From assembly GCA_018822845.1 (NCBI GenBank), contig JAHJJD010000069.1, positions 1-64,000 on the forward strand: a DNA stretch of 64,000 nt, in the 5' to 3' direction. A program made the position numbers and the translations under genes. This DNA is from Gammaproteobacteria bacterium. Its GTDB lineage: Bacteria > Pseudomonadota > Gammaproteobacteria > Thiotrichales > Thiotrichaceae. The notes under the pieces were generated by a model, which did not search any database, was not told where the DNA came from, and saw nothing but the letters and a program-made list of their open reading frames with translations. Below, piece by piece: positions 1 to 64,000 of this stretch (positions are counted from its first letter, which is position 1; each line of letters begins with the position of its first letter).

Positions 1-40
1 AAAACGTCGGGGAAAACGTCGGGGAAAACGTCGGGGAAAA
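1..40 (+). repeat. 12-bp tandem repeat (AAAACGTCGGGG), three copies plus AAAA
   Basis: Three exact 12-bp copies occupy 1-36 and a fourth starts at 37 but diverges after AAAA. The unit length is a multiple of three, so copy-number change keeps the frame and adds or removes one KTSG motif in the linker of the overlapping gene. The array may extend upstream of the window. Confidence 0.85.
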
Positions 41-216
41 TACTGATGCTGATGCTCGATAATCCTGAAATCACGATTCCTGAGCTTGCTGCCACCATTG
101 GCATTACCGAGCGTTCAATAGAACGCAATATCCAAAACTTGCAGAAAGAAAACAAAATTCAGAGGGTTGGTGCAGCCAAAGGCGGACGTTGGGAGGTGTT
201 GGGTCATGAAAAATGA
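1..216 (+). CDS. C-terminal fragment of an AlbA_2/RecG-like ATP-binding protein (5' end outside window)
   Basis: The frame is open from base 1 to the TGA at 214-216 and gives the last 71 residues of a protein. It begins with three copies of Lys-Thr-Ser-Gly and continues into a winged-helix domain (ELAATIGITERSIERNIQNL, then KGGRWEV). That layout is typical of the C-terminus of AlbA_2/HATPase_c_4 transcriptional-regulator-like proteins (COG2865), where a Lys/Thr/Gly-rich linker joins the ATPase to the winged helix. A full member of this family lies at 4142-6130, so the island may hold two. The catalytic part cannot be seen, so the family call rests on the tail alone. Confidence 0.6.
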   Translation, partial: KTSGKTSGKTSGKILMLMLDNPEITIPELAATIGITERSIERNIQNLQKENKIQRVGAAKGGRWEVLGHEK

Positions 217-242
217 AACATTATTGATTCAGGAGATTTGAA

Positions 243-809
243 GTGGGTAATAAAGCAAAAACTTTCCTGTTTGCTTACTACTGGGTTTTTCCAGTAGTGG
301 TCTTCTTAGCTTTGATAATTGCTCTCGGACTGGAATGGCTGGATAAGGAAAATCAACCACTATGGCTAACCCTAATCACTGGTGCATTAGGTTGGGCCTA
401 TTTCTTCCAAAAACAAAAGCTTGAAGAAGACAAACTATTTTTAGACTCCTTTGAGAAATTTAATAAGCGCTTTCATGATATTAGCAATGACCTAGACAAT
501 TTTGTCAAGGAATACAAGAAGGAGCCACAGTCTATTGAAATCCTAATGCCTATTGTTCACCGGTATTTTGATCTCTGCATTGAGGAGTATCAAATATATA
601 AAAAAGGGCGCATCCCTGAGGAAACATGGTGTTATTGGGCAACAGGAATTTGTGAATACCTGAAACACCATCCAATCCGTCAATATTGGAAAACAATGGG
701 GAAAGCAGGCTTGCTAGAGGATGGATTTTCTGTTGAAGAGTTAGAATTATTTTTAACTCAAAAATGCAAGTGTAGAGCAAAAAGTAAAAAAGGAACTGAT
801 ACTTTATGA
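243..809 (+). CDS. Hypothetical membrane protein, 188 aa
   Basis: I do not recognise the family. The start is GTG at 243 with AGGAG about 10 bases upstream. Two hydrophobic stretches (about residues 9-28 and 38-54) make a membrane hairpin, followed by a soluble helical domain rich in Lys, Glu and aromatic residues. The tail is basic with a CKC motif. Its stop overlaps the start of the DUF262 gene (ATGA at 806-809), so the two are probably co-translated and this protein belongs to the defence operon. The local AT content is higher than in the downstream genes, which fits recent acquisition. A membrane-anchored accessory to the restriction locus is possible but not shown. Confidence 0.65.
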   Translation: MGNKAKTFLFAYYWVFPVVVFLALIIALGLEWLDKENQPLWLTLITGALGWAYFFQKQKLEEDKLFLDSFEKFNKRFHDISNDLDNFVKEYKKEPQSIEILMPIVHRYFDLCIEEYQIYKKGRIPEETWCYWATGICEYLKHHPIRQYWKTMGKAGLLEDGFSVEELELFLTQKCKCRAKSKKGTDTL

Positions 810-2758
810 AAATCTCCACCATCCTCGACCATATCGACAATGGCCACATGGCTCTACCTGAATTCCAACGTGGTTACGTCTGGGGCAAGGAACAAGTACG
901 CGGCCTGTTCAGTTCCCTGTATCGCCGTCACCCAGTAGGTGGTTTGCTGGTATGGGCGACGGAATCCGCCGAAGCGCAATACCGGGGCGACATGCAACTG
1001 GCAGCCGGTATCGTCAAGCTGCTGCTCGACGGTCAACAGCGCATGACTTCACTGTATGGCGTGGTACGTGGCAAGCCGCCCAAGTTCTTTGATGGCAATG
1101 CCTCCGCTTTCACCAGCTTGCGTTTCAATATGGAAACTGAGGTGTTTGAGTTCTGGCAGCCGATCAAAATGCAGGACGATCCGTTGTGGGTGGATGTCAC
1201 GGCTGTTATGCAGAAAGGCAATGCAGGCATGAGGGAGTTTTTTGCCCCCATCAATGCCCATCCTGAACACGCAGCCAAAATGTTTGATTACATGGGGAGG
1301 CTCAGCAACCTGCTCGGTATTCTCGACATCGACCTACACATTGAGGAAGTGACCGGCAAGGATAAAACCCTGGATGTGGTGGTCGACATCTTCAACCGTG
1401 TCAACAGCGGTGGCACCAAGCTTTCCAAGGGCGATCTGGCACTTGCCAAAATCTGCGCGGAATGGCCGGAAGCCCGCAACCAGATGAAAGAAAAACTGCA
1501 TGAGTGGCAGCAGGCTGGGTACGATTTCAGCCTCGACTGGTTACTACGCTCCGTGAATACTGCTCTGACAGGTGAGGCCAAATTCCTGTACCTGCACGAC
1601 AAGCAGGCTCCTGATATTCAGGATGGTCTGAAACGTGCTACCCGCCATATCGACACCTGCCTGAACATGATTAGCGGGAGGCTGGGGCTGGATCATGACC
1701 GGGTGTTGTTCGGGCGTTATGCCCTTCCGGTGATGGTGCGTTATCTGGAGCAAAACAACGGCAGGCTGGATGAAACCGAACGCGACAAGCTGCTATTCTG
1801 GTTTGCACAGGCAGGAATGTGGGGACGCTTTTCAGGCTCCACCGAATCCTTTATCGACAAGGATTTAGGCGTACTGGAAAACAATGGCAACGTCGACAAA
1901 CTGCTGGCAGAACTGCGTTTATGGCATGGTGGCCTGAGCATTGAACCGGGGCACTTTGATGGCTGGAGTCTTGGCGCACGGTTTTACCCGATGCTGTACA
2001 TGCTCACCCGCATGGGCGAGGCGCGGGATTGGGGCACGGGTCTGCCACTGAAAGCTAGTCTGCTGGGCAAAATGAACAAACTGGAAGTGCATCATATCTT
2101 CCCCAAGGCGCGATTGTATGATGCCAACCGCCGCCGTAACGAGGTGAATGCGCTGGCAAATTTCTGTTTCCTGACCAAAGAAACTAACCTCGACATTCGC
2201 GACAAATACCCGCATGACTATTTTGTTGAGGTGGAATCACGCCACCCCGGTGCGCTGGCTTCGCAGTGGATACCGATGGATGAAAACCTGTGGAAGATGG
2301 AGAACTACCTCGATTTTCTGGAAGCGCGTAAGGCATTGCTGGCGGAAGAAGCCAACCAGCGGATGCGTTCGCTGCTGCATGGCGATACTCAGTGGATGGA
2401 AGGCCGTAATACTGGGTCTGTCACTCCGATCTCGGTTAAGGGCGGCATTAGCGACGAGGCGGAAGAACAGGCATTACAGGCTCTCAATCAGTGGGTGCAG
2501 GAACAGGGCTTGCCAGCAGGGATAATGTCGTATGACTACAGCGACCCGCAGAGTGGGAAGCAACTGGCAGTGTTTGATCTGGTGTGGTCAACCGGCGTGC
2601 AGGAAGAACTCAGCCAACCAGTAGCTGTGCTACTGAATGAAGATAACGATACAATGGCACTGGCGAGTCAGGCAGGATTCCGGTGTTTCACTTCAGCGGC
2701 GACGTTCAAGCAGTACGTAAAGGGCGAGATTCTGGCAGAGGTAGCCGATGCAGTCTGA
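806..2758 (+). CDS. DUF262 / HNH (DUF1524-like) GmrSD-type protein
   Basis: The 650-residue protein has an N-terminal DUF262 (ParB-like NTPase) domain: PEFQRGYVW near residue 18, LLDGQQRMTSLYG near 75 and FNRVNSGGTKLSKGDL near 196. An HNH-type motif, HHIFPKARL with a following NALANFCFLT, lies near residue 428. DUF262 with HNH is the architecture of GmrSD type IV restriction enzymes, which cut modified DNA. About 100 further C-terminal residues (FDLVW, AVLLNE, GFRCFTS) are not assigned and could be another nuclease-like domain. It overlaps its upstream neighbour by 4 bases and hsdS by 11. That places it inside a type I restriction operon, where it may add activity against modified phage DNA. 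Confidence 0.85.
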   Translation: MKISTILDHIDNGHMALPEFQRGYVWGKEQVRGLFSSLYRRHPVGGLLVWATESAEAQYRGDMQLAAGIVKLLLDGQQRMTSLYGVVRGKPPKFFDGNASAFTSLRFNMETEVFEFWQPIKMQDDPLWVDVTAVMQKGNAGMREFFAPINAHPEHAAKMFDYMGRLSNLLGILDIDLHIEEVTGKDKTLDVVVDIFNRVNSGGTKLSKGDLALAKICAEWPEARNQMKEKLHEWQQAGYDFSLDWLLRSVNTALTGEAKFLYLHDKQAPDIQDGLKRATRHIDTCLNMISGRLGLDHDRVLFGRYALPVMVRYLEQNNGRLDETERDKLLFWFAQAGMWGRFSGSTESFIDKDLGVLENNGNVDKLLAELRLWHGGLSIEPGHFDGWSLGARFYPMLYMLTRMGEARDWGTGLPLKASLLGKMNKLEVHHIFPKARLYDANRRRNEVNALANFCFLTKETNLDIRDKYPHDYFVEVESRHPGALASQWIPMDENLWKMENYLDFLEARKALLAEEANQRMRSLLHGDTQWMEGRNTGSVTPISVKGGISDEAEEQALQALNQWVQEQGLPAGIMSYDYSDPQSGKQLAVFDLVWSTGVQEELSQPVAVLLNEDNDTMALASQAGFRCFTSAATFKQYVKGEILAEVADAV

Positions 2759-4142
2759 GTGGCGTAAATGCAGCCTTGAGGATGCTGATGTTATTTTGCT
2801 TGATTGCGTGCATAAAACACCGCCAGATGCAGGTAAAGGTATTCCATATATCGCCATCCCACAATTAAAGGAAGGAAGGATTGATTTTTTGGCAAGTCCT
2901 CGACTGATTAGCCACGAAGATTACTTAGAATGGACAAAGAAGACCAATCCCCAAACTAACGATATTGTTCTTTCCAGACGATGCAATCCTGGTGAAACTG
3001 CTTATGTTTCAGAAGGAGCAAAATTTGCGCTTGGGCAAAATCTCGTATTATTACGTGCAACTGGAAACACAATCTTTCCTCCATTCCTTAGATGGTTAGT
3101 TCGAGGTAAGGAATGGTGGGACGAAATAGCAAAATATCTGAATGTTGGAGCTGTTTTTGACAGTTTACGTTGCGCCGAAATTCCAAAATTTGAATTAACC
3201 ATCCCGCCAATTTCAGAACAAAAAGCTATTGCCCACATCCTCGGCTCCCTCGACGACAAAATCGAACTCAACCGCCAGATGAACGCCACGCTGGAAGCAA
3301 TGGCGCAAGCCCTGTTCAAAAGCTGGTTCGTGGATTTCGATCCGGTGATTGATAACGCGCTGGCGGCAGGCAATCCCATCCCGGACGAACTGGCAGACAA
3401 GGCCGCCGCCCGTGAAGCCTTGGGCGATGCCCGCAAGCCGTTGCCGGAGGACATCGCCGCGCTGTTTCCTGCTGCGTTTGTGTGGACAGAGGAAATGGGG
3501 TGGATACCGGAGGGGTGGGAAGTTAGCCCACTGAAGCATCTCACAACTAAAATCGGCAGCGGTGCTACTCCCACTGGAGGCCAAAAAGTATACCAAGATT
3601 CAGGTACAGCACTTATTCGCAGCCAAAACATTTATGATTCTGAGTTTGTATGGGCTGGGTTAGCTTATATTTCAGATGAAGCTGCGACACAGTTACAAGG
3701 CGTTACGGTTCAAAGTGAAGACGTATTACTTAATATTACCGGGGCTTCTATTTTAAGAACGTGTGTTGTCAATCCCAATGTATTGCCTGCCCGCGTGAAT
3801 CAGCATGTGGCTATTATTAGGGCAAAAAAAGGCATATCTTCCTGGTATTTACACTTACACTTGTTACAAAAAAGAACGAAAGACTACCTATTGGGATTAA
3901 ACGCTGGTGGATCAAGAGAGGCTGTGACTAAAGCACATATTGAGTCGGTTCCCTCCCTCGTTCCGAATAACAAAATTCTTGACTCTTTCCATGCTCTGAT
4001 AGCGCCAAATTATGAAAAAGCACATCAACTAGATAACGGGACAATTACTCTTTCAAGACTTCGGGATACGCTGCTGCCGAAACTGTTATCCGGCGAACTG
4101 CGGATTCCAGAGACTGAAAAGCTGGTGGAGGAGGCCATCTGA
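2748..4142 (+). CDS. hsdS: Type I restriction-modification specificity subunit HsdS
   Basis: HsdS is the DNA-recognition subunit of type I R-M enzymes. The 464 residues show two variable target-recognition domains (about 1-155 and 255-410), each followed by a conserved helical spacer. The first spacer contains ISEQKAIAHILGSLDDKIEL near 160 with LNRQMNATLEAMAQALFKSW. The second ends in LRDTLLPKLLSGELRIPE near 430. The variable domains are visibly more AT-rich than the conserved parts, as is common when recognition domains are exchanged. It overlaps the DUF262 gene by 11 bases and the next gene by one (TGATG), so it is in the same transcript. No HsdM partner is present in the window. Confidence 0.95.
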   Translation: MQSEWRKCSLEDADVILLDCVHKTPPDAGKGIPYIAIPQLKEGRIDFLASPRLISHEDYLEWTKKTNPQTNDIVLSRRCNPGETAYVSEGAKFALGQNLVLLRATGNTIFPPFLRWLVRGKEWWDEIAKYLNVGAVFDSLRCAEIPKFELTIPPISEQKAIAHILGSLDDKIELNRQMNATLEAMAQALFKSWFVDFDPVIDNALAAGNPIPDELADKAAAREALGDARKPLPEDIAALFPAAFVWTEEMGWIPEGWEVSPLKHLTTKIGSGATPTGGQKVYQDSGTALIRSQNIYDSEFVWAGLAYISDEAATQLQGVTVQSEDVLLNITGASILRTCVVNPNVLPARVNQHVAIIRAKKGISSWYLHLHLLQKRTKDYLLGLNAGGSREAVTKAHIESVPSLVPNNKILDSFHALIAPNYEKAHQLDNGTITLSRLRDTLLPKLLSGELRIPETEKLVEEAI

Positions 4143-6130
4143 TGCTCAGAATCACAACACTTGATGATATTGCCGCACTTCGGGAAAACTACGAGGTAGA
4201 GTGCAAGCTTGCCGCAGGTAGAAATGGCTTGGGCGAAGTTCCCAAGGATTTATGGGAAACCTACAGCGCCTTTGCCAATAGTGATGGCGGCGATATTTTC
4301 CTCGGCCTTGAAGAAAAGCAAGGCACATTCAGACTCAACGGCATCGTAAATACCACCAAAGTGCTGGATGACTTCTGGAACCTGATCAACAACCCGCAAA
4401 AGATCAGCACCAACATCCTGAAGCAGGAACACGTCAGCGAGATCAACCTTAACGGCAAGATCATTATCCGCATCCATGTGCCGCGAGCCATGCGCAAGCA
4501 ACGCCCTGTCTATATCGGGAATAATCCCATGACAGGTACGTTCAAACGTCAAAACAGCGGAGACTATCGCTGCGATGATGAAACCGTGCGCAGAATATTG
4601 GCCGAACAAATTGAAGATAGCCGCGACAACGAAATCCTGTTCGGCTACAACATGGATGACCTGGATAGCACTACCTTCAACGCCTATCGCCAGCTTTATG
4701 TTATCCGCCAGCCTGATCACCCCTGGAACACCATTGAACCCATCGAATTTTTGCGCAATATAGGAGCCTGGCGAGTAGACCGCGAAAGTGGCAGAGGTGG
4801 TTTGACACGTGCTGGTTTGTTGATGTTTGGTCGCCTGCCCTCCATTCAGGAACATTTCCCCAACTACATGCTCGACTATCAAGAGCGCCCCGAACCCAAC
4901 ACAGAAGCCCGCTGGATTGACCGTATAACGCTGGATGGCACATGGTCAGGCAACTTGTTTGACTTCTACAGACAGGTTTTCAGAAAATTGACCCACAGCG
5001 TGAAGGTTCCCTTCAAATTGAAAGGCGACATCAGACAAGATGAAACCCCTGTACATCAAGCAATACGTGAAGCATTGATCAATACGCTGGTACACGCCGA
5101 CTACACGGGTAGAGCTTCCATTCTGGTAGTCAAGCGGCCTGATATGTTTGGCTTCCGCAACCCAGGGTTGATGCGGGTTCCCCATGAAATTGCCATACAA
5201 GGCGGCGAAAGCGATTGCCGGAATAGACTAATCCACCAAATGTTCCGCTACGTAGGGCTGGGTGAACAAGCCGGGTCAGGTATCCCCAAAATATACCGGG
5301 GTTGGGGAAGCCAGCATTGGCGAAAACCATTGCTGTATGAAAAGGATGTGCCTTCTGAACAGACGCTGCTCGAATTGCGGATGCTTGACCTGCTACCAGC
5401 AGGCGTCATGGAACACCTGAGAAAACTATTTCCCAAACACTTCAATGAACTGAAAGAACTGGAACGGTTGATTCTGGCGACGGCAGCAACTGAACAAGTT
5501 GTCACCCACCGACGCATGGTGGAAATCACCACTGAACATAGCCACGACCTAACCAAGGCGTTCCAGTCACTTAGTAAAGACAATCTGTTGATTACTACAG
5601 GACAAGGCAGAGGAACGGTATATTGCTTACCTGGCCACAGCCTTCCTACCCCGGAACAAGCATTTGGCGACAATAGTCCGGAGTTATTCCACACAATGTC
5701 CGGAGCTGATGAACTTAGCTCCGGACATTCCAGCCGTAGCTCCGGTTCTAAGAACCTGGACAACGCCACCTCCAACCGAGATTCAACGGGTTGCTTGGTT
5801 GTCGCAGGTCTTAGTTTACCCGTCATTGACAACCTAGAGGTTCTTGATAAAGATTTACTCAATCGATTGGTGAGCCGATCATCAGCAGTAAAAGACAAAC
5901 CTAGAGCTGATAAAGGCATGATGGAGGCGATCATTCTTGATTTGTGCTCCCGTTATTATTTGACGCTGCCTGTACTGAGCCAATTACTCGGTAGAAAACC
6001 CGACCCGCTCAGAAAATCCTACCTAAAACCCTTGGCAGAACAAGGGATGCTGATGCTTGCTTTCCCTCAAAAACCCACCGACCCACGGCAGGCATACACA
6101 GCTTCCCATGCGATACACAGCGTGCGGTAG
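4142..6130 (+). CDS. AlbA_2 (Schlafen-like) and HATPase_c_4 ATP-binding protein, RecG-like family
   Basis: The N-terminus carries an AlbA_2 domain (YEVECKLA near residue 18, then YSAFANSDGGDIFLGL near 41). Around residues 320-390 an HATPase_c_4 domain shows FRNPGLMRVPHEIA and GLGEQAGSGIPKI. The C-terminal 250 residues contain winged-helix-like segments and a Ser-rich linker near 520-545. Members of COG2865 are often annotated as putative transcriptional regulators or RecG-like, and many sit beside type I R-M genes, but their biochemical role is poorly defined. The gene starts on the last base of the hsdS stop codon, which argues for translational coupling. At 662 residues it is longer than typical members because of the extra C-terminal helix-turn-helix region. 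Confidence 0.85.
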   Translation: MLRITTLDDIAALRENYEVECKLAAGRNGLGEVPKDLWETYSAFANSDGGDIFLGLEEKQGTFRLNGIVNTTKVLDDFWNLINNPQKISTNILKQEHVSEINLNGKIIIRIHVPRAMRKQRPVYIGNNPMTGTFKRQNSGDYRCDDETVRRILAEQIEDSRDNEILFGYNMDDLDSTTFNAYRQLYVIRQPDHPWNTIEPIEFLRNIGAWRVDRESGRGGLTRAGLLMFGRLPSIQEHFPNYMLDYQERPEPNTEARWIDRITLDGTWSGNLFDFYRQVFRKLTHSVKVPFKLKGDIRQDETPVHQAIREALINTLVHADYTGRASILVVKRPDMFGFRNPGLMRVPHEIAIQGGESDCRNRLIHQMFRYVGLGEQAGSGIPKIYRGWGSQHWRKPLLYEKDVPSEQTLLELRMLDLLPAGVMEHLRKLFPKHFNELKELERLILATAATEQVVTHRRMVEITTEHSHDLTKAFQSLSKDNLLITTGQGRGTVYCLPGHSLPTPEQAFGDNSPELFHTMSGADELSSGHSSRSSGSKNLDNATSNRDSTGCLVVAGLSLPVIDNLEVLDKDLLNRLVSRSSAVKDKPRADKGMMEAIILDLCSRYYLTLPVLSQLLGRKPDPLRKSYLKPLAEQGMLMLAFPQKPTDPRQAYTASHAIHSVR

Positions 6131-6138
6131 AAACACAC

Positions 6139-6771
6139 ATGAACCTAACCTTCATCTCCGACACCCATTCCCTGCACGACCGGATGCAGCCCCTCGCTTC
6201 CGGCGACGTGCTGATCCATTGCGGCGACTTCACCGGGCGCGGCACACTGGACGATACGCTGTTTTTCGCCGAATTCATGGCAGCACAGCCTTTCCCCCAC
6301 AAGATCGTGATTGCCGGAAACCACGACTGGTGCTTTGAAGACAAACGCCGCAAAATCGCCGAACACATCCTCAAGGAATACGGCCTCATCTACCTCAACG
6401 ATTCCGGCATCGAAATTGACGGTGTGAAATTCTGGGGTTCGCCCGTACAACCCGAATTCATGAACTGGGCATTCAACCGCCAGCGTGGTGAAGCCATCCG
6501 CCAGCACTGGGACAAAATCCCCGCCGCTACCGACGTGCTGATTACCCACGGCCCCGCCTCCGGCATCCTCGACCAGTGTTACAACGGTTTCAACGCCGGG
6601 TGCGAAGATTTGTTGCATGCCATCCAGCGCATCAAACCGCGCATCCACGCCAGCGGCCACATCCACGGAGGCTACGGCAAAAAGAAAGTCGGCAAGACCG
6701 TGTTCATCAACGCCTGCATTCTGGATGAACGCTATCAGGTACGGAATCCGCCAATTGAGGTGAAGATTTAA
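6139..6771 (+). CDS. Calcineurin-like metallophosphoesterase
   Basis: All five metallophosphoesterase motifs are present in 210 residues: FISDTHS near residue 5, HCGDFTG near 28, IAGNHDW near 56, ITHGP near 135 and SGHIHGGYG near 173. These coordinate a dinuclear metal centre that hydrolyses phosphomono- or diesters. The sequence resembles the MPPED1/MPPED2-like group; its substrate is unknown. It starts 8 bases after the AlbA_2 gene stop and is probably the last gene of that operon, so a nucleic-acid or nucleotide substrate linked to defence is possible. It converges with the toxin gene at 6768, overlapping it by 4 bases. Confidence 0.9.
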   Translation: MNLTFISDTHSLHDRMQPLASGDVLIHCGDFTGRGTLDDTLFFAEFMAAQPFPHKIVIAGNHDWCFEDKRRKIAEHILKEYGLIYLNDSGIEIDGVKFWGSPVQPEFMNWAFNRQRGEAIRQHWDKIPAATDVLITHGPASGILDQCYNGFNAGCEDLLHAIQRIKPRIHASGHIHGGYGKKKVGKTVFINACILDERYQVRNPPIEVKI

Positions 6772-7259
6772 TTCTCTCCAGCCAACACTTTTGCTTGCTG
6801 AATAAGTGCAGGCGCTAGGCGGTAATCGTGTTCCAGCATAGCATCCAGCAAGCAACTCACTTCCGTAATCAGTCCCGTTTGTTTGGCTTTGAGCAATAAA
6901 CCGACTGTCCCCAATACATCCACATGTTCCTGTTTGGCAACTGACCGACCACGCCGCTCATCAAGCAATACAGGGCAACTCGCTTGTTTTGCCAAAGAAA
7001 TGGCTTGGGTTTCGCCTGCATCCAACCCGTAATTGAGATAAGCGGGGTCATCGGCGGCAAGATCAGGCACAACTCTAGCGTACTGAGCGGCGAACCCAAC
7101 GATACGCTTGGCATCTGAGCGGTAAGCCAAGGTTGTTGCTTCAACCAGCACCGTTTCGGGGATGCATATCTCGGCATAAAGCTGACGCAGCAAATGCAGA
7201 TGATCCAGTTTGGCGAGGATAACTAACGGCCCCGTATCCGCCACGATCAACACACTCAC
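6768..7259 (-). CDS. DUF3368 / PIN-like toxin
   Basis: The 163-residue protein begins VLIVADTGPLVILAKLD, with the acidic residue expected of a PIN-fold nuclease, and continues with LDAGETQAISLA near 80 and VLLDERRGR near 97. These are the acidic positions of DUF3368, a PIN-like family usually paired with UPF0175 antitoxins. The predicted role is Mg-dependent RNA cleavage when free of its antitoxin. The start overlaps the antitoxin stop by 4 bases, the usual translationally coupled arrangement. The pair lies on the opposite strand inside the R-M island, between the metallophosphoesterase and hsdR. Confidence 0.85.
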   Translation of the reverse strand: MSVLIVADTGPLVILAKLDHLHLLRQLYAEICIPETVLVEATTLAYRSDAKRIVGFAAQYARVVPDLAADDPAYLNYGLDAGETQAISLAKQASCPVLLDERRGRSVAKQEHVDVLGTVGLLLKAKQTGLITEVSCLLDAMLEHDYRLAPALIQQAKVLAGEN

Positions 7260-7582
7260 AGACTGGCAACCCGCAGCTCATCCTCCAATTCCTCCGGCGG
7301 ATAATCCACCACAGGAATACCCATACGGCTCAGGTGTTCGCTAAATAGCACATACGGCATTCCGGCAATCTTTGCCGCTTTGCCCAAAGACAAGATGTTT
7401 TCTTTGAACAAATACTCTGCCAATGCCACTTTAACGCCACTGTCGAGCAACGCCGCTGTAAACGGTAAAGCAACCAGAATCGGTTCGCCGCGTTTGGTGA
7501 TCAGGGATGGGCGACCCGCTTCCGCTTCACGGCTCAATTCCCCGCTGCGTTCGCGTAGATCACGGATGGAAAATGTTTGCAT
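7256..7582 (-). CDS. Phd/YefM-like and UPF0175 fusion antitoxin
   Basis: Residues 1-45 (FSIRDLRERSGELSREAEAG, then ITKRGEPILVALPF) read as a Phd/YefM DNA-binding domain. Residues 50-108 (ALAEYLFKENILSLGKAAKI, then LFSEHLSRMGIPVVDYPPEE) read as UPF0175. UPF0175 proteins are antitoxins for DUF3368 toxins, here the next gene downstream. The fusion would combine a recognised operator-binding domain with the toxin-neutralising one. The start is ATG at 7580-7582. A short palindrome, CCAT-T-ATGG at 7609-7617, lies in the promoter region and could be an autoregulatory operator, though it is too short to be convincing alone. Confidence 0.85.
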   Translation of the reverse strand: MQTFSIRDLRERSGELSREAEAGRPSLITKRGEPILVALPFTAALLDSGVKVALAEYLFKENILSLGKAAKIAGMPYVLFSEHLSRMGIPVVDYPPEELEDELRVASL

Positions 7583-7647
7583 GGCGATAATTCCCTGTTA
7601 GATGTTACCCATTATGGTAGCACATGCCGCATGAAGAAGAGCGGCTG

Positions 7648-7675
7648 AAAAGTGCCTACAGTATCGGCACTTTTT
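7648..7675. terminator. Hairpin upstream of hsdR (possible bidirectional terminator)
   Basis: AAAAGTGCC at 7648-7656 pairs perfectly with GGCACTTTT at 7666-7674 around a 9-base loop and runs into a T tract. A tracts and T tracts flank the stem on both strands, so it could terminate in either direction. It sits between the antitoxin start and hsdR, just ahead of a TACAAT box at 7681-7686 that may be the hsdR -10 element. Confidence 0.45.
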
Positions 7676-7712
7676 GTTGGTACAATCTTCAAACAGTGAA
7701 GCGGGGTAAACA

Positions 7713-10700
7713 ATGAAATTCACCGAGGAAAAACTGGAGCAAGCCATCATCACCCTGCTCGGCGAACAGGGCTACCCGCACGTTCGCGGTGAATCCATTG
7801 CCCGCAACCCGCAAGATGTCCTGCTGCCAGACGACCTCCGCGCTTACCTCACCACTCGCTACGCCGCCGACGGCATTACAGACAGCGAAATCGGGCAGAT
7901 CATCCGCCACCTGGAAACCCTGCCCGCTTCCGACCTGTACGACAGCAACAAAACCGTGATGAAACTGGTCACCGACGGTTTCCTGCTCAAGCGCGAAGAC
8001 CGCCGCCAGAAAGACCTCTACATCCAGCTCATCGACTACAGCGACCTGAGCACACAACGCATTCCCGATGCGGCGCTACTCGAAACCATTGCCATCGAAC
8101 ACCCTGCTTACCACAGCAAAAACCGCTACAAACTGGTCAACCAGCTCGAAATCGAAGGCTACGAAAAGCGCATTCCCGACGCGATCCTCTACATCAACGG
8201 CCTGCCGCTAGTGGTGTTCGAGTTCAAAAGCGCGATACGCGATGAGGCCACCCTGCATGATGCCTACGTGCAGCTCACCACCCGCTACCGCCGCGACATT
8301 CCCGAACTGCTCAAATACAACGCGCTGTGCGTAATCTCCGACGGGGTAAACAGCAAGGTCGGTTCGCTATTCGCCCGCTACGAGTTTTTCTACGCATGGC
8401 GCAAGGTCACGGGCGATGAAAATCTGGCGGTGGACGGCATCAGCTCCCTACACACCCTGATACAAGGCTTGTTCGACAAACGCCGCCTGCGTGACGTGAT
8501 CCGCAACTTCATCTTCCTGCCGGACGCTTCCCGTAAGGAAGACAAAATCGTCTGCCGTTACCCGCAGTATTACGCCGCCACCAAGCTGTACGACAATATC
8601 CTGCAACACCGCAAACCGGCAGGTGATGGCAAGGGCGGCACGTATTTCGGCGCGACCGGTTGCGGCAAGAGCTACACCATGCTGTTTCTCGCCCGCTTGC
8701 TGATGAAAAGCGTGGCACTCGCCAGCCCTACCATCGTGCTGATTACCGACCGCACCGACCTTGACGACCAGCTTTCCGGGCAGTTCGTCAAAGCCAAAAG
8801 CTACATCGGCGACGACAACATTATCAGCGTGGAAAGCCGCGCCCAGTTGCGTGAACTGCTCAAAGGCCGCACCAGTGGCGGCGTGTTCCTCACCACCATC
8901 CACAAATTCACCGAAGACATCGAGCTGCTGTCCGAACGCAACAATATCATCTGCATTTCCGACGAAGCCCACCGCAGCCAGATCAATCTCGACCAGAAAG
9001 TAGTCGTTGATCGGGAGAAAGGAACGGTGAAACGCACCTTCGGTTTCGCCAAATACCTGCACGACTCGTTGCCCAACGCCACCTACGTCGGCTTCACCGG
9101 CACACCCGTGGATGCCACACTGGAAGTTTTCGGGCGTATCGTCGATAGCTACACCATGACCGAATCGGTCAAGGACGACATCACTGTGCGCATCGTCTAC
9201 GAAGGCCGCGCCGCCAAAGTTTTCCTCGACAACCAGAAGCTGAAAGACATCGAAGCCTATTACCAGCAATGTGCGGAATCCGGGGCCAGCGACTACCAGA
9301 TTGAGGAAAGCAAGAAAGCCTCCGCCAATATGAGCGCCATCCTCGGCGACCCCGACCGCCTCAAGGCACTAGCTGCCGATTTCGTCGAGCATTACGAAAA
9401 CCGTGTGGCGGAAGGCGCAACCCTCAAGGGCAAAGCGATGTTCGTGTGCAGCAAACGTGAAATCGCCTGGGATTTCTACCAGCAAATCATCGCCCTGCGC
9501 CCGCAATGGGCAGAAGTAAGACCCTCACCCCCCAGCCCCCTCTCCCGCCAAGCGGTAGAGGGGGAGCAAGATGCCGATTTCTTAAGCCCCTCTACCTCTG
9601 GGAGAGGGGTTTGGGGTGAGGGTGACAAAAAGCTCAAGCCCATCGAACACCTGAAACTGGTCATGACACGCGGGCAAGATGACCCCAAAGCCCTTTACGA
9701 CCTGCTGGGAACCAAGGAATACCGCAAGGAACTGGATCGCCAGTTCAAGGAAGCCAAGTCCAATTTCAAGATCGCCATCGTGGTGGATATGTGGCTGACC
9801 GGCTTTGACGTGCCGGAACTGGACAGCATCTACATCGACAAGCCCATCCAGCGCCACAGCCTGATCCAGACCATTTCCCGCGTCAACCGCAAGTTTGCGG
9901 GCAAGAACAAGGGGCTGGTGGTTGACTACATCGGCATCAAAAAACAGATGAATCTGGCGCTGAAACAGTATTCCAAGGGCGACGAAGACAACTTCGAGGA
10001 AATCCAGCAATCCATCATCGCCGCCAAAGACCAGCTCGACCTGCTCGACAAGCTGTTCCACCCCTTCGACAGCAGCCCGTACTTCCACGGCGCGCCGACC
10101 GCGCAACTGCAATGCCTGAACCTTGCCGCCGAATTCGTGCAGCTTACCCAAAAGCTCGAACAGCGTTTCATGGGGTTGGTGAAACGCCTCAAGGCTGCTT
10201 ACGACATCTGTTCCGGCAGCGATGCTTTCACCCAAGACGAGCGCGACCGCATCCACTTCTACCTGGCGGTGCGCTCCATCGTCTTCAAGCTCACCCGTGG
10301 CAACGCACCTGATACCGCGCAAATGAACGCCAAAGTGCGCGAAATGATCAAGGACGCGCTGCAAAGCGACGGGGTGGAAGAAATCTTCAAGCTGGGCGAA
10401 GACGACGCCTCTGAGGTGGATTTGTTCTCCGACGACTACCTCGCCAAGATCGACAAAATCAAACTGCCCAACACCAAAATCAAACTGCTGCAACAGCTAC
10501 TCGAACGCGCCATTGCCGAATTCAAAAAGACCAACCGGGCAAAGGGCGTGGACTTTTCCAAACAGTTCAAGGCGCTGGTCGACCGCTACAACGAGCGCGA
10601 CGAACAAAACGTGCTGGTCAGCAACGTGCTGGATGACTTCGCCAATGAAATCATTGACCTGTTTCACGCCCTGCAACGCGAGAAAGCATCCTTCGCCGAC

Positions 10701-11000
10701 CTCGGCATCGACTTCGAGGAAAAGGCGTTTTACGACATCCTCAAGGGGCTGGCAGTCAAATACGACTTCACCTACCCGGAAGACAAGCTGTTAGCCCTCT
10801 CCCAAGCCGTGAAAGCGGTGGTCGACGACAAATCCCGCTACACCGACTGGAACCAGCGTGACGACATCAAGGCCGAACTGAAAGTCGACCTGATTATGCT
10901 GTTAGCTGAATACGGCTATCCGCCAGTTGACCGGGACGAGGTGTACAAGGAAATCTTCGCGCAGGCGGAGAACTTCAAGAAGTACAGAGGCATCAGTTAA
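7713..11000 (+). CDS. hsdR: Type I restriction enzyme translocase/endonuclease subunit HsdR
   Basis: HsdR translocates DNA and cuts it away from the recognition site. The 1095 residues show the N-terminal nuclease core (PDAILYI then VVFEFKSA near 155-172), Walker A GATGCGKSYT near 313, the DEAD-box variant ISDEAHRSQ near 413 and GFTGTPVDAT near 460. The second helicase lobe contains VDMWLTGFDVPELDSIYIDK and ISRVNRKF. A C-terminal helical HsdM-contact domain follows. Residues 602-637 are an in-frame insertion encoded by a GC-rich palindromic repeat (9521-9623), between KREIAWDFYQQI and KPIEHLKLVMTRG, which are close together in ordinary HsdR. The gene is separated from hsdS by three genes and lacks an adjacent hsdM, which may lie upstream of the window. 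Confidence 0.95.
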   Translation: MKFTEEKLEQAIITLLGEQGYPHVRGESIARNPQDVLLPDDLRAYLTTRYAADGITDSEIGQIIRHLETLPASDLYDSNKTVMKLVTDGFLLKREDRRQKDLYIQLIDYSDLSTQRIPDAALLETIAIEHPAYHSKNRYKLVNQLEIEGYEKRIPDAILYINGLPLVVFEFKSAIRDEATLHDAYVQLTTRYRRDIPELLKYNALCVISDGVNSKVGSLFARYEFFYAWRKVTGDENLAVDGISSLHTLIQGLFDKRRLRDVIRNFIFLPDASRKEDKIVCRYPQYYAATKLYDNILQHRKPAGDGKGGTYFGATGCGKSYTMLFLARLLMKSVALASPTIVLITDRTDLDDQLSGQFVKAKSYIGDDNIISVESRAQLRELLKGRTSGGVFLTTIHKFTEDIELLSERNNIICISDEAHRSQINLDQKVVVDREKGTVKRTFGFAKYLHDSLPNATYVGFTGTPVDATLEVFGRIVDSYTMTESVKDDITVRIVYEGRAAKVFLDNQKLKDIEAYYQQCAESGASDYQIEESKKASANMSAILGDPDRLKALAADFVEHYENRVAEGATLKGKAMFVCSKREIAWDFYQQIIALRPQWAEVRPSPPSPLSRQAVEGEQDADFLSPSTSGRGVWGEGDKKLKPIEHLKLVMTRGQDDPKALYDLLGTKEYRKELDRQFKEAKSNFKIAIVVDMWLTGFDVPELDSIYIDKPIQRHSLIQTISRVNRKFAGKNKGLVVDYIGIKKQMNLALKQYSKGDEDNFEEIQQSIIAAKDQLDLLDKLFHPFDSSPYFHGAPTAQLQCLNLAAEFVQLTQKLEQRFMGLVKRLKAAYDICSGSDAFTQDERDRIHFYLAVRSIVFKLTRGNAPDTAQMNAKVREMIKDALQSDGVEEIFKLGEDDASEVDLFSDDYLAKIDKIKLPNTKIKLLQQLLERAIAEFKKTNRAKGVDFSKQFKALVDRYNERDEQNVLVSNVLDDFANEIIDLFHALQREKASFADLGIDFEEKAFYDILKGLAVKYDFTYPEDKLLALSQAVKAVVDDKSRYTDWNQRDDIKAELKVDLIMLLAEYGYPPVDRDEVYKEIFAQAENFKKYRGIS
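9521..9623. repeat. Palindromic repeat element inserted in frame in hsdR
   Basis: The left end (CCCTCACCCC then CCCCCTCTCCC) is a near-perfect inverted copy of the right end (GGGAGAGGGG then GGGGTGAGGG). An inner pair, GAGGGGG and CCCCTCT, gives a long two-part hairpin. The element of about 103 bases has no stop in the hsdR frame. It encodes a Pro/Ser/Gly-rich peptide containing SPPSPLSRQAVEGEQ and GRGVWGEGD. Its first half recurs at 29316-29365. This resembles the small dispersed palindromic repeats found in many proteobacterial genomes; no transposase or clear target duplication is visible. Confidence 0.85.
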
Positions 11001-11003
11001 AAC

Positions 11004-11031
11004 TTGCCCTGCTCCCCCCTACCGTTATAAT
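11004..11031 (+). promoter_or_regulatory. Candidate sigma-70 promoter for the DUF6164 gene
   Basis: TTGCCC (11004-11009) and a consensus TATAAT (11026-11031) are spaced by 16 bases, just after the hsdR stop. The start site would fall near 11038, about 25 bases before the ATG at 11064. This separates the downstream gene from the restriction island. Confidence 0.55.
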
Positions 11032-11063
11032 CCTGCCTGAAATCGCAACGAGCACGATCATTC

Positions 11064-11429
11064 ATGGCTGTCCAACTCCTTTCCCTGCGTCATGTTTTTG
11101 AGGATGAAGCCGATGAAATCCGGCAGCTACTCACCACCCATCGCATTGAATTCTACGAAACACCACCCGGCAACTGGGGCATTTCCATGCCTGCCATCTG
11201 GCTGCAAGATGCCGACGATCTGGAAATCGCCAAAGCCCTGCTGGCAACCTACCAGGCTGAACGCGGCCAGCGCATCCGCGACGAATACGAACAGCTAAAA
11301 GCCGCTGGCCTGCACCGCACAATACTGGATGAAATTCGGGAAAATCCGCTCAAAGTGATCGCTTTTGTTGCATTGGCCATTGCAATAGCTTATGTTTCCA
11401 TTAATCCATTTATGGAAATATCTCGCTAA
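11064..11429 (+). CDS. DUF6164-like small membrane-anchored protein
   Basis: The 121-residue protein starts with a ferredoxin-like DUF2007-type segment (LLSLRHVFEDEADEIRQLL, FYETPPGNWGISMPAIW, LEIAKALLATYQ). It ends in a single transmembrane helix (about residues 95-113, KVIAFVALAIAIAYVSI). This matches DUF6164, a small gammaproteobacterial family of unknown function, as far as I can judge by eye. The soluble part should face the cytoplasm and the tail anchor should sit in the inner membrane. It has its own promoter candidate and stands alone. Confidence 0.6.
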   Translation: MAVQLLSLRHVFEDEADEIRQLLTTHRIEFYETPPGNWGISMPAIWLQDADDLEIAKALLATYQAERGQRIRDEYEQLKAAGLHRTILDEIRENPLKVIAFVALAIAIAYVSINPFMEISR

Positions 11430-11531
11430 TGTTGCATTAAGGTATCAAGCGTTAATCTACCAAATGAACGGCTACTTTTTAATCAAAACAACTAATGCCT
11501 TATTAACAAACCGCACAGGCTGTATAGTTAA

Positions 11532-11723
11532 ATGACTGATTTTACTGTTTATTTAATCCGCTCAACAATTGACACTCTTAGTGAAGCATTGCCGTTTCTG
11601 CTGGTTATTCTATTTTATGCCGTCACCATCTTGCAGTTACCCATGGATACTGTTGTAGAAATGTTCGGTATGCTGGGCGTAATTACGCTAGGCATGAACC
11701 TGATCCTGTCTGAAGGAAACTAA
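11532..11723 (+). CDS. Hypothetical small membrane protein, 63 aa
   Basis: I do not recognise the family. The peptide has two hydrophobic segments (about 17-35 and 44-59), so it is probably an inner-membrane hairpin. A TATAGT box lies only about 10 bases before the ATG and no Shine-Dalgarno sequence is visible. Either translation starts later or the mRNA is nearly leaderless. The stop overlaps the stop of the opposite-strand gene by a few bases. Coding status is likely but not certain. Confidence 0.45.
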   Translation: MTDFTVYLIRSTIDTLSEALPFLLVILFYAVTILQLPMDTVVEMFGMLGVITLGMNLILSEGN

Positions 11724-12595
11724 TCCTGCGGTATGCGCAACCCATCCGCCAGTGATGGGTAGTACAGGTTCATCCCCAATTCCCGCAGCAATTTGTCATT
11801 GCTGATCCGCCGCGATTCCTGCAAGTAAGACAACATCCCCTCGCTCATGGAAGCCTGCGCTTCCGCCATGCTGACCTGTGGTGGGCGTGGCAACCCGGCG
11901 TAATCGGCCACCTGGTTGAAATAATCCGTCATGCTGGAAGGGTGGCCATCAGTGGCGTTGTAAATCGCGCCTGCCGGGGCAGTTTCCATCGCCCGCTTGC
12001 ACACCATCGCCAGATCATCGGCGTGAATACGGTTGGTCCACGGCGCTTCTTCCTCACGCAACACCGGTTCGCCACGCTGCAAACGTGCCAGCGGCAAACG
12101 ATCCGGCGCATAGATACCGGGCACGCGCAGGATGACGATTTCACCGCCGAACCGCGCCGCCCATTCCTGCACGGCGGCTTCTGCATCAACCCGGCGTTTG
12201 GCGCGGGCGGCGACAGGTTTCAGCGGCTCGGTTTCATCAATCCAGCGGCCTGCGCAATCGCCATACACGCCTGTCGTGCTAATCAGCACCACCCGTTGGG
12301 GGGCAGCATCCACCCCCTTGAGGAAACGGCGGATACGGTCATCGGTTTCCCCCGTTGGCTGCGGCGGCATGAACCAGTACACCAGCGCTTCATCCAGCGC
12401 GAAAATCGGGAAGAAACTGCCGCGATCCACATCGCCCTGGCGCATGGCAAAACCCTGCGCCAGACCGAGTTGCAGGGATTCATCACTGCGCACCCAGCCG
12501 ATGGCTTTCACCCCTTCCTGCTGGTACAGCTTCGCTACCCGGCGGCCTATGTCGCCGCAGCCCATGATCCACACCTTGGGTATTGTCCTGCTCAT
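11720..12595 (-). CDS. NAD(P)-dependent epimerase/SDR-family protein (YeeZ-like)
   Basis: The 291-residue protein begins with a Rossmann motif (VWIMGCGDIGRRVAKLY). It continues with VLISTTGVYGDCAG near residue 103, the region that carries the catalytic Ser/Tyr in extended SDRs. It also has VPGIYAPDRLP near 158 and the NAD-dependent epimerase-like tail. It resembles E. coli YeeZ and other atypical SDRs whose substrate is unknown. The gene is monocistronic and converges with the small membrane protein gene at 11532-11723. The divergent neighbour at 12647 shares the intergenic region. Confidence 0.8.
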   Translation of the reverse strand: MSRTIPKVWIMGCGDIGRRVAKLYQQEGVKAIGWVRSDESLQLGLAQGFAMRQGDVDRGSFFPIFALDEALVYWFMPPQPTGETDDRIRRFLKGVDAAPQRVVLISTTGVYGDCAGRWIDETEPLKPVAARAKRRVDAEAAVQEWAARFGGEIVILRVPGIYAPDRLPLARLQRGEPVLREEEAPWTNRIHADDLAMVCKRAMETAPAGAIYNATDGHPSSMTDYFNQVADYAGLPRPPQVSMAEAQASMSEGMLSYLQESRRISNDKLLRELGMNLYYPSLADGLRIPQD

Positions 12596-12646
12596 TTCAC
12601 GCTTGTCCTATACTAGAGAAAAAACCGGAGCAGAGGAAAACCCGTC

Positions 12647-13096
12647 ATGAAATACAAAAGCCTGTTGCCACCGCTCTTTTCCCTGCTGCTCTCGCCAGCA
12701 ATTGAAGCCGACTGGTCGCTCACCAAAATCATTACGCTCAACCACATTGGCTCACCATCCGAAAATGACGGCTTCCATCCCGAAGCCTTCAACCTGGAAA
12801 AAGCCATCAACGACAAGGCGCATTATTCCATCGGTATTCTGGAAAATTCGGAAGAACGCCTCGGCCTGACTGCCGGTTATTCCAGGGTATTCTACCAGAG
12901 AGGGCGGCTGGACCTGACAGGCAATTTCTACCTTTCCAGCAACTACCGGCGTCTGCCATTCATCGTGCCGGTGCCGACATTGGGCATACGCTACCACCTC
13001 ACCCCCAGAACCGACCTGCTGATGGAAGCCGTACCCTTTCATGATGAGGGCGACCCTTATCTCATTTTCATCACAGGGATCAATTTCGATTTATAA
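12647..13096 (+). CDS. Hypothetical secreted protein, 149 aa
   Basis: A signal peptide is visible (LLPPLFSLLLSPAIEA, cleavage before DWSLT). The mature part is a short beta-rich sequence with alternating hydrophobic strands (YSIGILEN, LGLTAGYSRVFYQ, LDLTGNFYLSSN, LGIRYHL, PYLIFITGINFDL). The terminal Phe-x-Leu and strand pattern suggest a small outer-membrane barrel or a periplasmic beta protein. I do not recognise the family. An AGAGGA ribosome-binding site precedes the ATG. The next gene is an independent small lipoprotein. Confidence 0.6.
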   Translation: MKYKSLLPPLFSLLLSPAIEADWSLTKIITLNHIGSPSENDGFHPEAFNLEKAINDKAHYSIGILENSEERLGLTAGYSRVFYQRGRLDLTGNFYLSSNYRRLPFIVPVPTLGIRYHLTPRTDLLMEAVPFHDEGDPYLIFITGINFDL

Positions 13097-13167
13097 GCAG
13101 CTACCGATATTGCTGTCAGACGCAAACAGTTAGACTACGCGCTTTGCATAACAACAAGGGCTATACC

Positions 13168-13320
13168 ATGCGTCACGTATTTTTTGCCATTACCCTGCTG
13201 CTCACCCTGCAAGGCTGCGCCGGGCAACTCATTGCCACCACCGCCGATGTCGCCATCGAAACCGTCAAAGTACCGTTCAAGGTGGGTGGTGCTGTCGTCG
13301 ATGTCGTTACCGGGGACTGA
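13168..13320 (+). CDS. Small lipoprotein, 50 aa (NF038104-like)
   Basis: The ATG at 13168 opens a 50-codon frame with a compact lipoprotein signal (hydrophobic ITLLLTLQ then lipobox LQGC, Cys at residue 17). The mature peptide is only about 34 residues (ATTADVAIETVKVPFKVGGA, then VVDVVTGD). The VKVPFKVGGAVVD pattern is what I recall for the small NF038104 lipoprotein family of gammaproteobacteria, of unknown function. The predicted location is an inner leaflet facing the periplasm. Short length makes the call moderate, but signal, lipobox and conserved tail agree. Confidence 0.65.
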   Translation: MRHVFFAITLLLTLQGCAGQLIATTADVAIETVKVPFKVGGAVVDVVTGD

Positions 13321-13391
13321 AAAATAGCTGGAAATGGCACAGCGGGTTATACTTGCTGTTTATTCAAACCCATATTCAATCACACAGCACC

Positions 13392-13706
13392 ATGACTGAC
13401 ACCCAACTCAACGCAGGCAGCATCAACGAAATTAAACCCGGCAAAATGAAGCGCGTGGATGCTGGCAACGGCAAACGCATTCTCATCTGCCATGTGGAAG
13501 ACAGCTTTTACGCCGTGGACGACATGTGCACCCACGAAGACGCCTCGCTGTATCTGGGCTGCCTGAAAGGCGACCGGGTGCATTGCTCGCTGCATGGCGG
13601 CGAATTCAGCGTCAAAACCGGCGAACCACTGGCGGAACCCGCCGAAATCCCGCTGCAAACCTACCCCGTAGCCATCGTGGACGGGCGTATTCTGGTCACG
13701 GTATAA
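13392..13706 (+). CDS. Rieske [2Fe-2S] ferredoxin
   Basis: The 104-residue protein has both Rieske ligand motifs: CTH in DDMCTHEDASL near residue 41 and CSLH in RVHCSLHGGEF near 61. The fold matches the small soluble NirD/HcaC-type Rieske ferredoxins that pass electrons to oxygenases or reductases. I chose ATG 13392 because the sequence before it (from a TTG at 13353) has no family similarity. No oxygenase partner is adjacent. The next gene starts 3 bases after the stop, so co-transcription is likely although no functional link is evident. Confidence 0.85.
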   Translation: MTDTQLNAGSINEIKPGKMKRVDAGNGKRILICHVEDSFYAVDDMCTHEDASLYLGCLKGDRVHCSLHGGEFSVKTGEPLAEPAEIPLQTYPVAIVDGRILVTV

Positions 13707-13709
13707 GCC

Positions 13710-14447
13710 ATGTTTCAGCGTCTGGTCTGGTTGTTACTGATTCTGCTGATCCTGTTCCTGATCGGTAACTGGGCGTACCGGCATTTCATCCAGCCGCCAC
13801 CGCCCGGCATCGTGATTCCGACGCCACCAGTAATACCGCCTGGCCCTCCACCTGTCCTCAAACCGGTTCCGCCCAAGCATGTCGAAAAGCTGCTGGATTC
13901 CATACAGGAACAGGTAAAGATCACCCGCGCCTATGACCCCTCCTACGTCCGCTTGAAATATCCAGGTGGCGATGTACCGGAAACCACTGGTGTGTGTGCG
14001 GATGTAATCGTGCGGGCATTCCGCTCCCAGGGCGTCGACCTGCAACAGGCGCTGCACGAAGACATGAAGCGGAATTTCAGCCAGTATCCAAAGAAATGGG
14101 GCATGAAAGCGCCCGACCCCAATATCGACCAGCGCCGTGTTTACAACCTGATGAAGTTTTTCGAGCGCAAGGGCAAATCACTACCCGTGACTTATGACGC
14201 AGCAGACTACCTGCCGGGGGATGTGGTCGCGTGGGATCTGGGGAACGGGCAAGGCCACATCGGCATCGTTACCCACTACAAGACAGCGGATGGCCGCCCG
14301 CTGATGGGCCACAACATCGCCTACGGAACCAATATCGAAGACGCGCTGTTTTTCTGGCCCATTATCGGCCATTACCGCTATTTCAATGCATCGGCAGACG
14401 TGAACGCAGCTCCTCGCGGTCATACCACCACTGGCCTTCCACGATAG
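13710..14447 (+). CDS. DUF1287 domain protein, membrane-anchored NlpC/P60-like
   Basis: Residues 5-25 form an N-terminal membrane anchor, followed by a Pro-rich linker (about 30-55). From residue 60 on the DUF1287 domain shows TGVCADVIVRAFRSQGVDL, DQRRVYNLMKFFERKG, YLPGDVVAWDLGNGQGHIGI and an Asn-rich HNIAYGTNIED segment. DUF1287 belongs to the papain-like NlpC/P60 clan; the Cys in GVCAD and the His in GHIGI are the expected catalytic pair. It probably acts in the periplasm on a cell-wall peptide. Its 3' end overlaps the opposite-strand gene by 65 bases. Confidence 0.8.
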   Translation: MFQRLVWLLLILLILFLIGNWAYRHFIQPPPPGIVIPTPPVIPPGPPPVLKPVPPKHVEKLLDSIQEQVKITRAYDPSYVRLKYPGGDVPETTGVCADVIVRAFRSQGVDLQQALHEDMKRNFSQYPKKWGMKAPDPNIDQRRVYNLMKFFERKGKSLPVTYDAADYLPGDVVAWDLGNGQGHIGIVTHYKTADGRPLMGHNIAYGTNIEDALFFWPIIGHYRYFNASADVNAAPRGHTTTGLPR

Positions 14448-15078
14448 CATCAATCACCTGCCCCAGACGCGGCAGGAATACAGCCGGATCAAGCAAGCCC
14501 AAACGGTTCAGCCACAGGTTCATGGCTTCCTGCGAATTCACACCACTATGGCGCTCAGCCACCTTGCCCAGCAGCGCGCTGGTGAGGAACATCACGCTGT
14601 CGCGCTTTTCACCTTCCAGCCGCAAATCGGCGATGTAATGCGCCACTGCCGCCGCCACCGCTGCGCCATCCGCCGTAGCCGGGGTGGCATCAATCAGGTG
14701 GTTGAGCATAATGATGGAAAGCTCCGGGTCAACCGGATAAGTCACTGACAGCCACAAACCGTTGCCCAGCGCAGGCACGGAAGCAGGCAAGTCGCAACGG
14801 AACAATACATCGCAGCAACGCACTGCGTCTTCCCAGTATTCGTGGTCACGGTAAATCTCGAAGGATTCACGGTTCATGCCCCAGGCTGCTTCACGCATGC
14901 CCGGCTCATCCAGCTCCAGCATGATTTCGCCAATTTCGTGTTGCACCAAGGCACGTTCCAGCGGGTTGCTGGCGGGGGTAAGTTGCATCAGGTGCGCCTG
15001 ACGCTGGGCAAGTTCGCTTTTCAACACCTGACGGGAATCAGGGGCAGCAGTAAATTCAACCGGGGTGGTTTCGCTCAT
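14383..15078 (-). CDS. Hypothetical protein, 231 aa, helical-repeat-like
   Basis: I do not recognise the family. The sequence is alpha-helical and acidic with no signal peptide or membrane segment. Segments such as ERALVQHEIGEIMLELDEPG, SFEIYRDHEYWEDAVRCCDV and LSIIMLNHLID have the helix-pair pattern of TPR or HEAT-like repeats, which suggests a protein-binding role in the cytoplasm. The start is ATG at 15076-15078. The C-terminus overlaps the convergent DUF1287 gene by 65 bases, unusually long but compatible with two convergent genes. Confidence 0.65.
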   Translation of the reverse strand: MSETTPVEFTAAPDSRQVLKSELAQRQAHLMQLTPASNPLERALVQHEIGEIMLELDEPGMREAAWGMNRESFEIYRDHEYWEDAVRCCDVLFRCDLPASVPALGNGLWLSVTYPVDPELSIIMLNHLIDATPATADGAAVAAAVAHYIADLRLEGEKRDSVMFLTSALLGKVAERHSGVNSQEAMNLWLNRLGLLDPAVFLPRLGQVIDAIVEGQWWYDREELRSRLPMH

Positions 15079-15143
15079 GATGTGGCGCTCAAAATCCGAA
15101 ATGCGCCAAGCATAACAAGCACACCGCCGGGGTCAAATACCCC

Positions 15144-15650
15144 CTACGGCTGAACCATCAACAGAATCTGGTCAGGCAGGTTTTCTGACTCCAGCTCCAG
15201 CTTGAGTTCAAACTTGTAAGGCTCAATGACTTCAGCATTGGTCTTGAATGAGGTGAACCATTCGCCATCGCCGGAACCACGCCGGAATACCGCGCCGGAA
15301 ACCGGTTCGTTACCCTCACCGCGCGCATCATATAGCCACAAGTGGTAAAACGTGCCGCGTTTGGGTTCGGGCAAATCGACGAAGCGCATCACTCCCAACT
15401 GTTTTCCAGCACTCCACACCAGATCACCCTGCACATCCTGCACCAGTGGATTCAGGGTGCGCAACCAGTTGCCGCGCAAGCTGGCAGGGTCAGCCAGCAG
15501 GGTTTGCCGCAACTCCAGCAAATCACCCGCCTCGACATCCGCCTGCACCCGACTGAAATAATTCAGGCCAAACCAAACCAACACAGCCAGCAGCAAGGCT
15601 GACAATGCAGAAAACAACCAATATTGCCACTGACGGTCATTCCGTGACAT
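15144..15650 (-). CDS. RskA-like anti-sigma-K domain membrane protein
   Basis: After an N-terminal membrane helix (about residues 9-30) the protein has a periplasmic beta domain with GDLVWSAGKQLGVMRFVDLP, GTFYHLWLYD and VFRRGSGDGEWFTSF. These strands resemble the C-terminal RskA (anti-sigma-K) domain. The usual N-terminal zinc-binding anti-sigma helix is absent, and no sigma factor is adjacent, so its job is open. I prefer the ATG at 15648-15650, preceded by GAGGG, over a start 18 codons upstream. It is divergent from ycaO. Confidence 0.65.
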   Translation of the reverse strand: MSRNDRQWQYWLFSALSALLLAVLVWFGLNYFSRVQADVEAGDLLELRQTLLADPASLRGNWLRTLNPLVQDVQGDLVWSAGKQLGVMRFVDLPEPKRGTFYHLWLYDARGEGNEPVSGAVFRRGSGDGEWFTSFKTNAEVIEPYKFELKLELESENLPDQILLMVQP

Positions 15651-15802
15651 CGGGAATCCCTCGCGAATCGCTGTTCTTGAAATGTAAAGAAGCTCTGACG
15701 ACATATAAATATACCCGATTTTTACGAAATTTCCGACGTTCTCTTGTGCGGTGCGCTAAAATGCTTCATTCATTTGACGACTGGCCATCTAACGAGTTCC
15801 CC

Positions 15803-17533
15803 ATGCAAGCACAAACCTTTATTCCCGGCAAAGACGCCGCTTTGGAAGCCTCCATTGAATCCATGCAGGCAAAGCTGCAAAACCTGGGTTTCAACATTGA
15901 GGAAGCGTCATGGCTGAACCCTGTGGCCAACGTCTGGTCAGTACACATCCACGACCGTGACTGCCCGATGCTGTTTACCAACGGCAAGGGTGCATCACAG
16001 AAAGCTGCCCTCGCCAGCGCCCTGGGCGAATATTTCGAACGCCTCAGCACCAACTATTTCTGGGCGGATTTCTATCTGGGCAAAAGCATCGCCAACAGCA
16101 ACTTCGTCCACTATCCGCAGGAACGCTGGTTCGATATTCCAGAAGACAGCAAACTGCCTGAAGGCTTGCTGGATGATGACACACTGGCATTCTACGACCC
16201 CGAAAGCGCACTGGATGCCACCCGCCTGGTCGATCTGAATTCCGGCAATGAGGAACGCGGCATTTGCGCCCTACCTTACGTGCGCCAACGCGACGGTGAA
16301 ACGGTATGGCTCCCGGTCAACGTGATCGGCAACCTGTATGTCAGCAACGGCATGTCCGCTGGCAACACCAAAACCGAAGCCCGCACCCAGGCACTGTCAG
16401 AAATTTTCGAGCGCCACATCAAATTCCGCATTATTGCCGAGGGAATCTGCCTGCCGGATGTACCGGAAGAGGTGATTGCCCGCTACCCGCACATCGAAGC
16501 CGGGATTGCTGAACTGCGCGCCGCCGGTTTCGGCATTCTGGTGAAAGACGCATCCCTCGGCGGGCAATACCCGGTCATGTGCGTGACCCTGCTCAACCCC
16601 GACGACCAGGGTTGTTACGCCAGTTTCGGCGCACATCCGCGCTTTGAAGTAGCGCTGGAACGCGCCCTGACCGAACTGCTACAAGGCCGTGCCCTTGACC
16701 GCCTGTCAGGTTTTTCCGAACCCAGTTTCGAGCTGGAAGATGTTTCCTCACCGCAAAATCTGGAGACACATTTCATCGACTCCAGCGGCCCGATCCACTG
16801 GGATTTCCTGTGGAATGAGCCGGATCATAAATTCGCCGACTGGAATTTCAGCGGCACCACCGAGGAAGAATGCCAGTACCTGATGGATCGCATCCACGCC
16901 GAAGATTTCGACATTTACATCATGGATTACGAACATCTGGGCGTATACGCCTGCCGCATCATCGTGCCGGAAATGTCAGAAATCTATCAGGCCGAAGACC
17001 TGGAGTGGGATAACAACAGCACTGGCAACACCGTGCGCGAAGCCATCCTGCACCTGCCGGAACTGGATGACGACGAATGCGCCGAGCTATTCGATACCAT
17101 CGAGGAACTGGGGCTGGACGACCACCAACCGGTCGCGGCGCTGATCGGGCTTGCCCCCGATGCCGGTTCATTGTGGGCGGATTTGCGCGTGGGCGAGCTC
17201 AAAACCCTGCTGGCACTGGCGATGGATGACGAAGAAGCCATCCGCGAAGGCTGCCAGTGGATTCGCCATTTCGAGCAAATCAACGACGATCGCCGCCGGG
17301 CGTACCGTTGTGTCGAAGCGCTGCTGGACATGGATGAACCGGAAGGTTACGCCCCCAACCTCGGCCTGCTCTATGGCGAAACCGCCCTGCACCAGGCGCA
17401 GGCGCTGCTGGATGGCAGCCAGCGTTTCTGGGGAATTGCCGTGCCGACGCTGGAGTTGCAAGGCTGCCACATGCACCAGAAACTGCTGAGCGCCTACCAC
17501 AAAATACATCGGGACTTGCAAGCCAGCTTATAA
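15803..17533 (+). CDS. ycaO: YcaO, RimO (ribosomal protein S12 methylthiotransferase) accessory protein
   Basis: The protein begins MQAQTFIPGKDAALEASIES, closely matching the start of E. coli YcaO, so I use ATG 15803 rather than an upstream in-frame start. The 576 residues (E. coli has 586) carry the ATP-binding segments GKGASQKAALASALGEYFE near 61 and SAGNTKTEARTQALSEIFER near 183, with the acidic metal ligands spaced as in the YcaO fold. The last 180 residues form the helical C-terminal extension seen in E. coli YcaO. E. coli YcaO is linked genetically to beta-methylthiolation of S12 by RimO. No peptide precursor or cyclodehydratase partner is nearby, so an azoline-forming role is unlikely. 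Confidence 0.93.
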   Translation: MQAQTFIPGKDAALEASIESMQAKLQNLGFNIEEASWLNPVANVWSVHIHDRDCPMLFTNGKGASQKAALASALGEYFERLSTNYFWADFYLGKSIANSNFVHYPQERWFDIPEDSKLPEGLLDDDTLAFYDPESALDATRLVDLNSGNEERGICALPYVRQRDGETVWLPVNVIGNLYVSNGMSAGNTKTEARTQALSEIFERHIKFRIIAEGICLPDVPEEVIARYPHIEAGIAELRAAGFGILVKDASLGGQYPVMCVTLLNPDDQGCYASFGAHPRFEVALERALTELLQGRALDRLSGFSEPSFELEDVSSPQNLETHFIDSSGPIHWDFLWNEPDHKFADWNFSGTTEEECQYLMDRIHAEDFDIYIMDYEHLGVYACRIIVPEMSEIYQAEDLEWDNNSTGNTVREAILHLPELDDDECAELFDTIEELGLDDHQPVAALIGLAPDAGSLWADLRVGELKTLLALAMDDEEAIREGCQWIRHFEQINDDRRRAYRCVEALLDMDEPEGYAPNLGLLYGETALHQAQALLDGSQRFWGIAVPTLELQGCHMHQKLLSAYHKIHRDLQASL

Positions 17534-17576
17534 CTATAATTATCATTCATTTAAATATTAGCGATGGGGTTGCCGC

Positions 17577-18356
17577 ATGAAAAAAGTTATCTTATCAAGC
17601 TTGTTCCTCTTGGCCTCCTGTAGCGAGAAGGCTCATGAACCCGCCCATGAGGTTGCTAACGAGGCCGCCAAGCCAGCACATGAGGCTGCCCACTGGAGCT
17701 ATGACGGCGAAGCAGGCCCCCAGAACTGGGCAAAACTGGCTCCGGAAAACGCCCCCTGTTCCGGCAAGAACCAGTCCCCCATCAATCTGGCCGGGTTTAC
17801 CGAAGCAGACTTGCCGCCTATTGAGTTCAACTACGGTAGCGGCATTGGCAAAGACGTGGAAAACAACGGCCACACCATCCAGGTCAATTATGCTGACGGC
17901 AATGCCATCAAAGTGGATGGCATCCAGTTCAACCTGAAACAGTTCCATTTCCACGCCCCCAGCGAGAACCACATCAATGGCAAAGCATTCCCGATGGAAG
18001 CGCATCTGGTTCACAAAGACAACACCGGGGATTTAGCCGTAGTTGCCCTGATGTTTGAAGAAGGCGAAGCTAACCCTGAACTGGAAAAAGTCTGGGCAGA
18101 AATGCCCGCCACCGCCCATACCCTTGATGCACTGGACAGCAAGGTGGATGCGTCCGGCTTGTTGCCCTGGAGCCGCGACTATTACCGCTTCAATGGCTCA
18201 CTGACCACCCCGCCCTGCACCGAAGGTGTACGCTGGATTGTGATGAAAAACCCGGTAACGGCATCCAAGGAACAGATCGAAAAGTTTGCCCACGTCATGC
18301 ACCACCCCAACAACCGCCCGGTGCAACCGACCAATGCCCGCACCGTTTTGCAGTAA
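17577..18356 (+). CDS. Alpha-type carbonic anhydrase, predicted lipoprotein
   Basis: Zinc ligands are visible in FHFHAPSENHINGKAF and EAHLVH, with QSPINL upstream and LTTPPCTEGVRW downstream, all hallmarks of alpha-carbonic anhydrase. The enzyme interconverts CO2 and bicarbonate. The start has a short signal ending in a lipobox (LLASC, Cys at residue 15), so the enzyme is probably lipid-anchored facing the periplasm. A His/Ala/Glu-rich repeat segment (EPAHEV, KPAHEA) links anchor to domain. Cysteines in APCSGK and PPCTEG may form the family disulfide. In an autotroph it could supply inorganic carbon, but carbon-fixation genes are not in the window. Confidence 0.92.
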   Translation: MKKVILSSLFLLASCSEKAHEPAHEVANEAAKPAHEAAHWSYDGEAGPQNWAKLAPENAPCSGKNQSPINLAGFTEADLPPIEFNYGSGIGKDVENNGHTIQVNYADGNAIKVDGIQFNLKQFHFHAPSENHINGKAFPMEAHLVHKDNTGDLAVVALMFEEGEANPELEKVWAEMPATAHTLDALDSKVDASGLLPWSRDYYRFNGSLTTPPCTEGVRWIVMKNPVTASKEQIEKFAHVMHHPNNRPVQPTNARTVLQ

Positions 18357-18369
18357 AGCAGCTGCCTTT

Positions 18370-18391
18370 GCAGGGTGCTTGACCACCCTGC
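18370..18391. terminator. Hairpin between carbonic anhydrase and CBS-domain genes
   Basis: GCAGGGTG (18370-18377) pairs perfectly with CACCCTGC (18384-18391) around a 6-base loop in the gap between two convergent genes. No T tract follows on either strand, so termination is inferred from position alone. Confidence 0.4.
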
Positions 18392-18400
18392 CATGCACCG

Positions 18401-18829
18401 TTACCCCTGGATGTAACTCACCAACTGCTCAATCATGAACTGCTGTTCGGAAATCACTTCCTTGACCAGATCGCCGATGGAAACCAGCCCAACCAGCTCA
18501 TCACCCTCCATGACCGGCAGGTGACGGATACGCTTTTCCGTCATGATCGCCATACCTTCCTGAATGGGTTGATCCGGCCTGATGCAAAACACCGGGCGGG
18601 TCATGACCTCTGCCACCCGCATGTCTTCGGCATTACGGTCATGCAGCACGATTTTGCGGGTATAGTCCTGCTCGGAAATGACTCCCTTGAGCTTGCCGCC
18701 CTCCAGCACCAGCAGCGCGCCTACCCGCTTTTCCGCCATCACCTTGACTGCCTCGATAACCGTTGCCTGTGGATCAACGCTATAAATCACGCGGCCTTTT
18801 CTGGCCAGTACCTGAGCTATTGTTTGCAT
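18401..18829 (-). CDS. CBS-domain pair protein
   Basis: Two CBS domains fill the 142 residues: the first around GRVIYSVDPQATVIEAVKVM, the second around EVMTRPVFCIRPDQPIQEGM with RHLPVMEGDELVGLVSIGDL. Stand-alone CBS pairs bind adenine nucleotides and sense energy state; no specific target can be read here. I start at ATG 18827-18829, which has a strong GGAGGAG upstream. It is divergent from truC. Confidence 0.88.
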   Translation of the reverse strand: MQTIAQVLARKGRVIYSVDPQATVIEAVKVMAEKRVGALLVLEGGKLKGVISEQDYTRKIVLHDRNAEDMRVAEVMTRPVFCIRPDQPIQEGMAIMTEKRIRHLPVMEGDELVGLVSIGDLVKEVISEQQFMIEQLVSYIQG

Positions 18830-18902
18830 ATTCTCTCCTCCTCCATACATTTCCATTGATAATATCGTTTAGCACACATCTTGATAAAATGGTTACACAC
18901 GC

Positions 18903-19706
18903 ATGCTGGAAATCCTCTACCACGACGACCACCTCGTCGCTATCAACAAACCTTCCGGGCTGCTGGTACACCGCAGCCTGATCGACTGGCATGAAACCCG
19001 CTTCGCCATCCAGCTCACCCGCGACCAGATCGGGCAGAAAGTTTTCCCGGTACACCGCCTCGACAAACCCACCTCCGGCGTATTGTTGTTTGCGCTCGAC
19101 AGCGACACCGCCCGCCTGCTGACGGAACAGTTCAGCGCCGGGCTGGTGGAGAAAACCTACCTCGCCATCGTGCGCGGCCACACGGAGGAATCCGGCATCA
19201 TCGACCATCCGCTCAAAGAGGAACTGGACAAGATCGCCGATGCCAACGCCAACCAGGACAAACCCGCGCAGGCAGCCATCACCCATTACCAGCGCCTGCT
19301 GGCGTTTGAACTGCCTTACGCCGTTGACCGTTACCCCAGCAGCCGCTATTCGCTGCTGGAACTGCAACCCAAAACCGGGCGCAAACACCAGCTGCGCCGC
19401 CACATGAAACACATTTCCCACCACATGCTGGGCGACACCACCCACGGCAACGGCAAGCACAACCAGTTTTTCCGCCAGCAATTCGCCTGCCAGCGCTTGC
19501 TGCTGCACGCCGCCCGCCTGCAACTGACGCACCCGCATACAGGTGAACCTTTGATTATCAACGCACCTTTACCAGCAGATTTTGCGCAAATGGTACGCTT
19601 ATTGCTTTCTTTCCAGTGTCCAGACATAAACACTACACCACCACGAGGATCACATGGAAAGGAATTCATCGCTCAGCTTGCGCCAGATGCTGGATCGCCT
19701 GGCTGA
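18903..19706 (+). CDS. truC: tRNA pseudouridine(65) synthase TruC
   Basis: This RluA-family synthase isomerises uridine 65 in tRNA. The catalytic motif VHRLDKPTSGVLLFAL lies near residue 50 with the nucleophilic Asp in RLD. LLELQPKTGRKHQLRRHMKH near 155 and HPHTGEPLIINAPLP near 218 complete the family pattern. The start is ATG 18903. The last 18 codons overlap the next gene by 53 bases in another frame, and that tail (GSHGKEFIAQLAPDAGSPG) has no family conservation. The reading frame may therefore have lost an earlier stop. Confidence 0.9.
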   Translation: MLEILYHDDHLVAINKPSGLLVHRSLIDWHETRFAIQLTRDQIGQKVFPVHRLDKPTSGVLLFALDSDTARLLTEQFSAGLVEKTYLAIVRGHTEESGIIDHPLKEELDKIADANANQDKPAQAAITHYQRLLAFELPYAVDRYPSSRYSLLELQPKTGRKHQLRRHMKHISHHMLGDTTHGNGKHNQFFRQQFACQRLLLHAARLQLTHPHTGEPLIINAPLPADFAQMVRLLLSFQCPDINTTPPRGSHGKEFIAQLAPDAGSPG

Positions 19707-20163
19707 AATACTGGTACACAAGCAGACAGGAACATTTTACATCGCCACTGACATGAACAGTTCCTGCCGGTTTGCCATCGAAAGCGGCAAGCTGACCCAT
19801 TGCACCCACAAGCGTGACCACGGCCCCGACGCCATTCTCAGTCTGCTGGAAACCGGTGGCGGCTCGTGCTCCTTTTCGGAAAACCAGCGCATCCCCTTCC
19901 GCCCGGATGCGGCTATCGACCACCCGCTCAGCCTGCAAGCGCTCGACATCCATCTGGTTATTCCGCCCAAACCTGCCCTCATCCCGAAACCCGTTCCTGC
20001 ACCGGAAAAACCGATGGCACGCCCCGGCAGCAGCAATTATTTCTACCGGGGTAGCAGCCCTGCACCAGAGGCAAGCGCGCAGACAGAACCGGAAGCACCA
20101 CAACAGGGAACAACGCCCAGCGCCCAGCCCCGTATCAACAACCGCTTTTACCGGGGTGGCTAG
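19654..20163 (+). CDS. Hypothetical protein with C-terminal FYRG motifs, 169 aa
   Basis: I do not recognise the family with confidence. Residues 1-75 (MLDRLAEILVHKQTGTFYIA, RFAIESGKLTHCTHKRDHGP, AILSLLETGGGSCSF) resemble the DUF4388/PatA-N type of small domain found with signalling proteins. A Pro-rich segment (about 100-125) follows. The C-terminal part holds two similar motifs, NYFYRGS near 128 and NRFYRGG at the very end, separated by a low-complexity Ala/Pro/Glu/Gln linker. GAGG precedes the ATG. It overlaps truC by 53 bases and converges with the ROK kinase gene, overlapping it by 29 bases. Confidence 0.6.
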   Translation: MERNSSLSLRQMLDRLAEILVHKQTGTFYIATDMNSSCRFAIESGKLTHCTHKRDHGPDAILSLLETGGGSCSFSENQRIPFRPDAAIDHPLSLQALDIHLVIPPKPALIPKPVPAPEKPMARPGSSNYFYRGSSPAPEASAQTEPEAPQQGTTPSAQPRINNRFYRGG

Positions 20164-21052
20164 CCCCCAGCCACGCTGCACCACGCACGCCGCTGGAATC
20201 CCCAAAACGGGGCGCAAGCAGGCGTGTGCTGACATGATCGGAAAACACATAGTGCCCCCAGCGTTGTGGCACATTGGCGTATAGCCGCCCGATATTCGAC
20301 ATGCCGCCACCCAGCACAATCACATCCGGATCGAGGATGTTGATGACATGGGCAAGGCTTTTTGCCATGCGTTCCTCATAAGCCTGCACAAGCTGTTCCG
20401 CCAGTGCATCACCCTGCGCGGCAAGCTGCACGATGGCAGCCGCAGCTAGGGAATGGCCCGTCAGCGCATGATATTCCGCCGCGAAACCGGGGCCGGAAAG
20501 CCAGGTTTCGATGCAGCCGTGCTTGCCACAGTAACACGGTTTGCCGGGTAACTCCCCAGCCTCCGGCCATGGCAGCGGGTTGTGCCCCCACTCACCACCA
20601 ATGGCATTTGCCCCCGTCAGCGCCTTGCCGTGCACCACAATCCCAGCCCCCGTACCCGTTCCCACAATCACACCGAACACCACCGCTGCACCTGCCGCTG
20701 CACCATCCGTTGCCTCGGAAAGGGCGAAACAGTTGGCATCATTTTCGATGCGGATGCGCCGTTGTAACAGCTTTTCCAGATCGTTATGCAGCGGCTTGCC
20801 ATTCAGCACCACGGAATTGGCATTTTTCATCAGGCCGGATGCCGGGGAAATCGCACCCGGCGTACCGATACCGACCGTGCAGGTTTGCCTTGCGTGCTGT
20901 TCTGCCTCATCCACCAGTTGCCGGATGGTTTGCAGGATGGCGGCATACTGCCCCTGCGGGGTGGGCAAGCGCTTGCGGAAAATTTCCCTGCCTTGCGCAT
21001 CCAGCAGCAGGATTTCGATTTTGGTTCCGCCAAGGTCAACACCGATATGCAT
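20135..21052 (-). CDS. ROK-family sugar kinase (fructokinase/N-acetylglucosamine kinase-like)
   Basis: The N-terminal ATP-binding loop GVDLGGTKIEILLLD, the catalytic region RIENDANCFALSEA near residue 99 and the zinc-binding ROK signature CYCGKHGCIETWLSGPG near 171 are all present. DPDVIVLGGGMSN near 245 completes the family pattern. The 305 residues match NagK/Mak-sized kinases rather than ROK repressors, which carry an extra helix-turn-helix. Sugar specificity cannot be told from sequence. No transporter or further sugar-catabolic gene is adjacent. Confidence 0.88.
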   Translation of the reverse strand: MHIGVDLGGTKIEILLLDAQGREIFRKRLPTPQGQYAAILQTIRQLVDEAEQHARQTCTVGIGTPGAISPASGLMKNANSVVLNGKPLHNDLEKLLQRRIRIENDANCFALSEATDGAAAGAAVVFGVIVGTGTGAGIVVHGKALTGANAIGGEWGHNPLPWPEAGELPGKPCYCGKHGCIETWLSGPGFAAEYHALTGHSLAAAAIVQLAAQGDALAEQLVQAYEERMAKSLAHVINILDPDVIVLGGGMSNIGRLYANVPQRWGHYVFSDHVSTRLLAPRFGDSSGVRGAAWLGASHPGKSGC

Positions 21053-21081
21053 GATTTCTCCCGAAAACTTGAACTAAGTCA

Positions 21082-21109
21082 TTGCATCAAAACAGACACA
21101 CGCTATATT
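21082..21109 (+). promoter_or_regulatory. Candidate sigma-70 promoter of the sigma-54 activator gene
   Basis: TTGCAT (21082-21087) and TATATT (21104-21109) are separated by 16 bases. Transcription would begin near 21116. That excludes the in-frame TTG at 21082 as a start codon and supports an ATG at 21139 or 21154. Confidence 0.5.
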
Positions 21110-21138
21110 TTAGCGACCGTTTCGTCTTTAATTCCTTG

Positions 21139-22098
21139 ATGGCAGGCATGACCATGCAGTTTAGCGATATTTTAACCCGATCCCCCTTGATGGAAGCCGT
21201 ATTGCGTTCCGCGCACCTGATTGCGCAAACTGACGCGAGCGTGCTGATTACCGGCGAATCCGGCACGGGCAAGGAACTGGTCGCACACGCCATGCACGCC
21301 ACCAGCCCACGCAAGGCCAAACCATTCATCACCGTCAACTGCGCAGCCTTGCCGGAAACGCTGGCGGAATCGCTACTGTTCGGCCATCGCAAGGGTGCTT
21401 TCACGGGTGCTGACAGCCAGCAAACCGGCCTGATTGGCGCTGCCGATGGCGGCACCTTGTTTCTGGACGAAATTGGCGAATTACCGCTGAACCTGCAAGC
21501 CAAGCTGCTGCGTTTCCTCGAATCCGGCGAAGTCCTGCCGCTGGGTGAATCGCGCCCGCGCCTGCTGAATGTGCGCGTATTCGCCGCCACCCACCGCAAC
21601 CTGTACGCCATGGCACAGGCGGGTGAATTCCGCGCCGACCTGTTCTACCGCCTCAATATCGTCCCCATCGAACTGCCACCACTGCGCGAACGCAAGGAAG
21701 ACATCGACCTGCTGCTCAAGCACTTCCTGCGCCAGTTCGCCAGCCAGCATCAACTGCCTGCCGTCACGCTGGGCAAAGACGCGCGCGCATACCTGCTGCG
21801 TTATGGCTGGAATGGCAACGTGCGCGAACTGCGCAACCTGTGCGAACGCCTCAGCATCCTGCTGGCCGGGCGCGAAATCGCCCTTACCAACCTGCCACTG
21901 GAAGTACGTAACCCCGCCCCCGCTGCGGCCAGCCCGTTCAACCTGCCCGAAACCGGCGTGAATCTGGAAGAACTGGAACGCGACCTGCTCAACCAAGCAC
22001 TGGAACGCACCAGCAACAACAAGACCCATGCGGCCAAATTGCTGGGCATTTCCCGCGATGCACTGAATTACCGCTTGAAGAAATACGAACTGGTCTGA
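21139..22098 (+). CDS. Sigma-54-dependent Fis-family activator without a sensory domain
   Basis: The protein is almost entirely an AAA+ sigma-54 activator module: Walker A GESGTGKE, the sigma-54 contact loop KGAFTGAD, Walker B GGTLFLDEIGEL and the arginine-finger region FRADLFYRLN. A Fis-type helix-turn-helix ends the protein (KTHAAKLLGISRDALNYRLK). There is no receiver, GAF or PAS domain, so activity would be controlled by expression or by a partner, as in PspF. I choose ATG 21139; 21154 is equally possible. Target genes are not evident, and no -24/-12 promoter was recognised nearby. Confidence 0.85.
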   Translation: MAGMTMQFSDILTRSPLMEAVLRSAHLIAQTDASVLITGESGTGKELVAHAMHATSPRKAKPFITVNCAALPETLAESLLFGHRKGAFTGADSQQTGLIGAADGGTLFLDEIGELPLNLQAKLLRFLESGEVLPLGESRPRLLNVRVFAATHRNLYAMAQAGEFRADLFYRLNIVPIELPPLRERKEDIDLLLKHFLRQFASQHQLPAVTLGKDARAYLLRYGWNGNVRELRNLCERLSILLAGREIALTNLPLEVRNPAPAAASPFNLPETGVNLEELERDLLNQALERTSNNKTHAAKLLGISRDALNYRLKKYELV

Positions 22099-22105
22099 AC
22101 TGGGA

Positions 22106-22822
22106 TTACCAGTCCAGCGTGAAATTCACAGTCAGGCTGAACGCCCATTGCGTCTTGTGAATATCCGGTGGAAACGGCAACGCACCGGAAGCAGCCTTTA
22201 CCGCCTGCACTGCTGCCTGATCCAGCCATTCATTGCCGGAACTTTTCGTCACCCGCACGCCTGAAATCGCGCCGTTAGGCATGACGGTGAAAGACACCAC
22301 TACACTACCTTCCACTTCCGCCTTTTCCGCCATGCGCGGGTATTGCTTGCGGGATGCAATCAGGTTTTGCAGCTTTCTCCGGTAAGCAGCCTCGGCAGCC
22401 TTGTTGTCCACTGCCTGTACGGGCGGCGCAGCCTGCGGCGCGGGCGCAACAGGGCGGGCAACTGGCGCGGGTTGGGGCTGCGGCTTGGGGGCAGCCTGCG
22501 ACCTGGCTGGTGGCGGTTCTGCCTTGGGGGTGGGTTGGGGCTTTTTGGCCGGTTTTGGCTCGGGTTTGGGTTTAGGCTTTTCGACCGGCTTTTTCTGCGG
22601 TTTCGGCTTGGGCTGTTCGACTGGCTTGGGTTCCAGCTTGGGCGGTTCTGGTTCTGCTACCGGTTGCGCTGCTGCCACGAACTGCGCCAGTGACAGCTGT
22701 ACAGGTTGCGGTTCTTCCACATTGCCCAGCTTGTCCTGCCACAGCATCACCGGTAATGCCGCCAGCAGCACGGCGGCGTGTACCAGGGCAGAAACGCCGT
22801 AGCCGGTCAGATGGTATTTCAC
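22106..22822 (-). CDS. tonB: Energy transducer TonB
   Basis: An N-terminal membrane anchor (about residues 9-28), a long Pro/Lys/Glu-rich periplasmic spacer (about 40-140) and a C-terminal TonB domain (PRMAEKAEVEGSVVVSFTVM, GVRVTKSSGNEWLDQAAVQA) define the protein. TonB carries proton-motive energy from ExbB-ExbD to outer-membrane receptors. Its start overlaps the exbD stop by 4 bases, so exbB-exbD-tonB form one operon. The OprC-like copper receptor at 25115-27154 is a plausible client. Confidence 0.93.
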   Translation of the reverse strand: MKYHLTGYGVSALVHAAVLLAALPVMLWQDKLGNVEEPQPVQLSLAQFVAAAQPVAEPEPPKLEPKPVEQPKPKPQKKPVEKPKPKPEPKPAKKPQPTPKAEPPPARSQAAPKPQPQPAPVARPVAPAPQAAPPVQAVDNKAAEAAYRRKLQNLIASRKQYPRMAEKAEVEGSVVVSFTVMPNGAISGVRVTKSSGNEWLDQAAVQAVKAASGALPFPPDIHKTQWAFSLTVNFTLDW

Positions 22823-23208
22823 TGCTCTTGCTCGGTCTGGATGGACATCTTGTCGAAATGCCCGGCTTTCAGCACATCCACCACCTTGATGAAATGCTCG
22901 AACGCAGTGGCCTTGTCCACCCGCAGCACAATGGGCATGGTGGCTGCATGAGTTTCATGCGGCTTCAGTTGCTCCGCCAGTGTTTCCGCCGTGACGGGGT
23001 TGCCGTCGAGGAAAATCTGGTTGTGCGCATTGATGGCGATTTCCAGGCTGTGTTCATCGCCCTTGGCCTGTTCGCTCTGTTCCGCCTTGGGCAAATCCAC
23101 CGGGATCAGACCTTGCGAAATGAACGAGGCGGTGGTCAGCACAATCGCCAGCAGCACCAGCATGATGTCGATGAAGGGGATCATGTTGATCTGGTCGAAA
23201 CGCTTCAT
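22819..23208 (-). CDS. exbD: Biopolymer transporter ExbD
   Basis: The 129-residue protein has one N-terminal membrane helix with the essential Asp (NMIPFIDIMLVLLAIVL) and a periplasmic domain (LEIAINAHNQIFLDG, TMPIVLRVDKATAFEHFIKV). It forms the proton channel with ExbB. I start at ATG 23206-23208, which overlaps the exbB stop (ATGA), rather than an in-frame codon seven residues earlier. Confidence 0.92.
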   Translation of the reverse strand: MKRFDQINMIPFIDIMLVLLAIVLTTASFISQGLIPVDLPKAEQSEQAKGDEHSLEIAINAHNQIFLDGNPVTAETLAEQLKPHETHAATMPIVLRVDKATAFEHFIKVVDVLKAGHFDKMSIQTEQEQ

Positions 23209-23639
23209 GCACTTTTCCCGTCTTTCCACGCCTGCCAGCGGGCGACTTGCACCTCCACCTTGCGCAGCAGCGCGTTGTAAAACATGATCGCGGGGATCGC
23301 CACCAGCAAGCCCGCTGCCGTCGCTTTCAACGCCAGCGCCAGCCCCAGCATGATGCTGTTGACTTCAATCTTGCCGCCCTGCCCCATGGTGTAAAACGTC
23401 ACCAGAATCCCCAGCACCGTTCCCAGCAGCCCCACGTAGGGCGCATTCGAGCCGATGCTGGAAATGGTGGTGAGGTTACGGGTCAGGTCGATTTTCAGGG
23501 TTTCGATATGGTCGAACTGTTGCAGCTTGACGCGGTTGAGGTAGAAATAGCGCTCAATCACCAGCGCCAGCATGATGAAACTCATCAGGCCGAGCGTGCC
23601 GAGAATGAGGTAATCCAGATTGGCTTGCAGAAATTCCAT
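23205..23639 (-). CDS. exbB: MotA/TolQ/ExbB proton channel protein ExbB
   Basis: The 144-residue protein has three predicted membrane helices. The conserved segment SIGSNAPYVGLLGTVLGILV with LGLALALKATAAGLLVAIPA is typical of ExbB/TolQ, including the channel Thr. The partner genes (exbD, tonB) follow with overlaps, so this is an Exb rather than a Tol system. The compact length matches the short ExbB class. The gene is preceded by an intergenic stretch shared with the divergent C40 peptidase. Confidence 0.92.
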   Translation of the reverse strand: MEFLQANLDYLILGTLGLMSFIMLALVIERYFYLNRVKLQQFDHIETLKIDLTRNLTTISSIGSNAPYVGLLGTVLGILVTFYTMGQGGKIEVNSIMLGLALALKATAAGLLVAIPAIMFYNALLRKVEVQVARWQAWKDGKSA

Positions 23640-23772
23640 TGGTCTCCCTTAACAATTCTATACCCGCGCATTATAGCGCCCTTTTCACACCTAAAGTCGG
23701 GAACGGCTGGCGATTCCGCTTCCCATTGCCAACACTGTTACTGGCTAGAAAAGGAAGTGCGAGGTTTGTGTT

Positions 23773-24486
23773 ATGCTGAAAAACAAGATGTTAGCTCTGA
23801 AATATTCCCTGTTGGGGTCGGCAATGTTGACGATGGCGGGGTGTAGCAGCCTGAACCCACGCAATGTGTTGCCACTCCAGCAGACCACCTCACCGGACAC
23901 AGGCAATAGCGCCAAGGTAGAAAAGTCCGCCGCAACCCGGCACAAAACCGGCATCCAGAAACAACATGTTCTGGCGAGTAACGCCCATTCAACCACCTTT
24001 CTCCTGTCTGCCGCCATGGACGGCTCCAACCCCTCCGCCCAGACCATACCCATCGACGCTGACCAGCAACAGCACAAAACCACGCTGGACAAGGTGGCTG
24101 TGTGCGCCTTGCGCCAACAGGGCAAGGCATATTGCTGGGGCGGTAATTCGCCGATGCGGGGGTTTGACTGTAGCGGCCTGACCCAATATTCCTTCCAGCA
24201 GGGTGCCAGCGTCAGCATTCCACGCACCGCCGCTGCCCAATACGCTGCCGCCACCAAGGTTCCTGCCGAACAGGCGCAGAAAGGCGATCTGGTCTTTTTC
24301 AAGACACGTGGCAACAAGGTCAGCCATGTTGGCCTCTTCCTGGGGCGTGACCGTTTCGTCCACGCGCCCCGCACTGGCAAAGCCATCCAGATCACCAAAC
24401 TGGAAGGCTACTGGAAAAAGCGTCTGGCCGGTTTCGGGCGTATTCCGGGCGCATGCCGCCCCATCCTTCCCAGCAGCGTGATCTGA
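23773..24486 (+). CDS. NlpC/P60 (C40) peptidase lipoprotein
   Basis: A signal with lipobox (LTMAGC, Cys near residue 24) precedes a low-complexity linker and a C-terminal NlpC/P60 domain. The domain shows GKAYCWGGNSPMRGFDCSGL near residue 116 with the catalytic Cys in DCSG, the His in SHVGLFLG near 180, and the third polar residue in FVHAPRTG. It probably cleaves peptidoglycan cross-bridges from the outer membrane. The gene converges with the PCu(A)C gene across a strong hairpin. Confidence 0.88.
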   Translation: MLKNKMLALKYSLLGSAMLTMAGCSSLNPRNVLPLQQTTSPDTGNSAKVEKSAATRHKTGIQKQHVLASNAHSTTFLLSAAMDGSNPSAQTIPIDADQQQHKTTLDKVAVCALRQQGKAYCWGGNSPMRGFDCSGLTQYSFQQGASVSIPRTAAAQYAAATKVPAEQAQKGDLVFFKTRGNKVSHVGLFLGRDRFVHAPRTGKAIQITKLEGYWKKRLAGFGRIPGACRPILPSSVI

Positions 24487-24525
24487 GCAAAAAATACGGG
24501 GTGCACTCTGGGGGAGTGCACCCCG
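24487..24525 (-). terminator. Rho-independent terminator of the oprC/PCu(A)C operon
   Basis: A perfect 12-bp stem (CGGGGTGCACTC at 24497-24508 with GAGTGCACCCCG at 24514-24525) has a 5-base loop. Reading the minus strand, the stem is followed by TATTTTTTGC, a U tract, so it terminates the PCu(A)C gene. On the plus strand no T tract follows. Confidence 0.8.
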
Positions 24526-24534
24526 AAGAGGGAC

Positions 24535-25095
24535 TCAATGCTTCATGCCCATGCCGCCGCCCATGTGTCCAGCATCGGCTGGCGGGGTGATTTCCTGAAT
24601 GGTGGCATCTACAGTAGTTGTGCTGCCATCTTCAAAGGTCAGGGTAAGCGGCGCGCTTTCACCAATCTTCATTTCCTGTTGCAGACCAATCAGCATGATG
24701 TGCAGTCCACCCGGCTTCAACTCGGCGCGGCCTTTGGCGGGAATGTCGATTTGTGGAATCTGGCGCATTTCCATCACGCCATTGTTGTTGGTGTGGGTAT
24801 GCAGTTCCACCGTCGCAGCTACGGGGCTGCTGGCTGACATAACTCTGTGATCAACGTCAGCGGTATTCACCAGCGTCATGAAAGATGCGCTATTGGGCTG
24901 CCCCGGAGGCACTGCACGGGCGTAAGGATTTTCCACCTTGACGGCATCAGCCGCTTTGGCAACAGCTTCCGCTGGTGCAGCAGGCTGGGCACTGTCAGCC
25001 GGTGCAGCAGCTTTTCCTGCATCCGTCTCGGCCTGGCAAGCAGCCGTCAGGGAAATCAGGATGCCTAATAGGGTGGCACGGAATAATGGTTGCAT
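24535..25095 (-). CDS. Copper chaperone PCu(A)C, predicted lipoprotein
   Basis: The PCu(A)C copper site is visible as H-R-V-M, then HTHTNNNGVMEM, then GGLHIML, matching the spaced His/Met ligand pattern of the family. These periplasmic proteins bind Cu(I) and supply the CuA site of cytochrome oxidase or act as copper reserves. The signal ends in TAAC, a possible lipobox (Cys near residue 20). An Ala-rich spacer (about 27-52) separates it from the domain, and a His/Met-rich tail (GHMGGGMGMKH) adds likely copper ligands. It lies 19 bases after oprC, in the same operon. Confidence 0.93.
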   Translation of the reverse strand: MQPLFRATLLGILISLTAACQAETDAGKAAAPADSAQPAAPAEAVAKAADAVKVENPYARAVPPGQPNSASFMTLVNTADVDHRVMSASSPVAATVELHTHTNNNGVMEMRQIPQIDIPAKGRAELKPGGLHIMLIGLQQEMKIGESAPLTLTFEDGSTTTVDATIQEITPPADAGHMGGGMGMKH

Positions 25096-25114
25096 GTTTC
25101 GTTCCTTTTCCAGG

Positions 25115-27154
25115 TTAGAATTCAGTTTCCAGTTTCAGCCAGGCAGTACGGCCTGGTTCGTTGACGCGGACAACACTGGTGTCAAACGCATTGGAGCGGC
25201 TGACATGCTCGGCATAGGTTTTGTCGAAAACGTTATCGACACCGAAACGGACTTTGGTTGCCTTGCTGATGCTGTAACGCCCGTAGGCATCCATCACACC
25301 GTAGCCGGAGCTTTCGCCGACTTCGACCGGGCTTAACAGGTCAACCTGTTTCTGGCCAGCAGCAAAACGCACCCGCGTACCGCCACCCCATTTCGCGCCG
25401 TTATAATCCAGTTGAACTTTGCCATTGACGGGAGGCGTTTGAGCAATGGCGCGATCATCTGTAGTGTTAGTCCGTTTGACGTAAGCAACATCACCGGAAA
25501 GTTTCACTTTCTGGCTCAGTTTGGTTTCTGCACCCAGCTCAACACCATACAGGTCGGCATCAACATTGCGGTAGGACTGGGAACCTGCGGTCATTCCGGT
25601 AGTTACTTTGTCACGCAGGATGAAATCATCCACCTTGTCGGCAAATACTGTTCCCGTCCAGCGTACATTACCCTTTTGCTGGCTAATTCCCAGATCAAGC
25701 TGGTTATGCTTTTCAGGCTTGAGGTCGGGGTTACCTACCCAACTGGTAGTAGGCCCCGACCAGTTGCTCAAGTAGCGTTCGGTCTCATCGGCAGTACGTA
25801 CAGTGCGGCTGGCACCTGCAAAAACAGTCGTGTTTTCATTCAGTGACTTTTCATAACGCAGCAATGCGCCGACATTTGTTTCGTCTGCTGATGGATCACC
25901 ATCATAGGCACTATTCACGGCTGTGTAGTTCTGGTTGGGGCTACGGGGTGCCATCAGGCCAACTGTCTGGTCAGCCTTGGAAGCGTCGGCTTTAACCTGA
26001 TCAACCCGCACACCGTATTTCAGTTTGTCTGCGCCGAGCTTGGTTTCTGCTTCAACGAAGACACCCGTCTGGTCAGTCGTCGCCCCCGGCCACATCAGGT
26101 TGGCCACTGCACCAAGACCATTTGTCATGGTCGCATTACGCTCACGGTTCTGCACGTTAACACCATAAGTGACTTCTGTGTTCCCAACAGTAGATTTCAA
26201 GGCAACCTTACCACCTAGCGTATCGGACGTTGTGGGAACAGACCTTTGAGCGGCTGGCGCTAATCCGGGATTACGCAGGCTGTAGTTATCCATCAGGTGG
26301 TCGATGTTGCTGGAATAGACTTCCGCATCAATGCTTTCGACCTTGCCAGCAAACTTGTCCTTGTATTTGAGGCGCTGGATGCTGCCAAATTCTTCCGGGC
26401 TATCCATACCTGCACCAGCGTACAGCGCGTCAGAGAAATCGTTGTTTTCGTAGCTGTATTCGATGGTGCGGTCAGCCGTTGGCGTGACACCCAGCACGAC
26501 ACCGGCCTGCTTGTGCTTGTAAGCAGAACGGACTTCGTTGCCGTCACCGTCTTCGTAATTGTCGGCTTCACGATCCTGCGCGAAAACGCGCACATAGCCT
26601 TTCTCGCCAGCTTTGGTGAGGTCGGCAGAAACATCATGCTTGACCCCATTATTCATGGCGGTAGCAGAAACCTTGCCACTCAGGCCATCTTCCGGGTCGG
26701 TAATACTGCGGGTATCGCGCTCGAACAACACCGTACCACCGCTACCGCCGGAACCGTGTTGCAGGGTTTGCACGCCCTTTTCCACCGTGACTTTCTCGTA
26801 AGTTTCCAGCGCTGCCCAACTGGTGGGTGGGTCCATCCGGTTCGGGCAACCACCATGCACATACGCGCCATCCAGCAACACGTTCAACTGGGTCTGGGAT
26901 TGCCCGCGAATGACCGGTTCAATCCCGCGCCCACCGAAGCGGCTGCCGGATACGCCGTTCAACTGTTTGAGGAAATCACCGCCATCCGCAGGCAAAACGG
27001 CGCTGCGTTCCGCTGCCAGAGGCTGCACTTCGTTGGGGGATGTGGCTTTCTTGCCGGATTTGATGTCGATTACCATGGTGTCTTCTGCCATGGCGGAAGT
27101 GCTCAGGATCAGGATGGAACTCAGCAATGTCAGTCGGGTCAGGGTGTGTTGCAT
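25115..27154 (-). CDS. oprC: TonB-dependent copper receptor (OprC/NosA-like)
   Basis: The 679-residue protein has a signal peptide (ILSTSAMA), a plug domain (GSRFGGRGIEPVIRGQSQTQ, LNVLLDGAYVHGG) and a 22-strand barrel ending in Phe. The copper motif CPNRMDPPTSW near residue 104 corresponds to the Cys-x3-Met site of Pseudomonas OprC. A second segment, NIDHLMDNY near 284, holds the His-x-Met pair that completes the site in OprC. OprC imports copper through the outer membrane with TonB energy. It is followed by PCu(A)C in one operon, an uptake-and-delivery pair opposite in purpose to the export island at 31-46 kb. Confidence 0.93.
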   Translation of the reverse strand: MQHTLTRLTLLSSILILSTSAMAEDTMVIDIKSGKKATSPNEVQPLAAERSAVLPADGGDFLKQLNGVSGSRFGGRGIEPVIRGQSQTQLNVLLDGAYVHGGCPNRMDPPTSWAALETYEKVTVEKGVQTLQHGSGGSGGTVLFERDTRSITDPEDGLSGKVSATAMNNGVKHDVSADLTKAGEKGYVRVFAQDREADNYEDGDGNEVRSAYKHKQAGVVLGVTPTADRTIEYSYENNDFSDALYAGAGMDSPEEFGSIQRLKYKDKFAGKVESIDAEVYSSNIDHLMDNYSLRNPGLAPAAQRSVPTTSDTLGGKVALKSTVGNTEVTYGVNVQNRERNATMTNGLGAVANLMWPGATTDQTGVFVEAETKLGADKLKYGVRVDQVKADASKADQTVGLMAPRSPNQNYTAVNSAYDGDPSADETNVGALLRYEKSLNENTTVFAGASRTVRTADETERYLSNWSGPTTSWVGNPDLKPEKHNQLDLGISQQKGNVRWTGTVFADKVDDFILRDKVTTGMTAGSQSYRNVDADLYGVELGAETKLSQKVKLSGDVAYVKRTNTTDDRAIAQTPPVNGKVQLDYNGAKWGGGTRVRFAAGQKQVDLLSPVEVGESSGYGVMDAYGRYSISKATKVRFGVDNVFDKTYAEHVSRSNAFDTSVVRVNEPGRTAWLKLETEF

Positions 27155-27289
27155 CGGTAAGCCTTCAAAGTCTATTGATGAGCCTCCTGTAGCAACTTCC
27201 GTACCAACACCTAAACAACTGTTTTATAAATGATTAAATAACGATCTGCTAATGAAAATGTGTAAAATGACGCTCCTGGCCGCGTGATT

Positions 27290-28060
27290 TCACACAGATA
27301 GATACATCCGCCTGACCGCATCCTCCCCATAAACCCGCTCCAGCCGCCGCACAATGAAATGTCCCCGACTCATGTTCTGGAAATGATCCATGAACAGCGT
27401 GTTGATCAGCGCACCGCCTGCCGCACCGACGACCGGCAGGGATTGCGCCAGCGCTTTCTGCGTCACTGGAATACCGAAACGCGCCGCAATCTTGCTCAGC
27501 AATTGCACCAGTGGCGGCGCGGTTTTCTGCGCAGTCGCGTTGGTCGCCATGTAACGTGCCGCTTCGGCAAGGGATTTGGCCAGCGCAGCCCGCACGGTGA
27601 AATAACCCGATTCCACCGCATCGTCGTTACGTGCCGGGCCACCCAGCGCGAATACCTCCAGGCAGGCCAGCCGGGTTTCCGCCAGCTTGATATTTTCGCC
27701 CTCGCTACGGGCAATATCGGCGATGGAACGCAGGATAATGGTGGTCGAAACCGGCAGTTCAATCGCCAGCGCAGGCAGACCGAATGCACCGCCCGCCGCA
27801 CCACTGACCCCGGCAAAGGTTTTGTGCAACCAGTTGGCGGATTGCTGCGGCTGTTCATCGAGGGTGGAAATGGCGAAATCCAGCGCCGTTTCCAGCGCCT
27901 TGCGAGTCGTGGTGATGATCAGGTCGTTGGCCCCTTCCGGCAGCATCGACAAGCCTTTCTCGATGGGTGTGCCGACGGCATTGCTGATGCGGGCAGCCAG
28001 ACCGGGGTTTTCCAGCAGGCTCTTGGCGTAACGCAGGTCAGCCAGATCGTCGTGGTTCAT
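27290..28060 (-). CDS. EcsC family protein
   Basis: The protein matches EcsC-type sequences by eye: TRKALETALDFAIS, KTFAGVSGAAGGAFGLPALA, LPVSTTIILRSIADIARSEG and QSLPVVGAAGGALINTLFMD. The last two are hydrophobic and could insert in or press against the membrane. The family is found in many bacteria and its function is unclear. I use the second ATG (28058-28060), which has AAGGGG at good spacing. It follows yrfG by 13 bases and is probably co-transcribed with it. Confidence 0.8.
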   Translation of the reverse strand: MNHDDLADLRYAKSLLENPGLAARISNAVGTPIEKGLSMLPEGANDLIITTTRKALETALDFAISTLDEQPQQSANWLHKTFAGVSGAAGGAFGLPALAIELPVSTTIILRSIADIARSEGENIKLAETRLACLEVFALGGPARNDDAVESGYFTVRAALAKSLAEAARYMATNATAQKTAPPLVQLLSKIAARFGIPVTQKALAQSLPVVGAAGGALINTLFMDHFQNMSRGHFIVRRLERVYGEDAVRRMYLSV

Positions 28061-28073
28061 CGGCATTTCCCCT

Positions 28074-28760
28074 TCATGGTAATAATTGGGTATAGCACTC
28101 CACCGCCGTAAATTCCTGCGTATCCTTCGGCGGCTGTCTGGAATCCGGCTCGCGAATCGCCAGCAAATACTTCACCCCCGCCGCCTGCGCCGAACGCAGC
28201 ACATGCAGGTTGTCGTCGATGAATAGCGAATGTTGTGGGGAATACGCCTCCACCTCATGCAATTTCTGCCAGAAATCCGGGTGTTCCTTGGGCAGCCCCA
28301 GCGAATGCGAGGTAATAATCTCGTCGAAATAATGCCCTAACGCCACATAGCCGAATTTCAGGCCAACGCTTTTCTGGTGCGCATTGGTCAGCAACACCAC
28401 CCGCTTGCCGCGTGCGTGCAACGATTCCAGGAAGCGTTCCACATGCGCGCGAATCTGGATACGGTCGGCAATTTCGTGTTTCAGCTCAACCAGATCAGCG
28501 CCCAGATGATCCTGCCAGTAATCAAGGCAGTACCATTCCAGCGTGCCTTCCATTTCGGTATAGCGTGCGTGCAGGTAGGCGCTGACTTCTTCCGGGGTGG
28601 AACCGCGTTGTTCTGCCAGACGCACCGGCAGATGTTCCAACCAGAAATGGTTGTCGAAATGCAAATCCAGCAAGGTGCCATCCATATCCAGAAAAACGGT
28701 CTGGATCGCATCCCACTCCAATAAAATCGGCTGGTGGAAATCGCCTGTTGTTGTATTCAT
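28074..28760 (-). CDS. yrfG: GMP/IMP nucleotidase YrfG (HAD family)
   Basis: HAD motifs are clear: FLDMDGTLLDLHFD near residue 23, VVLLTNAHQKS near 119, K in LPKEHPDFW and SLFIDDNLHVLRSA near 178. The sequence and the divergent position next to nudE match E. coli YrfG, a nucleotidase active on GMP and IMP. I start at ATG 28758-28760, because the 11 upstream codons overlap the divergent promoter region and nudE start. Confidence 0.9.
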   Translation of the reverse strand: MNTTTGDFHQPILLEWDAIQTVFLDMDGTLLDLHFDNHFWLEHLPVRLAEQRGSTPEEVSAYLHARYTEMEGTLEWYCLDYWQDHLGADLVELKHEIADRIQIRAHVERFLESLHARGKRVVLLTNAHQKSVGLKFGYVALGHYFDEIITSHSLGLPKEHPDFWQKLHEVEAYSPQHSLFIDDNLHVLRSAQAAGVKYLLAIREPDSRQPPKDTQEFTAVECYTQLLP

Positions 28761-28777
28761 CGTGCTAAAATCCGCGC

Positions 28778-29353
28778 ATGTCAAAATTGCCAACCATACA
28801 CGAAACCCGCCACGTTGCCAGTAGCCGTCTGTTTCAGGTGGAAGAAGTCCATCTCGAATTCAGCAATGGTGAACGCCGCATCTTTGAACGCCTGGTCAGC
28901 CGGGGCTACGGCGCAGTGCTGGTCGTGCCAATGCTGGACGACGAAACCGTACTGATGATCCGCGAATACGCCGTCGGCACCGAACGTTACGAACTCGGCC
29001 TGCCCAAGGGCAAGGTGGAACCGGGCGAAGACATCCTGCTGGCCGCCAACCGTGAAATCATGGAAGAAGTCGGCTATGGCGCAGAAGACATCCAGCTACT
29101 CAAGGCTGTCACACTGGCCCCAGGCTACATGGGCCATCACACTCACCTGCTGGTGGCGCGCGGCCTCTACCCCGCCCGTCTGGAAGGTGACGAGCCGGAA
29201 CAGCTGGAAGTCGTGCCGTGGAAACTGGCTGATTTGCCCCAACTCATTGCCGGTAACGAGTGTACGGAAGGGCGCAGCCTGCTGGCGCTGTTTCTGCTGC
29301 GCGACTGGCTGAAGACCCCTCACCCCCCAGCCCCCTCTCCCGCAAAGCGGTAG
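28778..29353 (+). CDS. nudE: ADP-compound hydrolase NudE (Nudix)
   Basis: The Nudix box GKVEPGEDILLAANREIMEEVG lies near residue 71, preceded by GTERYELGLPKGK. NudE hydrolyses ADP-ribose, NADH and related nucleotides. The yrfG/nudE divergent pair with cysQ next is conserved in gammaproteobacteria. The final residues (TPHPPAPSPAKR) and the stop are encoded by a copy of the palindromic repeat also found in hsdR. The native C-terminus has been replaced or extended by the insertion, but the catalytic domain is intact. Confidence 0.92.
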   Translation: MSKLPTIHETRHVASSRLFQVEEVHLEFSNGERRIFERLVSRGYGAVLVVPMLDDETVLMIREYAVGTERYELGLPKGKVEPGEDILLAANREIMEEVGYGAEDIQLLKAVTLAPGYMGHHTHLLVARGLYPARLEGDEPEQLEVVPWKLADLPQLIAGNECTEGRSLLALFLLRDWLKTPHPPAPSPAKR

Positions 29354-29365
29354 AGGGGGAGCAAG
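29316..29365. repeat. Half copy of the hsdR palindromic repeat at the nudE/cysQ junction
   Basis: These 50 bases match 9522-9571 in hsdR with about one or two differences: CCCTCACCCC, CCCCCTCTCCC, GCGGTAGAGGGGGAGCAAGA. The right arm of the element is missing. The repeat supplies the nudE stop (TAG at 29351-29353) and ends 6 bases before the AGGA that serves cysQ. Confidence 0.85.
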
Positions 29366-29376
29366 AAGGAAATCCC

Positions 29377-30180
29377 ATGGAGCTGAACAAGCTTACCCAG
29401 GCAGCCATTGCCATTGCCCGTGAAGCCGGTGAAAAGATTATGGCAGTCTATAATTCTGCGGACTTTTCCGTGGAACACAAGGACGACAACTCGCCGCTGA
29501 CAGCTGCCGATCTGGCCTCGCATCACCATATCGTCGCTGCGTTGACTGCCCTGACGCCGCAATACCCGGTGCTTTCCGAAGAAAACGCCAGCGAACTGCC
29601 ATTCGAAGAACGTAGCCAATGGCAAACCTACTGGCTGGTCGATCCGCTGGACGGCACCAAGGAATTCATCAAACGCAATGACGAATTCAGCATCCTGATT
29701 GCGCTGGTTCACGACAACGTGCCAATACTCGGCGTGGTACACGCGCCCGTACTCAAAACCAGCTGGTTTGCCAGCAAGGGCAGTGGCGCTTTCAAACAGA
29801 CGGGTAATGACACCAAGTCGATTTCGGTACGTGAATCAGGCGCACCACTGGCAGTCGTCGGCAGCCGCTCACACGCCAGCGCCGGGCTGCAAGCCTTCCT
29901 GAAAAACATTGGCGAATACGAGCTGGTTTCCATGGGCAGCATCCTCAAGGCATGCATGGTGGCGGAAGGCACGGCGGATATTTACCCACGCATCGGCCTC
30001 ACCTCCGAATGGGATACCGCCGCTGCGCAAATCATCGTGGAAGAAGCCGGTGGCTATTTCACCCGCACCGACATGCAGCCGTTGCGTTACAACACCAAGG
30101 AGTCGCTGCTGAACCCGCATTTCTTCGTGTTCGGCAAGCAATACCGCGACTGGTCGCGGTATTTGCTCCCTGATGCATAA
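29377..30180 (+). CDS. cysQ: 3'(2'),5'-bisphosphate nucleotidase CysQ
   Basis: The inositol-monophosphatase-like motifs are present: EENASE near residue 65 for the first metal, VDPLDGTKEFIKRNDEFSI near 86 and TSEWDTAAAQIIVEEAGG near 207. CysQ removes the 3' phosphate of adenosine 3',5'-bisphosphate and recycles PAPS/PAP from sulfate assimilation. I start at ATG 29377, preceded by AAGGAAATCCC. Upstream in-frame codons come from the repeat and the nudE end. The gene lies 23 bases after nudE. Confidence 0.93.
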   Translation: MELNKLTQAAIAIAREAGEKIMAVYNSADFSVEHKDDNSPLTAADLASHHHIVAALTALTPQYPVLSEENASELPFEERSQWQTYWLVDPLDGTKEFIKRNDEFSILIALVHDNVPILGVVHAPVLKTSWFASKGSGAFKQTGNDTKSISVRESGAPLAVVGSRSHASAGLQAFLKNIGEYELVSMGSILKACMVAEGTADIYPRIGLTSEWDTAAAQIIVEEAGGYFTRTDMQPLRYNTKESLLNPHFFVFGKQYRDWSRYLLPDA

Positions 30181-30224
30181 CCGGCAAGCTGGTTATTCAA
30201 CTGCCGTAGGTATAAACGCAGTGT

Positions 30225-30701
30225 TTATGCCAGTTTGACCCACAGTGAACACCAACCTTGAGGGCTGATTTGACCTTCCACCACTCCACAGGTGTTGTTT
30301 TCGGCCACGAAATGTTGGCAGTTGTCACAGCGTTGGTCACCCTTGGGCTGATCCTGATACTGTGCCTGTTCCTGGCTGACTTTCCCGCTTGGCTGGGGCG
30401 TGTCACCATTTTTCATCGTATCTGCGTCCGGTTGGGGCGGGGTGGCAGGTTGTTGGGTCGACTCGCCACCATTCATTCCCGGTTGAGCCGGAGTGACAGG
30501 TTGTTGGGTCGACTCACCACCATTCATTCCCGGTTGAGCCGGAGTGGCTGGTTGTTGAGCTGGCTCGCCACCACTCGTTTCCGGGCTGGGCGGAGATTCT
30601 TTCCGGTCGCAACCAACAAACAGCGCGGGCACCGTTAGTGCGCAACCCGCCGTGAGTGCACCACGCAGAAAAATACGACGTTGTAGATCATGCTTAGTCA
30701 T
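30225..30701 (-). CDS. High-potential iron-sulfur protein (HiPIP) with repeat-rich N-terminal extension
   Basis: The C-terminal 52 residues carry the four-Cys HiPIP pattern (CDNCQHFV, NTCGVV, GWCSLW) that binds a [4Fe-4S] cluster used as a periplasmic electron carrier in phototrophs and sulfur oxidisers. The N-terminus has a Tat-like signal (RRIFLRGALTAGCALTVPAL) with a Cys near residue 31 (FVGC) that could be lipidated. Between signal and domain lie three 17-residue repeats (GGESTQQPVTPAQPGMN type). Normal HiPIPs have no such linker. A membrane-tethered HiPIP reaching across the periplasm would fit. Confidence 0.88.
   Translation of the reverse strand: MTKHDLQRRIFLRGALTAGCALTVPALFVGCDRKESPPSPETSGGEPAQQPATPAQPGMNGGESTQQPVTPAQPGMNGGESTQQPATPPQPDADTMKNGDTPQPSGKVSQEQAQYQDQPKGDQRCDNCQHFVAENNTCGVVEGQISPQGWCSLWVKLA
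30420..30572. repeat. Three 51-bp tandem repeats in the HiPIP gene
   Basis: On the minus strand the 51-bp unit encodes GGExxQQPxTPxQPxxx three times (residues 44-94). Copies one and two differ at few positions; copy three diverges at its end. The unit keeps the frame, so the linker can grow or shrink. Confidence 0.85.
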
Positions 30702-30781
30702 AATCTTGTCCTCTTTGATAATGGATGTTTTCTTGATGATTACCCTTCGGGATGAGAATTAATAAACCAGGGAACGATCCT

Positions 30782-30967
30782 CTATTCCTCGCGCGATATG
30801 CGACCCGCCACAAAATCTTCCCGCAGTTTATCCATGGCGAGTTTGTTGGAATATTCATAGGCAGCACCGCCGCTTGCCGCGCCGCTGGCTACTTCGCGTG
30901 TAGAGCAGGCGCTAAGGCTGGCGAATGATAGAAGTGTCATACAGACAATGGCAGTCGTGATTTTCAT
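30782..30967 (-). CDS. Small lipoprotein with truncated SHOCT-like tail, 61 aa
   Basis: The start ATG 30965-30967 has a strong GAGGAGG. A lipoprotein signal ends in LSAC (Cys at residue 21). The mature peptide has a Gly/Ala-rich stretch and ends MDKLREDFVAGRISREE. That is the first half of a SHOCT motif, which normally continues for about 10 more residues, so the protein seems shortened. SHOCT-type short helices are oligomerisation modules. A full SHOCT protein lies at 37113-37328 in the copper cluster. Confidence 0.6.
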   Translation of the reverse strand: MKITTAIVCMTLLSFASLSACSTREVASGAASGGAAYEYSNKLAMDKLREDFVAGRISREE

Positions 30968-31083
30968 ATTAGCCTCCTCATTGTCGGGTCTAGCTTTCAG
31001 TTGACAGGTTAATAGCCTTTCTGGACGCGCAGCATTGAAGAATTCCAATATCCACTTTCTGGAACTGCGGGCAAACCTACAGA

Positions 31084-31112
31084 TTGACAGGTAATCTCCA
31101 CAGGCATAGTCT
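31084..31112 (+). promoter_or_regulatory. Candidate promoter of the copper-resistance operon
   Basis: TTGACA (31084-31089) and TAGTCT (31107-31112) are 17 bases apart. TGACAG at 31085-31090 and CTGTCA at 31111-31116 form an inverted repeat around the promoter core, which could be a regulator site. The spacing does not fit a standard CusR or CueR box, so no regulator is named. Confidence 0.4.
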
Positions 31113-31119
31113 GTCAGGC

Positions 31120-31494
31120 ATGAAACGCTATCTGCTCATTTTTGCCCTGCTGCTCAGCTTCCTCGCCAACGGCGTGGGAGTGGCGGGCATGGTGTGCGCC
31201 CAGCCGGTGAATACTGGTCACGCCGTGCAGATGGCAGATATGGGGGGGCATGCACATCACACTGGCATGGAAAACAACGCCCATCCGGGGGGACATACCT
31301 GCCCTGATTGCAGCCAGTCCACCTGTGACAGTGGTCATGGTTGCGCCAACTGCCTTGCCCATTGCGCTGGCGCATTGATTGCATCCCTGCCTGTCACGTC
31401 CAGCCAGTCACCTTCCACCCCTGTTTTTACCCTCAAAAGCTGGCATCTCCCCAGCGTCCATTCCCGCCTGTTAAGACCGCCCAGACTTTCCTGA
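31120..31494 (+). CDS. CopL-like His/Cys-rich secreted protein
   Basis: A signal peptide (LLIFALLLSFLANGVGVAG) is followed by a metal-ligand-rich segment: MADMGGHAHHTGMENNAHPG and HTCPDCSQSTCDSGHGCANC. Such proteins precede copAB in several proteobacteria; in Xanthomonas CopL is needed for copper-induced expression of copAB. The similarity here is compositional and positional rather than a firm family match. I start at ATG 31120. The gene is first in the plus-strand copper series and copA follows 71 bases later. Confidence 0.55.
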   Translation: MKRYLLIFALLLSFLANGVGVAGMVCAQPVNTGHAVQMADMGGHAHHTGMENNAHPGGHTCPDCSQSTCDSGHGCANCLAHCAGALIASLPVTSSQSPSTPVFTLKSWHLPSVHSRLLRPPRLS

Positions 31495-31565
31495 ATCCTT
31501 GAACCCGGCACAAACCATGCGTAATGCGTGGTTGCGTTAATCATATTGTTTAAGAAGGATTCAAC

Positions 31566-33281
31566 ATGAAATTCCAAACTGATCGTGGCATTCCCACTGA
31601 TATGGGCCGCCGCCGTTTTGTCCAGGGGTTGACCACTGGTGGTATGCTGGCCAGCCTTGGGCTGCTTTCCCCCGGCCTGTTGCGCGCCGCCCCCAACCCG
31701 GATGTAGCGGTGCTGGATGGCCCCAGCTTCGACCTGACGATTGATGAAGTCGCAGTCAATTTCACCGGCCAACCGCGCATGGCGACCGCCATCAACGGCT
31801 CGGTTCCTGCACCGGTACTGAGGATGCGCGAGGGTGACGACATCACCATCCGCGTCACCAACCGCATGTCCGTTACCTCTTCCCTGCACTGGCATGGCCT
31901 GATCCTGCCCTCCAATATGGATGGTGTGCCGGGCTTGAGTTTTGCGGGCATCAAGCCGGGGGGAACCTATACCTACCACTTCAAGGCTGCGCAAAGCGGC
32001 ACCTACTGGTATCACAGCCACTCCGGCTTCCAGGAACAGACCGGCATGTACGGCGCGATTGTGATCGAACCACGCAACGCAGACCCGGTGCGCTATGACC
32101 GGGAATATGTCGTGCTGTTTTCCGACTGGTCGGATGAACGCCCGGAACAGATTTTCGCCAAGCTGAAAAAGCTCAGCCATTACTACAACACCCGTGAACG
32201 CACCCTGGGCGATTTCAGCGCCGAAGTCAGCCGGAAAGGGCTGGGGCAGGCCATGCAGGATCGCAAGATGTGGAATGAGATGCGCATGAGCGACCGCGAC
32301 CTTTCTGATGTGACCGGCTGGACCTACACCTTCCTCGCCAATGGCAAAACGCCGAATGAGGGCTGGGAGGGAATGTTCCGCCCCGGTGAACGGGTGCGCC
32401 TGCGCCTGATCAACGGTTCCGCCATGACCTTTTTCGACGTGCGTATTCCGGGGCTGAAAATGGAAGTGGTGGCAGCCGACGGGCAGAACATCCGCCCGGT
32501 ACGGGGCATTGACGAAATCCGCATGGGCGTTGCTGAAACCTACGATGTGATCGTACAACCACAGGCAGGCGCTTACACCGTGTTCGCACAGGCGATTGAC
32601 CGCTCCGGTTATGCGCGCGGAACCCTGACCAGCCAGCCAGGGCAGAAAGCCGCCATACCCGCCTTTGATCCCATGCCGATCCTCACCCACGCCGATATGG
32701 GCATGGGTGGAACCGACATGGCCGGAATGGATCACAGCGCCATGGGCCACGACATGAGCCAGATGGGCCAGCCACGTGTCCCGGTCAAGACGGGGCCGCA
32801 GGTTGACATGATGGCCATGGCAGCACAGGTACGGCTGGATGACCCCGGAGTGGGTCTGCGCAACAACGGGCGGCGGGTACTGACTTACGCCGACATCCGC
32901 AACCTGACGCCGACCATCGACCAACGTCCACCGGGGCGCGAAATCGAGCTGCACCTGACCGGCAACATGAACCGTTACATGTGGTCGATCAACAGTGTGA
33001 AATTCGCTGACGCCAAACCGATCGTTCTCAAGTTCGGCGAACGGGTGCGTTTCACCCTGATCAACGACACCATGATGAACCACCCCATCCACCAGCACGG
33101 CATGTGGAGCGAACTGGAAACCGGCGACCCCAACTACCTGCCGCGCAAACACACCGTGATCGTGCAACCCGGCGCAAAAATCAGCTATCTGCTCAGCGCC
33201 GACGCCAGGGGGCAATGGGCTTACCACTGCCATTTGCTGTACCACATGGAAGGCATGATGCGCCGCGTGGTTGTGGCGTAA
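31566..33281 (+). CDS. copA: Copper-resistance multicopper oxidase CopA/PcoA
   Basis: This Tat-exported oxidase (RRRFVQGLTTGG near residue 15) oxidises Cu(I) in the periplasm. All four copper-ligand clusters are present: SLHWHGLILP near residue 98, YWYHSHSGFQEQTG near 141, HPIHQHGMW near 508 and YHCHLLYHMEGMM near 553. A Met-rich loop (MGMGGTDMAGMDHSAMGHDM near 380) is typical of PcoA and binds extra copper. Length (571) and the copB gene directly downstream support CopA rather than CueO. It is separate from the P-type ATPase gene in this cluster that is also commonly called copA. Confidence 0.95.
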   Translation: MKFQTDRGIPTDMGRRRFVQGLTTGGMLASLGLLSPGLLRAAPNPDVAVLDGPSFDLTIDEVAVNFTGQPRMATAINGSVPAPVLRMREGDDITIRVTNRMSVTSSLHWHGLILPSNMDGVPGLSFAGIKPGGTYTYHFKAAQSGTYWYHSHSGFQEQTGMYGAIVIEPRNADPVRYDREYVVLFSDWSDERPEQIFAKLKKLSHYYNTRERTLGDFSAEVSRKGLGQAMQDRKMWNEMRMSDRDLSDVTGWTYTFLANGKTPNEGWEGMFRPGERVRLRLINGSAMTFFDVRIPGLKMEVVAADGQNIRPVRGIDEIRMGVAETYDVIVQPQAGAYTVFAQAIDRSGYARGTLTSQPGQKAAIPAFDPMPILTHADMGMGGTDMAGMDHSAMGHDMSQMGQPRVPVKTGPQVDMMAMAAQVRLDDPGVGLRNNGRRVLTYADIRNLTPTIDQRPPGREIELHLTGNMNRYMWSINSVKFADAKPIVLKFGERVRFTLINDTMMNHPIHQHGMWSELETGDPNYLPRKHTVIVQPGAKISYLLSADARGQWAYHCHLLYHMEGMMRRVVVA

Positions 33282-33293
33282 AGGACGAGGAAA

Positions 33294-34313
33294 ATGAACA
33301 TGAAAACACCAATCATCACTGCCCTGCTGCTGGGTTTATCCGTTCCTGCGCTGGCGCTGGCCACCGAAAGCACTGGCTGCACCCCGGAACACGAAGCCAT
33401 GGGACACTGCAAAATGGAAACACCGGCCAAACCTGCAAAAAAGGCCAAACCGGCCAAGGCAAAGCCCAAACCTGCCCCCAAATCCAAACCTGTCAAAGCC
33501 AAGGCAAAACCGGCTGCCAAACCCGTGGCGGCTGACCCAAAGCCCAAAGCCAGCACCTGTAGCCCTGAACATGAGGCCATGGGGCACTGCAAATCCTCCA
33601 CTACCCCCGCCATTCCGGTCAGCGATGGCTCAGCCGCCACCAACATCCCGGTACCATTTCCACAAGCCATGCACATGGGGGATGACCCCACCCTGACCAA
33701 GGTCATGATCAACCAGCTTGAAATCCGCCAGGCCGACCAGGGCGACAACCCGCTGGCCTGGGAAGCCGAAGCATGGATAGGCAAGGATTTGAACAAGCTC
33801 TGGCTAAAAACCGAAGGTGAAAGCGTCGGCGGTAATACTGAGGAAGCCGAAGTACAAGCCCTCTACAGCCGCGCCATTGCCCCCTTCTGGGACGTACAAG
33901 CCGGGGGGCGCAAGGACTTTGAACCGGCAGGCAGGGAATGGGCAACCGTCGGTGTGAAAGGGCTGGCCCCCTACCACTTTGATGTTGACGCCGCCCTGTT
34001 CGCAGGCACGGAAGGCCGCAGCGCCGCCCGCCTGAAAGGCGAATACGAAATCATGCTGACCCAGAAAACCGTGCTATCCCCCGAGGCCGAGATCAACCTG
34101 TACGGCAAGGATGACCCGGAAATGGGCATAGGTTCCGGCCTGGCGGATGCCAATGTCGGGTTGCGCCTGCGGCATGAATTCAAGCGCGAATTCGCCCCTT
34201 ACATCGGCGTCAACTGGTCGAAGAAATTCGGCAAAACCGCCGATTTTGCCCGTGATGACGGCGAGAAGACGCAAGACACCCAGTTTGTTGCTGGCGTCCG
34301 TCTCTGGTTCTAA
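33294..34313 (+). CDS. copB: Copper-resistance outer-membrane protein CopB/PcoB
   Basis: The C-terminal 215 residues match CopB (DDPTLTKVMINQLEIRQ, AWIGKDLNKLWLKTEGE, EVQALYSRAIAPFWDVQAGG, ending in VRLWF) and should form the outer-membrane barrel. The N-terminal 110 residues hold a signal peptide, two copies of a Cys/His motif (CTPEHEAMGHCKM near 29 and CSPEHEAMGHCKS near 89) and a Lys/Pro/Ala-rich linker between them. The motif also occurs in the next gene. Ligands Cys, His, Met and Cys make copper binding likely. Spacing of 12 bases to copA indicates an operon. Confidence 0.93.
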   Translation: MNMKTPIITALLLGLSVPALALATESTGCTPEHEAMGHCKMETPAKPAKKAKPAKAKPKPAPKSKPVKAKAKPAAKPVAADPKPKASTCSPEHEAMGHCKSSTTPAIPVSDGSAATNIPVPFPQAMHMGDDPTLTKVMINQLEIRQADQGDNPLAWEAEAWIGKDLNKLWLKTEGESVGGNTEEAEVQALYSRAIAPFWDVQAGGRKDFEPAGREWATVGVKGLAPYHFDVDAALFAGTEGRSAARLKGEYEIMLTQKTVLSPEAEINLYGKDDPEMGIGSGLADANVGLRLRHEFKREFAPYIGVNWSKKFGKTADFARDDGEKTQDTQFVAGVRLWF

Positions 34314-34337
34314 TGTCTATCCATAAGGAAACCGAAC

Positions 34338-34976
34338 ATGAAACTGTATCAATCAATTGCAATCAGCATGATCACCATGGCTCTGGCAGGCTACGCCTTT
34401 GCAGGTGGCGATCATGAAGGCCAACATGCCCATGACACAAATGCCGCGTCAACCCAAGGGCAGGCTACACAAGGCTCCACAGCAGCCAGTACCTGTACCC
34501 CGGAACATGAAAAAATGGGGCACTGCAAAATGGACGAGGCCGAAGACACAGGCCGTCACGCCCATCAGGACGACGGACATGGAAATCATCAGCATATGGA
34601 ATCTGCTGTCGGCAAACCTGCTGAGGCAGCAGATGCCACCAAAACCATTGAAGTCAGCCTGCTGGATAGCATGGAGTTTGAATTTGCCGAGCAACCCGAC
34701 ATACAGGGTGGCGACATCGTGAAATTCGTTGTCATCAACAACGGCAAACTTGCCCATGAGTTTTCCATCGGCAATGAAAGTGAGCAGGATGCCCACCGGA
34801 AAATGATGCAGCAAATGCCCGACATGCAGCACGCAGACGGTAACACCGTGACCGTCCAGCCGGGTGAAAGCAAGGAACTGGCCTGGCAATTCACTGGCCC
34901 GAACAAGGTCATGTTTGCCTGCAATGTCCCTGGCCATTTTGAGGCAGGGATGCACCACGAAACAGAGGTGCAATAA
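34338..34976 (+). CDS. Cupredoxin-domain periplasmic copper protein
   Basis: A signal peptide (MALAGYAFA) is followed by a His-rich region with one copy of the motif CTPEHEKMGHCKM near residue 53 and HAHQDDGHGNHQHM near 74. The C-terminal half is a cupredoxin: GGDIVKFVVINNGKLAHEFS near 124 with the first His, then FACNVPGHFEAGM near 195 holding the Cys, His and Met type-1 ligands. It resembles CopI-type proteins. The type-1 site suggests electron transfer to an oxidase or copper storage. It lies 24 bases after copB. Confidence 0.88.
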   Translation: MKLYQSIAISMITMALAGYAFAGGDHEGQHAHDTNAASTQGQATQGSTAASTCTPEHEKMGHCKMDEAEDTGRHAHQDDGHGNHQHMESAVGKPAEAADATKTIEVSLLDSMEFEFAEQPDIQGGDIVKFVVINNGKLAHEFSIGNESEQDAHRKMMQQMPDMQHADGNTVTVQPGESKELAWQFTGPNKVMFACNVPGHFEAGMHHETEVQ

Positions 34977-34992
34977 CCATCGTCCATAACAA

Positions 34993-35016
34993 GCAGGTGG
35001 CGCATATGCCACCTGC
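34993..35016. promoter_or_regulatory. Perfect palindrome before the DUF411 gene
   Basis: GCAGGTGGC and GCCACCTGC are perfect 9-base arms around GCATAT. No T tract follows, so it is not an ordinary terminator. It could be an operator or an mRNA hairpin that sets expression of downstream genes relative to the cupredoxin gene. It ends 15 bases before the start at 35032. Confidence 0.6.
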
Positions 35017-35031
35017 ATGGAGACTATCACC

Positions 35032-35538
35032 ATGAAACAGACACATTTGATGATCACACTGGCGCTTGCCGGACTTTTCAGCCTTGCCGGGGCAGCATTT
35101 ATTGCCAATCAGAAGGCCGACGCGCCGACAGTAACGACTACCGACCCCAGCCTGCCGCTCGTCACCGTCTACAAAAGCGCCACCTGTGGCTGCTGCAAAG
35201 ACTGGGTGAAACACATGCAGGACAACGGCTTCCGGGTGGAAGCACACGATGTCGGCAACCTGTTGCCCTACAAGGAACAGGCCAAATTGGGCGCAGGCAT
35301 GGGTTCCTGCCATACCGCCTTTGTGGATGGCTACGCCATTGAGGGGCATGTACCCGCCTGGGACGTGAAACGCCTGCTGACAGAAAAACCGGACATTTCC
35401 GGCCTGACCGTACCGCGCATGCCCGCCGGTTCGCCCGGCATGGAAGTACCCGGACAGCCTGCTGATGCCTATCAGGTCATCAGTTACAAGGATGGCGAGG
35501 AAACCGGGGTATTCAGCGATTATCCGGCAGGAAAATGA
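35032..35538 (+). CDS. DUF411 copper-binding protein (CopG-like)
   Basis: The 168-residue protein has a signal or anchor (LMITLALAGLFSLAGAAF) and the DUF411 motif YKSATCGCCKDWVKHMQDNG near residue 50, with the conserved Cys trio. Further matches are GSCHTAFVDGYAIEGHVPA near 97 and the tail DAYQVISYKDGEETGVFSDY. CopG/DUF411 proteins occur widely in periplasmic copper-resistance clusters and bind copper through cysteines. I start at ATG 35032, five codons after another possible start. It is 15 bases before the second multicopper oxidase gene. Confidence 0.9.
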   Translation: MKQTHLMITLALAGLFSLAGAAFIANQKADAPTVTTTDPSLPLVTVYKSATCGCCKDWVKHMQDNGFRVEAHDVGNLLPYKEQAKLGAGMGSCHTAFVDGYAIEGHVPAWDVKRLLTEKPDISGLTVPRMPAGSPGMEVPGQPADAYQVISYKDGEETGVFSDYPAGK

Positions 35539-35553
35539 CAGGAGGGAAATAAC

Positions 35554-37098
35554 ATGGACACACATTCACGCCGCAGTTTTCTGAAACTGGCCTGTGCCGG
35601 TACTGGTTTGCTGGCGCTTGCTCCCTACAGCAGCTTTTTGTTGGCGGAAAACAGGCAAGCAATGCCTTTTGGCAATGCTTTCGTTGTCCCACCCTTGGAT
35701 CAGGGGCTGCGGCAAGGCAAACAGGTCAGGTTTGTACTGAACATGCAGCAGGGAAAAATGGCTTTTTTACCTGGTATGGAAACACCCACACTGGGTATTA
35801 ACGCCCCGTATTCCGGCCCGGTACTGCACGCCCGCAAAGGTGATGATGTCAGCTTGCAGGTCAATAACCGTACTGAGGAAGCATCCATCCTGCACTGGCA
35901 CGGCTTCAGGCTGCCTGCCGTAATGGATGGAGGCCCCCATCAGTCCATCCCTCCAGGCGGCTCCTGGACTGCCCGTTTCGAGGTACGTCAGGATGCCTCA
36001 ACCTGCTGGTACCATTCACACCAGCACAACCAGACCGGGCAGCAGGTTTATCGCGGGCTGGCAGGCATGTTCATCATTGATGATGACCGCATCGGTACGC
36101 TGGACATTCCTTCCCGCTACGGTGTGGATGACCTTCCAGTGATTATCCAGGATCGCGATTTCAATGCTGACGGCTCCTTCCGCTATATCAGCATGATGCC
36201 CGAACGTATGCACGGCAAACATGGCTCCACCATCCTGGTTAATGGCGTAGTCACACCGACCTTGCAGGCGCAAAGCACCCTGTTGCGCCTGCGGGTGCTG
36301 AACGGTTCCAACGCCCGCATTTACAAACTGGCATTCCATGACAACCGCGCCTTTCAGGTCATCGCCAGTGATGGCGGCTTTCTGCCCCAGGCCGCCACTG
36401 TGCGCCAGTTGGTGCTTGCACCGGGTGAACGGGCGGAACTGCTGGTTGATGTCGCCGACCGCAAGGCAATCGTACTGAAAAGCCTGCGCGGGGCAATTGT
36501 GGCCAATGACGGCATGATGGGGGGAATGATGGCACGGATGATGGGCAACATGGGTTTTGACCAGGAACTCGACATCCTGAGGATTGATGCCAGTCAGGCT
36601 GAAACTTCTTCCCATCGCCGTCCACAAGCCCTGATCCGGCCTACACTGCTGAACCCCAGGGATGCCCGGCTCAGCCGGACGATACAGATATCCATGGGCA
36701 TGATGGGCGGTGGCATGATGATGGGTGGAATGATGAACCGCCGGGGTGGCGGCATGGACGGCATGTTCACCATCAACGGCAAGGCATTCGACATGGACAG
36801 GATCGACTTCGAGGCCAAACGCGACACACCGGAAATCTGGGAAGTCAGCAATGATTCCCCCATGCAGCACCCTTTCCACATCCACAACGTGCAATTCCAG
36901 ATCCTTGAGCGCAATGGCCGGGGAGTAGCAGCACACGAAACCGGATTGAAGGATACAGTGCTGGTCAACCCCAACGAAACCGTGCGCCTGTTGATGGTAT
37001 TCCAGCATTACAGTGATGGCCACACCCCCTACATGTACCACTGCCACAACCTCGAACATGAGGATCAGGGCATGATGGGACAGTTTGTGGTTGTTTAA
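35554..37098 (+). CDS. Second multicopper oxidase (CueO-like, Tat-exported)
   Basis: A Tat signal ([14 protein letters not shown] near residue 5) precedes a 514-residue three-cupredoxin oxidase. Ligands: [10 protein letters not shown] near 113, [15 protein letters not shown] near 150, [12 protein letters not shown] near 437 and [14 protein letters not shown] near 494. Met-rich loops ([17 protein letters not shown] near 315; [20 protein letters not shown] near 382) are typical of cuprous oxidases. It differs clearly from CopA at 31566 and resembles the third oxidase at 43149. Probable role: Cu(I) oxidation in the periplasm. It is in the same series as the DUF411 gene and SHOCT protein. Confidence 0.93.
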
Positions 37099-37112
37099 AC
37101 GAGGATATTGAA

Positions 37113-37328
37113 ATGTACGATGGACACTGGTTCGGCGGAGGGTTTATGTGGGTATTCTGGTTACTCATGGTCATCGCCATCATCTGGGTTATCAAAATGC
37201 TGACAGATGGTGGAAACACATCCGGTAATAAACAGAAATCGGCCCTGGACATACTCAAGGAACGCTATGCCCGAGGAGAAATTGATAAAGAGGAGTTCGA
37301 GTCGAAGAAAAAGGATTTATCGTCATAA
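37113..37328 (+). CDS. SHOCT domain membrane protein, 71 aa
   Basis: A membrane helix (about residues 11-29, [17 protein letters not shown]) is followed by a complete SHOCT motif: [20 protein letters not shown] then SKKKDL. SHOCT modules mediate oligomerisation and are common as small membrane proteins next to copper ATPases and oxidases. The N-terminus begins [10 protein letters not shown], with a His that may face the periplasm. It lies 14 bases after the oxidase and 31 before the ATPase. Confidence 0.88.
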
Positions 37329-37359
37329 CAACGCCCGAAGAGCGGGCAAGGAGACAGGC

Positions 37360-39501
37360 ATGTTGACCGGCAATACACCGGGAGCTGCACCCATAGCCAC
37401 CGGAACAATCTACACTTGCCCCATGCACCCGGAGGTTCGTCAGGATCATCCCGGCAATTGCCCAAAGTGTGGCATGACGCTGGAAGCACTGATCCCTGAA
37501 CTTGAGGAAGAAGGGAATCCTGAACTGGATGACTTTCGGCGGCGCTTCTGGTGGACGTTGCCACTGACCGTCATTGTCACGATCCTGGCGATGTTTGGCC
37601 ATCAATTGGGCTGGTTTGATGCGGCCAGACAAAGCTGGACTGAACTTGCCCTGGCGCTGCCCATTGTACTGTGGGCAGGTTGGCCTTTTTTCTTGCGTGG
37701 CTGGCAATCAGTCGCCATGCGTAGCCCCAATATGTGGACCCTGATCGGGCTGGGTACTGGCACAGCTTTTGTCTACAGTGTAGTCGCCACCGTGGCACCA
37801 CAAATATTCCCGGATTCATTTATCACCAATGGGCGGGTTGCCGTGTATTTTGAGGCCGCAGCAGTCATCATCTCGCTGACCTTGTTGGGGCAGGTAGTGG
37901 AGTTGAAGGCGCGTTCACAGACCTCGGCAGCCATCAAATCCCTGCTCAACCTGTCACCCAAAACCGCACGCCGGATTCTCCCTGATGGTAGCGAAGCAGA
38001 TGTCCCGCTGAACCATATTCATGTGGGAGACCTCTTGCGGGTGCGCCCCGGTGAAAAGGTGCCAGTGGATGGCGTGGTGCTGGAAGGCAGCAGTTCAGTG
38101 GACGAGTCCATGCTGACAGGTGAGCCATTGCCGATCAGCAAGGTGGCTGGCGACAAACTCATTGGTGCCACACTCAACAAAAACGGGGCACTGGTGATGC
38201 GCTCCGAAAAAGTCGGTGCTGCCACCATGCTGGCCCAGATTGTGCAAATGGTAGCGCAAGCACAACGCTCAAAAGCGCCCATGCAACGTATGGCCGATGT
38301 AGTCGCTGGTTATTTTGTGCTGGCTGTAGTTTGTGCTGCCTTCCTGACATTTTTTATTTGGGGCTTGTTCGGCCCCGAACCGAGCTGGGCCTTCGGCCTG
38401 CTCAATGCTGTAGCAGTGCTGATTATCGCCTGCCCCTGTGCGCTTGGCTTGGCAACCCCCATGTCCATTATGGTGGCAACCGGGCGTGGAGCCACCAATG
38501 GGATATTATTCCGCGATGCTGCCGCCATAGAAAGCCTGTGCAAAGTCGACACCCTGATCGTCGACAAAACCGGCACGCTGACCGAGGGTCATCCAGCCTT
38601 TGACCGCACGCTTGCAGCACCCGGATTTACAGGGAAGGAAATCTTGCGCCTGGCGGCCAGTCTGGATCAGGGCAGCGAACACCCATTGGCAGAGGCGATC
38701 GTCCGGGCTGCGCGGGAACGTGGCCTGGTGCTGGACAAACCCGAGAACTTTGAGTCCAGCTCTGGCACTGGTGTACGCGGCCAGGTTGCGGGGCAACAAC
38801 TGGCGTTGGGTAATACAACCTTGATGGCACAGCTTGGTATTTCCGTCGATACCTTGAAGACACCAGCCGAAACCCTGCGTGTGGACGGTGCCAGTGTCAT
38901 GTATTTGGCAGTCGACGCCCAATTGGCTGGCCTGCTGGCAGTGTCCGATCCGCTCAAAGCGAGTACACCGGGAGCGATTGCCCAACTGAAAAAGGAGGGA
39001 ATAAACATCATCATGGCCACGGGGGATGGGCTGACCACGGCACGGGCTGTTGGGATGCGCCTCGGCATTGAGGAAGTGCATGGTGAAGTCAAACCGGAGG
39101 ACAAGCTGGGCCTCGTGGCACAACAACAACAACAACTGGGGAAAATCGTTGCCATGGCCGGGGACGGTATCAACGATGCTCCGGCCCTTGCCAAGGCTAA
39201 TGTCGGCATAGCCATGGGAACCGGCACCGATGTCGCCATGAATAGTGCCGCACTGACGCTGGTCAAGGGTGACCTGCATGGCATCGCTGTTGCACGTTCA
39301 CTGTCCAGGGCAACGGTGGCCAACATGAAACAGAACCTGATGTTTGCCTTCCTCTATAACACATTAGGCATACCAGTAGCGGCTGGGGTGCTCTATCCTG
39401 TAACCGGCTGGCTTCTGTCCCCGATGATTGCCGCACTGGCGATGAGCTTTAGCTCTGCCTCCGTGATCGGTAATGCCTTGCGTTTAAGGGCGCGCCGCTA
39501 A
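37360..39501 (+). CDS. copA: Cu(I)-translocating P-type ATPase (CopA type)
   Basis: P1B-type ATPase motifs are complete in 713 residues: a heavy-metal-binding domain [20 protein letters not shown] near residue 20, the transport motif [10 protein letters not shown] near 358, phosphorylation site [10 protein letters not shown] near 401, [10 protein letters not shown] near 441 and [10 protein letters not shown] near 601. The CPC motif indicates Cu(I), or Ag(I), export from cytoplasm to periplasm. The N-terminal domain is the zinc-ribbon-like YHS/HMBD type rather than the CxxC fold, as in SilP-like and related pumps. I start at ATG 37360 with AAGGAG upstream. It supplies Cu(I) to the periplasmic oxidases encoded alongside. 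Confidence 0.95.
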
Positions 39502-39584
39502 CCGCAACAAAAGCAAATCCGTGTCAACCATTTCCCCGCCCACCCGAAATAACCCCTGACACGGAAGGCGGCGAAGGAGCCGAT

Positions 39585-40151
39585 TTGAAACCAGACAGCC
39601 AGCCTGAACTGGAACCATTTTTGCGACGCATACGCTCCCCGGCGTTGGCGTTTGCTGTCGTGCGCCTGCGGGATGAAGACACTGCCCTGGATATGGTGCA
39701 GGAAACCATGATCGGCTTTGTCAAAGTTGCGTCCGGCTACGGGGAAGAGGCTTGGACAAACCTGTTCTACAAAATCCTCCTGCGCCGCATAACGGACTGG
39801 CAGCGAAAAGTGGCATGGCGTACCCGACTTTGCTGCATCCTGCCGTTTTCACAACTGGGTAATGCTGACGACGATGATGGGGAAGACAATATTACTGCCC
39901 ATGCTGGGAACACCATACAGGATATGGCTGAATCCGCTTACGATGCTGGCATTCTGTTCGGACATTTTGAGCGCGTGCTACAATCCTTGCCAGCCCGCCA
40001 GCAGGAAGCCTATTTGCTGCGCCAGTGGCAAGGCATGGACGTGAAAGCAACGGCAGACATCATGGGGTGTTCACAAGGCAGCGTGAAAACCCATTTGTCA
40101 CGGGCGATGCAAACCTTACGGGAGCAACTGGGGGAGTGGCTGGATGAATAA
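39585..40151 (+). CDS. ECF-type RNA polymerase sigma factor
   Basis: Sigma region 2 is seen in AFAVVRLRDEDTALDMVQET near residue 23 and region 4 in LQSLPARQQEAYLLRQWQGM near 128 with GCSQGSVKTHLSRAMQTLRE. An acidic inter-domain segment (GNADDDDGEDN) is longer than usual. The start is TTG at 39585 with GAAGGAG nine bases upstream. The next gene overlaps by 8 bases and has the layout of an anti-sigma factor. It probably controls the downstream envelope genes and possibly the copper series; no promoter motif was identified. Confidence 0.9.
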   Translation: MKPDSQPELEPFLRRIRSPALAFAVVRLRDEDTALDMVQETMIGFVKVASGYGEEAWTNLFYKILLRRITDWQRKVAWRTRLCCILPFSQLGNADDDDGEDNITAHAGNTIQDMAESAYDAGILFGHFERVLQSLPARQQEAYLLRQWQGMDVKATADIMGCSQGSVKTHLSRAMQTLREQLGEWLDE

Positions 40152-40629
40152 GCTTGACCAACTCGCACAACATCTGGAGCAAAAGCACCGCCACCGCCTG
40201 GAGGCCATGACCCGTGCCACCCTGCAAACGCCACCACCTGCCGTCCGCCGGTCATGGCTGCATCCGGCATTGATGAGGCCGCTTCGACTACGCTCAACGA
40301 CCACCACGATGGTAATGGCATTTGCCGCCAGTGCTGCCCTCGCTGCCGTACTGCTGGCTTTCCTGCCTGAAAAATCACCCACACTGCCCGTAACCCTTGC
40401 AACCCTGCCTGACTGGGTAAAAGACACCGATGTCCCCCTCACCTTACTCGAAAATATGGCCTTTTATGACTGGTTATCCCAACAACCCAGCAACCAGAGT
40501 GCTGCATCACAAAACCGGCTTGTTCTGGCTGACAATCAGCCTGACCGCCTTGGCCCTGGCTGGCGATACGCCACCACCGACCCTGCCGAAAGGTTTTCTG
40601 GAGGATTTGCCCGTGATGGAAGCTTTTGA
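40144..40629 (+). CDS. Putative anti-sigma factor, single-pass membrane protein
   Basis: A soluble N-terminus (MNKLDQLAQHLEQKHRHRLE) is followed by one membrane helix (about residues 58-77, TMVMAFAASAALAAVLLAFL) and a periplasmic tail. Position directly after the ECF sigma gene, with an 8-base overlap, suggests an anti-sigma role like that of DUF3619 proteins. A conserved-looking segment (LLENMAFYDWLSQQP near residue 101) is where such proteins often end. The frame here runs on for about 40 more residues through the start of the next gene. That tail looks like unselected sequence, so an original stop may have been lost. Confidence 0.65.
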   Translation: MNKLDQLAQHLEQKHRHRLEAMTRATLQTPPPAVRRSWLHPALMRPLRLRSTTTTMVMAFAASAALAAVLLAFLPEKSPTLPVTLATLPDWVKDTDVPLTLLENMAFYDWLSQQPSNQSAASQNRLVLADNQPDRLGPGWRYATTDPAERFSGGFARDGSF

Positions 40630-40744
40630 GGAACAGGAATTCACGGCTTTCCTTGCCTTTATCAAGGAACAGGTGTTGCCGGAACCGGCATCCCCTGATG
40701 TACCAGCCAACCCAACAGAGGAGCATAGCGGTGATGGGCAATAA
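40499..40744 (+). CDS. Small secreted protein of the ECF operon, 81 aa
   Basis: The frame from GTG 40499 begins with a clear signal peptide (HHKTGLFWLTISLTALALAG). The mature part has PKGFLEDLPVMEAFEEQEFT and an acidic Pro-rich tail. Signal peptide and composition argue that this is a real gene even though it overlaps the putative anti-sigma frame by 131 bases. I do not recognise the family. An alternative is an upstream start in the same frame, but that would bury the signal peptide. The next gene starts before its stop. Confidence 0.6.
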   Translation: MLHHKTGLFWLTISLTALALAGDTPPPTLPKGFLEDLPVMEAFEEQEFTAFLAFIKEQVLPEPASPDVPANPTEEHSGDGQ

Positions 40745-41246
40745 GCGGAAACTTTTGTGGGGTTGCCTGTTGGTTGTTAGCCTGTATTTCCCCCTGTATG
40801 CAGCGGATGCGGCTAAAACGGCATGGAAAACCCTGCCCCATGAGCTGCAAACGCTACTGGGTGAATACCAACCGGAGTGGGACAAGCTCCCGGTGACGCA
40901 ACAACAAACGTTGTTGACCAATGGACAACATTGGCTTGCCTTGCCGGAAGAGCGCCGTACTGTTTTGTGGCAACGCTTCCAGCAATGGCAGGCCATGTCC
41001 CAGAACCAGCAAACCACCATGCAGCAAGCCTACGGACGCTTCCAGCAATTGCCAGCGGAAGAAAGGCAACGCCTGATGGATAGCCACCAGCGCTTCCAGC
41101 AGATGCCGGTGCAGATACAGCAGCAAATGCTGGAGCGGTTCAATGCTTTCCAGCAGCGGAGCGGGTACGGGGCAGGCAATGCCATGCCAGGGTCGATGGG
41201 CGGGATGGGTAATGGGCCTGCCATGCCGGATGGAATGGGGCATTGA
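40734..41246 (+). CDS. DUF3106 family periplasmic protein
   Basis: After a signal peptide (LLWGCLLVVSLYFPLYA) the protein consists of amphipathic helices with a repeating Leu-Pro-x-x-x-Arg-x-x-Leu pattern: LPHELQTLLGEYQPEWDKLP, LPEERRTVLWQRFQQWQAMS, LPAEERQRLMDSHQRFQQMP. This is the DUF3106 pattern, reminiscent of CpxP-like metal-binding helical repeats. The tail is Met/Gly-rich (MPGSMGGMGNGPAMPDGMGH), a likely copper-binding feature. GAGGAG precedes the start, which overlaps the previous stop. The stop overlaps the next ATG (TGATG). Confidence 0.85.
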   Translation: MGNKRKLLWGCLLVVSLYFPLYAADAAKTAWKTLPHELQTLLGEYQPEWDKLPVTQQQTLLTNGQHWLALPEERRTVLWQRFQQWQAMSQNQQTTMQQAYGRFQQLPAEERQRLMDSHQRFQQMPVQIQQQMLERFNAFQQRSGYGAGNAMPGSMGGMGNGPAMPDGMGH

Positions 41247-42211
41247 TGCTGCGTTACCTGATGTTACCCGCAGTATTGCTGGGGTCGGGAACGGTTGTAG
41301 CAGATGGCTGGTCAGGCAATCTCCAGACCGGGGTGACATACACCAATAACCTGGAGGTGCAATCCAGTACCGGCATTGCACCAGCGGAGCAAACCAGCCT
41401 GAACCGTAGCGGGGCGGAAACCGGTATTAGCTTGCAGCGGCAATCACTCGACTACACGGGGGGCTATGTATGGGAAGGGGTGGCCTCCCTCAACCAGGGC
41501 TTGGCAGGACGCAAGGACATTACCCGTGTACGGGGTGCGGCTTACCGATTGTCGGCGTTGACCACCAACTGGCTGGTGCGTTCCGGTGTGGAGGCTGAAC
41601 ACTACCAGAACGGGGATTTGCCAACAGGCAGTTACCGGGGCGTGGGGGCAGAAACCACCCTGGGTTACGTGGGGGAAACAGGGGCAGGTACCGACATCGG
41701 GCTTTCCGTCAAGCGGGAAGACCACTGGCAAGTGGCAGATACCCCCTACAAGGTGGATAAGCAGACCCTGAAACTGGTGCATTACTTCCCACACCAACCC
41801 AGGCAGGCGTATTGGAGTGTGGAAGGGGCTTACCAACAGGCGCAAGCTGACGATGACAGCCGGGATGCAGCGTCCACCTTGTTGGGCATACAGTACAACC
41901 AATGGGCTATTGGGACACTGACCGGGCAGGTAGGGCTGCAATGGCGGCAGGATGACTACGGGCAGATTTCACCTGGCGAAAATCCATCAGGCAGTATGAC
42001 ACCCCCTGCGGGAGTGGGGCAACCAAGCCGTCAGGACAAGACATACCTCATTTCTGCCAGTCTAGGCAAACAGATCAGGAAAGGTTTGCACCTGCGCTTA
42101 TCGTCCAATGCCGGGCAATATACTTCCACACTGGGGGTTGCCGGGCAGATGCAGGAAGGGACAAACGCAAGGTTTCATGGCGTATCCGCCACACTGGACT
42201 GGGCTTTCTGA
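41246..42211 (+). CDS. Outer-membrane beta-barrel-like protein, 321 aa
   Basis: A signal peptide (LMLPAVLLGSGTVVA) precedes alternating aromatic/polar beta strands through the C-terminal Phe (SATLDWAF), a typical outer-membrane barrel ending. Repeated strand features include GNLQTGVTYTNNLEVQ, GAETTLGYVGETGAGTDIGL and HLRLSSNAGQYTSTLG. I do not recognise the family. Its ATG overlaps the DUF3106 stop, so it belongs to the ECF operon and may be an envelope component regulated by that sigma factor. Confidence 0.7.
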   Translation: MLRYLMLPAVLLGSGTVVADGWSGNLQTGVTYTNNLEVQSSTGIAPAEQTSLNRSGAETGISLQRQSLDYTGGYVWEGVASLNQGLAGRKDITRVRGAAYRLSALTTNWLVRSGVEAEHYQNGDLPTGSYRGVGAETTLGYVGETGAGTDIGLSVKREDHWQVADTPYKVDKQTLKLVHYFPHQPRQAYWSVEGAYQQAQADDDSRDAASTLLGIQYNQWAIGTLTGQVGLQWRQDDYGQISPGENPSGSMTPPAGVGQPSRQDKTYLISASLGKQIRKGLHLRLSSNAGQYTSTLGVAGQMQEGTNARFHGVSATLDWAF

Positions 42212-42340
42212 CATTTCCTGACAAACGGTAGCACAGGCGTGTCAACGGCGGCGGTTTTCATCCGAAATTAGCCCCTGTCAGCAGGCTTGGGCTTGCTGAC
42301 ATAAACCCTAAACAATACTCACAATAAAGAGAGTCCATTT

Positions 42341-42973
42341 ATGAAAACAACACTGTTGTCACTCGTTGCCTTGAGTGCTGCCCTGTCTGCCCCTGCTTTC
42401 GCCGCTGGCTCAATGCTTGACCAACAAAGCCAGGCGGCACAAGCACTGCTGCAATATGACACTAACCAGGATGGCATTATCAGCCGTGCCGAAATGGAAG
42501 CGGGAAAGGCGGCAGAATTTGCCAAAGCTGATGCCAATGCCAATGGTTTCCTGTCATGGGATGAGTTCAATGCATGGAATGAGGCCAAGCGTATTGCACA
42601 AATCAATACCGTGTTTGCTGTGATGGATGCGGATGGTAACGCTTCGGTTTCCGCCGCTGAATTTGCCAATGCCTACCCTGAACGTGGCGCTACACAGGTT
42701 ACCAGCATGTTTGCCCTTGCCGACACCAATGCCGATGGGGCTTTGAGTCAGGAAGAGCTGACAGCCTTGCGTGCAGGTAATGGCGACCCGCTGGAGAAAC
42801 AGTTGGAAATGTTCACCACACTGGATACCAATGCCGATAAGCAATTGTCCGTAGATGAGTTTGGCGGTAAATCAGGCAACGCCAAAGGCAACCGCACGCC
42901 ACCAACCAGCAAGATGTCAGGGACTAATACTTCCGCCTTTGCAGGCAGAATACCGGGTGGTATGCGCCGCTAA
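42341..42973 (+). CDS. EF-hand domain periplasmic protein
   Basis: A signal peptide (LSAALSAPAFA) is followed by five EF-hand-type loops: DTNQDGIISRAE, DANANGFLSWDE, DADGNASVSAAE, DTNADGALSQEE and DTNADKQLSVDE. The first and fourth fit a canonical Ca-binding loop; the others deviate at one or more ligands. Predicted role is calcium sensing or buffering in the periplasm. It follows the barrel gene by 129 bases, and a strong terminator follows it, so it may be the last gene of the ECF operon or have its own promoter. Confidence 0.9.
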   Translation: MKTTLLSLVALSAALSAPAFAAGSMLDQQSQAAQALLQYDTNQDGIISRAEMEAGKAAEFAKADANANGFLSWDEFNAWNEAKRIAQINTVFAVMDADGNASVSAAEFANAYPERGATQVTSMFALADTNADGALSQEELTALRAGNGDPLEKQLEMFTTLDTNADKQLSVDEFGGKSGNAKGNRTPPTSKMSGTNTSAFAGRIPGGMRR

Positions 42974-43001
42974 CGCCGTTGTCAGGTTTAAAACCCTGGA
43001 A

Positions 43002-43028
43002 GCCGTCCCCTGTGGGCGGCTTTTTTTT
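43002..43028 (+). terminator. Rho-independent terminator after the EF-hand gene
   Basis: GCCGTCCC and GGGCGGC pair around a short loop and are followed by eight T residues (43021-43028). It separates the ECF module from the lipoprotein oxidase gene. Confidence 0.85.
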
Positions 43029-43148
43029 ACGGCCTGTTGTCAACCTTCTGTTCACTGGCGCGAAATTACCCATGAAAACAGGCAGCGGCCAACACCCTGC
43101 GTGACCTGTGGGTTAACCTGCAACCATTCTGGAAAGAGGAAAGAGATC

Positions 43149-45671
43149 ATGCACAGTAGAACGCTGCGGATAGCAGCCCTTACCCTGACAAGCCTGCTGG
43201 TATTGTCAGCGTGTGGAGGGGGGGGCAGTACACCAGCCAGTACGCCAGCCACTACATTGACCGGTAGCGCATTCAAAGGCCCAATGGACAACGCCCAGGT
43301 CAACATTCTGGATGCTGCTGGAAAAATACTGGCGACCAGCACCAGCAGTAGCGGCAAATTCACCCTGTCTGGCATGACACTGCCAGCGGATGATGCGGCT
43401 GTTTTCATCCAAACCAGTGGTGGCCATTACACGGATGAGGCGACAGGGCTGCCAGTAAATCCTGTCGGTGGGCTGAAAACCGTCTTTACGGTGGCTGACC
43501 TGCAAGCCGTGATCGACAGTGGGACAGTCATTGCCTTGACGCCTGAAACGACCATCATGGCGACCTTGGTGCAAAAATACCTGACCGATGGAAAAACAGC
43601 CGCACAAGCCATTGCCGATGCCAAAGCCCTGGTACAGGCACAACTGATTGATGGGACAAACCCTGCACCCGGCGTGACGGGAGATACGCTGTTGCTGACG
43701 GGTGACTTGAGCCGCGCCATTCCAGCAAACACGGCTGAGGCATTAGCACGTAACCGGGCAATCAGTTTTTCCTACGAGGCACAAGACAAGAGCCTTACGC
43801 CAGCGCAAGCATTTGAACTGATTAACCTGACTGCCCGTGATTTGGAAGATGGCACACTGGATGGCAAAGCAGGCACTGAGATACTCACCTTGAGTGACGA
43901 TGCGGGTAATACCGTAGACCTCAGCCTGGAAGACCGCCAAACCCGTTATGGTCTGGCACGAACCCGCTTATTGGGCAATACCTTGACCCGTTTAGCCAGT
44001 GGCAGTTTGTCTGCGGCAGAGCAGGCTGAATTGGCTCAACTGGGTTTCGATACCAGCCTGATGACCCAAACTGATGCTGCCAACCAGGCCGCCGAAGCAA
44101 ACACCGTTGCTAACCTTGCAGCCACCAATCTTCCCGCTTTTAACCATTTGCCCGTATTGGCGGATGAAGACGGTAATACCACTGACAATCTGGCAACGTA
44201 TACCTTAACCGCAACGCCTAATGTGAACGTCACCATCAATACGCCCGGTGCAACGTGGGTAACACCCATGTCGCGATATAATGGCCTGGAGCTTCCACCG
44301 ATCATTAAAGCCAAACGTGGGCAGGTCATGACCTTGAACCTGCAAAATAACCTGCCAGAAGCAACCACTATCCACTGGCATGGTTTCAAGATTCCGGGCG
44401 ATCAGGATGGTGGGCCGGATTTCCCGGTAGCCGCAAGTGGTAGCAAATCGTATGGCTTCACCTTATCCCAACCTGCTGCCCCGCTCTGGTTCCACCCCCA
44501 CCCAGACATGAAAACCGCTGAACAGGTCTATCGTGGGTTGGCAGGGGTATTCCTGTTGACCGACTCCATTAGCGAGCAACTGGAAACCACTAAACAATTA
44601 CCAACAGGTGCTTATGATATTCCTGTTCTGGTACAAGACCGGCGCTTTGCAGCAGAGGAGAACGGCATCCGTAACCTGGCTTATAAAACCCTGGAAATGG
44701 ACAGTGACGGTATGCTGGGGGATGACATTCTGGTGAATGGGGCAGAATTACCCAAACTGGTGGTGGAAACCCGGCAGTACCGCTTCCGGCTCTATAATGC
44801 TTCCAATGCCCGCGCGTATGATTTTGCCTTGAGCAACGGGGCTAAATTCAAGGTTATTGGCACGGATGGCGGCTTGTTGCCAGCCCCTGTTGAAACTGAC
44901 CATATCGTCTTAGGGGCTGCTGAACGCGCAGAAATTGTAGTCGATTTCAGACAATACGCCGTTGGGGACAAAATCATGCTGGTCAGCAGGGCGTTTCCCG
45001 GTGATGCCATGAACCTGATGACAGGTATGGATGGCTCTGCCAGCATGGGTGACATGACAGGCATGGGCAGCTCAGGCAGCATGGGCGACATGACAGGTAT
45101 GGGTGACTCTGCCAGCATGGATGGCGTGTTACCAAACGGTCGGTACATGGACATTATGCGTTTCGATGTCGCGACACAGGCAGGTGACGACGTGACGCTT
45201 TATGCTACGTTACCTGCGGAAGCAGACATTAATGCCCACCGTTTGCAGGCAAGCGATGCCAGCAAAACCCGAAACTTTGTCTTGACCATGCAAATGGGCA
45301 ATATGGGCAGCGCTACGATGGATAACATGCGTTTTGTCATTAACGGCAAGACTTTTGACATGAACCGTATTGACGAAACCATCAGCCTTGCTGAGGGCAA
45401 TACAGAAATCTGGTCTATCCAGAATATGTCACCCATGGCTCACCCCTTCCATGCCCACGCCATCCAGTGGCAGGTGCTTGACCGCAACGGTATTGCTGCC
45501 ACAGGTACGGATCTGGGGTGGAAAGATACCGTGCTTGTCCAGCCGGGTGAAACAGCCAACCTGATTGGCCGCTTCGACCCTTCGATCAATTATGGTGACT
45601 ATATGTACCACTGCCACATCCTTGAGCATGAAGATGCAGGGATGATGGGCTTTTTCCGCATTACCCAGTGA
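43149..45671 (+). CDS. Lipoprotein-multicopper oxidase fusion, 840 aa
   Basis: The start at ATG 43149 gives a lipoprotein signal (LTLTSLLVLSAC, lipid-modified Cys at residue 22) and a Gly/Ser/Thr-rich linker. Residues 35-110 look like a beta-sandwich (GSAFKGPMDNAQVNILDAAG, SGKFTLSGMTLPADDAAVF). Residues 110-335 are mostly helical and unassigned. From about 345 a complete three-cupredoxin oxidase follows: TIHWHGFKIPG near 406, WFHPHPDMKTAEQVYRGL near 446, AHPFHAHAIQW near 762 and YHCHILEHEDAGMM near 818. A Met/Gly/Ser repeat near 625-658 probably binds copper. Known CueO and CopA enzymes are about 500-600 residues and lack this N-terminal part. It is the third oxidase in 14 kb. Confidence 0.9.
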   Translation: MHSRTLRIAALTLTSLLVLSACGGGGSTPASTPATTLTGSAFKGPMDNAQVNILDAAGKILATSTSSSGKFTLSGMTLPADDAAVFIQTSGGHYTDEATGLPVNPVGGLKTVFTVADLQAVIDSGTVIALTPETTIMATLVQKYLTDGKTAAQAIADAKALVQAQLIDGTNPAPGVTGDTLLLTGDLSRAIPANTAEALARNRAISFSYEAQDKSLTPAQAFELINLTARDLEDGTLDGKAGTEILTLSDDAGNTVDLSLEDRQTRYGLARTRLLGNTLTRLASGSLSAAEQAELAQLGFDTSLMTQTDAANQAAEANTVANLAATNLPAFNHLPVLADEDGNTTDNLATYTLTATPNVNVTINTPGATWVTPMSRYNGLELPPIIKAKRGQVMTLNLQNNLPEATTIHWHGFKIPGDQDGGPDFPVAASGSKSYGFTLSQPAAPLWFHPHPDMKTAEQVYRGLAGVFLLTDSISEQLETTKQLPTGAYDIPVLVQDRRFAAEENGIRNLAYKTLEMDSDGMLGDDILVNGAELPKLVVETRQYRFRLYNASNARAYDFALSNGAKFKVIGTDGGLLPAPVETDHIVLGAAERAEIVVDFRQYAVGDKIMLVSRAFPGDAMNLMTGMDGSASMGDMTGMGSSGSMGDMTGMGDSASMDGVLPNGRYMDIMRFDVATQAGDDVTLYATLPAEADINAHRLQASDASKTRNFVLTMQMGNMGSATMDNMRFVINGKTFDMNRIDETISLAEGNTEIWSIQNMSPMAHPFHAHAIQWQVLDRNGIAATGTDLGWKDTVLVQPGETANLIGRFDPSINYGDYMYHCHILEHEDAGMMGFFRITQ
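45024..45122 (+). repeat. 36-bp tandem repeats encoding a Met-rich loop
   Basis: Two full and one partial unit (45024-45059, 45060-45095, 45096-45122) encode the pattern G-M-x-x-S-x-S-M-G-D-M-T. They lie in the loop where copper oxidases carry a Met-rich insert. The unit preserves the frame, so the number of copper ligands can change by repeat slippage. Confidence 0.8.
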
Positions 45672-45729
45672 ACGGCCCACTGTGGCCAGTAGCCCTACCG
45701 GCCACAGGAACCTCCAGAATAGGGCCGTT
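45671..45729. terminator. Nested inverted repeats between the oxidase and sseB genes
   Basis: AACGGCCC (45671-45678) pairs with GGGCCGTT (45722-45729), and inside it TGTGGCC (45681-45687) pairs with GGCCACA (45700-45706). The structure begins on the oxidase stop codon and separates convergent genes, so bidirectional termination is likely, although only a short T tract follows. Confidence 0.55.
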
Positions 45730-45746
45730 TGTGGGTTATGCGCTTA

Positions 45747-46148
45747 TTACTTGAGCACCGCCCCCGGCAACATCCCCACTTCCAGATCAATCCCCAGTTC
45801 ACTGTCGGGGTTGATCGAAATGCTATAGCCCACCCCAACCTTCTCAAGAATCCACTTGAATTCAGCCAGCAAGCCACCGCCGTAACCGGGGAAATCGCGC
45901 ACGAAAACTTTCGCCATTTCCGGGCTGGTAAACAGAACCAACACCTTGTTGCCGGAGTCATCATCCAGCGTCAGCGGAATGGCCTTGTCGCCCGTGGCAG
46001 GTTGCAGCCCACCAATCTGGTGCTTTTCATAAATCGGCATGAACAGCGTCACATCCATCAACTGCTGCATGAACGTTTCACTATCCAGTTCTCCTGCCTG
46101 CGCTTTAAGTAACAAGGCTTCAGCATCATTCATTGCTTGCTGGTTCAT
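45747..46148 (-). CDS. SseB family protein
   Basis: The 133-residue protein has the SseB N-terminal domain features: FMQQLMDVTLFMPIYEKHQI, KAIPLTLDDDSGNKVLVLFT and SPEMAKVFVRDF, then GYSISINPDSELGIDLEVGM. In Salmonella the unrelated secretion chaperone has the same name; the family here is the widespread enhanced-serine-sensitivity type of unknown function. ATG 46146-46148 has AAGGA upstream; in-frame sequence further upstream belongs to the divergent exporter region. Confidence 0.8.
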   Translation of the reverse strand: MNQQAMNDAEALLLKAQAGELDSETFMQQLMDVTLFMPIYEKHQIGGLQPATGDKAIPLTLDDDSGNKVLVLFTSPEMAKVFVRDFPGYGGGLLAEFKWILEKVGVGYSISINPDSELGIDLEVGMLPGAVLK

Positions 46149-46251
46149 CCACAAATCCTTCCCGTTATTGATGAAAGAGAGGGTAATGAATCCCTCCGTC
46201 GGGCACAATGACCCGTATGAAGTATAATGGTAAGGGCAAAGGAGTATTACA

Positions 46252-47400
46252 ATGAGAATTTCCCGTATCCTGCCCGTTTTACTGGTGGCAGTTGTTGTTG
46301 GCTGGTTTATCTGGCAGAAACAGCACCCCAACGCCATGGAAGTCAGCGCCGGAAAAGTGACCCGTGGCCCGGTCGAAGCTACCGTTGCCAACACCCGTGC
46401 AGGTACGGTAAAAGCCTGCCGCCGTGCCAAACTATCCCCCTCCCTCGGCGGGCAGATCAGTACGCTTCCCTTTCCCGAAGGCTCACAGGTCAAAGCAGGC
46501 GATGTGTTGTTACGGCTGTGGAACAACGATCTGCAAGCCAGCCTCAACGCCGCACAGGAAAGTGTGAAAGCCGCCAACCAGCAACGCGACGCCACCTGCC
46601 TGCAAGCCGACGAAGCCAGCCGCAGCGCCGCACGCAGCGAACGCCTGCGCCAGTCCGCCAGCATTTCCCGCGAGGAACTGGATAAAACCAAAACCGCAGC
46701 AGCCGTCGCCGCCGCCAACTGCAAGGCTTCCGCCGCACAAATCACGCTGGCCGAAGCCCAGTTACAAGCCGCGCAAGCCCAGCTTGAACGCACGGTGCTC
46801 ACCGCTCCGTTTGCAGGTATCATCGCCGACATCAACGGCGAACTGAATGAATACGTCACGCCTTCCCCGCCCGGTATCCAGACCCTGCCGGTCATCGACC
46901 TGATCGAACCCGGCTGCTTTCTGGTCAGCGCCCCCATCGACGAAGTGGACGCGCCCAAAATCAAACCCGGCCTGCCCGCCCGCATCACACTGGATAGCTG
47001 GCGCGGGCGTGATTTCCCCGGCGCTGTTACCCGCGTTGGCTCCTACGTGATTGACCTGGAAAAGCAGGCGCGCACTGTCGAAGTCGAACTCGCTTTCAGC
47101 AACCCCGACGACCTCCAGGATTTGCTGGTCGGTTACAGCGCCGACGTGGACATCATCCTCGAAACCCGCCCGGACGTATTGCGCATTCCCACCGAAGCCC
47201 TGTTGGAAAGCAGATACGTCTACCGCTTTTCGCCTGAAGGCACGCTGGAAAAGCATGAAATCCAGACCGGCCTGAACAACTGGACATTCACCGAAGTCAC
47301 AACCGGACTGGAGGAAGGCGAGCAGATTGTGACCACACCGGGCGCGGAAGGCGTCAAGGAAGGCATTGTTGCGAAGCCGAAGGTGGATGGGGATGAGTGA
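46252..47400 (+). CDS. Periplasmic adaptor of a MacAB-type exporter (HlyD/MacA family)
   Basis: One N-terminal membrane helix (about residues 5-20) is followed by the adaptor layout. A biotinyl-lipoyl half-motif GGQISTLPFPEGSQVKAGDV lies near 63. An alpha hairpin (about 90-175, Ala/Gln/Leu-rich) follows, then the second lipoyl half with LTAPFAGIIADINGELNEYV near 183 and a beta-barrel domain with PTEALLESRYVYRF near 313. MacA-type adaptors link the ABC permease to an outer-membrane channel such as TolC. No TolC gene is next to it. The stop overlaps the start of the ATPase gene. Confidence 0.88.
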   Translation: MRISRILPVLLVAVVVGWFIWQKQHPNAMEVSAGKVTRGPVEATVANTRAGTVKACRRAKLSPSLGGQISTLPFPEGSQVKAGDVLLRLWNNDLQASLNAAQESVKAANQQRDATCLQADEASRSAARSERLRQSASISREELDKTKTAAAVAAANCKASAAQITLAEAQLQAAQAQLERTVLTAPFAGIIADINGELNEYVTPSPPGIQTLPVIDLIEPGCFLVSAPIDEVDAPKIKPGLPARITLDSWRGRDFPGAVTRVGSYVIDLEKQARTVEVELAFSNPDDLQDLLVGYSADVDIILETRPDVLRIPTEALLESRYVYRFSPEGTLEKHEIQTGLNNWTFTEVTTGLEEGEQIVTTPGAEGVKEGIVAKPKVDGDE

Positions 47401-48076
47401 AGCATTCATCCAGCTCAAGGATATTTGCCGCCATTTTCAGGTGGGCGATGAAACAGTGCATGCACTCGACCATGTAACGCTCGACATTCAGGCCGGGGAT
47501 TACATCAGCGTCATGGGGCCTTCCGGCTCCGGCAAATCCACTTTACTCAATATGCTGGGCCTGCTTGACCAGACAGACGCTGGTTCCTACCGCTTTGAAG
47601 GCCGTGAACTCACCACCCTGGCGGAAGAAAAACGCGCACAGGTACGGCGGGAAAAGATGGGGTTCATCTTCCAGTCCTTCCACCTCATTCCACGCCTGAG
47701 CGCCGCCGAGAATGTGGAACTGCCGCTGATGCTGATGGGAATGCCTGCTGCCGAACGCAAGGCCAAAGTGAACGAGGCACTGGCAAGCCTGGGCCTGCTG
47801 GAACGCGCCAGCCACCGCCCGGCACAGCTTTCCGGAGGGCAACAACAGCGTGTCGCGATTGCGCGCGCCACCATCCTGCAAGCACCGCTGCTGCTGGCGG
47901 ATGAGCCGACCGGCAACCTCGACTCACATTCCAGCGCCGACGTCATCCATATTCTGGAAGAGCTGAATGCGCAAGGCATTACCCTTATCGTCGTCACTCA
48001 TGACACCAACATCGGCCAACGGGCACGACGCAAAATCCGCATGGTGGACGGGCGAATCGAACAGGATGGCTACTGA
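47393..48076 (+). CDS. ABC transporter ATP-binding protein (MacB/LolD type)
   Basis: Walker A GPSGSGKSTLL near residue 42, signature LSGGQQQRVAIARA near 147 and Walker B LLLADEPTGNLDS near 167 are intact. The FIFQSFHLIPRLSAAENVEL stretch is typical of the MacB/LolD/FtsE group that drives membrane-to-periplasm export by mechanotransmission. It overlaps the adaptor gene and the next permease gene, forming a four-gene operon. Substrate is unknown; macrolides, lipids or peptides are all possible. Confidence 0.93.
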   Translation: MSEAFIQLKDICRHFQVGDETVHALDHVTLDIQAGDYISVMGPSGSGKSTLLNMLGLLDQTDAGSYRFEGRELTTLAEEKRAQVRREKMGFIFQSFHLIPRLSAAENVELPLMLMGMPAAERKAKVNEALASLGLLERASHRPAQLSGGQQQRVAIARATILQAPLLLADEPTGNLDSHSSADVIHILEELNAQGITLIVVTHDTNIGQRARRKIRMVDGRIEQDGY

Positions 48077-49280
48077 TGTGAAACCGCAAGACACCCTCCA
48101 CTTCAGCTATCAGGCATTACGCGCTTATCCGGGGCGCACTTCCCTGATCCTGCTGGCCATGTGCATCGGTGTCGCTGCCATCATCCTGCTGACCTCGCTG
48201 GGGGAAGGCGCACGCCTGTATGTCATTGGCCAGTTCCAGGGGCTTGGGTCCAACCTGTTGCTGGTGATGCCGGGGCGCTCGGAAACCAGCGGTGCAGGCG
48301 TCGGGCTGGTTGGCACTACCCGCGACCTGACGCTGGAAGACGCCCTCGCCCTGCAACACAGCTCCGCCATCAAGGATGTCGCCCCCATTATTTTCGGTGC
48401 AGCACCCGTGTCGTATGAATCGCTCGAACGCGAAGTCAGCATTATGGGTTCCACCCCCGCCCTGCTCAGCGCGCGCCAACTGGAACTCGCCATCGGCCAG
48501 CCCCTGCCCGACACCAACCCGCGCGTCGCCACCGCCGTCTGCCTGCTGGGGGAAACGGTGTGGCAAGAGTTGTTCCCCAACCGCAACGCCCTGGGTGAAT
48601 GGGTGCGGATCGGCGCAGCCCGCTTCCGCGTGATTGGCGTGCTGGCGGACAAGGGACAATCGCTGGGTTCCAACCTCAATGACATGGTGATCATCCCGGT
48701 CGCCAGCGCGCGTAACCTGTTCAACCAACCCTCGTTGTTCCAGATCGTGGTCACGGCGCACAGTCAGGAACAACTCGGGCAGGCCCAGCAAGACATCGAA
48801 CGCATCCTCCGCCAGCGCCATGATGGCGAGGAAGATGTCACCGTCATCCGCCAGGATTCGCTGATCGGCACTTTCGACAATATCCTCGGCGCACTCACCT
48901 GGGCGCTGGGTGGAATCGCTGCGGTCAGCCTGGTCGTGGCGGGCATTCTGATCATGAACGTGATGCTGGTCGCGGTCAGCCAGCGCAAGGCTGAAATCGG
49001 CCTGCTCAAGGCACTGGGCGCACCGACCACGCAGGTGCTGCGCCTGTTCCTGACGGAAGCCACCCTGCTGGCGGCAGCGGGCGGTGCCATCGGCCTGCTG
49101 CTGGGGCTGGCCGGGGTATTCGCCCTGAATCAGGCCGTGCCGGAATTCAGCGCGCAACCTCCCTTATGGGCCTTGATCGCCTCGGTGCTGATTACGTTCA
49201 TCACTGGCCTGCTGTTCGGCAGCATTCCGGCACGGCAGGCAGCGCGACTCGACCCGGTCGCCGCGCTGTCAGGGAGGTAG
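48066..49280 (+). CDS. ABC transporter permease, MacB/FtsX type (first)
   Basis: The 404-residue permease has one N-terminal membrane helix, a large periplasmic MacB-type domain (about 45-270) and three C-terminal helices. The FtsX signature sits in IAAVSLVVAGILIMNVMLVA and AEIGLLKALGAPTTQVLRLF. Type VII transporters usually work as dimers. This operon encodes two different permeases, so a heterodimer is likely. It starts before the ATPase stop and ends at a TAG three bases before the second permease start. Confidence 0.9.
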   Translation: MATDVKPQDTLHFSYQALRAYPGRTSLILLAMCIGVAAIILLTSLGEGARLYVIGQFQGLGSNLLLVMPGRSETSGAGVGLVGTTRDLTLEDALALQHSSAIKDVAPIIFGAAPVSYESLEREVSIMGSTPALLSARQLELAIGQPLPDTNPRVATAVCLLGETVWQELFPNRNALGEWVRIGAARFRVIGVLADKGQSLGSNLNDMVIIPVASARNLFNQPSLFQIVVTAHSQEQLGQAQQDIERILRQRHDGEEDVTVIRQDSLIGTFDNILGALTWALGGIAAVSLVVAGILIMNVMLVAVSQRKAEIGLLKALGAPTTQVLRLFLTEATLLAAAGGAIGLLLGLAGVFALNQAVPEFSAQPPLWALIASVLITFITGLLFGSIPARQAARLDPVAALSGR

Positions 49281-49282
49281 CG

Positions 49283-50482
49283 ATGCTGCTGGCCGACTAT
49301 CTGCTGCTTGCTTCCACCAGCATCCGTTTCAGCCCGATGCGCAGTTTCCTGACAGCGCTGGGCATCGCCGTCGGCATCGCCGCCGTGGTATTGCTGACGG
49401 CACTAGGCAGCGGCATGCAGCAATACATCCTCCAGCAATTCACCCAGTTTGGCGCACATATCATCGGCATCAACCCCGGCAAAAGCACCACGCTGGGCGT
49501 TTCCGGCGCACTGTTCAGCAGCGTGCGCCCCTTAAGTATCGAGGATGCAGAGGCACTGCGGCGGATTCAGGGCATCGTAACCTCCGTGCCAGTGGTGCAG
49601 GGCAATTCGCAGGTTGAAGTCGGCAACCGTTCACGCTGGGTGACGGTGCTCGGCATCAACCACGAAACCCCGCAAACCTGGCAGTTGAAAGTGTCGACCG
49701 GGCGTTTCCTGCCCGCCGATTCCGCCCAGCAGGCGCGCAATCTGGCGGTAATCGGGGCAAAAGTGCAGGCAGAACTGTTCCCCGGCGTCAATCCGCTGGG
49801 GCAACGTATCCGCATCGGGCAGGAACGTTTCCGCATCATCGGCGTGATGGAATCCAAGGGGCAGATACTTGGCTTCAATATGGATGATACGGCTTACATT
49901 CCGGTAGCGCGTGCCATGTCGCTGTTTAACCGCAGCGGCCTGATGGAAATCGACGTGCTGTACCAAGCTGGTGCCAACGAAGCCAATATCATCGAACAGA
50001 TCAAGACGACCCTGACCCAACGTCATGGCAGGGATGACATTACCATCACCAGCCAGAGCGACATACTCAAAACCCTGGGCTCCATCCTCAACATCATCAA
50101 GGCGGTGGTGGCGGGCATTGGCGGCATTTCCCTGTTGGTAGGTGGGGTCGGCATCCTCACCATCATGAGCATTGCGGTGAATGAACGCACCGGAGAAATC
50201 GGCCTGTTGCGTGCACTGGGAGCATCCCGCCAGCAGGTGACCCGGCTGTTCCTGCTGGAAGCGGCAGCACTTGCCGGGCTTGGGGGAATCGCTGGTTTAC
50301 TCACTGGCCTGGGCATTGCGGGGCTGTTACATGCGGCCATCCCGGCCATGCCAGTGCGAATTGACTGGCTGTATGTCATACTGGCGGAAAGTATTGCAGT
50401 GACAACAGGTTTACTGGCTGGTTTTGCGCCAGCACGCAAAGCTTCAGCACTTCCACCTGTTGATGCTTTACGCAATGAATAA
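49283..50482 (+). CDS. ABC transporter permease, MacB/FtsX type (second)
   Basis: This 399-residue permease has the same layout as its neighbour: helix near residues 23-43, periplasmic domain to about 275, then GIGGISLLVGGVGILTIMSI, GEIGLLRALGASRQQVTRLF and two further helices. The two share clear but moderate similarity, in keeping with an old duplication and heterodimer function. I start at ATG 49283 with GGGAGG upstream. It ends the exporter operon. Confidence 0.9.
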   Translation: MLLADYLLLASTSIRFSPMRSFLTALGIAVGIAAVVLLTALGSGMQQYILQQFTQFGAHIIGINPGKSTTLGVSGALFSSVRPLSIEDAEALRRIQGIVTSVPVVQGNSQVEVGNRSRWVTVLGINHETPQTWQLKVSTGRFLPADSAQQARNLAVIGAKVQAELFPGVNPLGQRIRIGQERFRIIGVMESKGQILGFNMDDTAYIPVARAMSLFNRSGLMEIDVLYQAGANEANIIEQIKTTLTQRHGRDDITITSQSDILKTLGSILNIIKAVVAGIGGISLLVGGVGILTIMSIAVNERTGEIGLLRALGASRQQVTRLFLLEAAALAGLGGIAGLLTGLGIAGLLHAAIPAMPVRIDWLYVILAESIAVTTGLLAGFAPARKASALPPVDALRNE

Positions 50483-50601
50483 TATTTGTTACACATGGAC
50501 ACGATTATTTATTTTCTTTTCTCCAAATGCCAACTAGAATTCGAATGCCTGCAAGAATTAAGCCCTTAATTTAACCAAGAAAAACAGTAACCGACACAAC
50601 C

Positions 50602-51291
50602 TTGTTAACGAAAACCATTCCACGCATCCTGATCGTCGACGACGATGAAATCCTGCAAAATCTGCTGGAAGAGTATTTGCGCCCGCATGGTTTTAAGATT
50701 TCCTGCCTGTCCAGCGGAGCCAAGATTGCGGATCATCTGAAAATAAATCTTCCTGATCTAATACTTCTTGACATTATTATGCCAGGAAAAAACGGACTTT
50801 ACTGGCTGGCATATTTAAAAAGGCTCCACCCGCATTTACCCGTCCTGATGTTGTCCGCCCAAAGCGGGGCAAATGATCGGCTGCGCGGCCTGGAACTAGG
50901 AGCGGACGATTACCTGATCAAACCGTTTCACCCCAAGGAGTTACTGATACGTCTGCGGAAAATCCTTGGCATCAAGCAGCCGCAAGCTAATGGTTACATC
51001 AAAATCGGTGAACAATTCTTCAACCCTGAGCGGGAGCTTCTGCTTGGCAAGGGGCAAACCATTAAACTGACAACGCAAGAAGCCAGACTGTTAACGTTCT
51101 TTTGCAAGAATGCAGGGCAAACCCTGACTCGTGATGCCCTTTCCCAGGCACTCCATGGCAGTGACCACGCTCCCATGGACCGCAAGATCGACATGCAAAT
51201 CACCCGACTGAGAAAAAAGCTTGAACCTGACCTTGGTACCCCACGACATTTACATACAGTCTGGCGGAAAGGCTACCGTTTTACTTTTTGA
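50602..51291 (+). CDS. OmpR-family response regulator
   Basis: The receiver domain shows the acidic pocket (ILIVDDDE near residue 9), phosphoacceptor Asp in LILLDIIMPGKNG near 55, Ser in LMLSAQSG and Lys in YLIKPFHPKEL near 109. The C-terminal winged helix shows IKLTTQEARLLTFF near 153 and the wing TVWRKGYRFTF at the end. The start is TTG 50602. There is no histidine kinase next to it; the following gene encodes an HPt protein. Base composition is lower in GC than its neighbours. Confidence 0.88.
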   Translation: MLTKTIPRILIVDDDEILQNLLEEYLRPHGFKISCLSSGAKIADHLKINLPDLILLDIIMPGKNGLYWLAYLKRLHPHLPVLMLSAQSGANDRLRGLELGADDYLIKPFHPKELLIRLRKILGIKQPQANGYIKIGEQFFNPERELLLGKGQTIKLTTQEARLLTFFCKNAGQTLTRDALSQALHGSDHAPMDRKIDMQITRLRKKLEPDLGTPRHLHTVWRKGYRFTF

Positions 51292-51300
51292 GCAACGTTG

Positions 51301-51615
51301 ATGAAAACCCTTCTTGAAACACTTGGACCTGAGGCCACACTTCGGTTCCTTACCGTAGCGCTACCCCAATTTGAGCAACGCAGCGAAGAATTACTCACCA
51401 ACCTGCGCACAGGAAACTGGCAGGAAGCAGCCCGTTGCGCACACCGCCTCAAAGGCACCATCCACCTGTATGACTCACCGGAGTTACAGGAGCAGCTACA
51501 GCAGCTCACCGCAAATGACACGGACACCTATATAAATGATCATTTTTTGCCCGAAATAGAAGAAAAACTAACCAAGACAAAGGACAAGATAAGATCATTT
51601 ATATCAAATAGTTAG
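51301..51615 (+). CDS. HPt (histidine phosphotransfer) protein
   Basis: The 104-residue helical protein contains the HPt motif AARCAHRLKGTIHLYDSPEL near residue 41, in which the His of AHRLKG is the phosphoacceptor. It starts 9 bases after the response regulator and is probably co-transcribed. In a phosphorelay it would pass phosphate between a hybrid kinase receiver and the neighbouring regulator. That hybrid kinase is not in the window. Confidence 0.75.
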   Translation: MKTLLETLGPEATLRFLTVALPQFEQRSEELLTNLRTGNWQEAARCAHRLKGTIHLYDSPELQEQLQQLTANDTDTYINDHFLPEIEEKLTKTKDKIRSFISNS

Positions 51616-51748
51616 GAATAAGAAACAAACCACTCCAAGCATTTACTGTTACAATTTCTTACAATTTTTTACGTTACAAAGACGCCATCCTCCGTTAAGC
51701 TTCTGTTCAGCAAGTGCGACCGCACATAGATAAATACGGGAGTCTGTA

Positions 51749-52033
51749 ATGCAGAAAATTTTTACTGTGGCAGGTGGTTTGATACTAGCCATGCTGCTGG
51801 CGGCGGGATCGGCCAATGCCGCATCCAGACCTGCCTACGGCCATTTTGGACATGGGGACACTACTGGCGGGTCGGGTTCCGGGCATACCCTGACCGACGC
51901 CTTTACCCCTTACCTCCAGAGTACGGCTATGATCCGGCAAAAGCTGTACAACCACTTGCTGCAATCTGAAAGCTTTATCAGGTTCCAGAGTCTGGTCGAA
52001 TATCTTTGGTTACAACGCACGGAAGAGCGCTAG
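51749..52033 (+). CDS. Hypothetical secreted protein, 94 aa
   Basis: A signal peptide (LILAMLLAAGSANA, cleavage before ASRPA) is followed by a His/Gly-rich segment (YGHFGHGDTTGGSGSGHTLT) that may bind metal and a helical C-terminus. I do not recognise the family. It has its own leader of about 130 bases after the HPt gene and is closed by two strong terminators, so it is monocistronic. Confidence 0.6.
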   Translation: MQKIFTVAGGLILAMLLAAGSANAASRPAYGHFGHGDTTGGSGSGHTLTDAFTPYLQSTAMIRQKLYNHLLQSESFIRFQSLVEYLWLQRTEER

Positions 52034-52045
52034 GCAACTTTTCAT

Positions 52046-52088
52046 GATCTGGCCTCATGCGCCAATTCCAGTAGGCCAGATCTTTTTT
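52046..52088 (+). terminator. Rho-independent terminator after the 94-aa gene
   Basis: GATCTGGCC (52046-52054) pairs perfectly with GGCCAGATC (52074-52082), followed by six T residues. Confidence 0.85.
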
Positions 52089-52103
52089 CTTTTTCTCTGT
52101 TAG

Positions 52104-52145
52104 CCAGCCCTATCTTCCCCTCAACAGGTGGGGCTGGTTTTTTTT
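52104..52145 (+). terminator. Second terminator before thiS
   Basis: CCAGCCC (52104-52110) pairs with GGGCTGG (52131-52137), followed by eight T residues. Two tandem terminators isolate thiS; no TPP riboswitch core was seen in this gap. Confidence 0.75.
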
Positions 52146-52216
52146 CCCTCCCCCAAACCACTGACAGCCCCGCCCGCTTGTGATGTAATACCGATTTCAT
52201 AATCCACCCGGACAGC

Positions 52217-52420
52217 ATGATGGAAATACTCGTCAACGGAACCCCGCATCTCGTCCCCACAGACACCACAGTGGCGCAGTTGCTGGTCATTCTGGAAATG
52301 CAGGGCAAGCGGCTGGCTGTCGAAGTCAACCAGGAACTCGTGCCCCGCAGCCAGTTTGACAGCGCAGCACTCAGCCCCCACGATACGGTGGAAATCGTCC
52401 ACGCCATTGGCGGCGGCTAA
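52217..52420 (+). CDS. thiS: Sulfur carrier protein ThiS
   Basis: The 67-residue ubiquitin-like protein ends in the required Gly-Gly ([10 protein letters not shown]); the C-terminal thiocarboxylate donates sulfur to the thiazole of thiamine. MEILVNG near the start and [15 protein letters not shown] in the middle fit ThiS. Either of two adjacent ATG codons (52217, 52220) could be the start. It is followed 16 bases later by thiG. Confidence 0.93.
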
Positions 52421-52436
52421 CCAAGGAACACTAGCA

Positions 52437-53234
52437 ATGCAGCACACAACTTCTTCCCCAGACACCCTCACTATCGCAGGCAAGCAATACAGCTCCCGCC
52501 TGCTGGTTGGCACTGGCAAATACAAGGATCTGGCCGAAACCAAGGCCGCTACCGAAGCCAGTGGCGCACAGATCATCACGGTCGCCATCCGCCGTACCAA
52601 TATCGGCCAGAACAAGGGTGAACCCAACCTGCTGGATGTCATCCCGCTCGATCGTTACACCCTGCTGCCCAACACCGCAGGCTGCTACAACGTGGAAGAC
52701 GCCGTGCGCACCTGCCGCCTCGCACGTGAACTGCTCGATGGCCACAAGCTGGTAAAACTGGAAGTACTGGGCGACGAGAAGACCCTTTACCCTGACACCA
52801 TCCAGACCCTGAAGGCGGCGGAAATCCTGGTAAAAGACGGTTTCGACGTGATGGTTTACACCAGCGCCGACCCGTTGATTGCCCGCCAACTGGAAGAAAT
52901 CGGCTGTGTGGCAATCATGCCGCTGGCGGCTCCGATCGGTTCCGGCTTGGGCATCCGCGACCCGTACAACATCCTCGAAATCATCAGCAACGCCAAGGTG
53001 CCAGTGCTGGTCGACGCAGGAGTGGGAACGGCTTCCGACGCTGCGGTAGCAATGGAGCTGGGTTGTGCTGGCGTGCTGATGAATACCGCGATTGCGGCTG
53101 CGAAAAATCCGGTACTGATGGCTTCCGCGATGAAACACGCGATTATCGCCGGGCGCGAAGCCTTCCTAGCCGGACGGATGCCACGCAAGCGCTATGCTTC
53201 GGCGTCTTCACCAATTGACGGAACGTTTTTTTAA
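52437..53234 (+). CDS. thiG: Thiazole synthase ThiG
   Basis: ThiG condenses deoxyxylulose 5-phosphate, dehydroglycine and ThiS thiocarboxylate to the thiazole phosphate. The TIM-barrel protein of 265 residues shows [20 protein letters not shown], the Schiff-base Lys region [16 protein letters not shown] near 104, [18 protein letters not shown] near 162 and [20 protein letters not shown] near 190. I start at ATG 52437 after CAAGGAAC. It is followed 4 bases later by trmB, a common gammaproteobacterial order. Confidence 0.95.
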
Positions 53235-53238
53235 GACC

Positions 53239-53928
53239 ATGCAGTTCGCTGAACACCCCCGCACCATTAAAAGCTTCGTCCTGCGCCAAGGGCGCATGAC
53301 CAAGGGACAGGAACAGTCCCTGGAAACCCTGTGGCCGCAGTTTGGCATTGAAACTGCGGCCATTCCGCTGGATTTTGCCCAACTGTTTGGTCGCGCTGCA
53401 CCGGTCACGCTGGAAATCGGTTTCGGCAACGGCGAATCGCTGGCACAAATGGCGCAAGCCGCGCCGGAGCGTGATTTCATCGGCATCGAAGTGCATACAC
53501 CCGGCGTCGGTCACCTGCTCAAGCTGGTGGGGGAAAAAGGGCTGACCAACCTGCGGGTGATGAATTCCGATGCGGTCGACATCCTGCAACAGCGCATTCC
53601 TGCCGGGTCGCTGGATCGGGTGCAGCTGTTTTTCCCCGACCCTTGGCACAAGAAAAAACACCACAAACGCCGCATCGTGCAGGCTGATTTCGTCAAACTG
53701 ATTGCGTCACGCCTGCGTACTGGTGGCGTGTTCCACATGGCGACCGATTGGGAAAACTACGCTGCGCATATGGCGAAAGTGATGGAAGCCAGCGCGGATT
53801 TCAGGAATCTTGCCACAGCCCCCCCCTATTCCCCGCGTCCGGACGAGCGCCCGCTGACCAAGTTTGAAAACCGTGGCCTGAAACTGGGGCATGGGGTGTG
53901 GGATTTGCTGTACCAAAAAGTCCACTGA
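53239..53928 (+). CDS. trmB: tRNA (guanine-N7)-methyltransferase TrmB
   Basis: TrmB methylates G46 in the tRNA variable loop using SAM. Motifs: [15 protein letters not shown] near residue 60, [15 protein letters not shown] near 80, [17 protein letters not shown] near 133 and [20 protein letters not shown] at the end. I start at ATG 53239; the 15 codons upstream belong to the thiG end. It is coupled to thiG. Confidence 0.95.
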
Positions 53929-54040
53929 CAAGCATTGCACCGGTTATCTGCCCTACCAATCCATTCATTTCATTTATAAGTAGAACAACTCCGCTTATCT
54001 CTGAGCGCATTGAATGAATACCTCCCCTGATAGAGACTAA

Positions 54041-54063
54041 GTTCATGCACAAAACGCATGAAC
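54041..54063. promoter_or_regulatory. Inverted repeat upstream of the 54116 gene
   Basis: GTTCATGC (54041-54048) and GCATGAAC (54056-54063) are perfect 8-base arms around ACAAAAC. No T tract follows. It lies about 50 bases upstream of the ATG, in the usual promoter zone, and could be an operator. Confidence 0.5.
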
Positions 54064-54115
54064 GAAACAAACCCAATTAATATCAAATAGTTAAAATTAT
54101 CAGGGAGCGTCCATC

Positions 54116-54823
54116 ATGAGCAAATCATTCACTACTGTACTGCAAGTTGCTGCTACTACCGCTGCACTGTTTATCGCCGCTGATGCTTCAGCCGCAGTGA
54201 AATTCCGCATCGGCTTTGATTCAGCCTCCAACCAGTACTCCCTGTACATGACACCGGATAGCGTGCCAGCCCCGGATATGACGCTTTCTGCACAAGCCAC
54301 CCTGGTCGTGCCCCACGGTGAAAATGAGCAGAGTTTCACCATCAGCAATATCACCAGCCATATCAGCAATGTGGAGTGGGCTAACCATTCACGTGTGGAT
54401 GCACCGGAAGAAAACACCAGCGCAGACTACATTTCCCTGGGGTATTTCTTCACAGGCAGCAATGTCCCAAAGTTTGGCTGGGAAGCCAACCAGGAGAAAA
54501 AAATCCTGAGTTTCACCAGTAGCACTGGATGTGTCAGTGGAGTCAAGTTGATCGATAATAACGACCCGTTCAGCCAACTGCCTAATTCGGCTGGCACAAA
54601 CCCTGGCAATGATTTCATGAATATCGGCTGGCAAATGAGCAATGCATATGTAGGGAACTACGGCGAGGCAATATCCTGCACCACAACAACAACCTGCAAA
54701 AACAGCTACCTGCAACGCCAGATCAACACATTGAGCGCACTCAAGCTCAATGCGCCAGATTACATGCAGGCCAGTTACGACGCCCGCATCGCCAGCATCC
54801 TGAACGATAGCCGTTGCCAGTAA
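54116..54823 (+). CDS. Hypothetical secreted protein, 235 aa
   Basis: A signal peptide (VAATTAALFIAADASA, cleavage before AVKF) precedes a beta-rich mature protein with FRIGFDSASNQYSLYMTPDS and LGYFFTGSNVPKFGWEANQE. Four cysteines (GCVSG, ISCTTTTTCKNS, SRCQ) could form two disulfides in the periplasm or outside. A short helical tail follows. I do not recognise the family. GGGAG precedes the ATG. The gene stands alone, with an inverted repeat upstream and a terminator downstream, which suggests a separately regulated product. Confidence 0.65.
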   Translation: MSKSFTTVLQVAATTAALFIAADASAAVKFRIGFDSASNQYSLYMTPDSVPAPDMTLSAQATLVVPHGENEQSFTISNITSHISNVEWANHSRVDAPEENTSADYISLGYFFTGSNVPKFGWEANQEKKILSFTSSTGCVSGVKLIDNNDPFSQLPNSAGTNPGNDFMNIGWQMSNAYVGNYGEAISCTTTTTCKNSYLQRQINTLSALKLNAPDYMQASYDARIASILNDSRCQ

Positions 54824-54849
54824 GCATGACCAGACGTCCCGTTCTCAAG

Positions 54850-54879
54850 GGGGCTACATTCCTGTAGCCCCTCCCTTTT
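54850..54879 (+). terminator. Rho-independent terminator after the 54116 gene
   Basis: GGGGCTACA (54850-54858) pairs perfectly with TGTAGCCCC (54863-54871) around a 4-base loop, then TCCCTTTT. It separates two convergent genes. Confidence 0.75.
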
Positions 54880-54891
54880 AAGAAAGCTCCG

Positions 54892-55689
54892 CTAAAAAAA
54901 CAGCGCCATACTGTTCTTCCACACCTGCGGTAACAGTTCTTCCAGCGGCAGATCTTTCACCCTGGCGATATGCTCGGCAATGAAAGGCAGGTACTTCGGC
55001 TCATTCTTCATGCCCCGGTACGGAACCGGCGTCAGGTAGGGTGCATCGGTTTCAAACAGGATTTGTTCCGGCGGGGTCAGCGCCACGATCTCGCGCACAT
55101 TTTCCGCCTTGTTGAAAGTGCTGATACCGTTGAAACCGAGGTGAAAACCTTCGCCCAGACAGTATTCCGCCAGTTCCCGCCCGGAAGTGAAACTGTGGAT
55201 CACGCCACGTTTCGGCATCTGCCCAACGAAATTACGCAGGATGGCTTGCATGTCGTCATCCGCATCGCGGGTATGCACCACGATCGGCATGTCGAGGTCA
55301 ATCGCGATCTGTAACTGGCGCTCGAATGCTGCGCGCTGTTTCGCCCGGTCGGAATGGTCGTAGTAATAATCCAGCCCGATTTCACCAATGGCGCGAATTT
55401 TTTCATGCTGTGCATTGCTGCGAATCTGTGCTTCCACCTCATCGGTGTAATCATTGGCATCGTGTGGGTGGATGCCCTGCGTTCCCCATACCTGCGAGTG
55501 CTGCTGCGCCAGTTGCATGACCTTTTCCAGATTATCAGGGGAAACCGCGATGGTGAGGATACGTTCGATATTGACGGCTTTGGCTGCTTCCAGAGCGCTT
55601 TCCAGCGCTTCGCCCTCCAGGTAGTCCAGATGGCAGTGGGTTTCAATCAGGGGATGGTCGAATAGCGGAATAGCGCGTTTCTTGCTCAT
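54892..55689 (-). CDS. TatD family hydrolase
   Basis: Metal ligands are seen in LIETHCHLDYLEG near residue 14, E in IGEIGLDYYYD, HTRDADDD near 138, IHSFTSG near 164 and ETDAPYLTPVPYRGMKNEP near 214, giving a complete TatD amidohydrolase site. The family includes metal-dependent DNases. The 265 residues match YcfH/TatD size. It is divergent from purU. Confidence 0.92.
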   Translation of the reverse strand: MSKKRAIPLFDHPLIETHCHLDYLEGEALESALEAAKAVNIERILTIAVSPDNLEKVMQLAQQHSQVWGTQGIHPHDANDYTDEVEAQIRSNAQHEKIRAIGEIGLDYYYDHSDRAKQRAAFERQLQIAIDLDMPIVVHTRDADDDMQAILRNFVGQMPKRGVIHSFTSGRELAEYCLGEGFHLGFNGISTFNKAENVREIVALTPPEQILFETDAPYLTPVPYRGMKNEPKYLPFIAEHIARVKDLPLEELLPQVWKNSMALFF

Positions 55690-55848
55690 GGCGTAGTTGT
55701 TGCCTGTCGAATGTCAGAAGCGCGAATTGTCAGCTCTCCCACCGTTGAAATCAATTTTCAGCAGTTCCCTGCGGCTTTCCCGTTTCATTTCGCGGCGAAA
55801 TCACACTAGAATGGCGCAGATATTTGTCTATCCAACAAGAAGAAGCTC

Positions 55849-56712
55849 ATGTTACAACCAGAATGCTCCATTCTCACCGTTACCTGCCCGGCCAGAACCG
55901 GCATTGTTGCCGCCATCACCGGTTTCCTTGCCGATAGCAGTTGCTACATCACTGAAATGGCGCAGTATGACGATGAAAATACCCAGAAGTTTTTCTGCCG
56001 CATTATGTTCCGCCCCGATGCCGTGCTATCCCCGGAGGTTGCAGAACTGCGCCAAGGCTTTAGCAGAATCGCCAGTGATTTCAGCATGAAATGGCAAATC
56101 ACCAATGCGCAACGCCCAACCCGCGTGATCCTGATGGTATCCAAAGCTGACCATTGCCTGGTCGACCTGCTGTACCGCAAGAACAAGGGCGACCTGAACA
56201 TGGATGTAGTTTGCGTCGTTTCCAACCACATGGATTTACGCTCCCTTGCCGAACGCGAAGGCATCCGCTTCATCTGCCTGCCAGTCGACAGGGGCAACAA
56301 GGCGGAGCAGGAAGCGCGCATGCTCGACATCGTGACGGAAACAGGGGCGGAACTGGTGGTACTGGCGCGTTACATGCAAATCCTCTCCGATGACGCTTGC
56401 CGCAAACTGGAAGGCATGTGCATCAACATCCACCACTCGTTCCTGCCCGGCTTCAAGGGCGCGCGTCCGTATCACCAAGCTTACGATCGAGGGGTAAAGC
56501 TGATTGGGGCAACCGCACATTACGTCACTTCCGACCTGGACGAAGGCCCGATCATCGAGCAATCGGTAGAGCGGGTTGACCACACGTTCCAGCCTGAAAA
56601 CCTGGCTGCACTGGGGCGCGATCTGGAAAACAGCGCACTGGCAAAAGCGGTCAAACTACACATCGAACGGCGCGTATTCGTCGATGGCAACAAAACCGTC
56701 GTCTTTAAATGA
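55849..56712 (+). CDS. purU: Formyltetrahydrofolate deformylase PurU
   Basis: PurU hydrolyses 10-formyl-THF to formate and THF, balancing one-carbon pools. An N-terminal ACT domain (SILTVTCPARTGIVAAITGF) is followed by a formyltransferase domain with the catalytic Asn-His-Asp in INIHHSFLPGFKGARPYHQA near residue 192 and GATAHYVTSDLDEGPIIEQS near 221. The length of 287 is typical. The start is ATG 55849. Confidence 0.95.
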   Translation: MLQPECSILTVTCPARTGIVAAITGFLADSSCYITEMAQYDDENTQKFFCRIMFRPDAVLSPEVAELRQGFSRIASDFSMKWQITNAQRPTRVILMVSKADHCLVDLLYRKNKGDLNMDVVCVVSNHMDLRSLAEREGIRFICLPVDRGNKAEQEARMLDIVTETGAELVVLARYMQILSDDACRKLEGMCINIHHSFLPGFKGARPYHQAYDRGVKLIGATAHYVTSDLDEGPIIEQSVERVDHTFQPENLAALGRDLENSALAKAVKLHIERRVFVDGNKTVVFK

Positions 56713-56734
56713 GAAAGGGGCCGCAGCCCCTTTC
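56713..56734. terminator. Hairpin between purU and nhaD
   Basis: GAAAGGGGC (56713-56721) pairs perfectly with GCCCCTTTC (56726-56734) around CGCA, directly after the purU stop and between convergent genes. It lacks a long T tract on both strands. Confidence 0.6.
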
Positions 56735-56740
56735 CCTCTG

Positions 56741-58159
56741 TTACATCAAGGCCGTATTGATCAACAAGTGCACCCAGACGCTTAGCACATATCCCAACGC
56801 TATCGCCCATGTCCATTTCAGATGGGAGAAGAAAGTATAAATGCCGCGCGCCTGCCCCATCAGGGCGACGCCTGCGGCTGAACCAATCGACAACAACGAA
56901 CCACCGACGCCTGCCGTCAGCGTCACCAGCAGCCACTGACCGTGGGACATATCCGGGTGCATGGTGATCACCGCAAACATTACCGGAATGTTATCAACCA
57001 CGGCTGACAGAATACCTACCAATACGTTCGCCCAGGTCGCACCCAGATCAACATACATCGCCTGCGCTGCCAGTGCCAGATAACCGAATGCTCCCAGACC
57101 TCCAACACACAGGATAACCCCATAGAAAAACATCAGCGTATCCCATTCTGCACGCTGCAACTGGTTGAAAATGTCGAAACGCCCAACAGGCTCGTCGCCA
57201 GTATCGTTTGCAGGGTTGTGATCCGACACTTTCAGATACCAGCCATACAGCTTCAGTACACCAAGGCCGGTCATCATGCCCAGTACTGGCGGCAGATGCA
57301 GGTAATTGTGGAACATCACCGCAGTGGCAATGGTAGCAATGAACAAGCCAAGCACGATGAAACCGCCCTGCTTGATCCTGACTGCCTCGTTCAATGCAGC
57401 TGGTTTGCCTTTCTCGATGAAGAACGACATGATCAGTGCCGGTACAAACCAGTTGACCACCGACGGGATGAACAGGGCGAAAAATTCCTGGAATTTCACC
57501 AACCCGGCCTGCCACACCATCAGGGTAGTAATATCGCCAAACGGACTCCATGCCCCCCCCGCATTGGCTGCAACAACAATATTGATACACCCCATCGCCA
57601 CGAATTTCGGCCTGTCAGAAGCCACCGCCACCAGCACTGCCGCCATCAACAGGGCTGTCGTCAGATTGTCAGCAACTGGCGAGATGAAGAAGGCCAGCAC
57701 CCCGGTAATCCAGAATATCCAGTACAAGGAAAAGCCCCGCGACACCAGCCAGGCGCGCAAGGCCGCAAACATGTTGCGCTCATCCAGGGTATTGATGAAG
57801 GTCATCGCCGCCAGCAGGAACAGCATCAGCTTGCCGTATTCCAGCAGATTGTGGTCGAGGATTGCCTCCACCTTGTCAAGCTGGCCAATTGCGCCATAAG
57901 CAAGCGCCACCAATACCCAGATAATGCCTGCCGCCACAATCACTGGCTTGGACTTGCGCATGTGAATATGTTCTTCACCGATCACCAGCGCGTAAGCAAA
58001 CACGAACAGGATCAGGGCAGTAATTCCCAAACCCGTCCCCGTCAACTGCGGCATTTCAGCGCCAGCTTCACCAGCCAGGGCAAATAGCGGGAAAAACAGT
58101 AAAAGCAGCCCCAATAGCAGGCTCCGTAAAGAAAAAGGGCGAACAGGATGATGTGTCAT
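56741..58159 (-). CDS. nhaD: Na+/H+ antiporter NhaD
   Basis: The 472-residue protein has an N-terminal signal-like helix, about 12 membrane segments and NhaD-type sequences: FISPVADNLTTALLMAAVLV, INIVVAANAGGAWSPFGDIT and GILSAVVDNIPVMFAVITMH. NhaD exchanges sodium for protons across the inner membrane and belongs to the ion-transporter superfamily. I start at ATG 58157-58159; a longer in-frame extension would run into the gshA promoter. A sodium antiporter fits a brackish or alkaline habitat, but this is weak evidence. Confidence 0.9.
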   Translation of the reverse strand: MTHHPVRPFSLRSLLLGLLLLFFPLFALAGEAGAEMPQLTGTGLGITALILFVFAYALVIGEEHIHMRKSKPVIVAAGIIWVLVALAYGAIGQLDKVEAILDHNLLEYGKLMLFLLAAMTFINTLDERNMFAALRAWLVSRGFSLYWIFWITGVLAFFISPVADNLTTALLMAAVLVAVASDRPKFVAMGCINIVVAANAGGAWSPFGDITTLMVWQAGLVKFQEFFALFIPSVVNWFVPALIMSFFIEKGKPAALNEAVRIKQGGFIVLGLFIATIATAVMFHNYLHLPPVLGMMTGLGVLKLYGWYLKVSDHNPANDTGDEPVGRFDIFNQLQRAEWDTLMFFYGVILCVGGLGAFGYLALAAQAMYVDLGATWANVLVGILSAVVDNIPVMFAVITMHPDMSHGQWLLVTLTAGVGGSLLSIGSAAGVALMGQARGIYTFFSHLKWTWAIALGYVLSVWVHLLINTALM

Positions 58160-58348
58160 GGATAAAAACTTGCTGGTTACCAAGGAAAAAACAGCGGCTA
58201 TCTTACCGTGTCCTGATTGATGTTGCATCACACAACGGTATCCTATCGCAGGCTTTCCATAAAAAACCAACCATTGATTACCCTGAAAATTTCCATTGAC
58301 CACCATCTGTGCTCTAATCCCCCGTTTCATCATAGCCAGGAGCTTTAA

Positions 58349-59947
58349 GTGTACAGCCTGCTGGAACAACGCCTGCACGATATTGAAACCAACCAGCTTC
58401 ACCCTTTCCTGCGCAACTCCCGCACCGGTCTGGAAAAAGAAAGCCTGCGCGTCACCACCGATAGTCATCTGTCACAGCGCGACCACCCCAAGGTTCTCGG
58501 TGCTGCCCTTACCCACCCGTGGATCACCACCGACTACGCCGAATCCCTGCTGGAACTGATCACGCCGCCACAGGAACGCGCCGTACAAGCACTCGACTTC
58601 CTGCTCAACATCGAGACTTTCGTCTACCAGCAGCTTGAGGATGAACTGCTGTGGACAACCAGCATGCCTTGCGCCCTCAAGGGCGAAGACGACATCCGCA
58701 TTGCCGAATACGGCAGTTCCAACGCAGGGCGCATGAAACACATCTACCGGCAGGGGCTGGCGTGGCGCTACGGCAAAACCATGCAAATCATTGCGGGTAT
58801 CCATTTCAACTACTCGTTCGACGAAGCCTTCTGGCAACCCTGGCAGTCCATGCAGGGTGATAGCGGCAGCCTGCGTGATTTCCGCGATGCCCAATACATG
58901 GCGCTGGTGCGCAACCTGCAACGCTACGGCTGGTTAATCATCTACCTGTTTGGCACATCCCCGGCCATCTGCAAAAGCTTCCTGGGCGGCAGGCCCGCGC
59001 CGGAAGGCATGGCAGAATTCAACCAGCACACCCTGTACGAACCCTTCGGCACATCACTGCGCATGGGCAATATCGGCTACACCAACAGCAAGGAAAACAA
59101 AAGTGGCGTCAAGGTTTGCTACAATACGCTGGAAACCTACATCAACAGCCTGCGCCAGGCCATTTCCACTCCCTGCCCCGAATACGCCGAAATAGGCGTA
59201 AAAGTGGATGGCGAATACCGCCAGTTGAACAGCAATACCCTGCAAATCGAAAATGAATACTACAGCACCGTGCGCCCCAAGCAGATTCTCAAGGGTTTCG
59301 AAAAACCCACTGATGCACTGGAACGGCGCGGCATCGCCTATGTGGAATTACGCTCCATTGACGTCAACGCCTTCCACCCGGCTGGCATGACCAAACGACA
59401 ACTGTTTTTCCTCGAAGTCTTCATGCACTTCTGCCTGTTACAGGAAAGCCCGTTGGTAACGGCAGACGAATTCCACGCCATCAACAACAACCAGACACTT
59501 ACTGCCCACCATGGGCGCGATCCGAATTTGCGCATTACCTGTCATGGCACAAGCGTACTGCTACGCGAGCGGGCGAAAGAAGTCTTGCAAGCCATGCGCC
59601 CGGTCGCGGAAATGCTCAACGCCGTCCACGACGAAGACTGTTACACTGACTGCCTCGATAGCCAGATTCAACTTGCATGGAACCCTGACATCACCCCTTC
59701 AGCACGGATGCTGGAAGAAATGCATAGCCACAACGAAAGTTTTTTCGCCTTCGCCCAGCGCAAGTCACGGGAACACAGGGATTTTTTCCTCAACCGCACC
59801 CTGAGTCCCGTACTGGAACAGGAATTCCGACGCATGGCGCAGGAATCACTCAAGCAGCAGCAATACATGGAAAGCGACACGAGCCAGCGTTTTGATGACT
59901 TTTTGGCAGACTACCTGGGAAATACCCTGGAAATAGCGAAAAATTAA
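58349..59947 (+). CDS. gshA: Glutamate-cysteine ligase GshA
   Basis: GshA makes gamma-glutamylcysteine, the first step of glutathione synthesis. The 532 residues match the proteobacterial class (E. coli about 518) with FLRNSRTGLEKESLRVTTDS near the start, TDYAESLLELITPP near 69, GIHFNYSFDEAFW near 147 and RGIAYVELRSIDVNAFHPAG near 329. The start is GTG 58349 with CAGGAG upstream. Glutathione is also a Cu(I) buffer, in keeping with the copper genes nearby. It is divergent from nhaD. Confidence 0.95.
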   Translation: MYSLLEQRLHDIETNQLHPFLRNSRTGLEKESLRVTTDSHLSQRDHPKVLGAALTHPWITTDYAESLLELITPPQERAVQALDFLLNIETFVYQQLEDELLWTTSMPCALKGEDDIRIAEYGSSNAGRMKHIYRQGLAWRYGKTMQIIAGIHFNYSFDEAFWQPWQSMQGDSGSLRDFRDAQYMALVRNLQRYGWLIIYLFGTSPAICKSFLGGRPAPEGMAEFNQHTLYEPFGTSLRMGNIGYTNSKENKSGVKVCYNTLETYINSLRQAISTPCPEYAEIGVKVDGEYRQLNSNTLQIENEYYSTVRPKQILKGFEKPTDALERRGIAYVELRSIDVNAFHPAGMTKRQLFFLEVFMHFCLLQESPLVTADEFHAINNNQTLTAHHGRDPNLRITCHGTSVLLRERAKEVLQAMRPVAEMLNAVHDEDCYTDCLDSQIQLAWNPDITPSARMLEEMHSHNESFFAFAQRKSREHRDFFLNRTLSPVLEQEFRRMAQESLKQQQYMESDTSQRFDDFLADYLGNTLEIAKN

Positions 59948-60186
59948 CATGATGATCATCCGATTTTTGTTACCAGCGACAAAAAACTCGGGTACACTCC
60001 AAATTACTTGCCTGATACTTGAGAGTTTCGTGCGTCCTGCTTCCCGCTGCCACGTTTCAACTTGCAGGTTTCATTGTGCATAACTTATCTGGCCACCGTG
60101 GCCGGTCGTTATCAGGTAATTCGTGTGACTGGTTACCTCCTAACGTAAATTCCCGAACAGCACATGATTTTATGAGATGACAAACA
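59948..60186 (+). promoter_or_regulatory. Long leader of the RRM-protein gene with candidate promoter
   Basis: TTACCA (59971-59976) and TACACT (59994-59999) are 17 bases apart and could be the promoter, giving a 5' leader of about 180 bases. The leader contains the palindrome GGCCACCGTGGCC and no protein I can support. Long structured leaders are common on cold-shock genes, so post-transcriptional control is possible. No known riboswitch was recognised. Confidence 0.4.
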
Positions 60187-60588
60187 GTGAATATTTACGT
60201 TGGCAACCTGCCCTATAAAATTACCGAAAATGAACTGCGTGAGCTGTTCGGCGCTTATGGCGACGTATCAAGCGTCAGCATGATCAAAGACAAAATGACG
60301 GGGCAATCCAAGGGCTTCGGCTTTGTTGACATGCCCAACTCTGATGAAGCAACAGCTGCAATCAATGGCCTGAACGAACAGGCTGTCCAGGGTCGTAACA
60401 TCAAAGTTAACGAAGCCAAGCCACGTGAAGATCGTCCACGCACTGGTGGCGGCGGTGATCGTGGTGGCCGTGGCGGTTTCGGCGGCGGTGATCGCGGTGG
60501 TAGCCGTGGCGGTTTCGGCGGCGGTGATCGCGGTGGTAGCCGTGGTGGCGACCGTGATGGTGGCGGTTTCCGCAGACGCGAATTCTGA
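60187..60588 (+). CDS. Glycine-rich RRM RNA-binding protein
   Basis: An RNA-recognition motif covers residues 1-80, with RNP2 IYVGNLPY near residue 3 and RNP1 KGFGFVDM near 42. The tail is glycine/arginine-rich with repeated GGFGGGDRGGSR units (about 91-120). Such proteins act as RNA chaperones, often cold-induced. The start is GTG 60187; no strong Shine-Dalgarno is visible. The tail is encoded by near-identical 36-bp units. Confidence 0.92.
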   Translation: MNIYVGNLPYKITENELRELFGAYGDVSSVSMIKDKMTGQSKGFGFVDMPNSDEATAAINGLNEQAVQGRNIKVNEAKPREDRPRTGGGGDRGGRGGFGGGDRGGSRGGFGGGDRGGSRGGDRDGGGFRRREF

Positions 60589-60594
60589 TACCTC

Positions 60595-60627
60595 AAACGA
60601 GTGACGGGCCAACCGTCACTCGTTTTT
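60595..60627 (+). terminator. Rho-independent terminator of the RRM gene
   Basis: AAACGAGTGACGG (60595-60607) pairs perfectly with CCGTCACTCGTTT (60613-60625) around a 5-base loop and ends in TTTTT. It lies between the RRM gene and the convergent DUF167 gene; A tracts on the other strand may allow termination in both directions. Confidence 0.88.
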
Positions 60628-60906
60628 CCCGATTCCTGCTGGCAAGTATGGCGGGGCGTTTATACAAACATGTTTGTTCCGCCCGGTTTCGCCGCTTTTT
60701 ATCTGTATTTCAGACTTTGCCACACCAAAGGCTTTCGCCAGAAACTTCAGCAGGTGTTGGTTTGCCTTGCCATCTACCGGTGGTGCCGTAATCCTGACGC
60801 GAATACGGTCTTCCTGTACTTCTGCCCACTCATCCCGACTGGCCTTGGGCTGCACCCGTATGAACAGGTGCAGGGTCTTGCCTTCCCAGCGGTAAAATTC
60901 CGCCAT
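60616..60906 (-). CDS. DUF167 (YggU) family protein
   Basis: The 96-residue protein has the DUF167 core (LHLFIRVQPKASRDEWAEVQ, IRVRITAPPVDGKANQHLLK, VAKSEIQIKSGETGRNKHV). The family is widespread and its function unknown. It follows yggT by 3 bases in the conserved proC-yggT-yggU order. Its C-terminal codons overlap the terminator stem of the RRM gene. Confidence 0.9.
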   Translation of the reverse strand: MAEFYRWEGKTLHLFIRVQPKASRDEWAEVQEDRIRVRITAPPVDGKANQHLLKFLAKAFGVAKSEIQIKSGETGRNKHVCINAPPYLPAGIGKNE

Positions 60907-60909
60907 TCC

Positions 60910-61458
60910 TTACAGGCCGAATGAACGCAGTACAATCAACACTATGTACAATAGCAGGATCGCAACCATCGGTGATAAATCCACCATGCCTATGGTTGGC
61001 ACGACATTGCGGATCGGACGCAGGAGCGGATCAGTGAGGCTGTGCAGGATGTCGGCCAGCGGATTACCGTAACTGTTGCCCACCCAGCTCAGTACAGCCT
61101 GAATGATCAGGGCGAATATATAGATATGGATCACGGTACGTAGCAGTTCGATTACGGAAAACACCGCAACCGTCACCAAATCGACACCGCTACCCTGCAT
61201 ACTGACCAGCAGAAATACCTTGATGACCATCAACCCCAACGCCAGTACAACTGCGGCTGTGTCCAGCTTGCCAATCGCCGGAATGAAACGGCGCATCGGC
61301 ACCAACACCGGATTGGTGATCTTGACCAGAAACTGTGACAGCGGGTTGTAGAAATTCGCCCGCGACGAGGCCAGCAAAAACCGGATCAGCACTGCGCCGA
61401 TATAGAGTGAGAACAATGTATCGACCAGAAAAATGCCGACGTTTTGTAATGCGTCCAT
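60910..61458 (-). CDS. yggT: YggT family membrane protein
   Basis: The protein consists of two similar halves, each a YGGT domain with two membrane helices: IRFLLASSRANFYNPLSQFL with NPVLVPMRRFIPAIGKLDTA, and IQAVLSWVGNSYGNPLADIL with DPLLRPIRNVVPTIGMVDLS. YggT has been linked to osmotic tolerance in E. coli; its mechanism is unclear. I start at ATG 61456-61458. It follows proC by 22 bases. Confidence 0.92.
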   Translation of the reverse strand: MDALQNVGIFLVDTLFSLYIGAVLIRFLLASSRANFYNPLSQFLVKITNPVLVPMRRFIPAIGKLDTAAVVLALGLMVIKVFLLVSMQGSGVDLVTVAVFSVIELLRTVIHIYIFALIIQAVLSWVGNSYGNPLADILHSLTDPLLRPIRNVVPTIGMVDLSPMVAILLLYIVLIVLRSFGL

Positions 61459-61480
61459 GAAATTCCCTTGTTTGGTGGGT

Positions 61481-62323
61481 TTAGCTGTTGGCGGCTGCCA
61501 GTTCACGTGAGCGGCTTTCCGCCGCCTGCAATGCCTTGTCGAACAGTTCAGACAAACCGCCATCATTCAGCACCTGAAGCGCGGCGGCGGTAGTCCCACC
61601 CCTGGATGTAACCTTGCGGCGCAATTCGGCGGGCTGGTCATCGCTTTCCAGCGCCAGCCTGGCCGCACCCAAAGCAGTTTGCACGATCAGCAGGTGGGCA
61701 TCCTCGGAGCGGATACCGAGCTTTTCCGCCGCTGCCTGCATTGCCTCCATCACCAGGAAGAAATAGGCAGGGCCGCTGCCGGAAATGGCGGTAACAGCAT
61801 CCAGCTTGCCCTCGTCCTTAAACCAGAGGGTAATGCCAACGGCGCGCAAGATGCTTTCCGCCAGACTGCGCTGCTCCTCACTGACTTGCGCGTTAGCATA
61901 CAAACCGGTCGCGCCTGCCTGTACCAGTGCGGGTGTATTCGGCATGCAACGCACGATAGGCAGGTTACCACCCAGCCAACGGTTAAGGGCTTCCTCTCGG
62001 ATACCGGCAGCGATGGAAACAAACAGCGGGCGGTTGCGCTGGGCAAGGTCTCGCAGGCTTGTAGCGACTTCGCTCATCACTTGCGGCTTGACCGCCAGCA
62101 CGACGACATCAGCGTCCCGCATGGCTTCAAGGTTATCGGTGGTGGCAAGCACATTCGGCCAGTGCTGACGGATTGCGTCGAGCTGGTGTTGATCCGGGTC
62201 TGCAACCCGCAGGCTGACATCGGCCTTGTCCTGTAACAGGCCAGCAATCAGGCTGCGCGCCATGTTGCCCGCACCGATGAAAGTGATTGTGGTTGTTTTT
62301 TGTGTAAGTTGGGGTGTGTTCAT
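61481..62323 (-). CDS. proC: Pyrroline-5-carboxylate reductase ProC
   Basis: ProC makes proline from pyrroline-5-carboxylate with NAD(P)H. The N-terminal Rossmann motif ITFIGAGNMARSLIAGLL near residue 13, AVKPQV near 76 and the C-terminal signature AVTAISGSGPAYFFLVMEAM near 161 with VTSRGGTTAAALQVLNDGGL near 236 are all present. I start at ATG 62321-62323. It is the first gene of a proC-yggT-DUF167 operon, divergent from the DUF3301 gene. Confidence 0.95.
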   Translation of the reverse strand: MNTPQLTQKTTTITFIGAGNMARSLIAGLLQDKADVSLRVADPDQHQLDAIRQHWPNVLATTDNLEAMRDADVVVLAVKPQVMSEVATSLRDLAQRNRPLFVSIAAGIREEALNRWLGGNLPIVRCMPNTPALVQAGATGLYANAQVSEEQRSLAESILRAVGITLWFKDEGKLDAVTAISGSGPAYFFLVMEAMQAAAEKLGIRSEDAHLLIVQTALGAARLALESDDQPAELRRKVTSRGGTTAAALQVLNDGGLSELFDKALQAAESRSRELAAANS

Positions 62324-62396
62324 AGTCAGCTTTACTTTGTATCTGGTAATCGGTTTCCGTAATAATAGGTGCATTCTACTATTTTCAAGGGCAAGA

Positions 62397-62720
62397 ATGG
62401 AAAATCTGCTGTTACTCGGGATTATCGGGCTGGGCGTATGGTTCTGGCTGGACTCGATGAATGCGCGCGAACGGGCCGTGGCGGCAGCCATACGCGCCTG
62501 CCGTGAAATCAATGTGCAATTCCTCGACCAGACCGTTGTACTGGAAAGCCTCAAACCCGCACGTAGCAATCAAGGGCATCTGGTCTGGCGGCGAATTTAC
62601 GCTTTCGAGTACAGCATCCAGGGGGTGGAACGGCGGCATGGCAGGGCAATCCTGCGCGGGCGCGTACTGGAGCAGGTACAACTGGATACGGACGAAGGCA
62701 CAACCATCGAGCAGTACTGA
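62397..62720 (+). CDS. DUF3301 family protein
   Basis: The 107-residue protein has an N-terminal membrane helix (LLLLGIIGLGVWFWLD) and a conserved segment ACREINVQFLDQTVVLESLK with WRRIYAFEYSIQGVERRHGR. This matches DUF3301, a gammaproteobacterial family of unknown role. I start at ATG 62397. It converges with the small membrane protein at 62725. Confidence 0.85.
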   Translation: MENLLLLGIIGLGVWFWLDSMNARERAVAAAIRACREINVQFLDQTVVLESLKPARSNQGHLVWRRIYAFEYSIQGVERRHGRAILRGRVLEQVQLDTDEGTTIEQY

Positions 62721-62724
62721 CCTG

Positions 62725-62952
62725 TCAGAAAAATATCTGCCACAAAAGCTTCATGAAGGATTGCTCCGTCATGTAAGCATACCCGTAGAGGATGACTGTC
62801 GCAGCAATCAGCAGGTAAAACGCCCACAGCATGATGCGCCCCAAAATCGCGGCAGCAATCCAGCCAACCACCAGAACGACCGCAGCATACATCATGTTTT
62901 GCGTCACAACCCAGACAAGAATTGCCGCCAGAATAACCAGTGCCTGTAACAT
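62725..62952 (-). CDS. Small membrane protein, 75 aa
   Basis: I do not recognise the family. The peptide has two or three hydrophobic segments (about 3-15, 21-37 and 40-60) and is an inner-membrane protein. It starts on the last base of the U32 peptidase stop (TAATG), so it is translationally coupled to it. That could mean a role related to the same tRNA modification, but this is inference. Confidence 0.65.
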   Translation of the reverse strand: MLQALVILAAILVWVVTQNMMYAAVVLVVGWIAAAILGRIMLWAFYLLIAATVILYGYAYMTEQSFMKLLWQIFF

Positions 62953-64000
62953 TACAAAAATCTGCTGATCAGGATCATGTCGCTATCCACCCCTTGCGGC
63001 AGCGGAATGCGCACCTTGTGGCCACTACCAGGCGCTACCTGAATAGCCTCACCTTGCAGGGATTGCAGAGAGTCTAGTACGAGTTCGCGGTTATTGCCGT
63101 CGGGCAGGATGAGTTCCAGCCGGTCGCCAACGCCGAAACGGTTTTTCACATCCAGCTCAACCCAGCCACCCTCCCGATCTACCCGCATGGCTTCGGCGAC
63201 AAACTGCTGCTGATGCCCCATGGAAGCGCCCTGAATGTAGTTCTGGTATTCGTGGGTATGATGACGCTCGTAGAAGCCGTCGGTATAACCCCGATTGGCG
63301 AGGTTTTCCAGCACACCCAGCAATTGCGGATTGAAAGCCTTTCCTGCCAATGCGTCATCAATGGCCCATTTATAGGTCTGCGCAGTGCGGGCGACGTAAT
63401 AGTGTGACTTGGTGCGGCCTTCGATCTTGAGGCAGTCCACACCAATTTCCGTCAGACGCTGCACATGCTCAATGGCGCGCAAGTCTTTGGAATTCATGAT
63501 GTAAGTGCCGTGTTCATCCTCGAACACAGGCATCAGCTCACCGGGGCGGTTGGTTTCTTCGAGGAAATACACCTTGTCGGCCAACGGGTGGCGTTGTTGC
63601 CCTCCCATTCCCAAACCCTCCTCCGCAAGGGCTGAAGGGCGCAAGGCATCCATTGGCAGGATGGCTTCCTTCGGTACAAATTTTCCTTCCGCCGCTTCCA
63701 CTGCTTCCGTCGTCTTGTATTCCCAGCGGCAGGCGTTGGTGCAAGTCCCCTGATTGGGATCACGATGGTTGAAATAGCCGGACAGCAGGCAGCGCCCGGA
63801 ATAGGCAATGCACAACGCACCGTGGACGAATACTTCCAGCTCCATGTCCGGGCATTGCTGGCGAATTTCAGCGACCTCATCCAGCGACAGCTCGCGGGAA
63901 AGAATCACACGGGTCAGGCCAAGGCTTTGCCAGAATTTCACCGTCGCATAGTTGACCGTATTGGCCTGCACGGAAAGGTGCACCGGCATTTCCGGCCAGC
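62952..64000 (-). CDS. trhP: U32 family peptidase / tRNA hydroxylation protein TrhP (YegQ), N-terminus outside window
   Basis: About 350 residues of the C-terminal part are present. The U32 signature is clear in HGALCIAYSGRCLLSGYFNH with conserved cysteines continuing in GTCTNACRWEY, and KDLRAIEHVQRLTEIGVDCL with KIEGRTKSHYYVARTAQTYK. E. coli YegQ/TrhP acts in prephenate-dependent formation of 5-hydroxyuridine in tRNA. The last 90 residues form the small beta domain of the family. The frame is open to the window end. Confidence 0.9.
   Translation of the reverse strand, partial: WPEMPVHLSVQANTVNYATVKFWQSLGLTRVILSRELSLDEVAEIRQQCPDMELEVFVHGALCIAYSGRCLLSGYFNHRDPNQGTCTNACRWEYKTTEAVEAAEGKFVPKEAILPMDALRPSALAEEGLGMGGQQRHPLADKVYFLEETNRPGELMPVFEDEHGTYIMNSKDLRAIEHVQRLTEIGVDCLKIEGRTKSHYYVARTAQTYKWAIDDALAGKAFNPQLLGVLENLANRGYTDGFYERHHTHEYQNYIQGASMGHQQQFVAEAMRVDREGGWVELDVKNRFGVGDRLELILPDGNNRELVLDSLQSLQGEAIQVAPGSGHKVRIPLPQGVDSDMILISRFL

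Follow-up and report, generated by a model that had tools for sequence, protein, structure and literature searches.

A lipoprotein multicopper oxidase with a large N-terminal domain and a putative ECF sigma factor regulon in Thiotrichaceae

Several described systems resemble parts of the locus discussed here. CueO (NF008205) is a three-domain multicopper oxidase with a Met-rich segment before the T1 site, and it carries a Tat signal. The oxidase CopA/PcoA (TIGR01480) is encoded with the outer-membrane protein CopB, again in a copper context. On the regulatory side, ECF metal sensing of the CnrYXH type combines a sigma factor, a membrane anti-sigma factor and a periplasmic metal-binding sensor. 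In Myxococcus, the ECF sigma factor CorE controls a multicopper oxidase and copper ATPases and senses copper through a 38-residue Cys-rich C-terminal extension, and it has no linked anti-sigma factor (PMC3107203). Finally, PgcA of Geobacter sulfurreducens is described as tethered by a lipid anchor, its redox domains being preceded by a first domain that lacks a cofactor (PMC11520253). How does a lipid-anchored oxidase with a large extra domain compare with these? The window, that is, the whole 64,000-nucleotide stretch analysed here (contig JAHJJD010000069.1 of assembly GCA_018822845.1, a gammaproteobacterium of the Thiotrichaceae), encodes such a protein, with the following parts:

43149..45671, + strand: lipoprotein multicopper oxidase, 840 aa (open frame; Cu-oxidase Pfam domains; same N-domain at 20 loci)
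43149..43214, + strand: lipoprotein signal peptide, residues 1-22, lipobox LSAC, Cys22, Gly at +2 (sequence)
43254..44123, + strand: N-domain, about residues 36-325, beta-sandwich then helices (AlphaFold2 model, fold match, alignments A1/A3)
43839-43865, + strand: conserved motif DLEDGTLDG, residues 231-239 (alignments A1/A3)
44181..45668, + strand: multicopper oxidase region, residues 345-840 (Pfam, alignment)
44994..45134, + strand: Met-rich insert 1, residues 616-662 with 10 Met among 47, pLDDT <50 at residues 627-658 (alignment, model)
45279..45329, + strand: Met-rich segment 2, residues 711-727 with 5 Met among 17 (alignment)

The 840 codons translate with zero internal stops. An earlier in-frame ATG exists at 42855; the start at 43149 agrees with the N-termini of relatives and lies 84 bp 3' of a conserved promoter-like motif. 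The preliminary description would have failed if translation really began within the oxidase domain. This is ruled out, because homologues retain the N-terminus and the motif sits upstream of 43149. Its overall picture, a lipoprotein with a beta-sandwich and helical N-domain fused to a complete multicopper oxidase, is confirmed by the frame, the lipobox, Pfam and an AlphaFold2 model.

Is the oxidase part an intact enzyme? Three Cu-oxidase Pfam domains are present (best stretches 372-472, 523-611 and 717-838), and the T1/T2/T3 set, which we take from standard multicopper oxidase motifs to be H409, H411, H449, H451, H765, H768, H770, H821, C822, H823, H827 and M832, is complete. These 12 copper-ligand/Cys positions are identical in all covering rows of the alignment (26/26 for the first four, 20/20 for the other eight). 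The best NCBIfam model is CueO, at 312.7 bits and below its cut-off of 525, while the CopA/PcoA model gives 75.4 bits against 478.95. Segment 2 lies roughly at the position of the CueO Met-rich region, as judged only by counting distances from the CueO ligand positions. In CueO this Met-rich helix spans residues 357-369 (PMC6155172). The three-domain layout and the ligand motifs are those of CueO. Unlike CueO, the window protein has a lipobox, the large N-domain and a second Met-rich insert, and in the tree the CueO-like protein of the window falls outside the clade of N-domain oxidases. Met-rich inserts occur in most members of the family alignment, but methionines in insert 1 are scarce in some (one each in L023, L032 and L035, none in L034), and hence the substrate may vary. 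Of the solved structures, the closest to the oxidase part comes from Sulfurimonas and bears the molecule name bilirubin oxidase. A cuprous oxidase is the favoured reading, because CueO is the best NCBIfam model, the ligands are conserved and most members have the Met-rich inserts. Within its well-known enzyme family, the oxidase is a variant that is uncommon but conserved.

Where would this enzyme be located? The residue at +2 after the lipobox Cys governs the sorting of lipoproteins to the outer membrane. The window protein has Gly there, and Asp is absent from this position at all 20 N-domain loci; the oxidase is predicted to be an outer-membrane lipoprotein. Lipid anchoring, as originally suggested, is supported by the lipobox. 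Surface exposure, also raised at first, is possible. Type II secretion was considered as an explanation for export. GspD scores above the cut-off in 15/18 genome handles, corresponding to 13/16 distinct genomes (two pairs of handles are the same genome each, by identical match coordinates), and also in 2/14 controls; because type II systems are common, its presence has no evidential value for the export route.

The N-domain has no Pfam family at threshold; upstream of the Cu-oxidase domains Pfam gives FlgD_ig and CarboxypepD_reg alone, both sub-threshold. AlphaFold2 modelled residues 36-345 with a mean pLDDT of 90.2 from a 21-row alignment, with strands predominating up to about model residue 79 and helices after it, in agreement with the architecture first proposed. 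VIA-align, applied in a second round to 999 chains that Foldseek had ranked, matched this predicted model to the non-haem domain of PgcA (PDB 9i0d) with Z 10.1 and rmsd 3.5 over 166/201 residues, the next-best match having Z 4.2. The overall fold of the model agrees over most of the domain, at 11% identity. Is there also a link in sequence? Profiles A1 and A3, searched against the PDB with E values up to 10 allowed, recovered no chain of PgcA, and Foldseek of the model against the PDB gave nothing at E <=0.001 (best E 0.054); the likeness is seen in the fold only. D234 and D238, spaced by four like D208 and D212 of PgcA, are a candidate counterpart of that Asp pair, judged by spacing. The wide profile A3 instead matched a biofilm surface protein (E 0.032) and SdrD (whole-chain E 6.9e-5, over pieces of roughly 30 residues), which would be in keeping with an Ig/CnaB-like sandwich. 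No publication of the 9i0d structure was found in the literature searched. Weaker relatives of the N-domain are parts of other lipoproteins; among 20 such loci (L056-L075), seven were scanned against Pfam, and at L062 and L064 the domain precedes cadherin-like, FG-GAP and Ig-like modules. The domain had been called novel, which stands insofar as Pfam has no match at threshold and falls insofar as other lipoproteins contain it too and its fold agrees with that of the PgcA non-haem domain.

The combination of N-domain and oxidase is rare but conserved. One GTDB-wide scan yielded 36 loci, 20 of which have the N-domain from its start, with 33-60% identity to the window protein; nine of these are titled Gammaproteobacteria/Thiotrichaceae and 11 Campylobacterota (Sulfurovum, Sulfurimonas and others). 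The other 16 comprise one joining inside the N-domain (L013), five short forms (L027, L028, L032, L034, L035), four contig fragments (L036, L037, L043, L044) and other oxidases (L038-L042 and L045); the tree label "short" for L013 and L036 is owed solely to late-starting contigs. In a sample of the Campylobacterota class the N-domain was found in 1/298 genomes at E 1e-10, this one being the sample centre. Among same-genus genomes CopA, the barrel and the N-domain oxidase each occur in 1/16, and therefore their link within the genus could reflect one acquisition. A plasmid-borne architecture was rejected: 3,822 of 72,556 plasmid records match, and none covers 80% of the query in one place. A common architecture with a known role had been named as grounds for abandoning the first description; the architecture recurs but is rare, and no role for it was found in the literature searched.

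What surrounds the gene? The upstream region contains the following features:

31566..39501, + strand: copper genes CopA, CopB, CopI-like (sub-threshold), DUF411, CueO-like oxidase and Cu P-type ATPase (Pfam/NCBIfam)
39523..39548, + strand: promoter-like motif before the sigma factor gene (motif scan)
39585..40151, + strand: ECF sigma factor, 188 aa, without a Cys-rich C-terminal extension (Pfam, NCBIfam)
40144..40629, + strand: putative anti-sigma factor, short, one hydrophobic stretch, overlapping the sigma gene (position, sequence)
40626..41246, + strand: DUF3106 protein, probably starting at 40734, with a signal-peptide-like N-terminus and a Met-rich tail at the C-terminus (PF11304, 65.4 bits vs 24.3)
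41243..42211, + strand: probable outer-membrane beta-barrel protein ending in Phe (sequence pattern only)
42241..42266, + strand: promoter-like motif before the EF-hand gene (motif scan)
42341..42973, + strand: EF-hand protein whose start resembles a signal peptide and whose gene has a promoter-like motif to itself (Pfam EF-hand; motif)
43039..43064, + strand: ECF-type promoter-like motif GTCAAC-N16-CGAA before the oxidase (motif scan)

CopA (31566-33281) and the CueO-like oxidase (35554-37098) make the fused enzyme, as first noticed, the third oxidase in 14 kb, and the CopA, CopB, CopI-like, CueO-like and Cu-ATPase genes all lie at most 12 kb from it. CopA/CopB or a Cu-ATPase is also found near the oxidase at L015, L017, L021, L022, L029 and L036. 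The arrangement recalls CopA/PcoA with CopB, in that an oxidase is encoded with an outer-membrane protein; the difference is that true CopA and CopB are present separately in the window and that the barrel-like protein has no Pfam match. The EF-hand gene was considered as a lanmodulin and rejected (27.1 bits vs 135).

The sigma factor is matched above threshold by two family models (Sigma70_r4_2, 58.5 bits vs 25.7; TIGR02937, 75.4 bits vs 42.9). Like CorE, it is linked to a multicopper oxidase; unlike CorE, it ends 10 residues past the region-4 match and is overlapped by an anti-sigma-like gene. The latter has no family match at threshold, and its anti-sigma role is suggested by its position and sequence. 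The four genes from sigma factor to barrel form a same-strand cassette upstream of the oxidase in eight of the nine gammaproteobacterial loci with at least 3 kb of upstream sequence, the barrel-like protein being a conserved neighbour in these eight; in the ninth, L012, a cassette is on another contig of the same genome (G035, identical coordinates). The last 45 residues of DUF3106 contain 7-17 Met plus His in all nine oxidase-linked copies, compared with 1-3 in all seven core copies. A Met-rich loop in the barrel is clear in few of nine members. In the literature searched no mention of DUF3106 was found. Campylobacterota have a small protein and a barrel next to the oxidase, but no homology of these with the gammaproteobacterial DUF3106 and barrel neighbours was detected (hhalign probability 1-2%).

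Is the oxidase controlled by this cassette? The motif GTCAAC-N16/17-CGA was noticed by eye in front of the sigma genes; the oxidase promoters were tested for it afterwards. It is found exactly before the oxidase in 12 of 15 distinct gammaproteobacterial loci (window, L010, L011, L012, L014, L015, L016, L019, L024, L025, L049, L050, L052, L053, L055), the exceptions being L049 (one mismatch), L052 (spacer 18) and L055 (none). This count omits L054, which starts inside the gene, and L031, as well as repeats (L001, L005 and L048 of the window; L006-L009, L046, L047 and L051 with identical motif sequences). The window holds four matches, three of them in the oxidase cluster, where 0.88 are expected and 0/100 shuffles reach four. 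Over the 4 Mb genome the strict motif occurs five times, three in the oxidase cluster and two elsewhere (reversed control, 3), and 15 other genomes have eight strict matches in six genomes, five before the oxidase and three elsewhere (reversed control, 2). L012, whose cassette is unlinked, keeps the motif before its oxidase, and the sigma gene of that genome is without it. No match was found in the seven core sigma-DUF3106 loci, and in Campylobacterota no such motif is tied to the oxidase. With these exceptions, a two-block motif is shared by the sigma gene and its putative targets, as in autoregulated ECF systems, and the oxidase gene appears to be turned on by a control system of its own.

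Taken together, the gene product is probably a membrane-tethered copper-detoxifying enzyme on a folded pedestal. We put at roughly 60% the probability that it is an outer-membrane-anchored cuprous oxidase, the enzyme that a dedicated ECF sigma regulon produces in response to copper; Cu(I) as substrate and a metal as signal are what we infer. The DUF3106 protein would sense envelope Cu(I) (or Ag(I)) through its Met-rich tail and in this would work like the sensor of a CnrYXH-type system. The putative anti-sigma factor would then free the sigma factor, and RNA polymerase would transcribe the sigma operon, the EF-hand gene and the oxidase from the GTCAAC-N16/17-CGA promoters. The lipoprotein would be sorted to the outer membrane owing to its Gly at +2, where the N-domain may act as a rigid pedestal keeping the oxidase away from the membrane, a role suggested because four forms without the N-domain (L027, L028, L032, L035) keep the lipobox. 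The Met-rich loops would gather Cu(I), electrons would pass from T1 to the trinuclear centre to reduce O2, and less toxic Cu(II) would remain, the barrel-like protein being a probable partner or channel. A wider version is tentative and, to us, doubtful: an outer-membrane copper-oxidation station in which a Met-tailed DUF3106 ECF sensor would control the barrel and a surface-displayed oxidase, Cu(I) being oxidised outside the cell, the N-domain would be a general surface-display pedestal shared with PgcA, and in Campylobacterota a two-component system would govern the equivalent oxidase, with a small Met-rich protein and a barrel as analogous parts.

Could the substrate be something other than copper? 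A surface-displayed extracellular oxidase of phenols, Mn(II), Fe(II) or a polymer would fit the cadherin-like, FG-GAP and Ig-like modules that follow the pedestal domain in other lipoproteins, the few insert methionines of several members and the bilirubin oxidase name of the nearest solved relative. The copper-gene neighbourhood, the Met-rich loops of most members and the Met-tailed DUF3106 of the linked cassette speak against this, no gene signal pointing to Mn, Fe or a polymer was noticed in passing, and we consider it unlikely. Metals, one of the substrate classes originally proposed, gain from these loops, neighbours and the regulatory cassette, whereas nothing was found in favour of the other, a sheath polymer. 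Much less probable still is a PgcA-like surface electron-transfer protein working with minerals, the shared N-domain marking an extracellular redox pathway. PgcA is a secreted lipoprotein needed for Fe(III) oxide respiration (PMC11520253, PMC5732950 and PMC12307469) and its non-haem domain is the best structural match, but the redox part is an oxidase here and haems in PgcA, no link was found with sequence profiles, CxxCH is absent from the frames examined at 30 N-domain loci (often incomplete in the stretch covered), and relatives of the N-domain include non-redox modules.

It is also conceivable, though quite improbable, that the protein is a periplasm-facing outer-membrane lipoprotein doing the job of CueO or CopA, with the N-domain a mere spacer, neither surface role nor special regulon, and an incidental motif. 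The lipobox with its Gly, the existence of short forms and the two ordinary oxidases close by would all be accounted for. What counts against an incidental motif is its retention before the oxidase even where the cassette is unlinked, and its frequency above chance in the window. On the preferred reading, that of a copper-responsive ECF regulon, an odd fused oxidase becomes part of a predicted regulon with a defined promoter-like motif, DUF3106 is offered a candidate function, and an unnamed lipoprotein domain is tied by fold to the Geobacter PgcA cytochrome. It also points to a possible way for Thiotrichaceae and some Campylobacterota to deal with copper at the outer membrane.

The frame at 43149-45671 encodes 840 residues and opens with a lipoprotein signal (LSAC, Cys22), in line with the lipid anchor claimed in the preliminary description. 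Pfam finds three Cu-oxidase domains at residues 372-838 and only sub-threshold matches N-terminal to them, and an AlphaFold2 model of residues 36-345 (21 sequences, mean pLDDT 90.2) consists mainly of strands and then mainly of helices. Both results agree with the claim of a complete oxidase placed after a beta-sandwich and a helical region, and its count as the third oxidase in 14 kb is also correct. The full-length model has a mean pLDDT of 83.8, with values below 50 at residues 1-32, 627-658 and 827-830.

How widespread is this architecture? When one genome for each species of bacteria and archaea was scanned, 36 loci were found, 20 of which carry the N-domain (residues ~36-325) from its start (locus L013 joins inside it). 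Nine of the 20 belong to records with Gammaproteobacteria or Thiotrichaceae in the title; the other eleven are from Campylobacterota, including Sulfurovum and Sulfurimonas. The domain is present in 5/63 genomes of the window's order with an E of at most 0.001 (own genome counted), in 1/16 of its genus (own genome only) and, at E 1e-5, in 32/369 of the class sample (own counted); in the Campylobacterota class sample 1/298 genomes matches at E 1e-10, the centre genome itself. Because of these counts we regard the architecture as rare but conserved, and the protein is a real variant of the multicopper oxidases. Among plasmid records, none spans 80% of the architecture in one place. Among the ten strongest N-domain loci (E below 1e-50), every one on a contig long enough to judge is an oxidase fusion: eight hold the HxHG motif, and the remaining two are cut by contig ends.

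Within the oxidase region the copper ligands are invariant across all aligned rows that cover them. The nearest solved structure is a Sulfurimonas oxidase (8z59), and the top curated model is CueO, with a score under its cut-off. A midpoint-rooted maximum-likelihood tree of 29 oxidase regions gathers the set into one clade of 21 rows (100/99), separate from the window's own CueO-like protein. Relatives lacking the N-domain (L028, and L027, L032, L034 and L035) nest among the fused Campylobacterota forms, at forks with moderate support only (88/73 to 90/91), and therefore the domain was probably lost there. Most members share two Met-rich stretches (residues 616-662 and 711-727 of the window's protein), and a CueO deprived of its Met-rich region is described in PMC6155172 as having lower cuprous oxidase activity. 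The first stretch holds at most one Met in L023, L032, L034 and L035, and thus members need not all share one substrate.

What is the N-domain? No Pfam family reaches threshold for it. Among 28 diverse rows, the segment DLxDGxLDG holds 2/4 invariant and 2/7 nearly invariant columns. Weaker relatives in gammaproteobacteria mostly form the N-terminus of some other protein, and a lipobox can be recognised in most of them; in L069 the domain match sits inside the protein. Seven of these weaker loci were scanned against Pfam, giving cadherin-like and FG-GAP domains above threshold in L062, an Ig-like domain above threshold in L064 and a sub-threshold YtkA match in L057. Five lipoproteins with a related N-domain (L056, L057, L058, L061 and L065) bear Met- and His-containing stretches in their C-terminal part and are possible metal-binding proteins. 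A wider profile matches short stretches of Gram-positive surface proteins. Foldseek returned no convincing solved fold for the domain; with N-domain model m50a7314b6f82 it matched an uncharacterised Aureococcus anophagefferens virus protein (E 4.5e-6, query TM 0.40). A second-look aligner ranks the predicted fold closest to the non-haem domain of Geobacter PgcA (Z 10.1, 166 residues), followed by transthyretin (4.2). Profiles found no sequence link between the N-domain and PgcA, and no CxxCH haem motif was found in the frames of 30 N-domain loci, many of them cut by the fetched stretch. PgcA, as described in PMC11520253, has a lipid anchor, a first domain lacking predicted cofactors and then three haem domains, and PMC5732950 reports it as secreted. 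We read the N-domain, by inference, as a pedestal or display module.

The oxidase lies in the following neighbourhood:

39585-40151 (+), ECF sigma factor
40144-40629 (+), putative anti-sigma factor, short with one hydrophobic stretch
40626-41246 (+), DUF3106 protein
41243-42211 (+), barrel-like protein
42341-42973, EF-hand protein
43149-45671 (+), lipoprotein multicopper oxidase
46252-50482, directly 3' of the oxidase: periplasmic adaptor, ABC ATPase and two MacB-like permeases

The first four genes recur on the same strand 5' of the oxidase in 8/9 gammaproteobacterial loci of the 36-locus scan with at least 3 kb upstream; in L015 an opposite-strand gene with an ATPase-like start (L015:6231-7562) intervenes between barrel and oxidase. 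The ninth locus, L012, has the cassette on another contig of the same genome (G035). The EF-hand gene, which sits between barrel and oxidase in the window, has no copy found by blastp among the oxidase-locus neighbourhoods compared, and its product scores 27.1 of 135 bits with the lanmodulin model. Core sets from sigma to DUF3106, devoid of barrel and oxidase, occur in relatives and in the window's own genome, where the set at G000:C1:90000-99000 (L081; sigma factor, short protein and DUF3106) also lacks the Met-rich tail and is a paralogue of the cassette. It is this tail that sets the cassette DUF3106 copies apart: their last 45 residues hold 7-17 Met plus His in 9/9 copies, whereas 7/7 core copies hold 1-3.

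A promoter-like motif, GTCAAC-N16/17-CGA, was first spotted by reading upstream of nine sigma genes, and the scan came after. In the window it precedes the sigma gene (39523), the EF-hand gene (42241) and the oxidase (43039), with a fourth copy elsewhere (56555, minus strand); these four matches compare with 0.88 expected, and 0/100 shuffles reach four. A stricter form occurs five times in the 4 Mb genome, three of them in the oxidase cluster (reversed control, 3). In 15 other domain-carrying genomes a strict form gave eight matches in 6 genomes, five of them before the oxidase (reversed control, 2). The exact motif precedes the oxidase in 12/15 distinct gammaproteobacterial loci with upstream sequence; of the other three, L055 has no motif, a second differs from it at one position and the third has an 18-base spacer. 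It was found in none of the seven core loci scanned, nor before the sigma gene of the L012 genome, nor in 9/10 Campylobacterota oxidase loci scanned, the tenth (L029) having one match ~8 kb from the oxidase start. This distribution supports a predicted dedicated, autoregulated regulon that would take in the oxidase. In L014 a third copy (9033) stands at the head of an additional frame resembling a multicopper oxidase and truncated by the contig end (L014:9001-9441), which suggests one more regulon member.

Of the 11 fused Campylobacterota loci, six (L017, L018, L020, L022, L030 and L033) carry a response-regulator-like frame 5' of the oxidase and in its orientation; in L029 such a frame is on the opposite strand. 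In L017, L018, L020 and L022 a small protein rich in Met and another with weak barrel character are encoded near the oxidase; their layout is analogous to that of the gammaproteobacterial proteins, with no detectable homology to them. At L022:10589-18483 two such sets flank CopA/CopB homologues and another lipoprotein, and a two-component system comes after the second set. In two Sulfurimonas forms the N-domain is preceded by an additional segment of over 400 residues that has a lipobox of its own (L018:6693-8003; L023:6666-10301, first part). A Sulfurovum MAG has one in-frame stop between N-domain and oxidase (L033:7866-10394), which could stem from a sequencing error, gene decay or a naturally split gene. 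At L034:7203-7750 a repeat-like region, which we take to resemble DUF4214, stands in place of the N-domain.

How might the gammaproteobacterial system work? Copper would be sensed by the DUF3106 protein, the sigma factor would be released, and the output would be an outer-membrane Cu(I) oxidase on a pedestal; here we infer the copper signal, the anti-sigma and barrel roles, the membrane side and the substrate. Control of a multicopper oxidase by an ECF sigma factor has a precedent in CorE of Myxococcus (PMC3107203; CorE is also treated in PMC10141476). However, CorE senses copper through its own C-terminal extension and is described in PMC3107203 as having no linked anti-sigma factor, whereas the window's sigma factor lacks a CorE-type extension. 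The predicted regulon and the pedestal's putative fold link to PgcA are more interesting than the oxidase variant itself.
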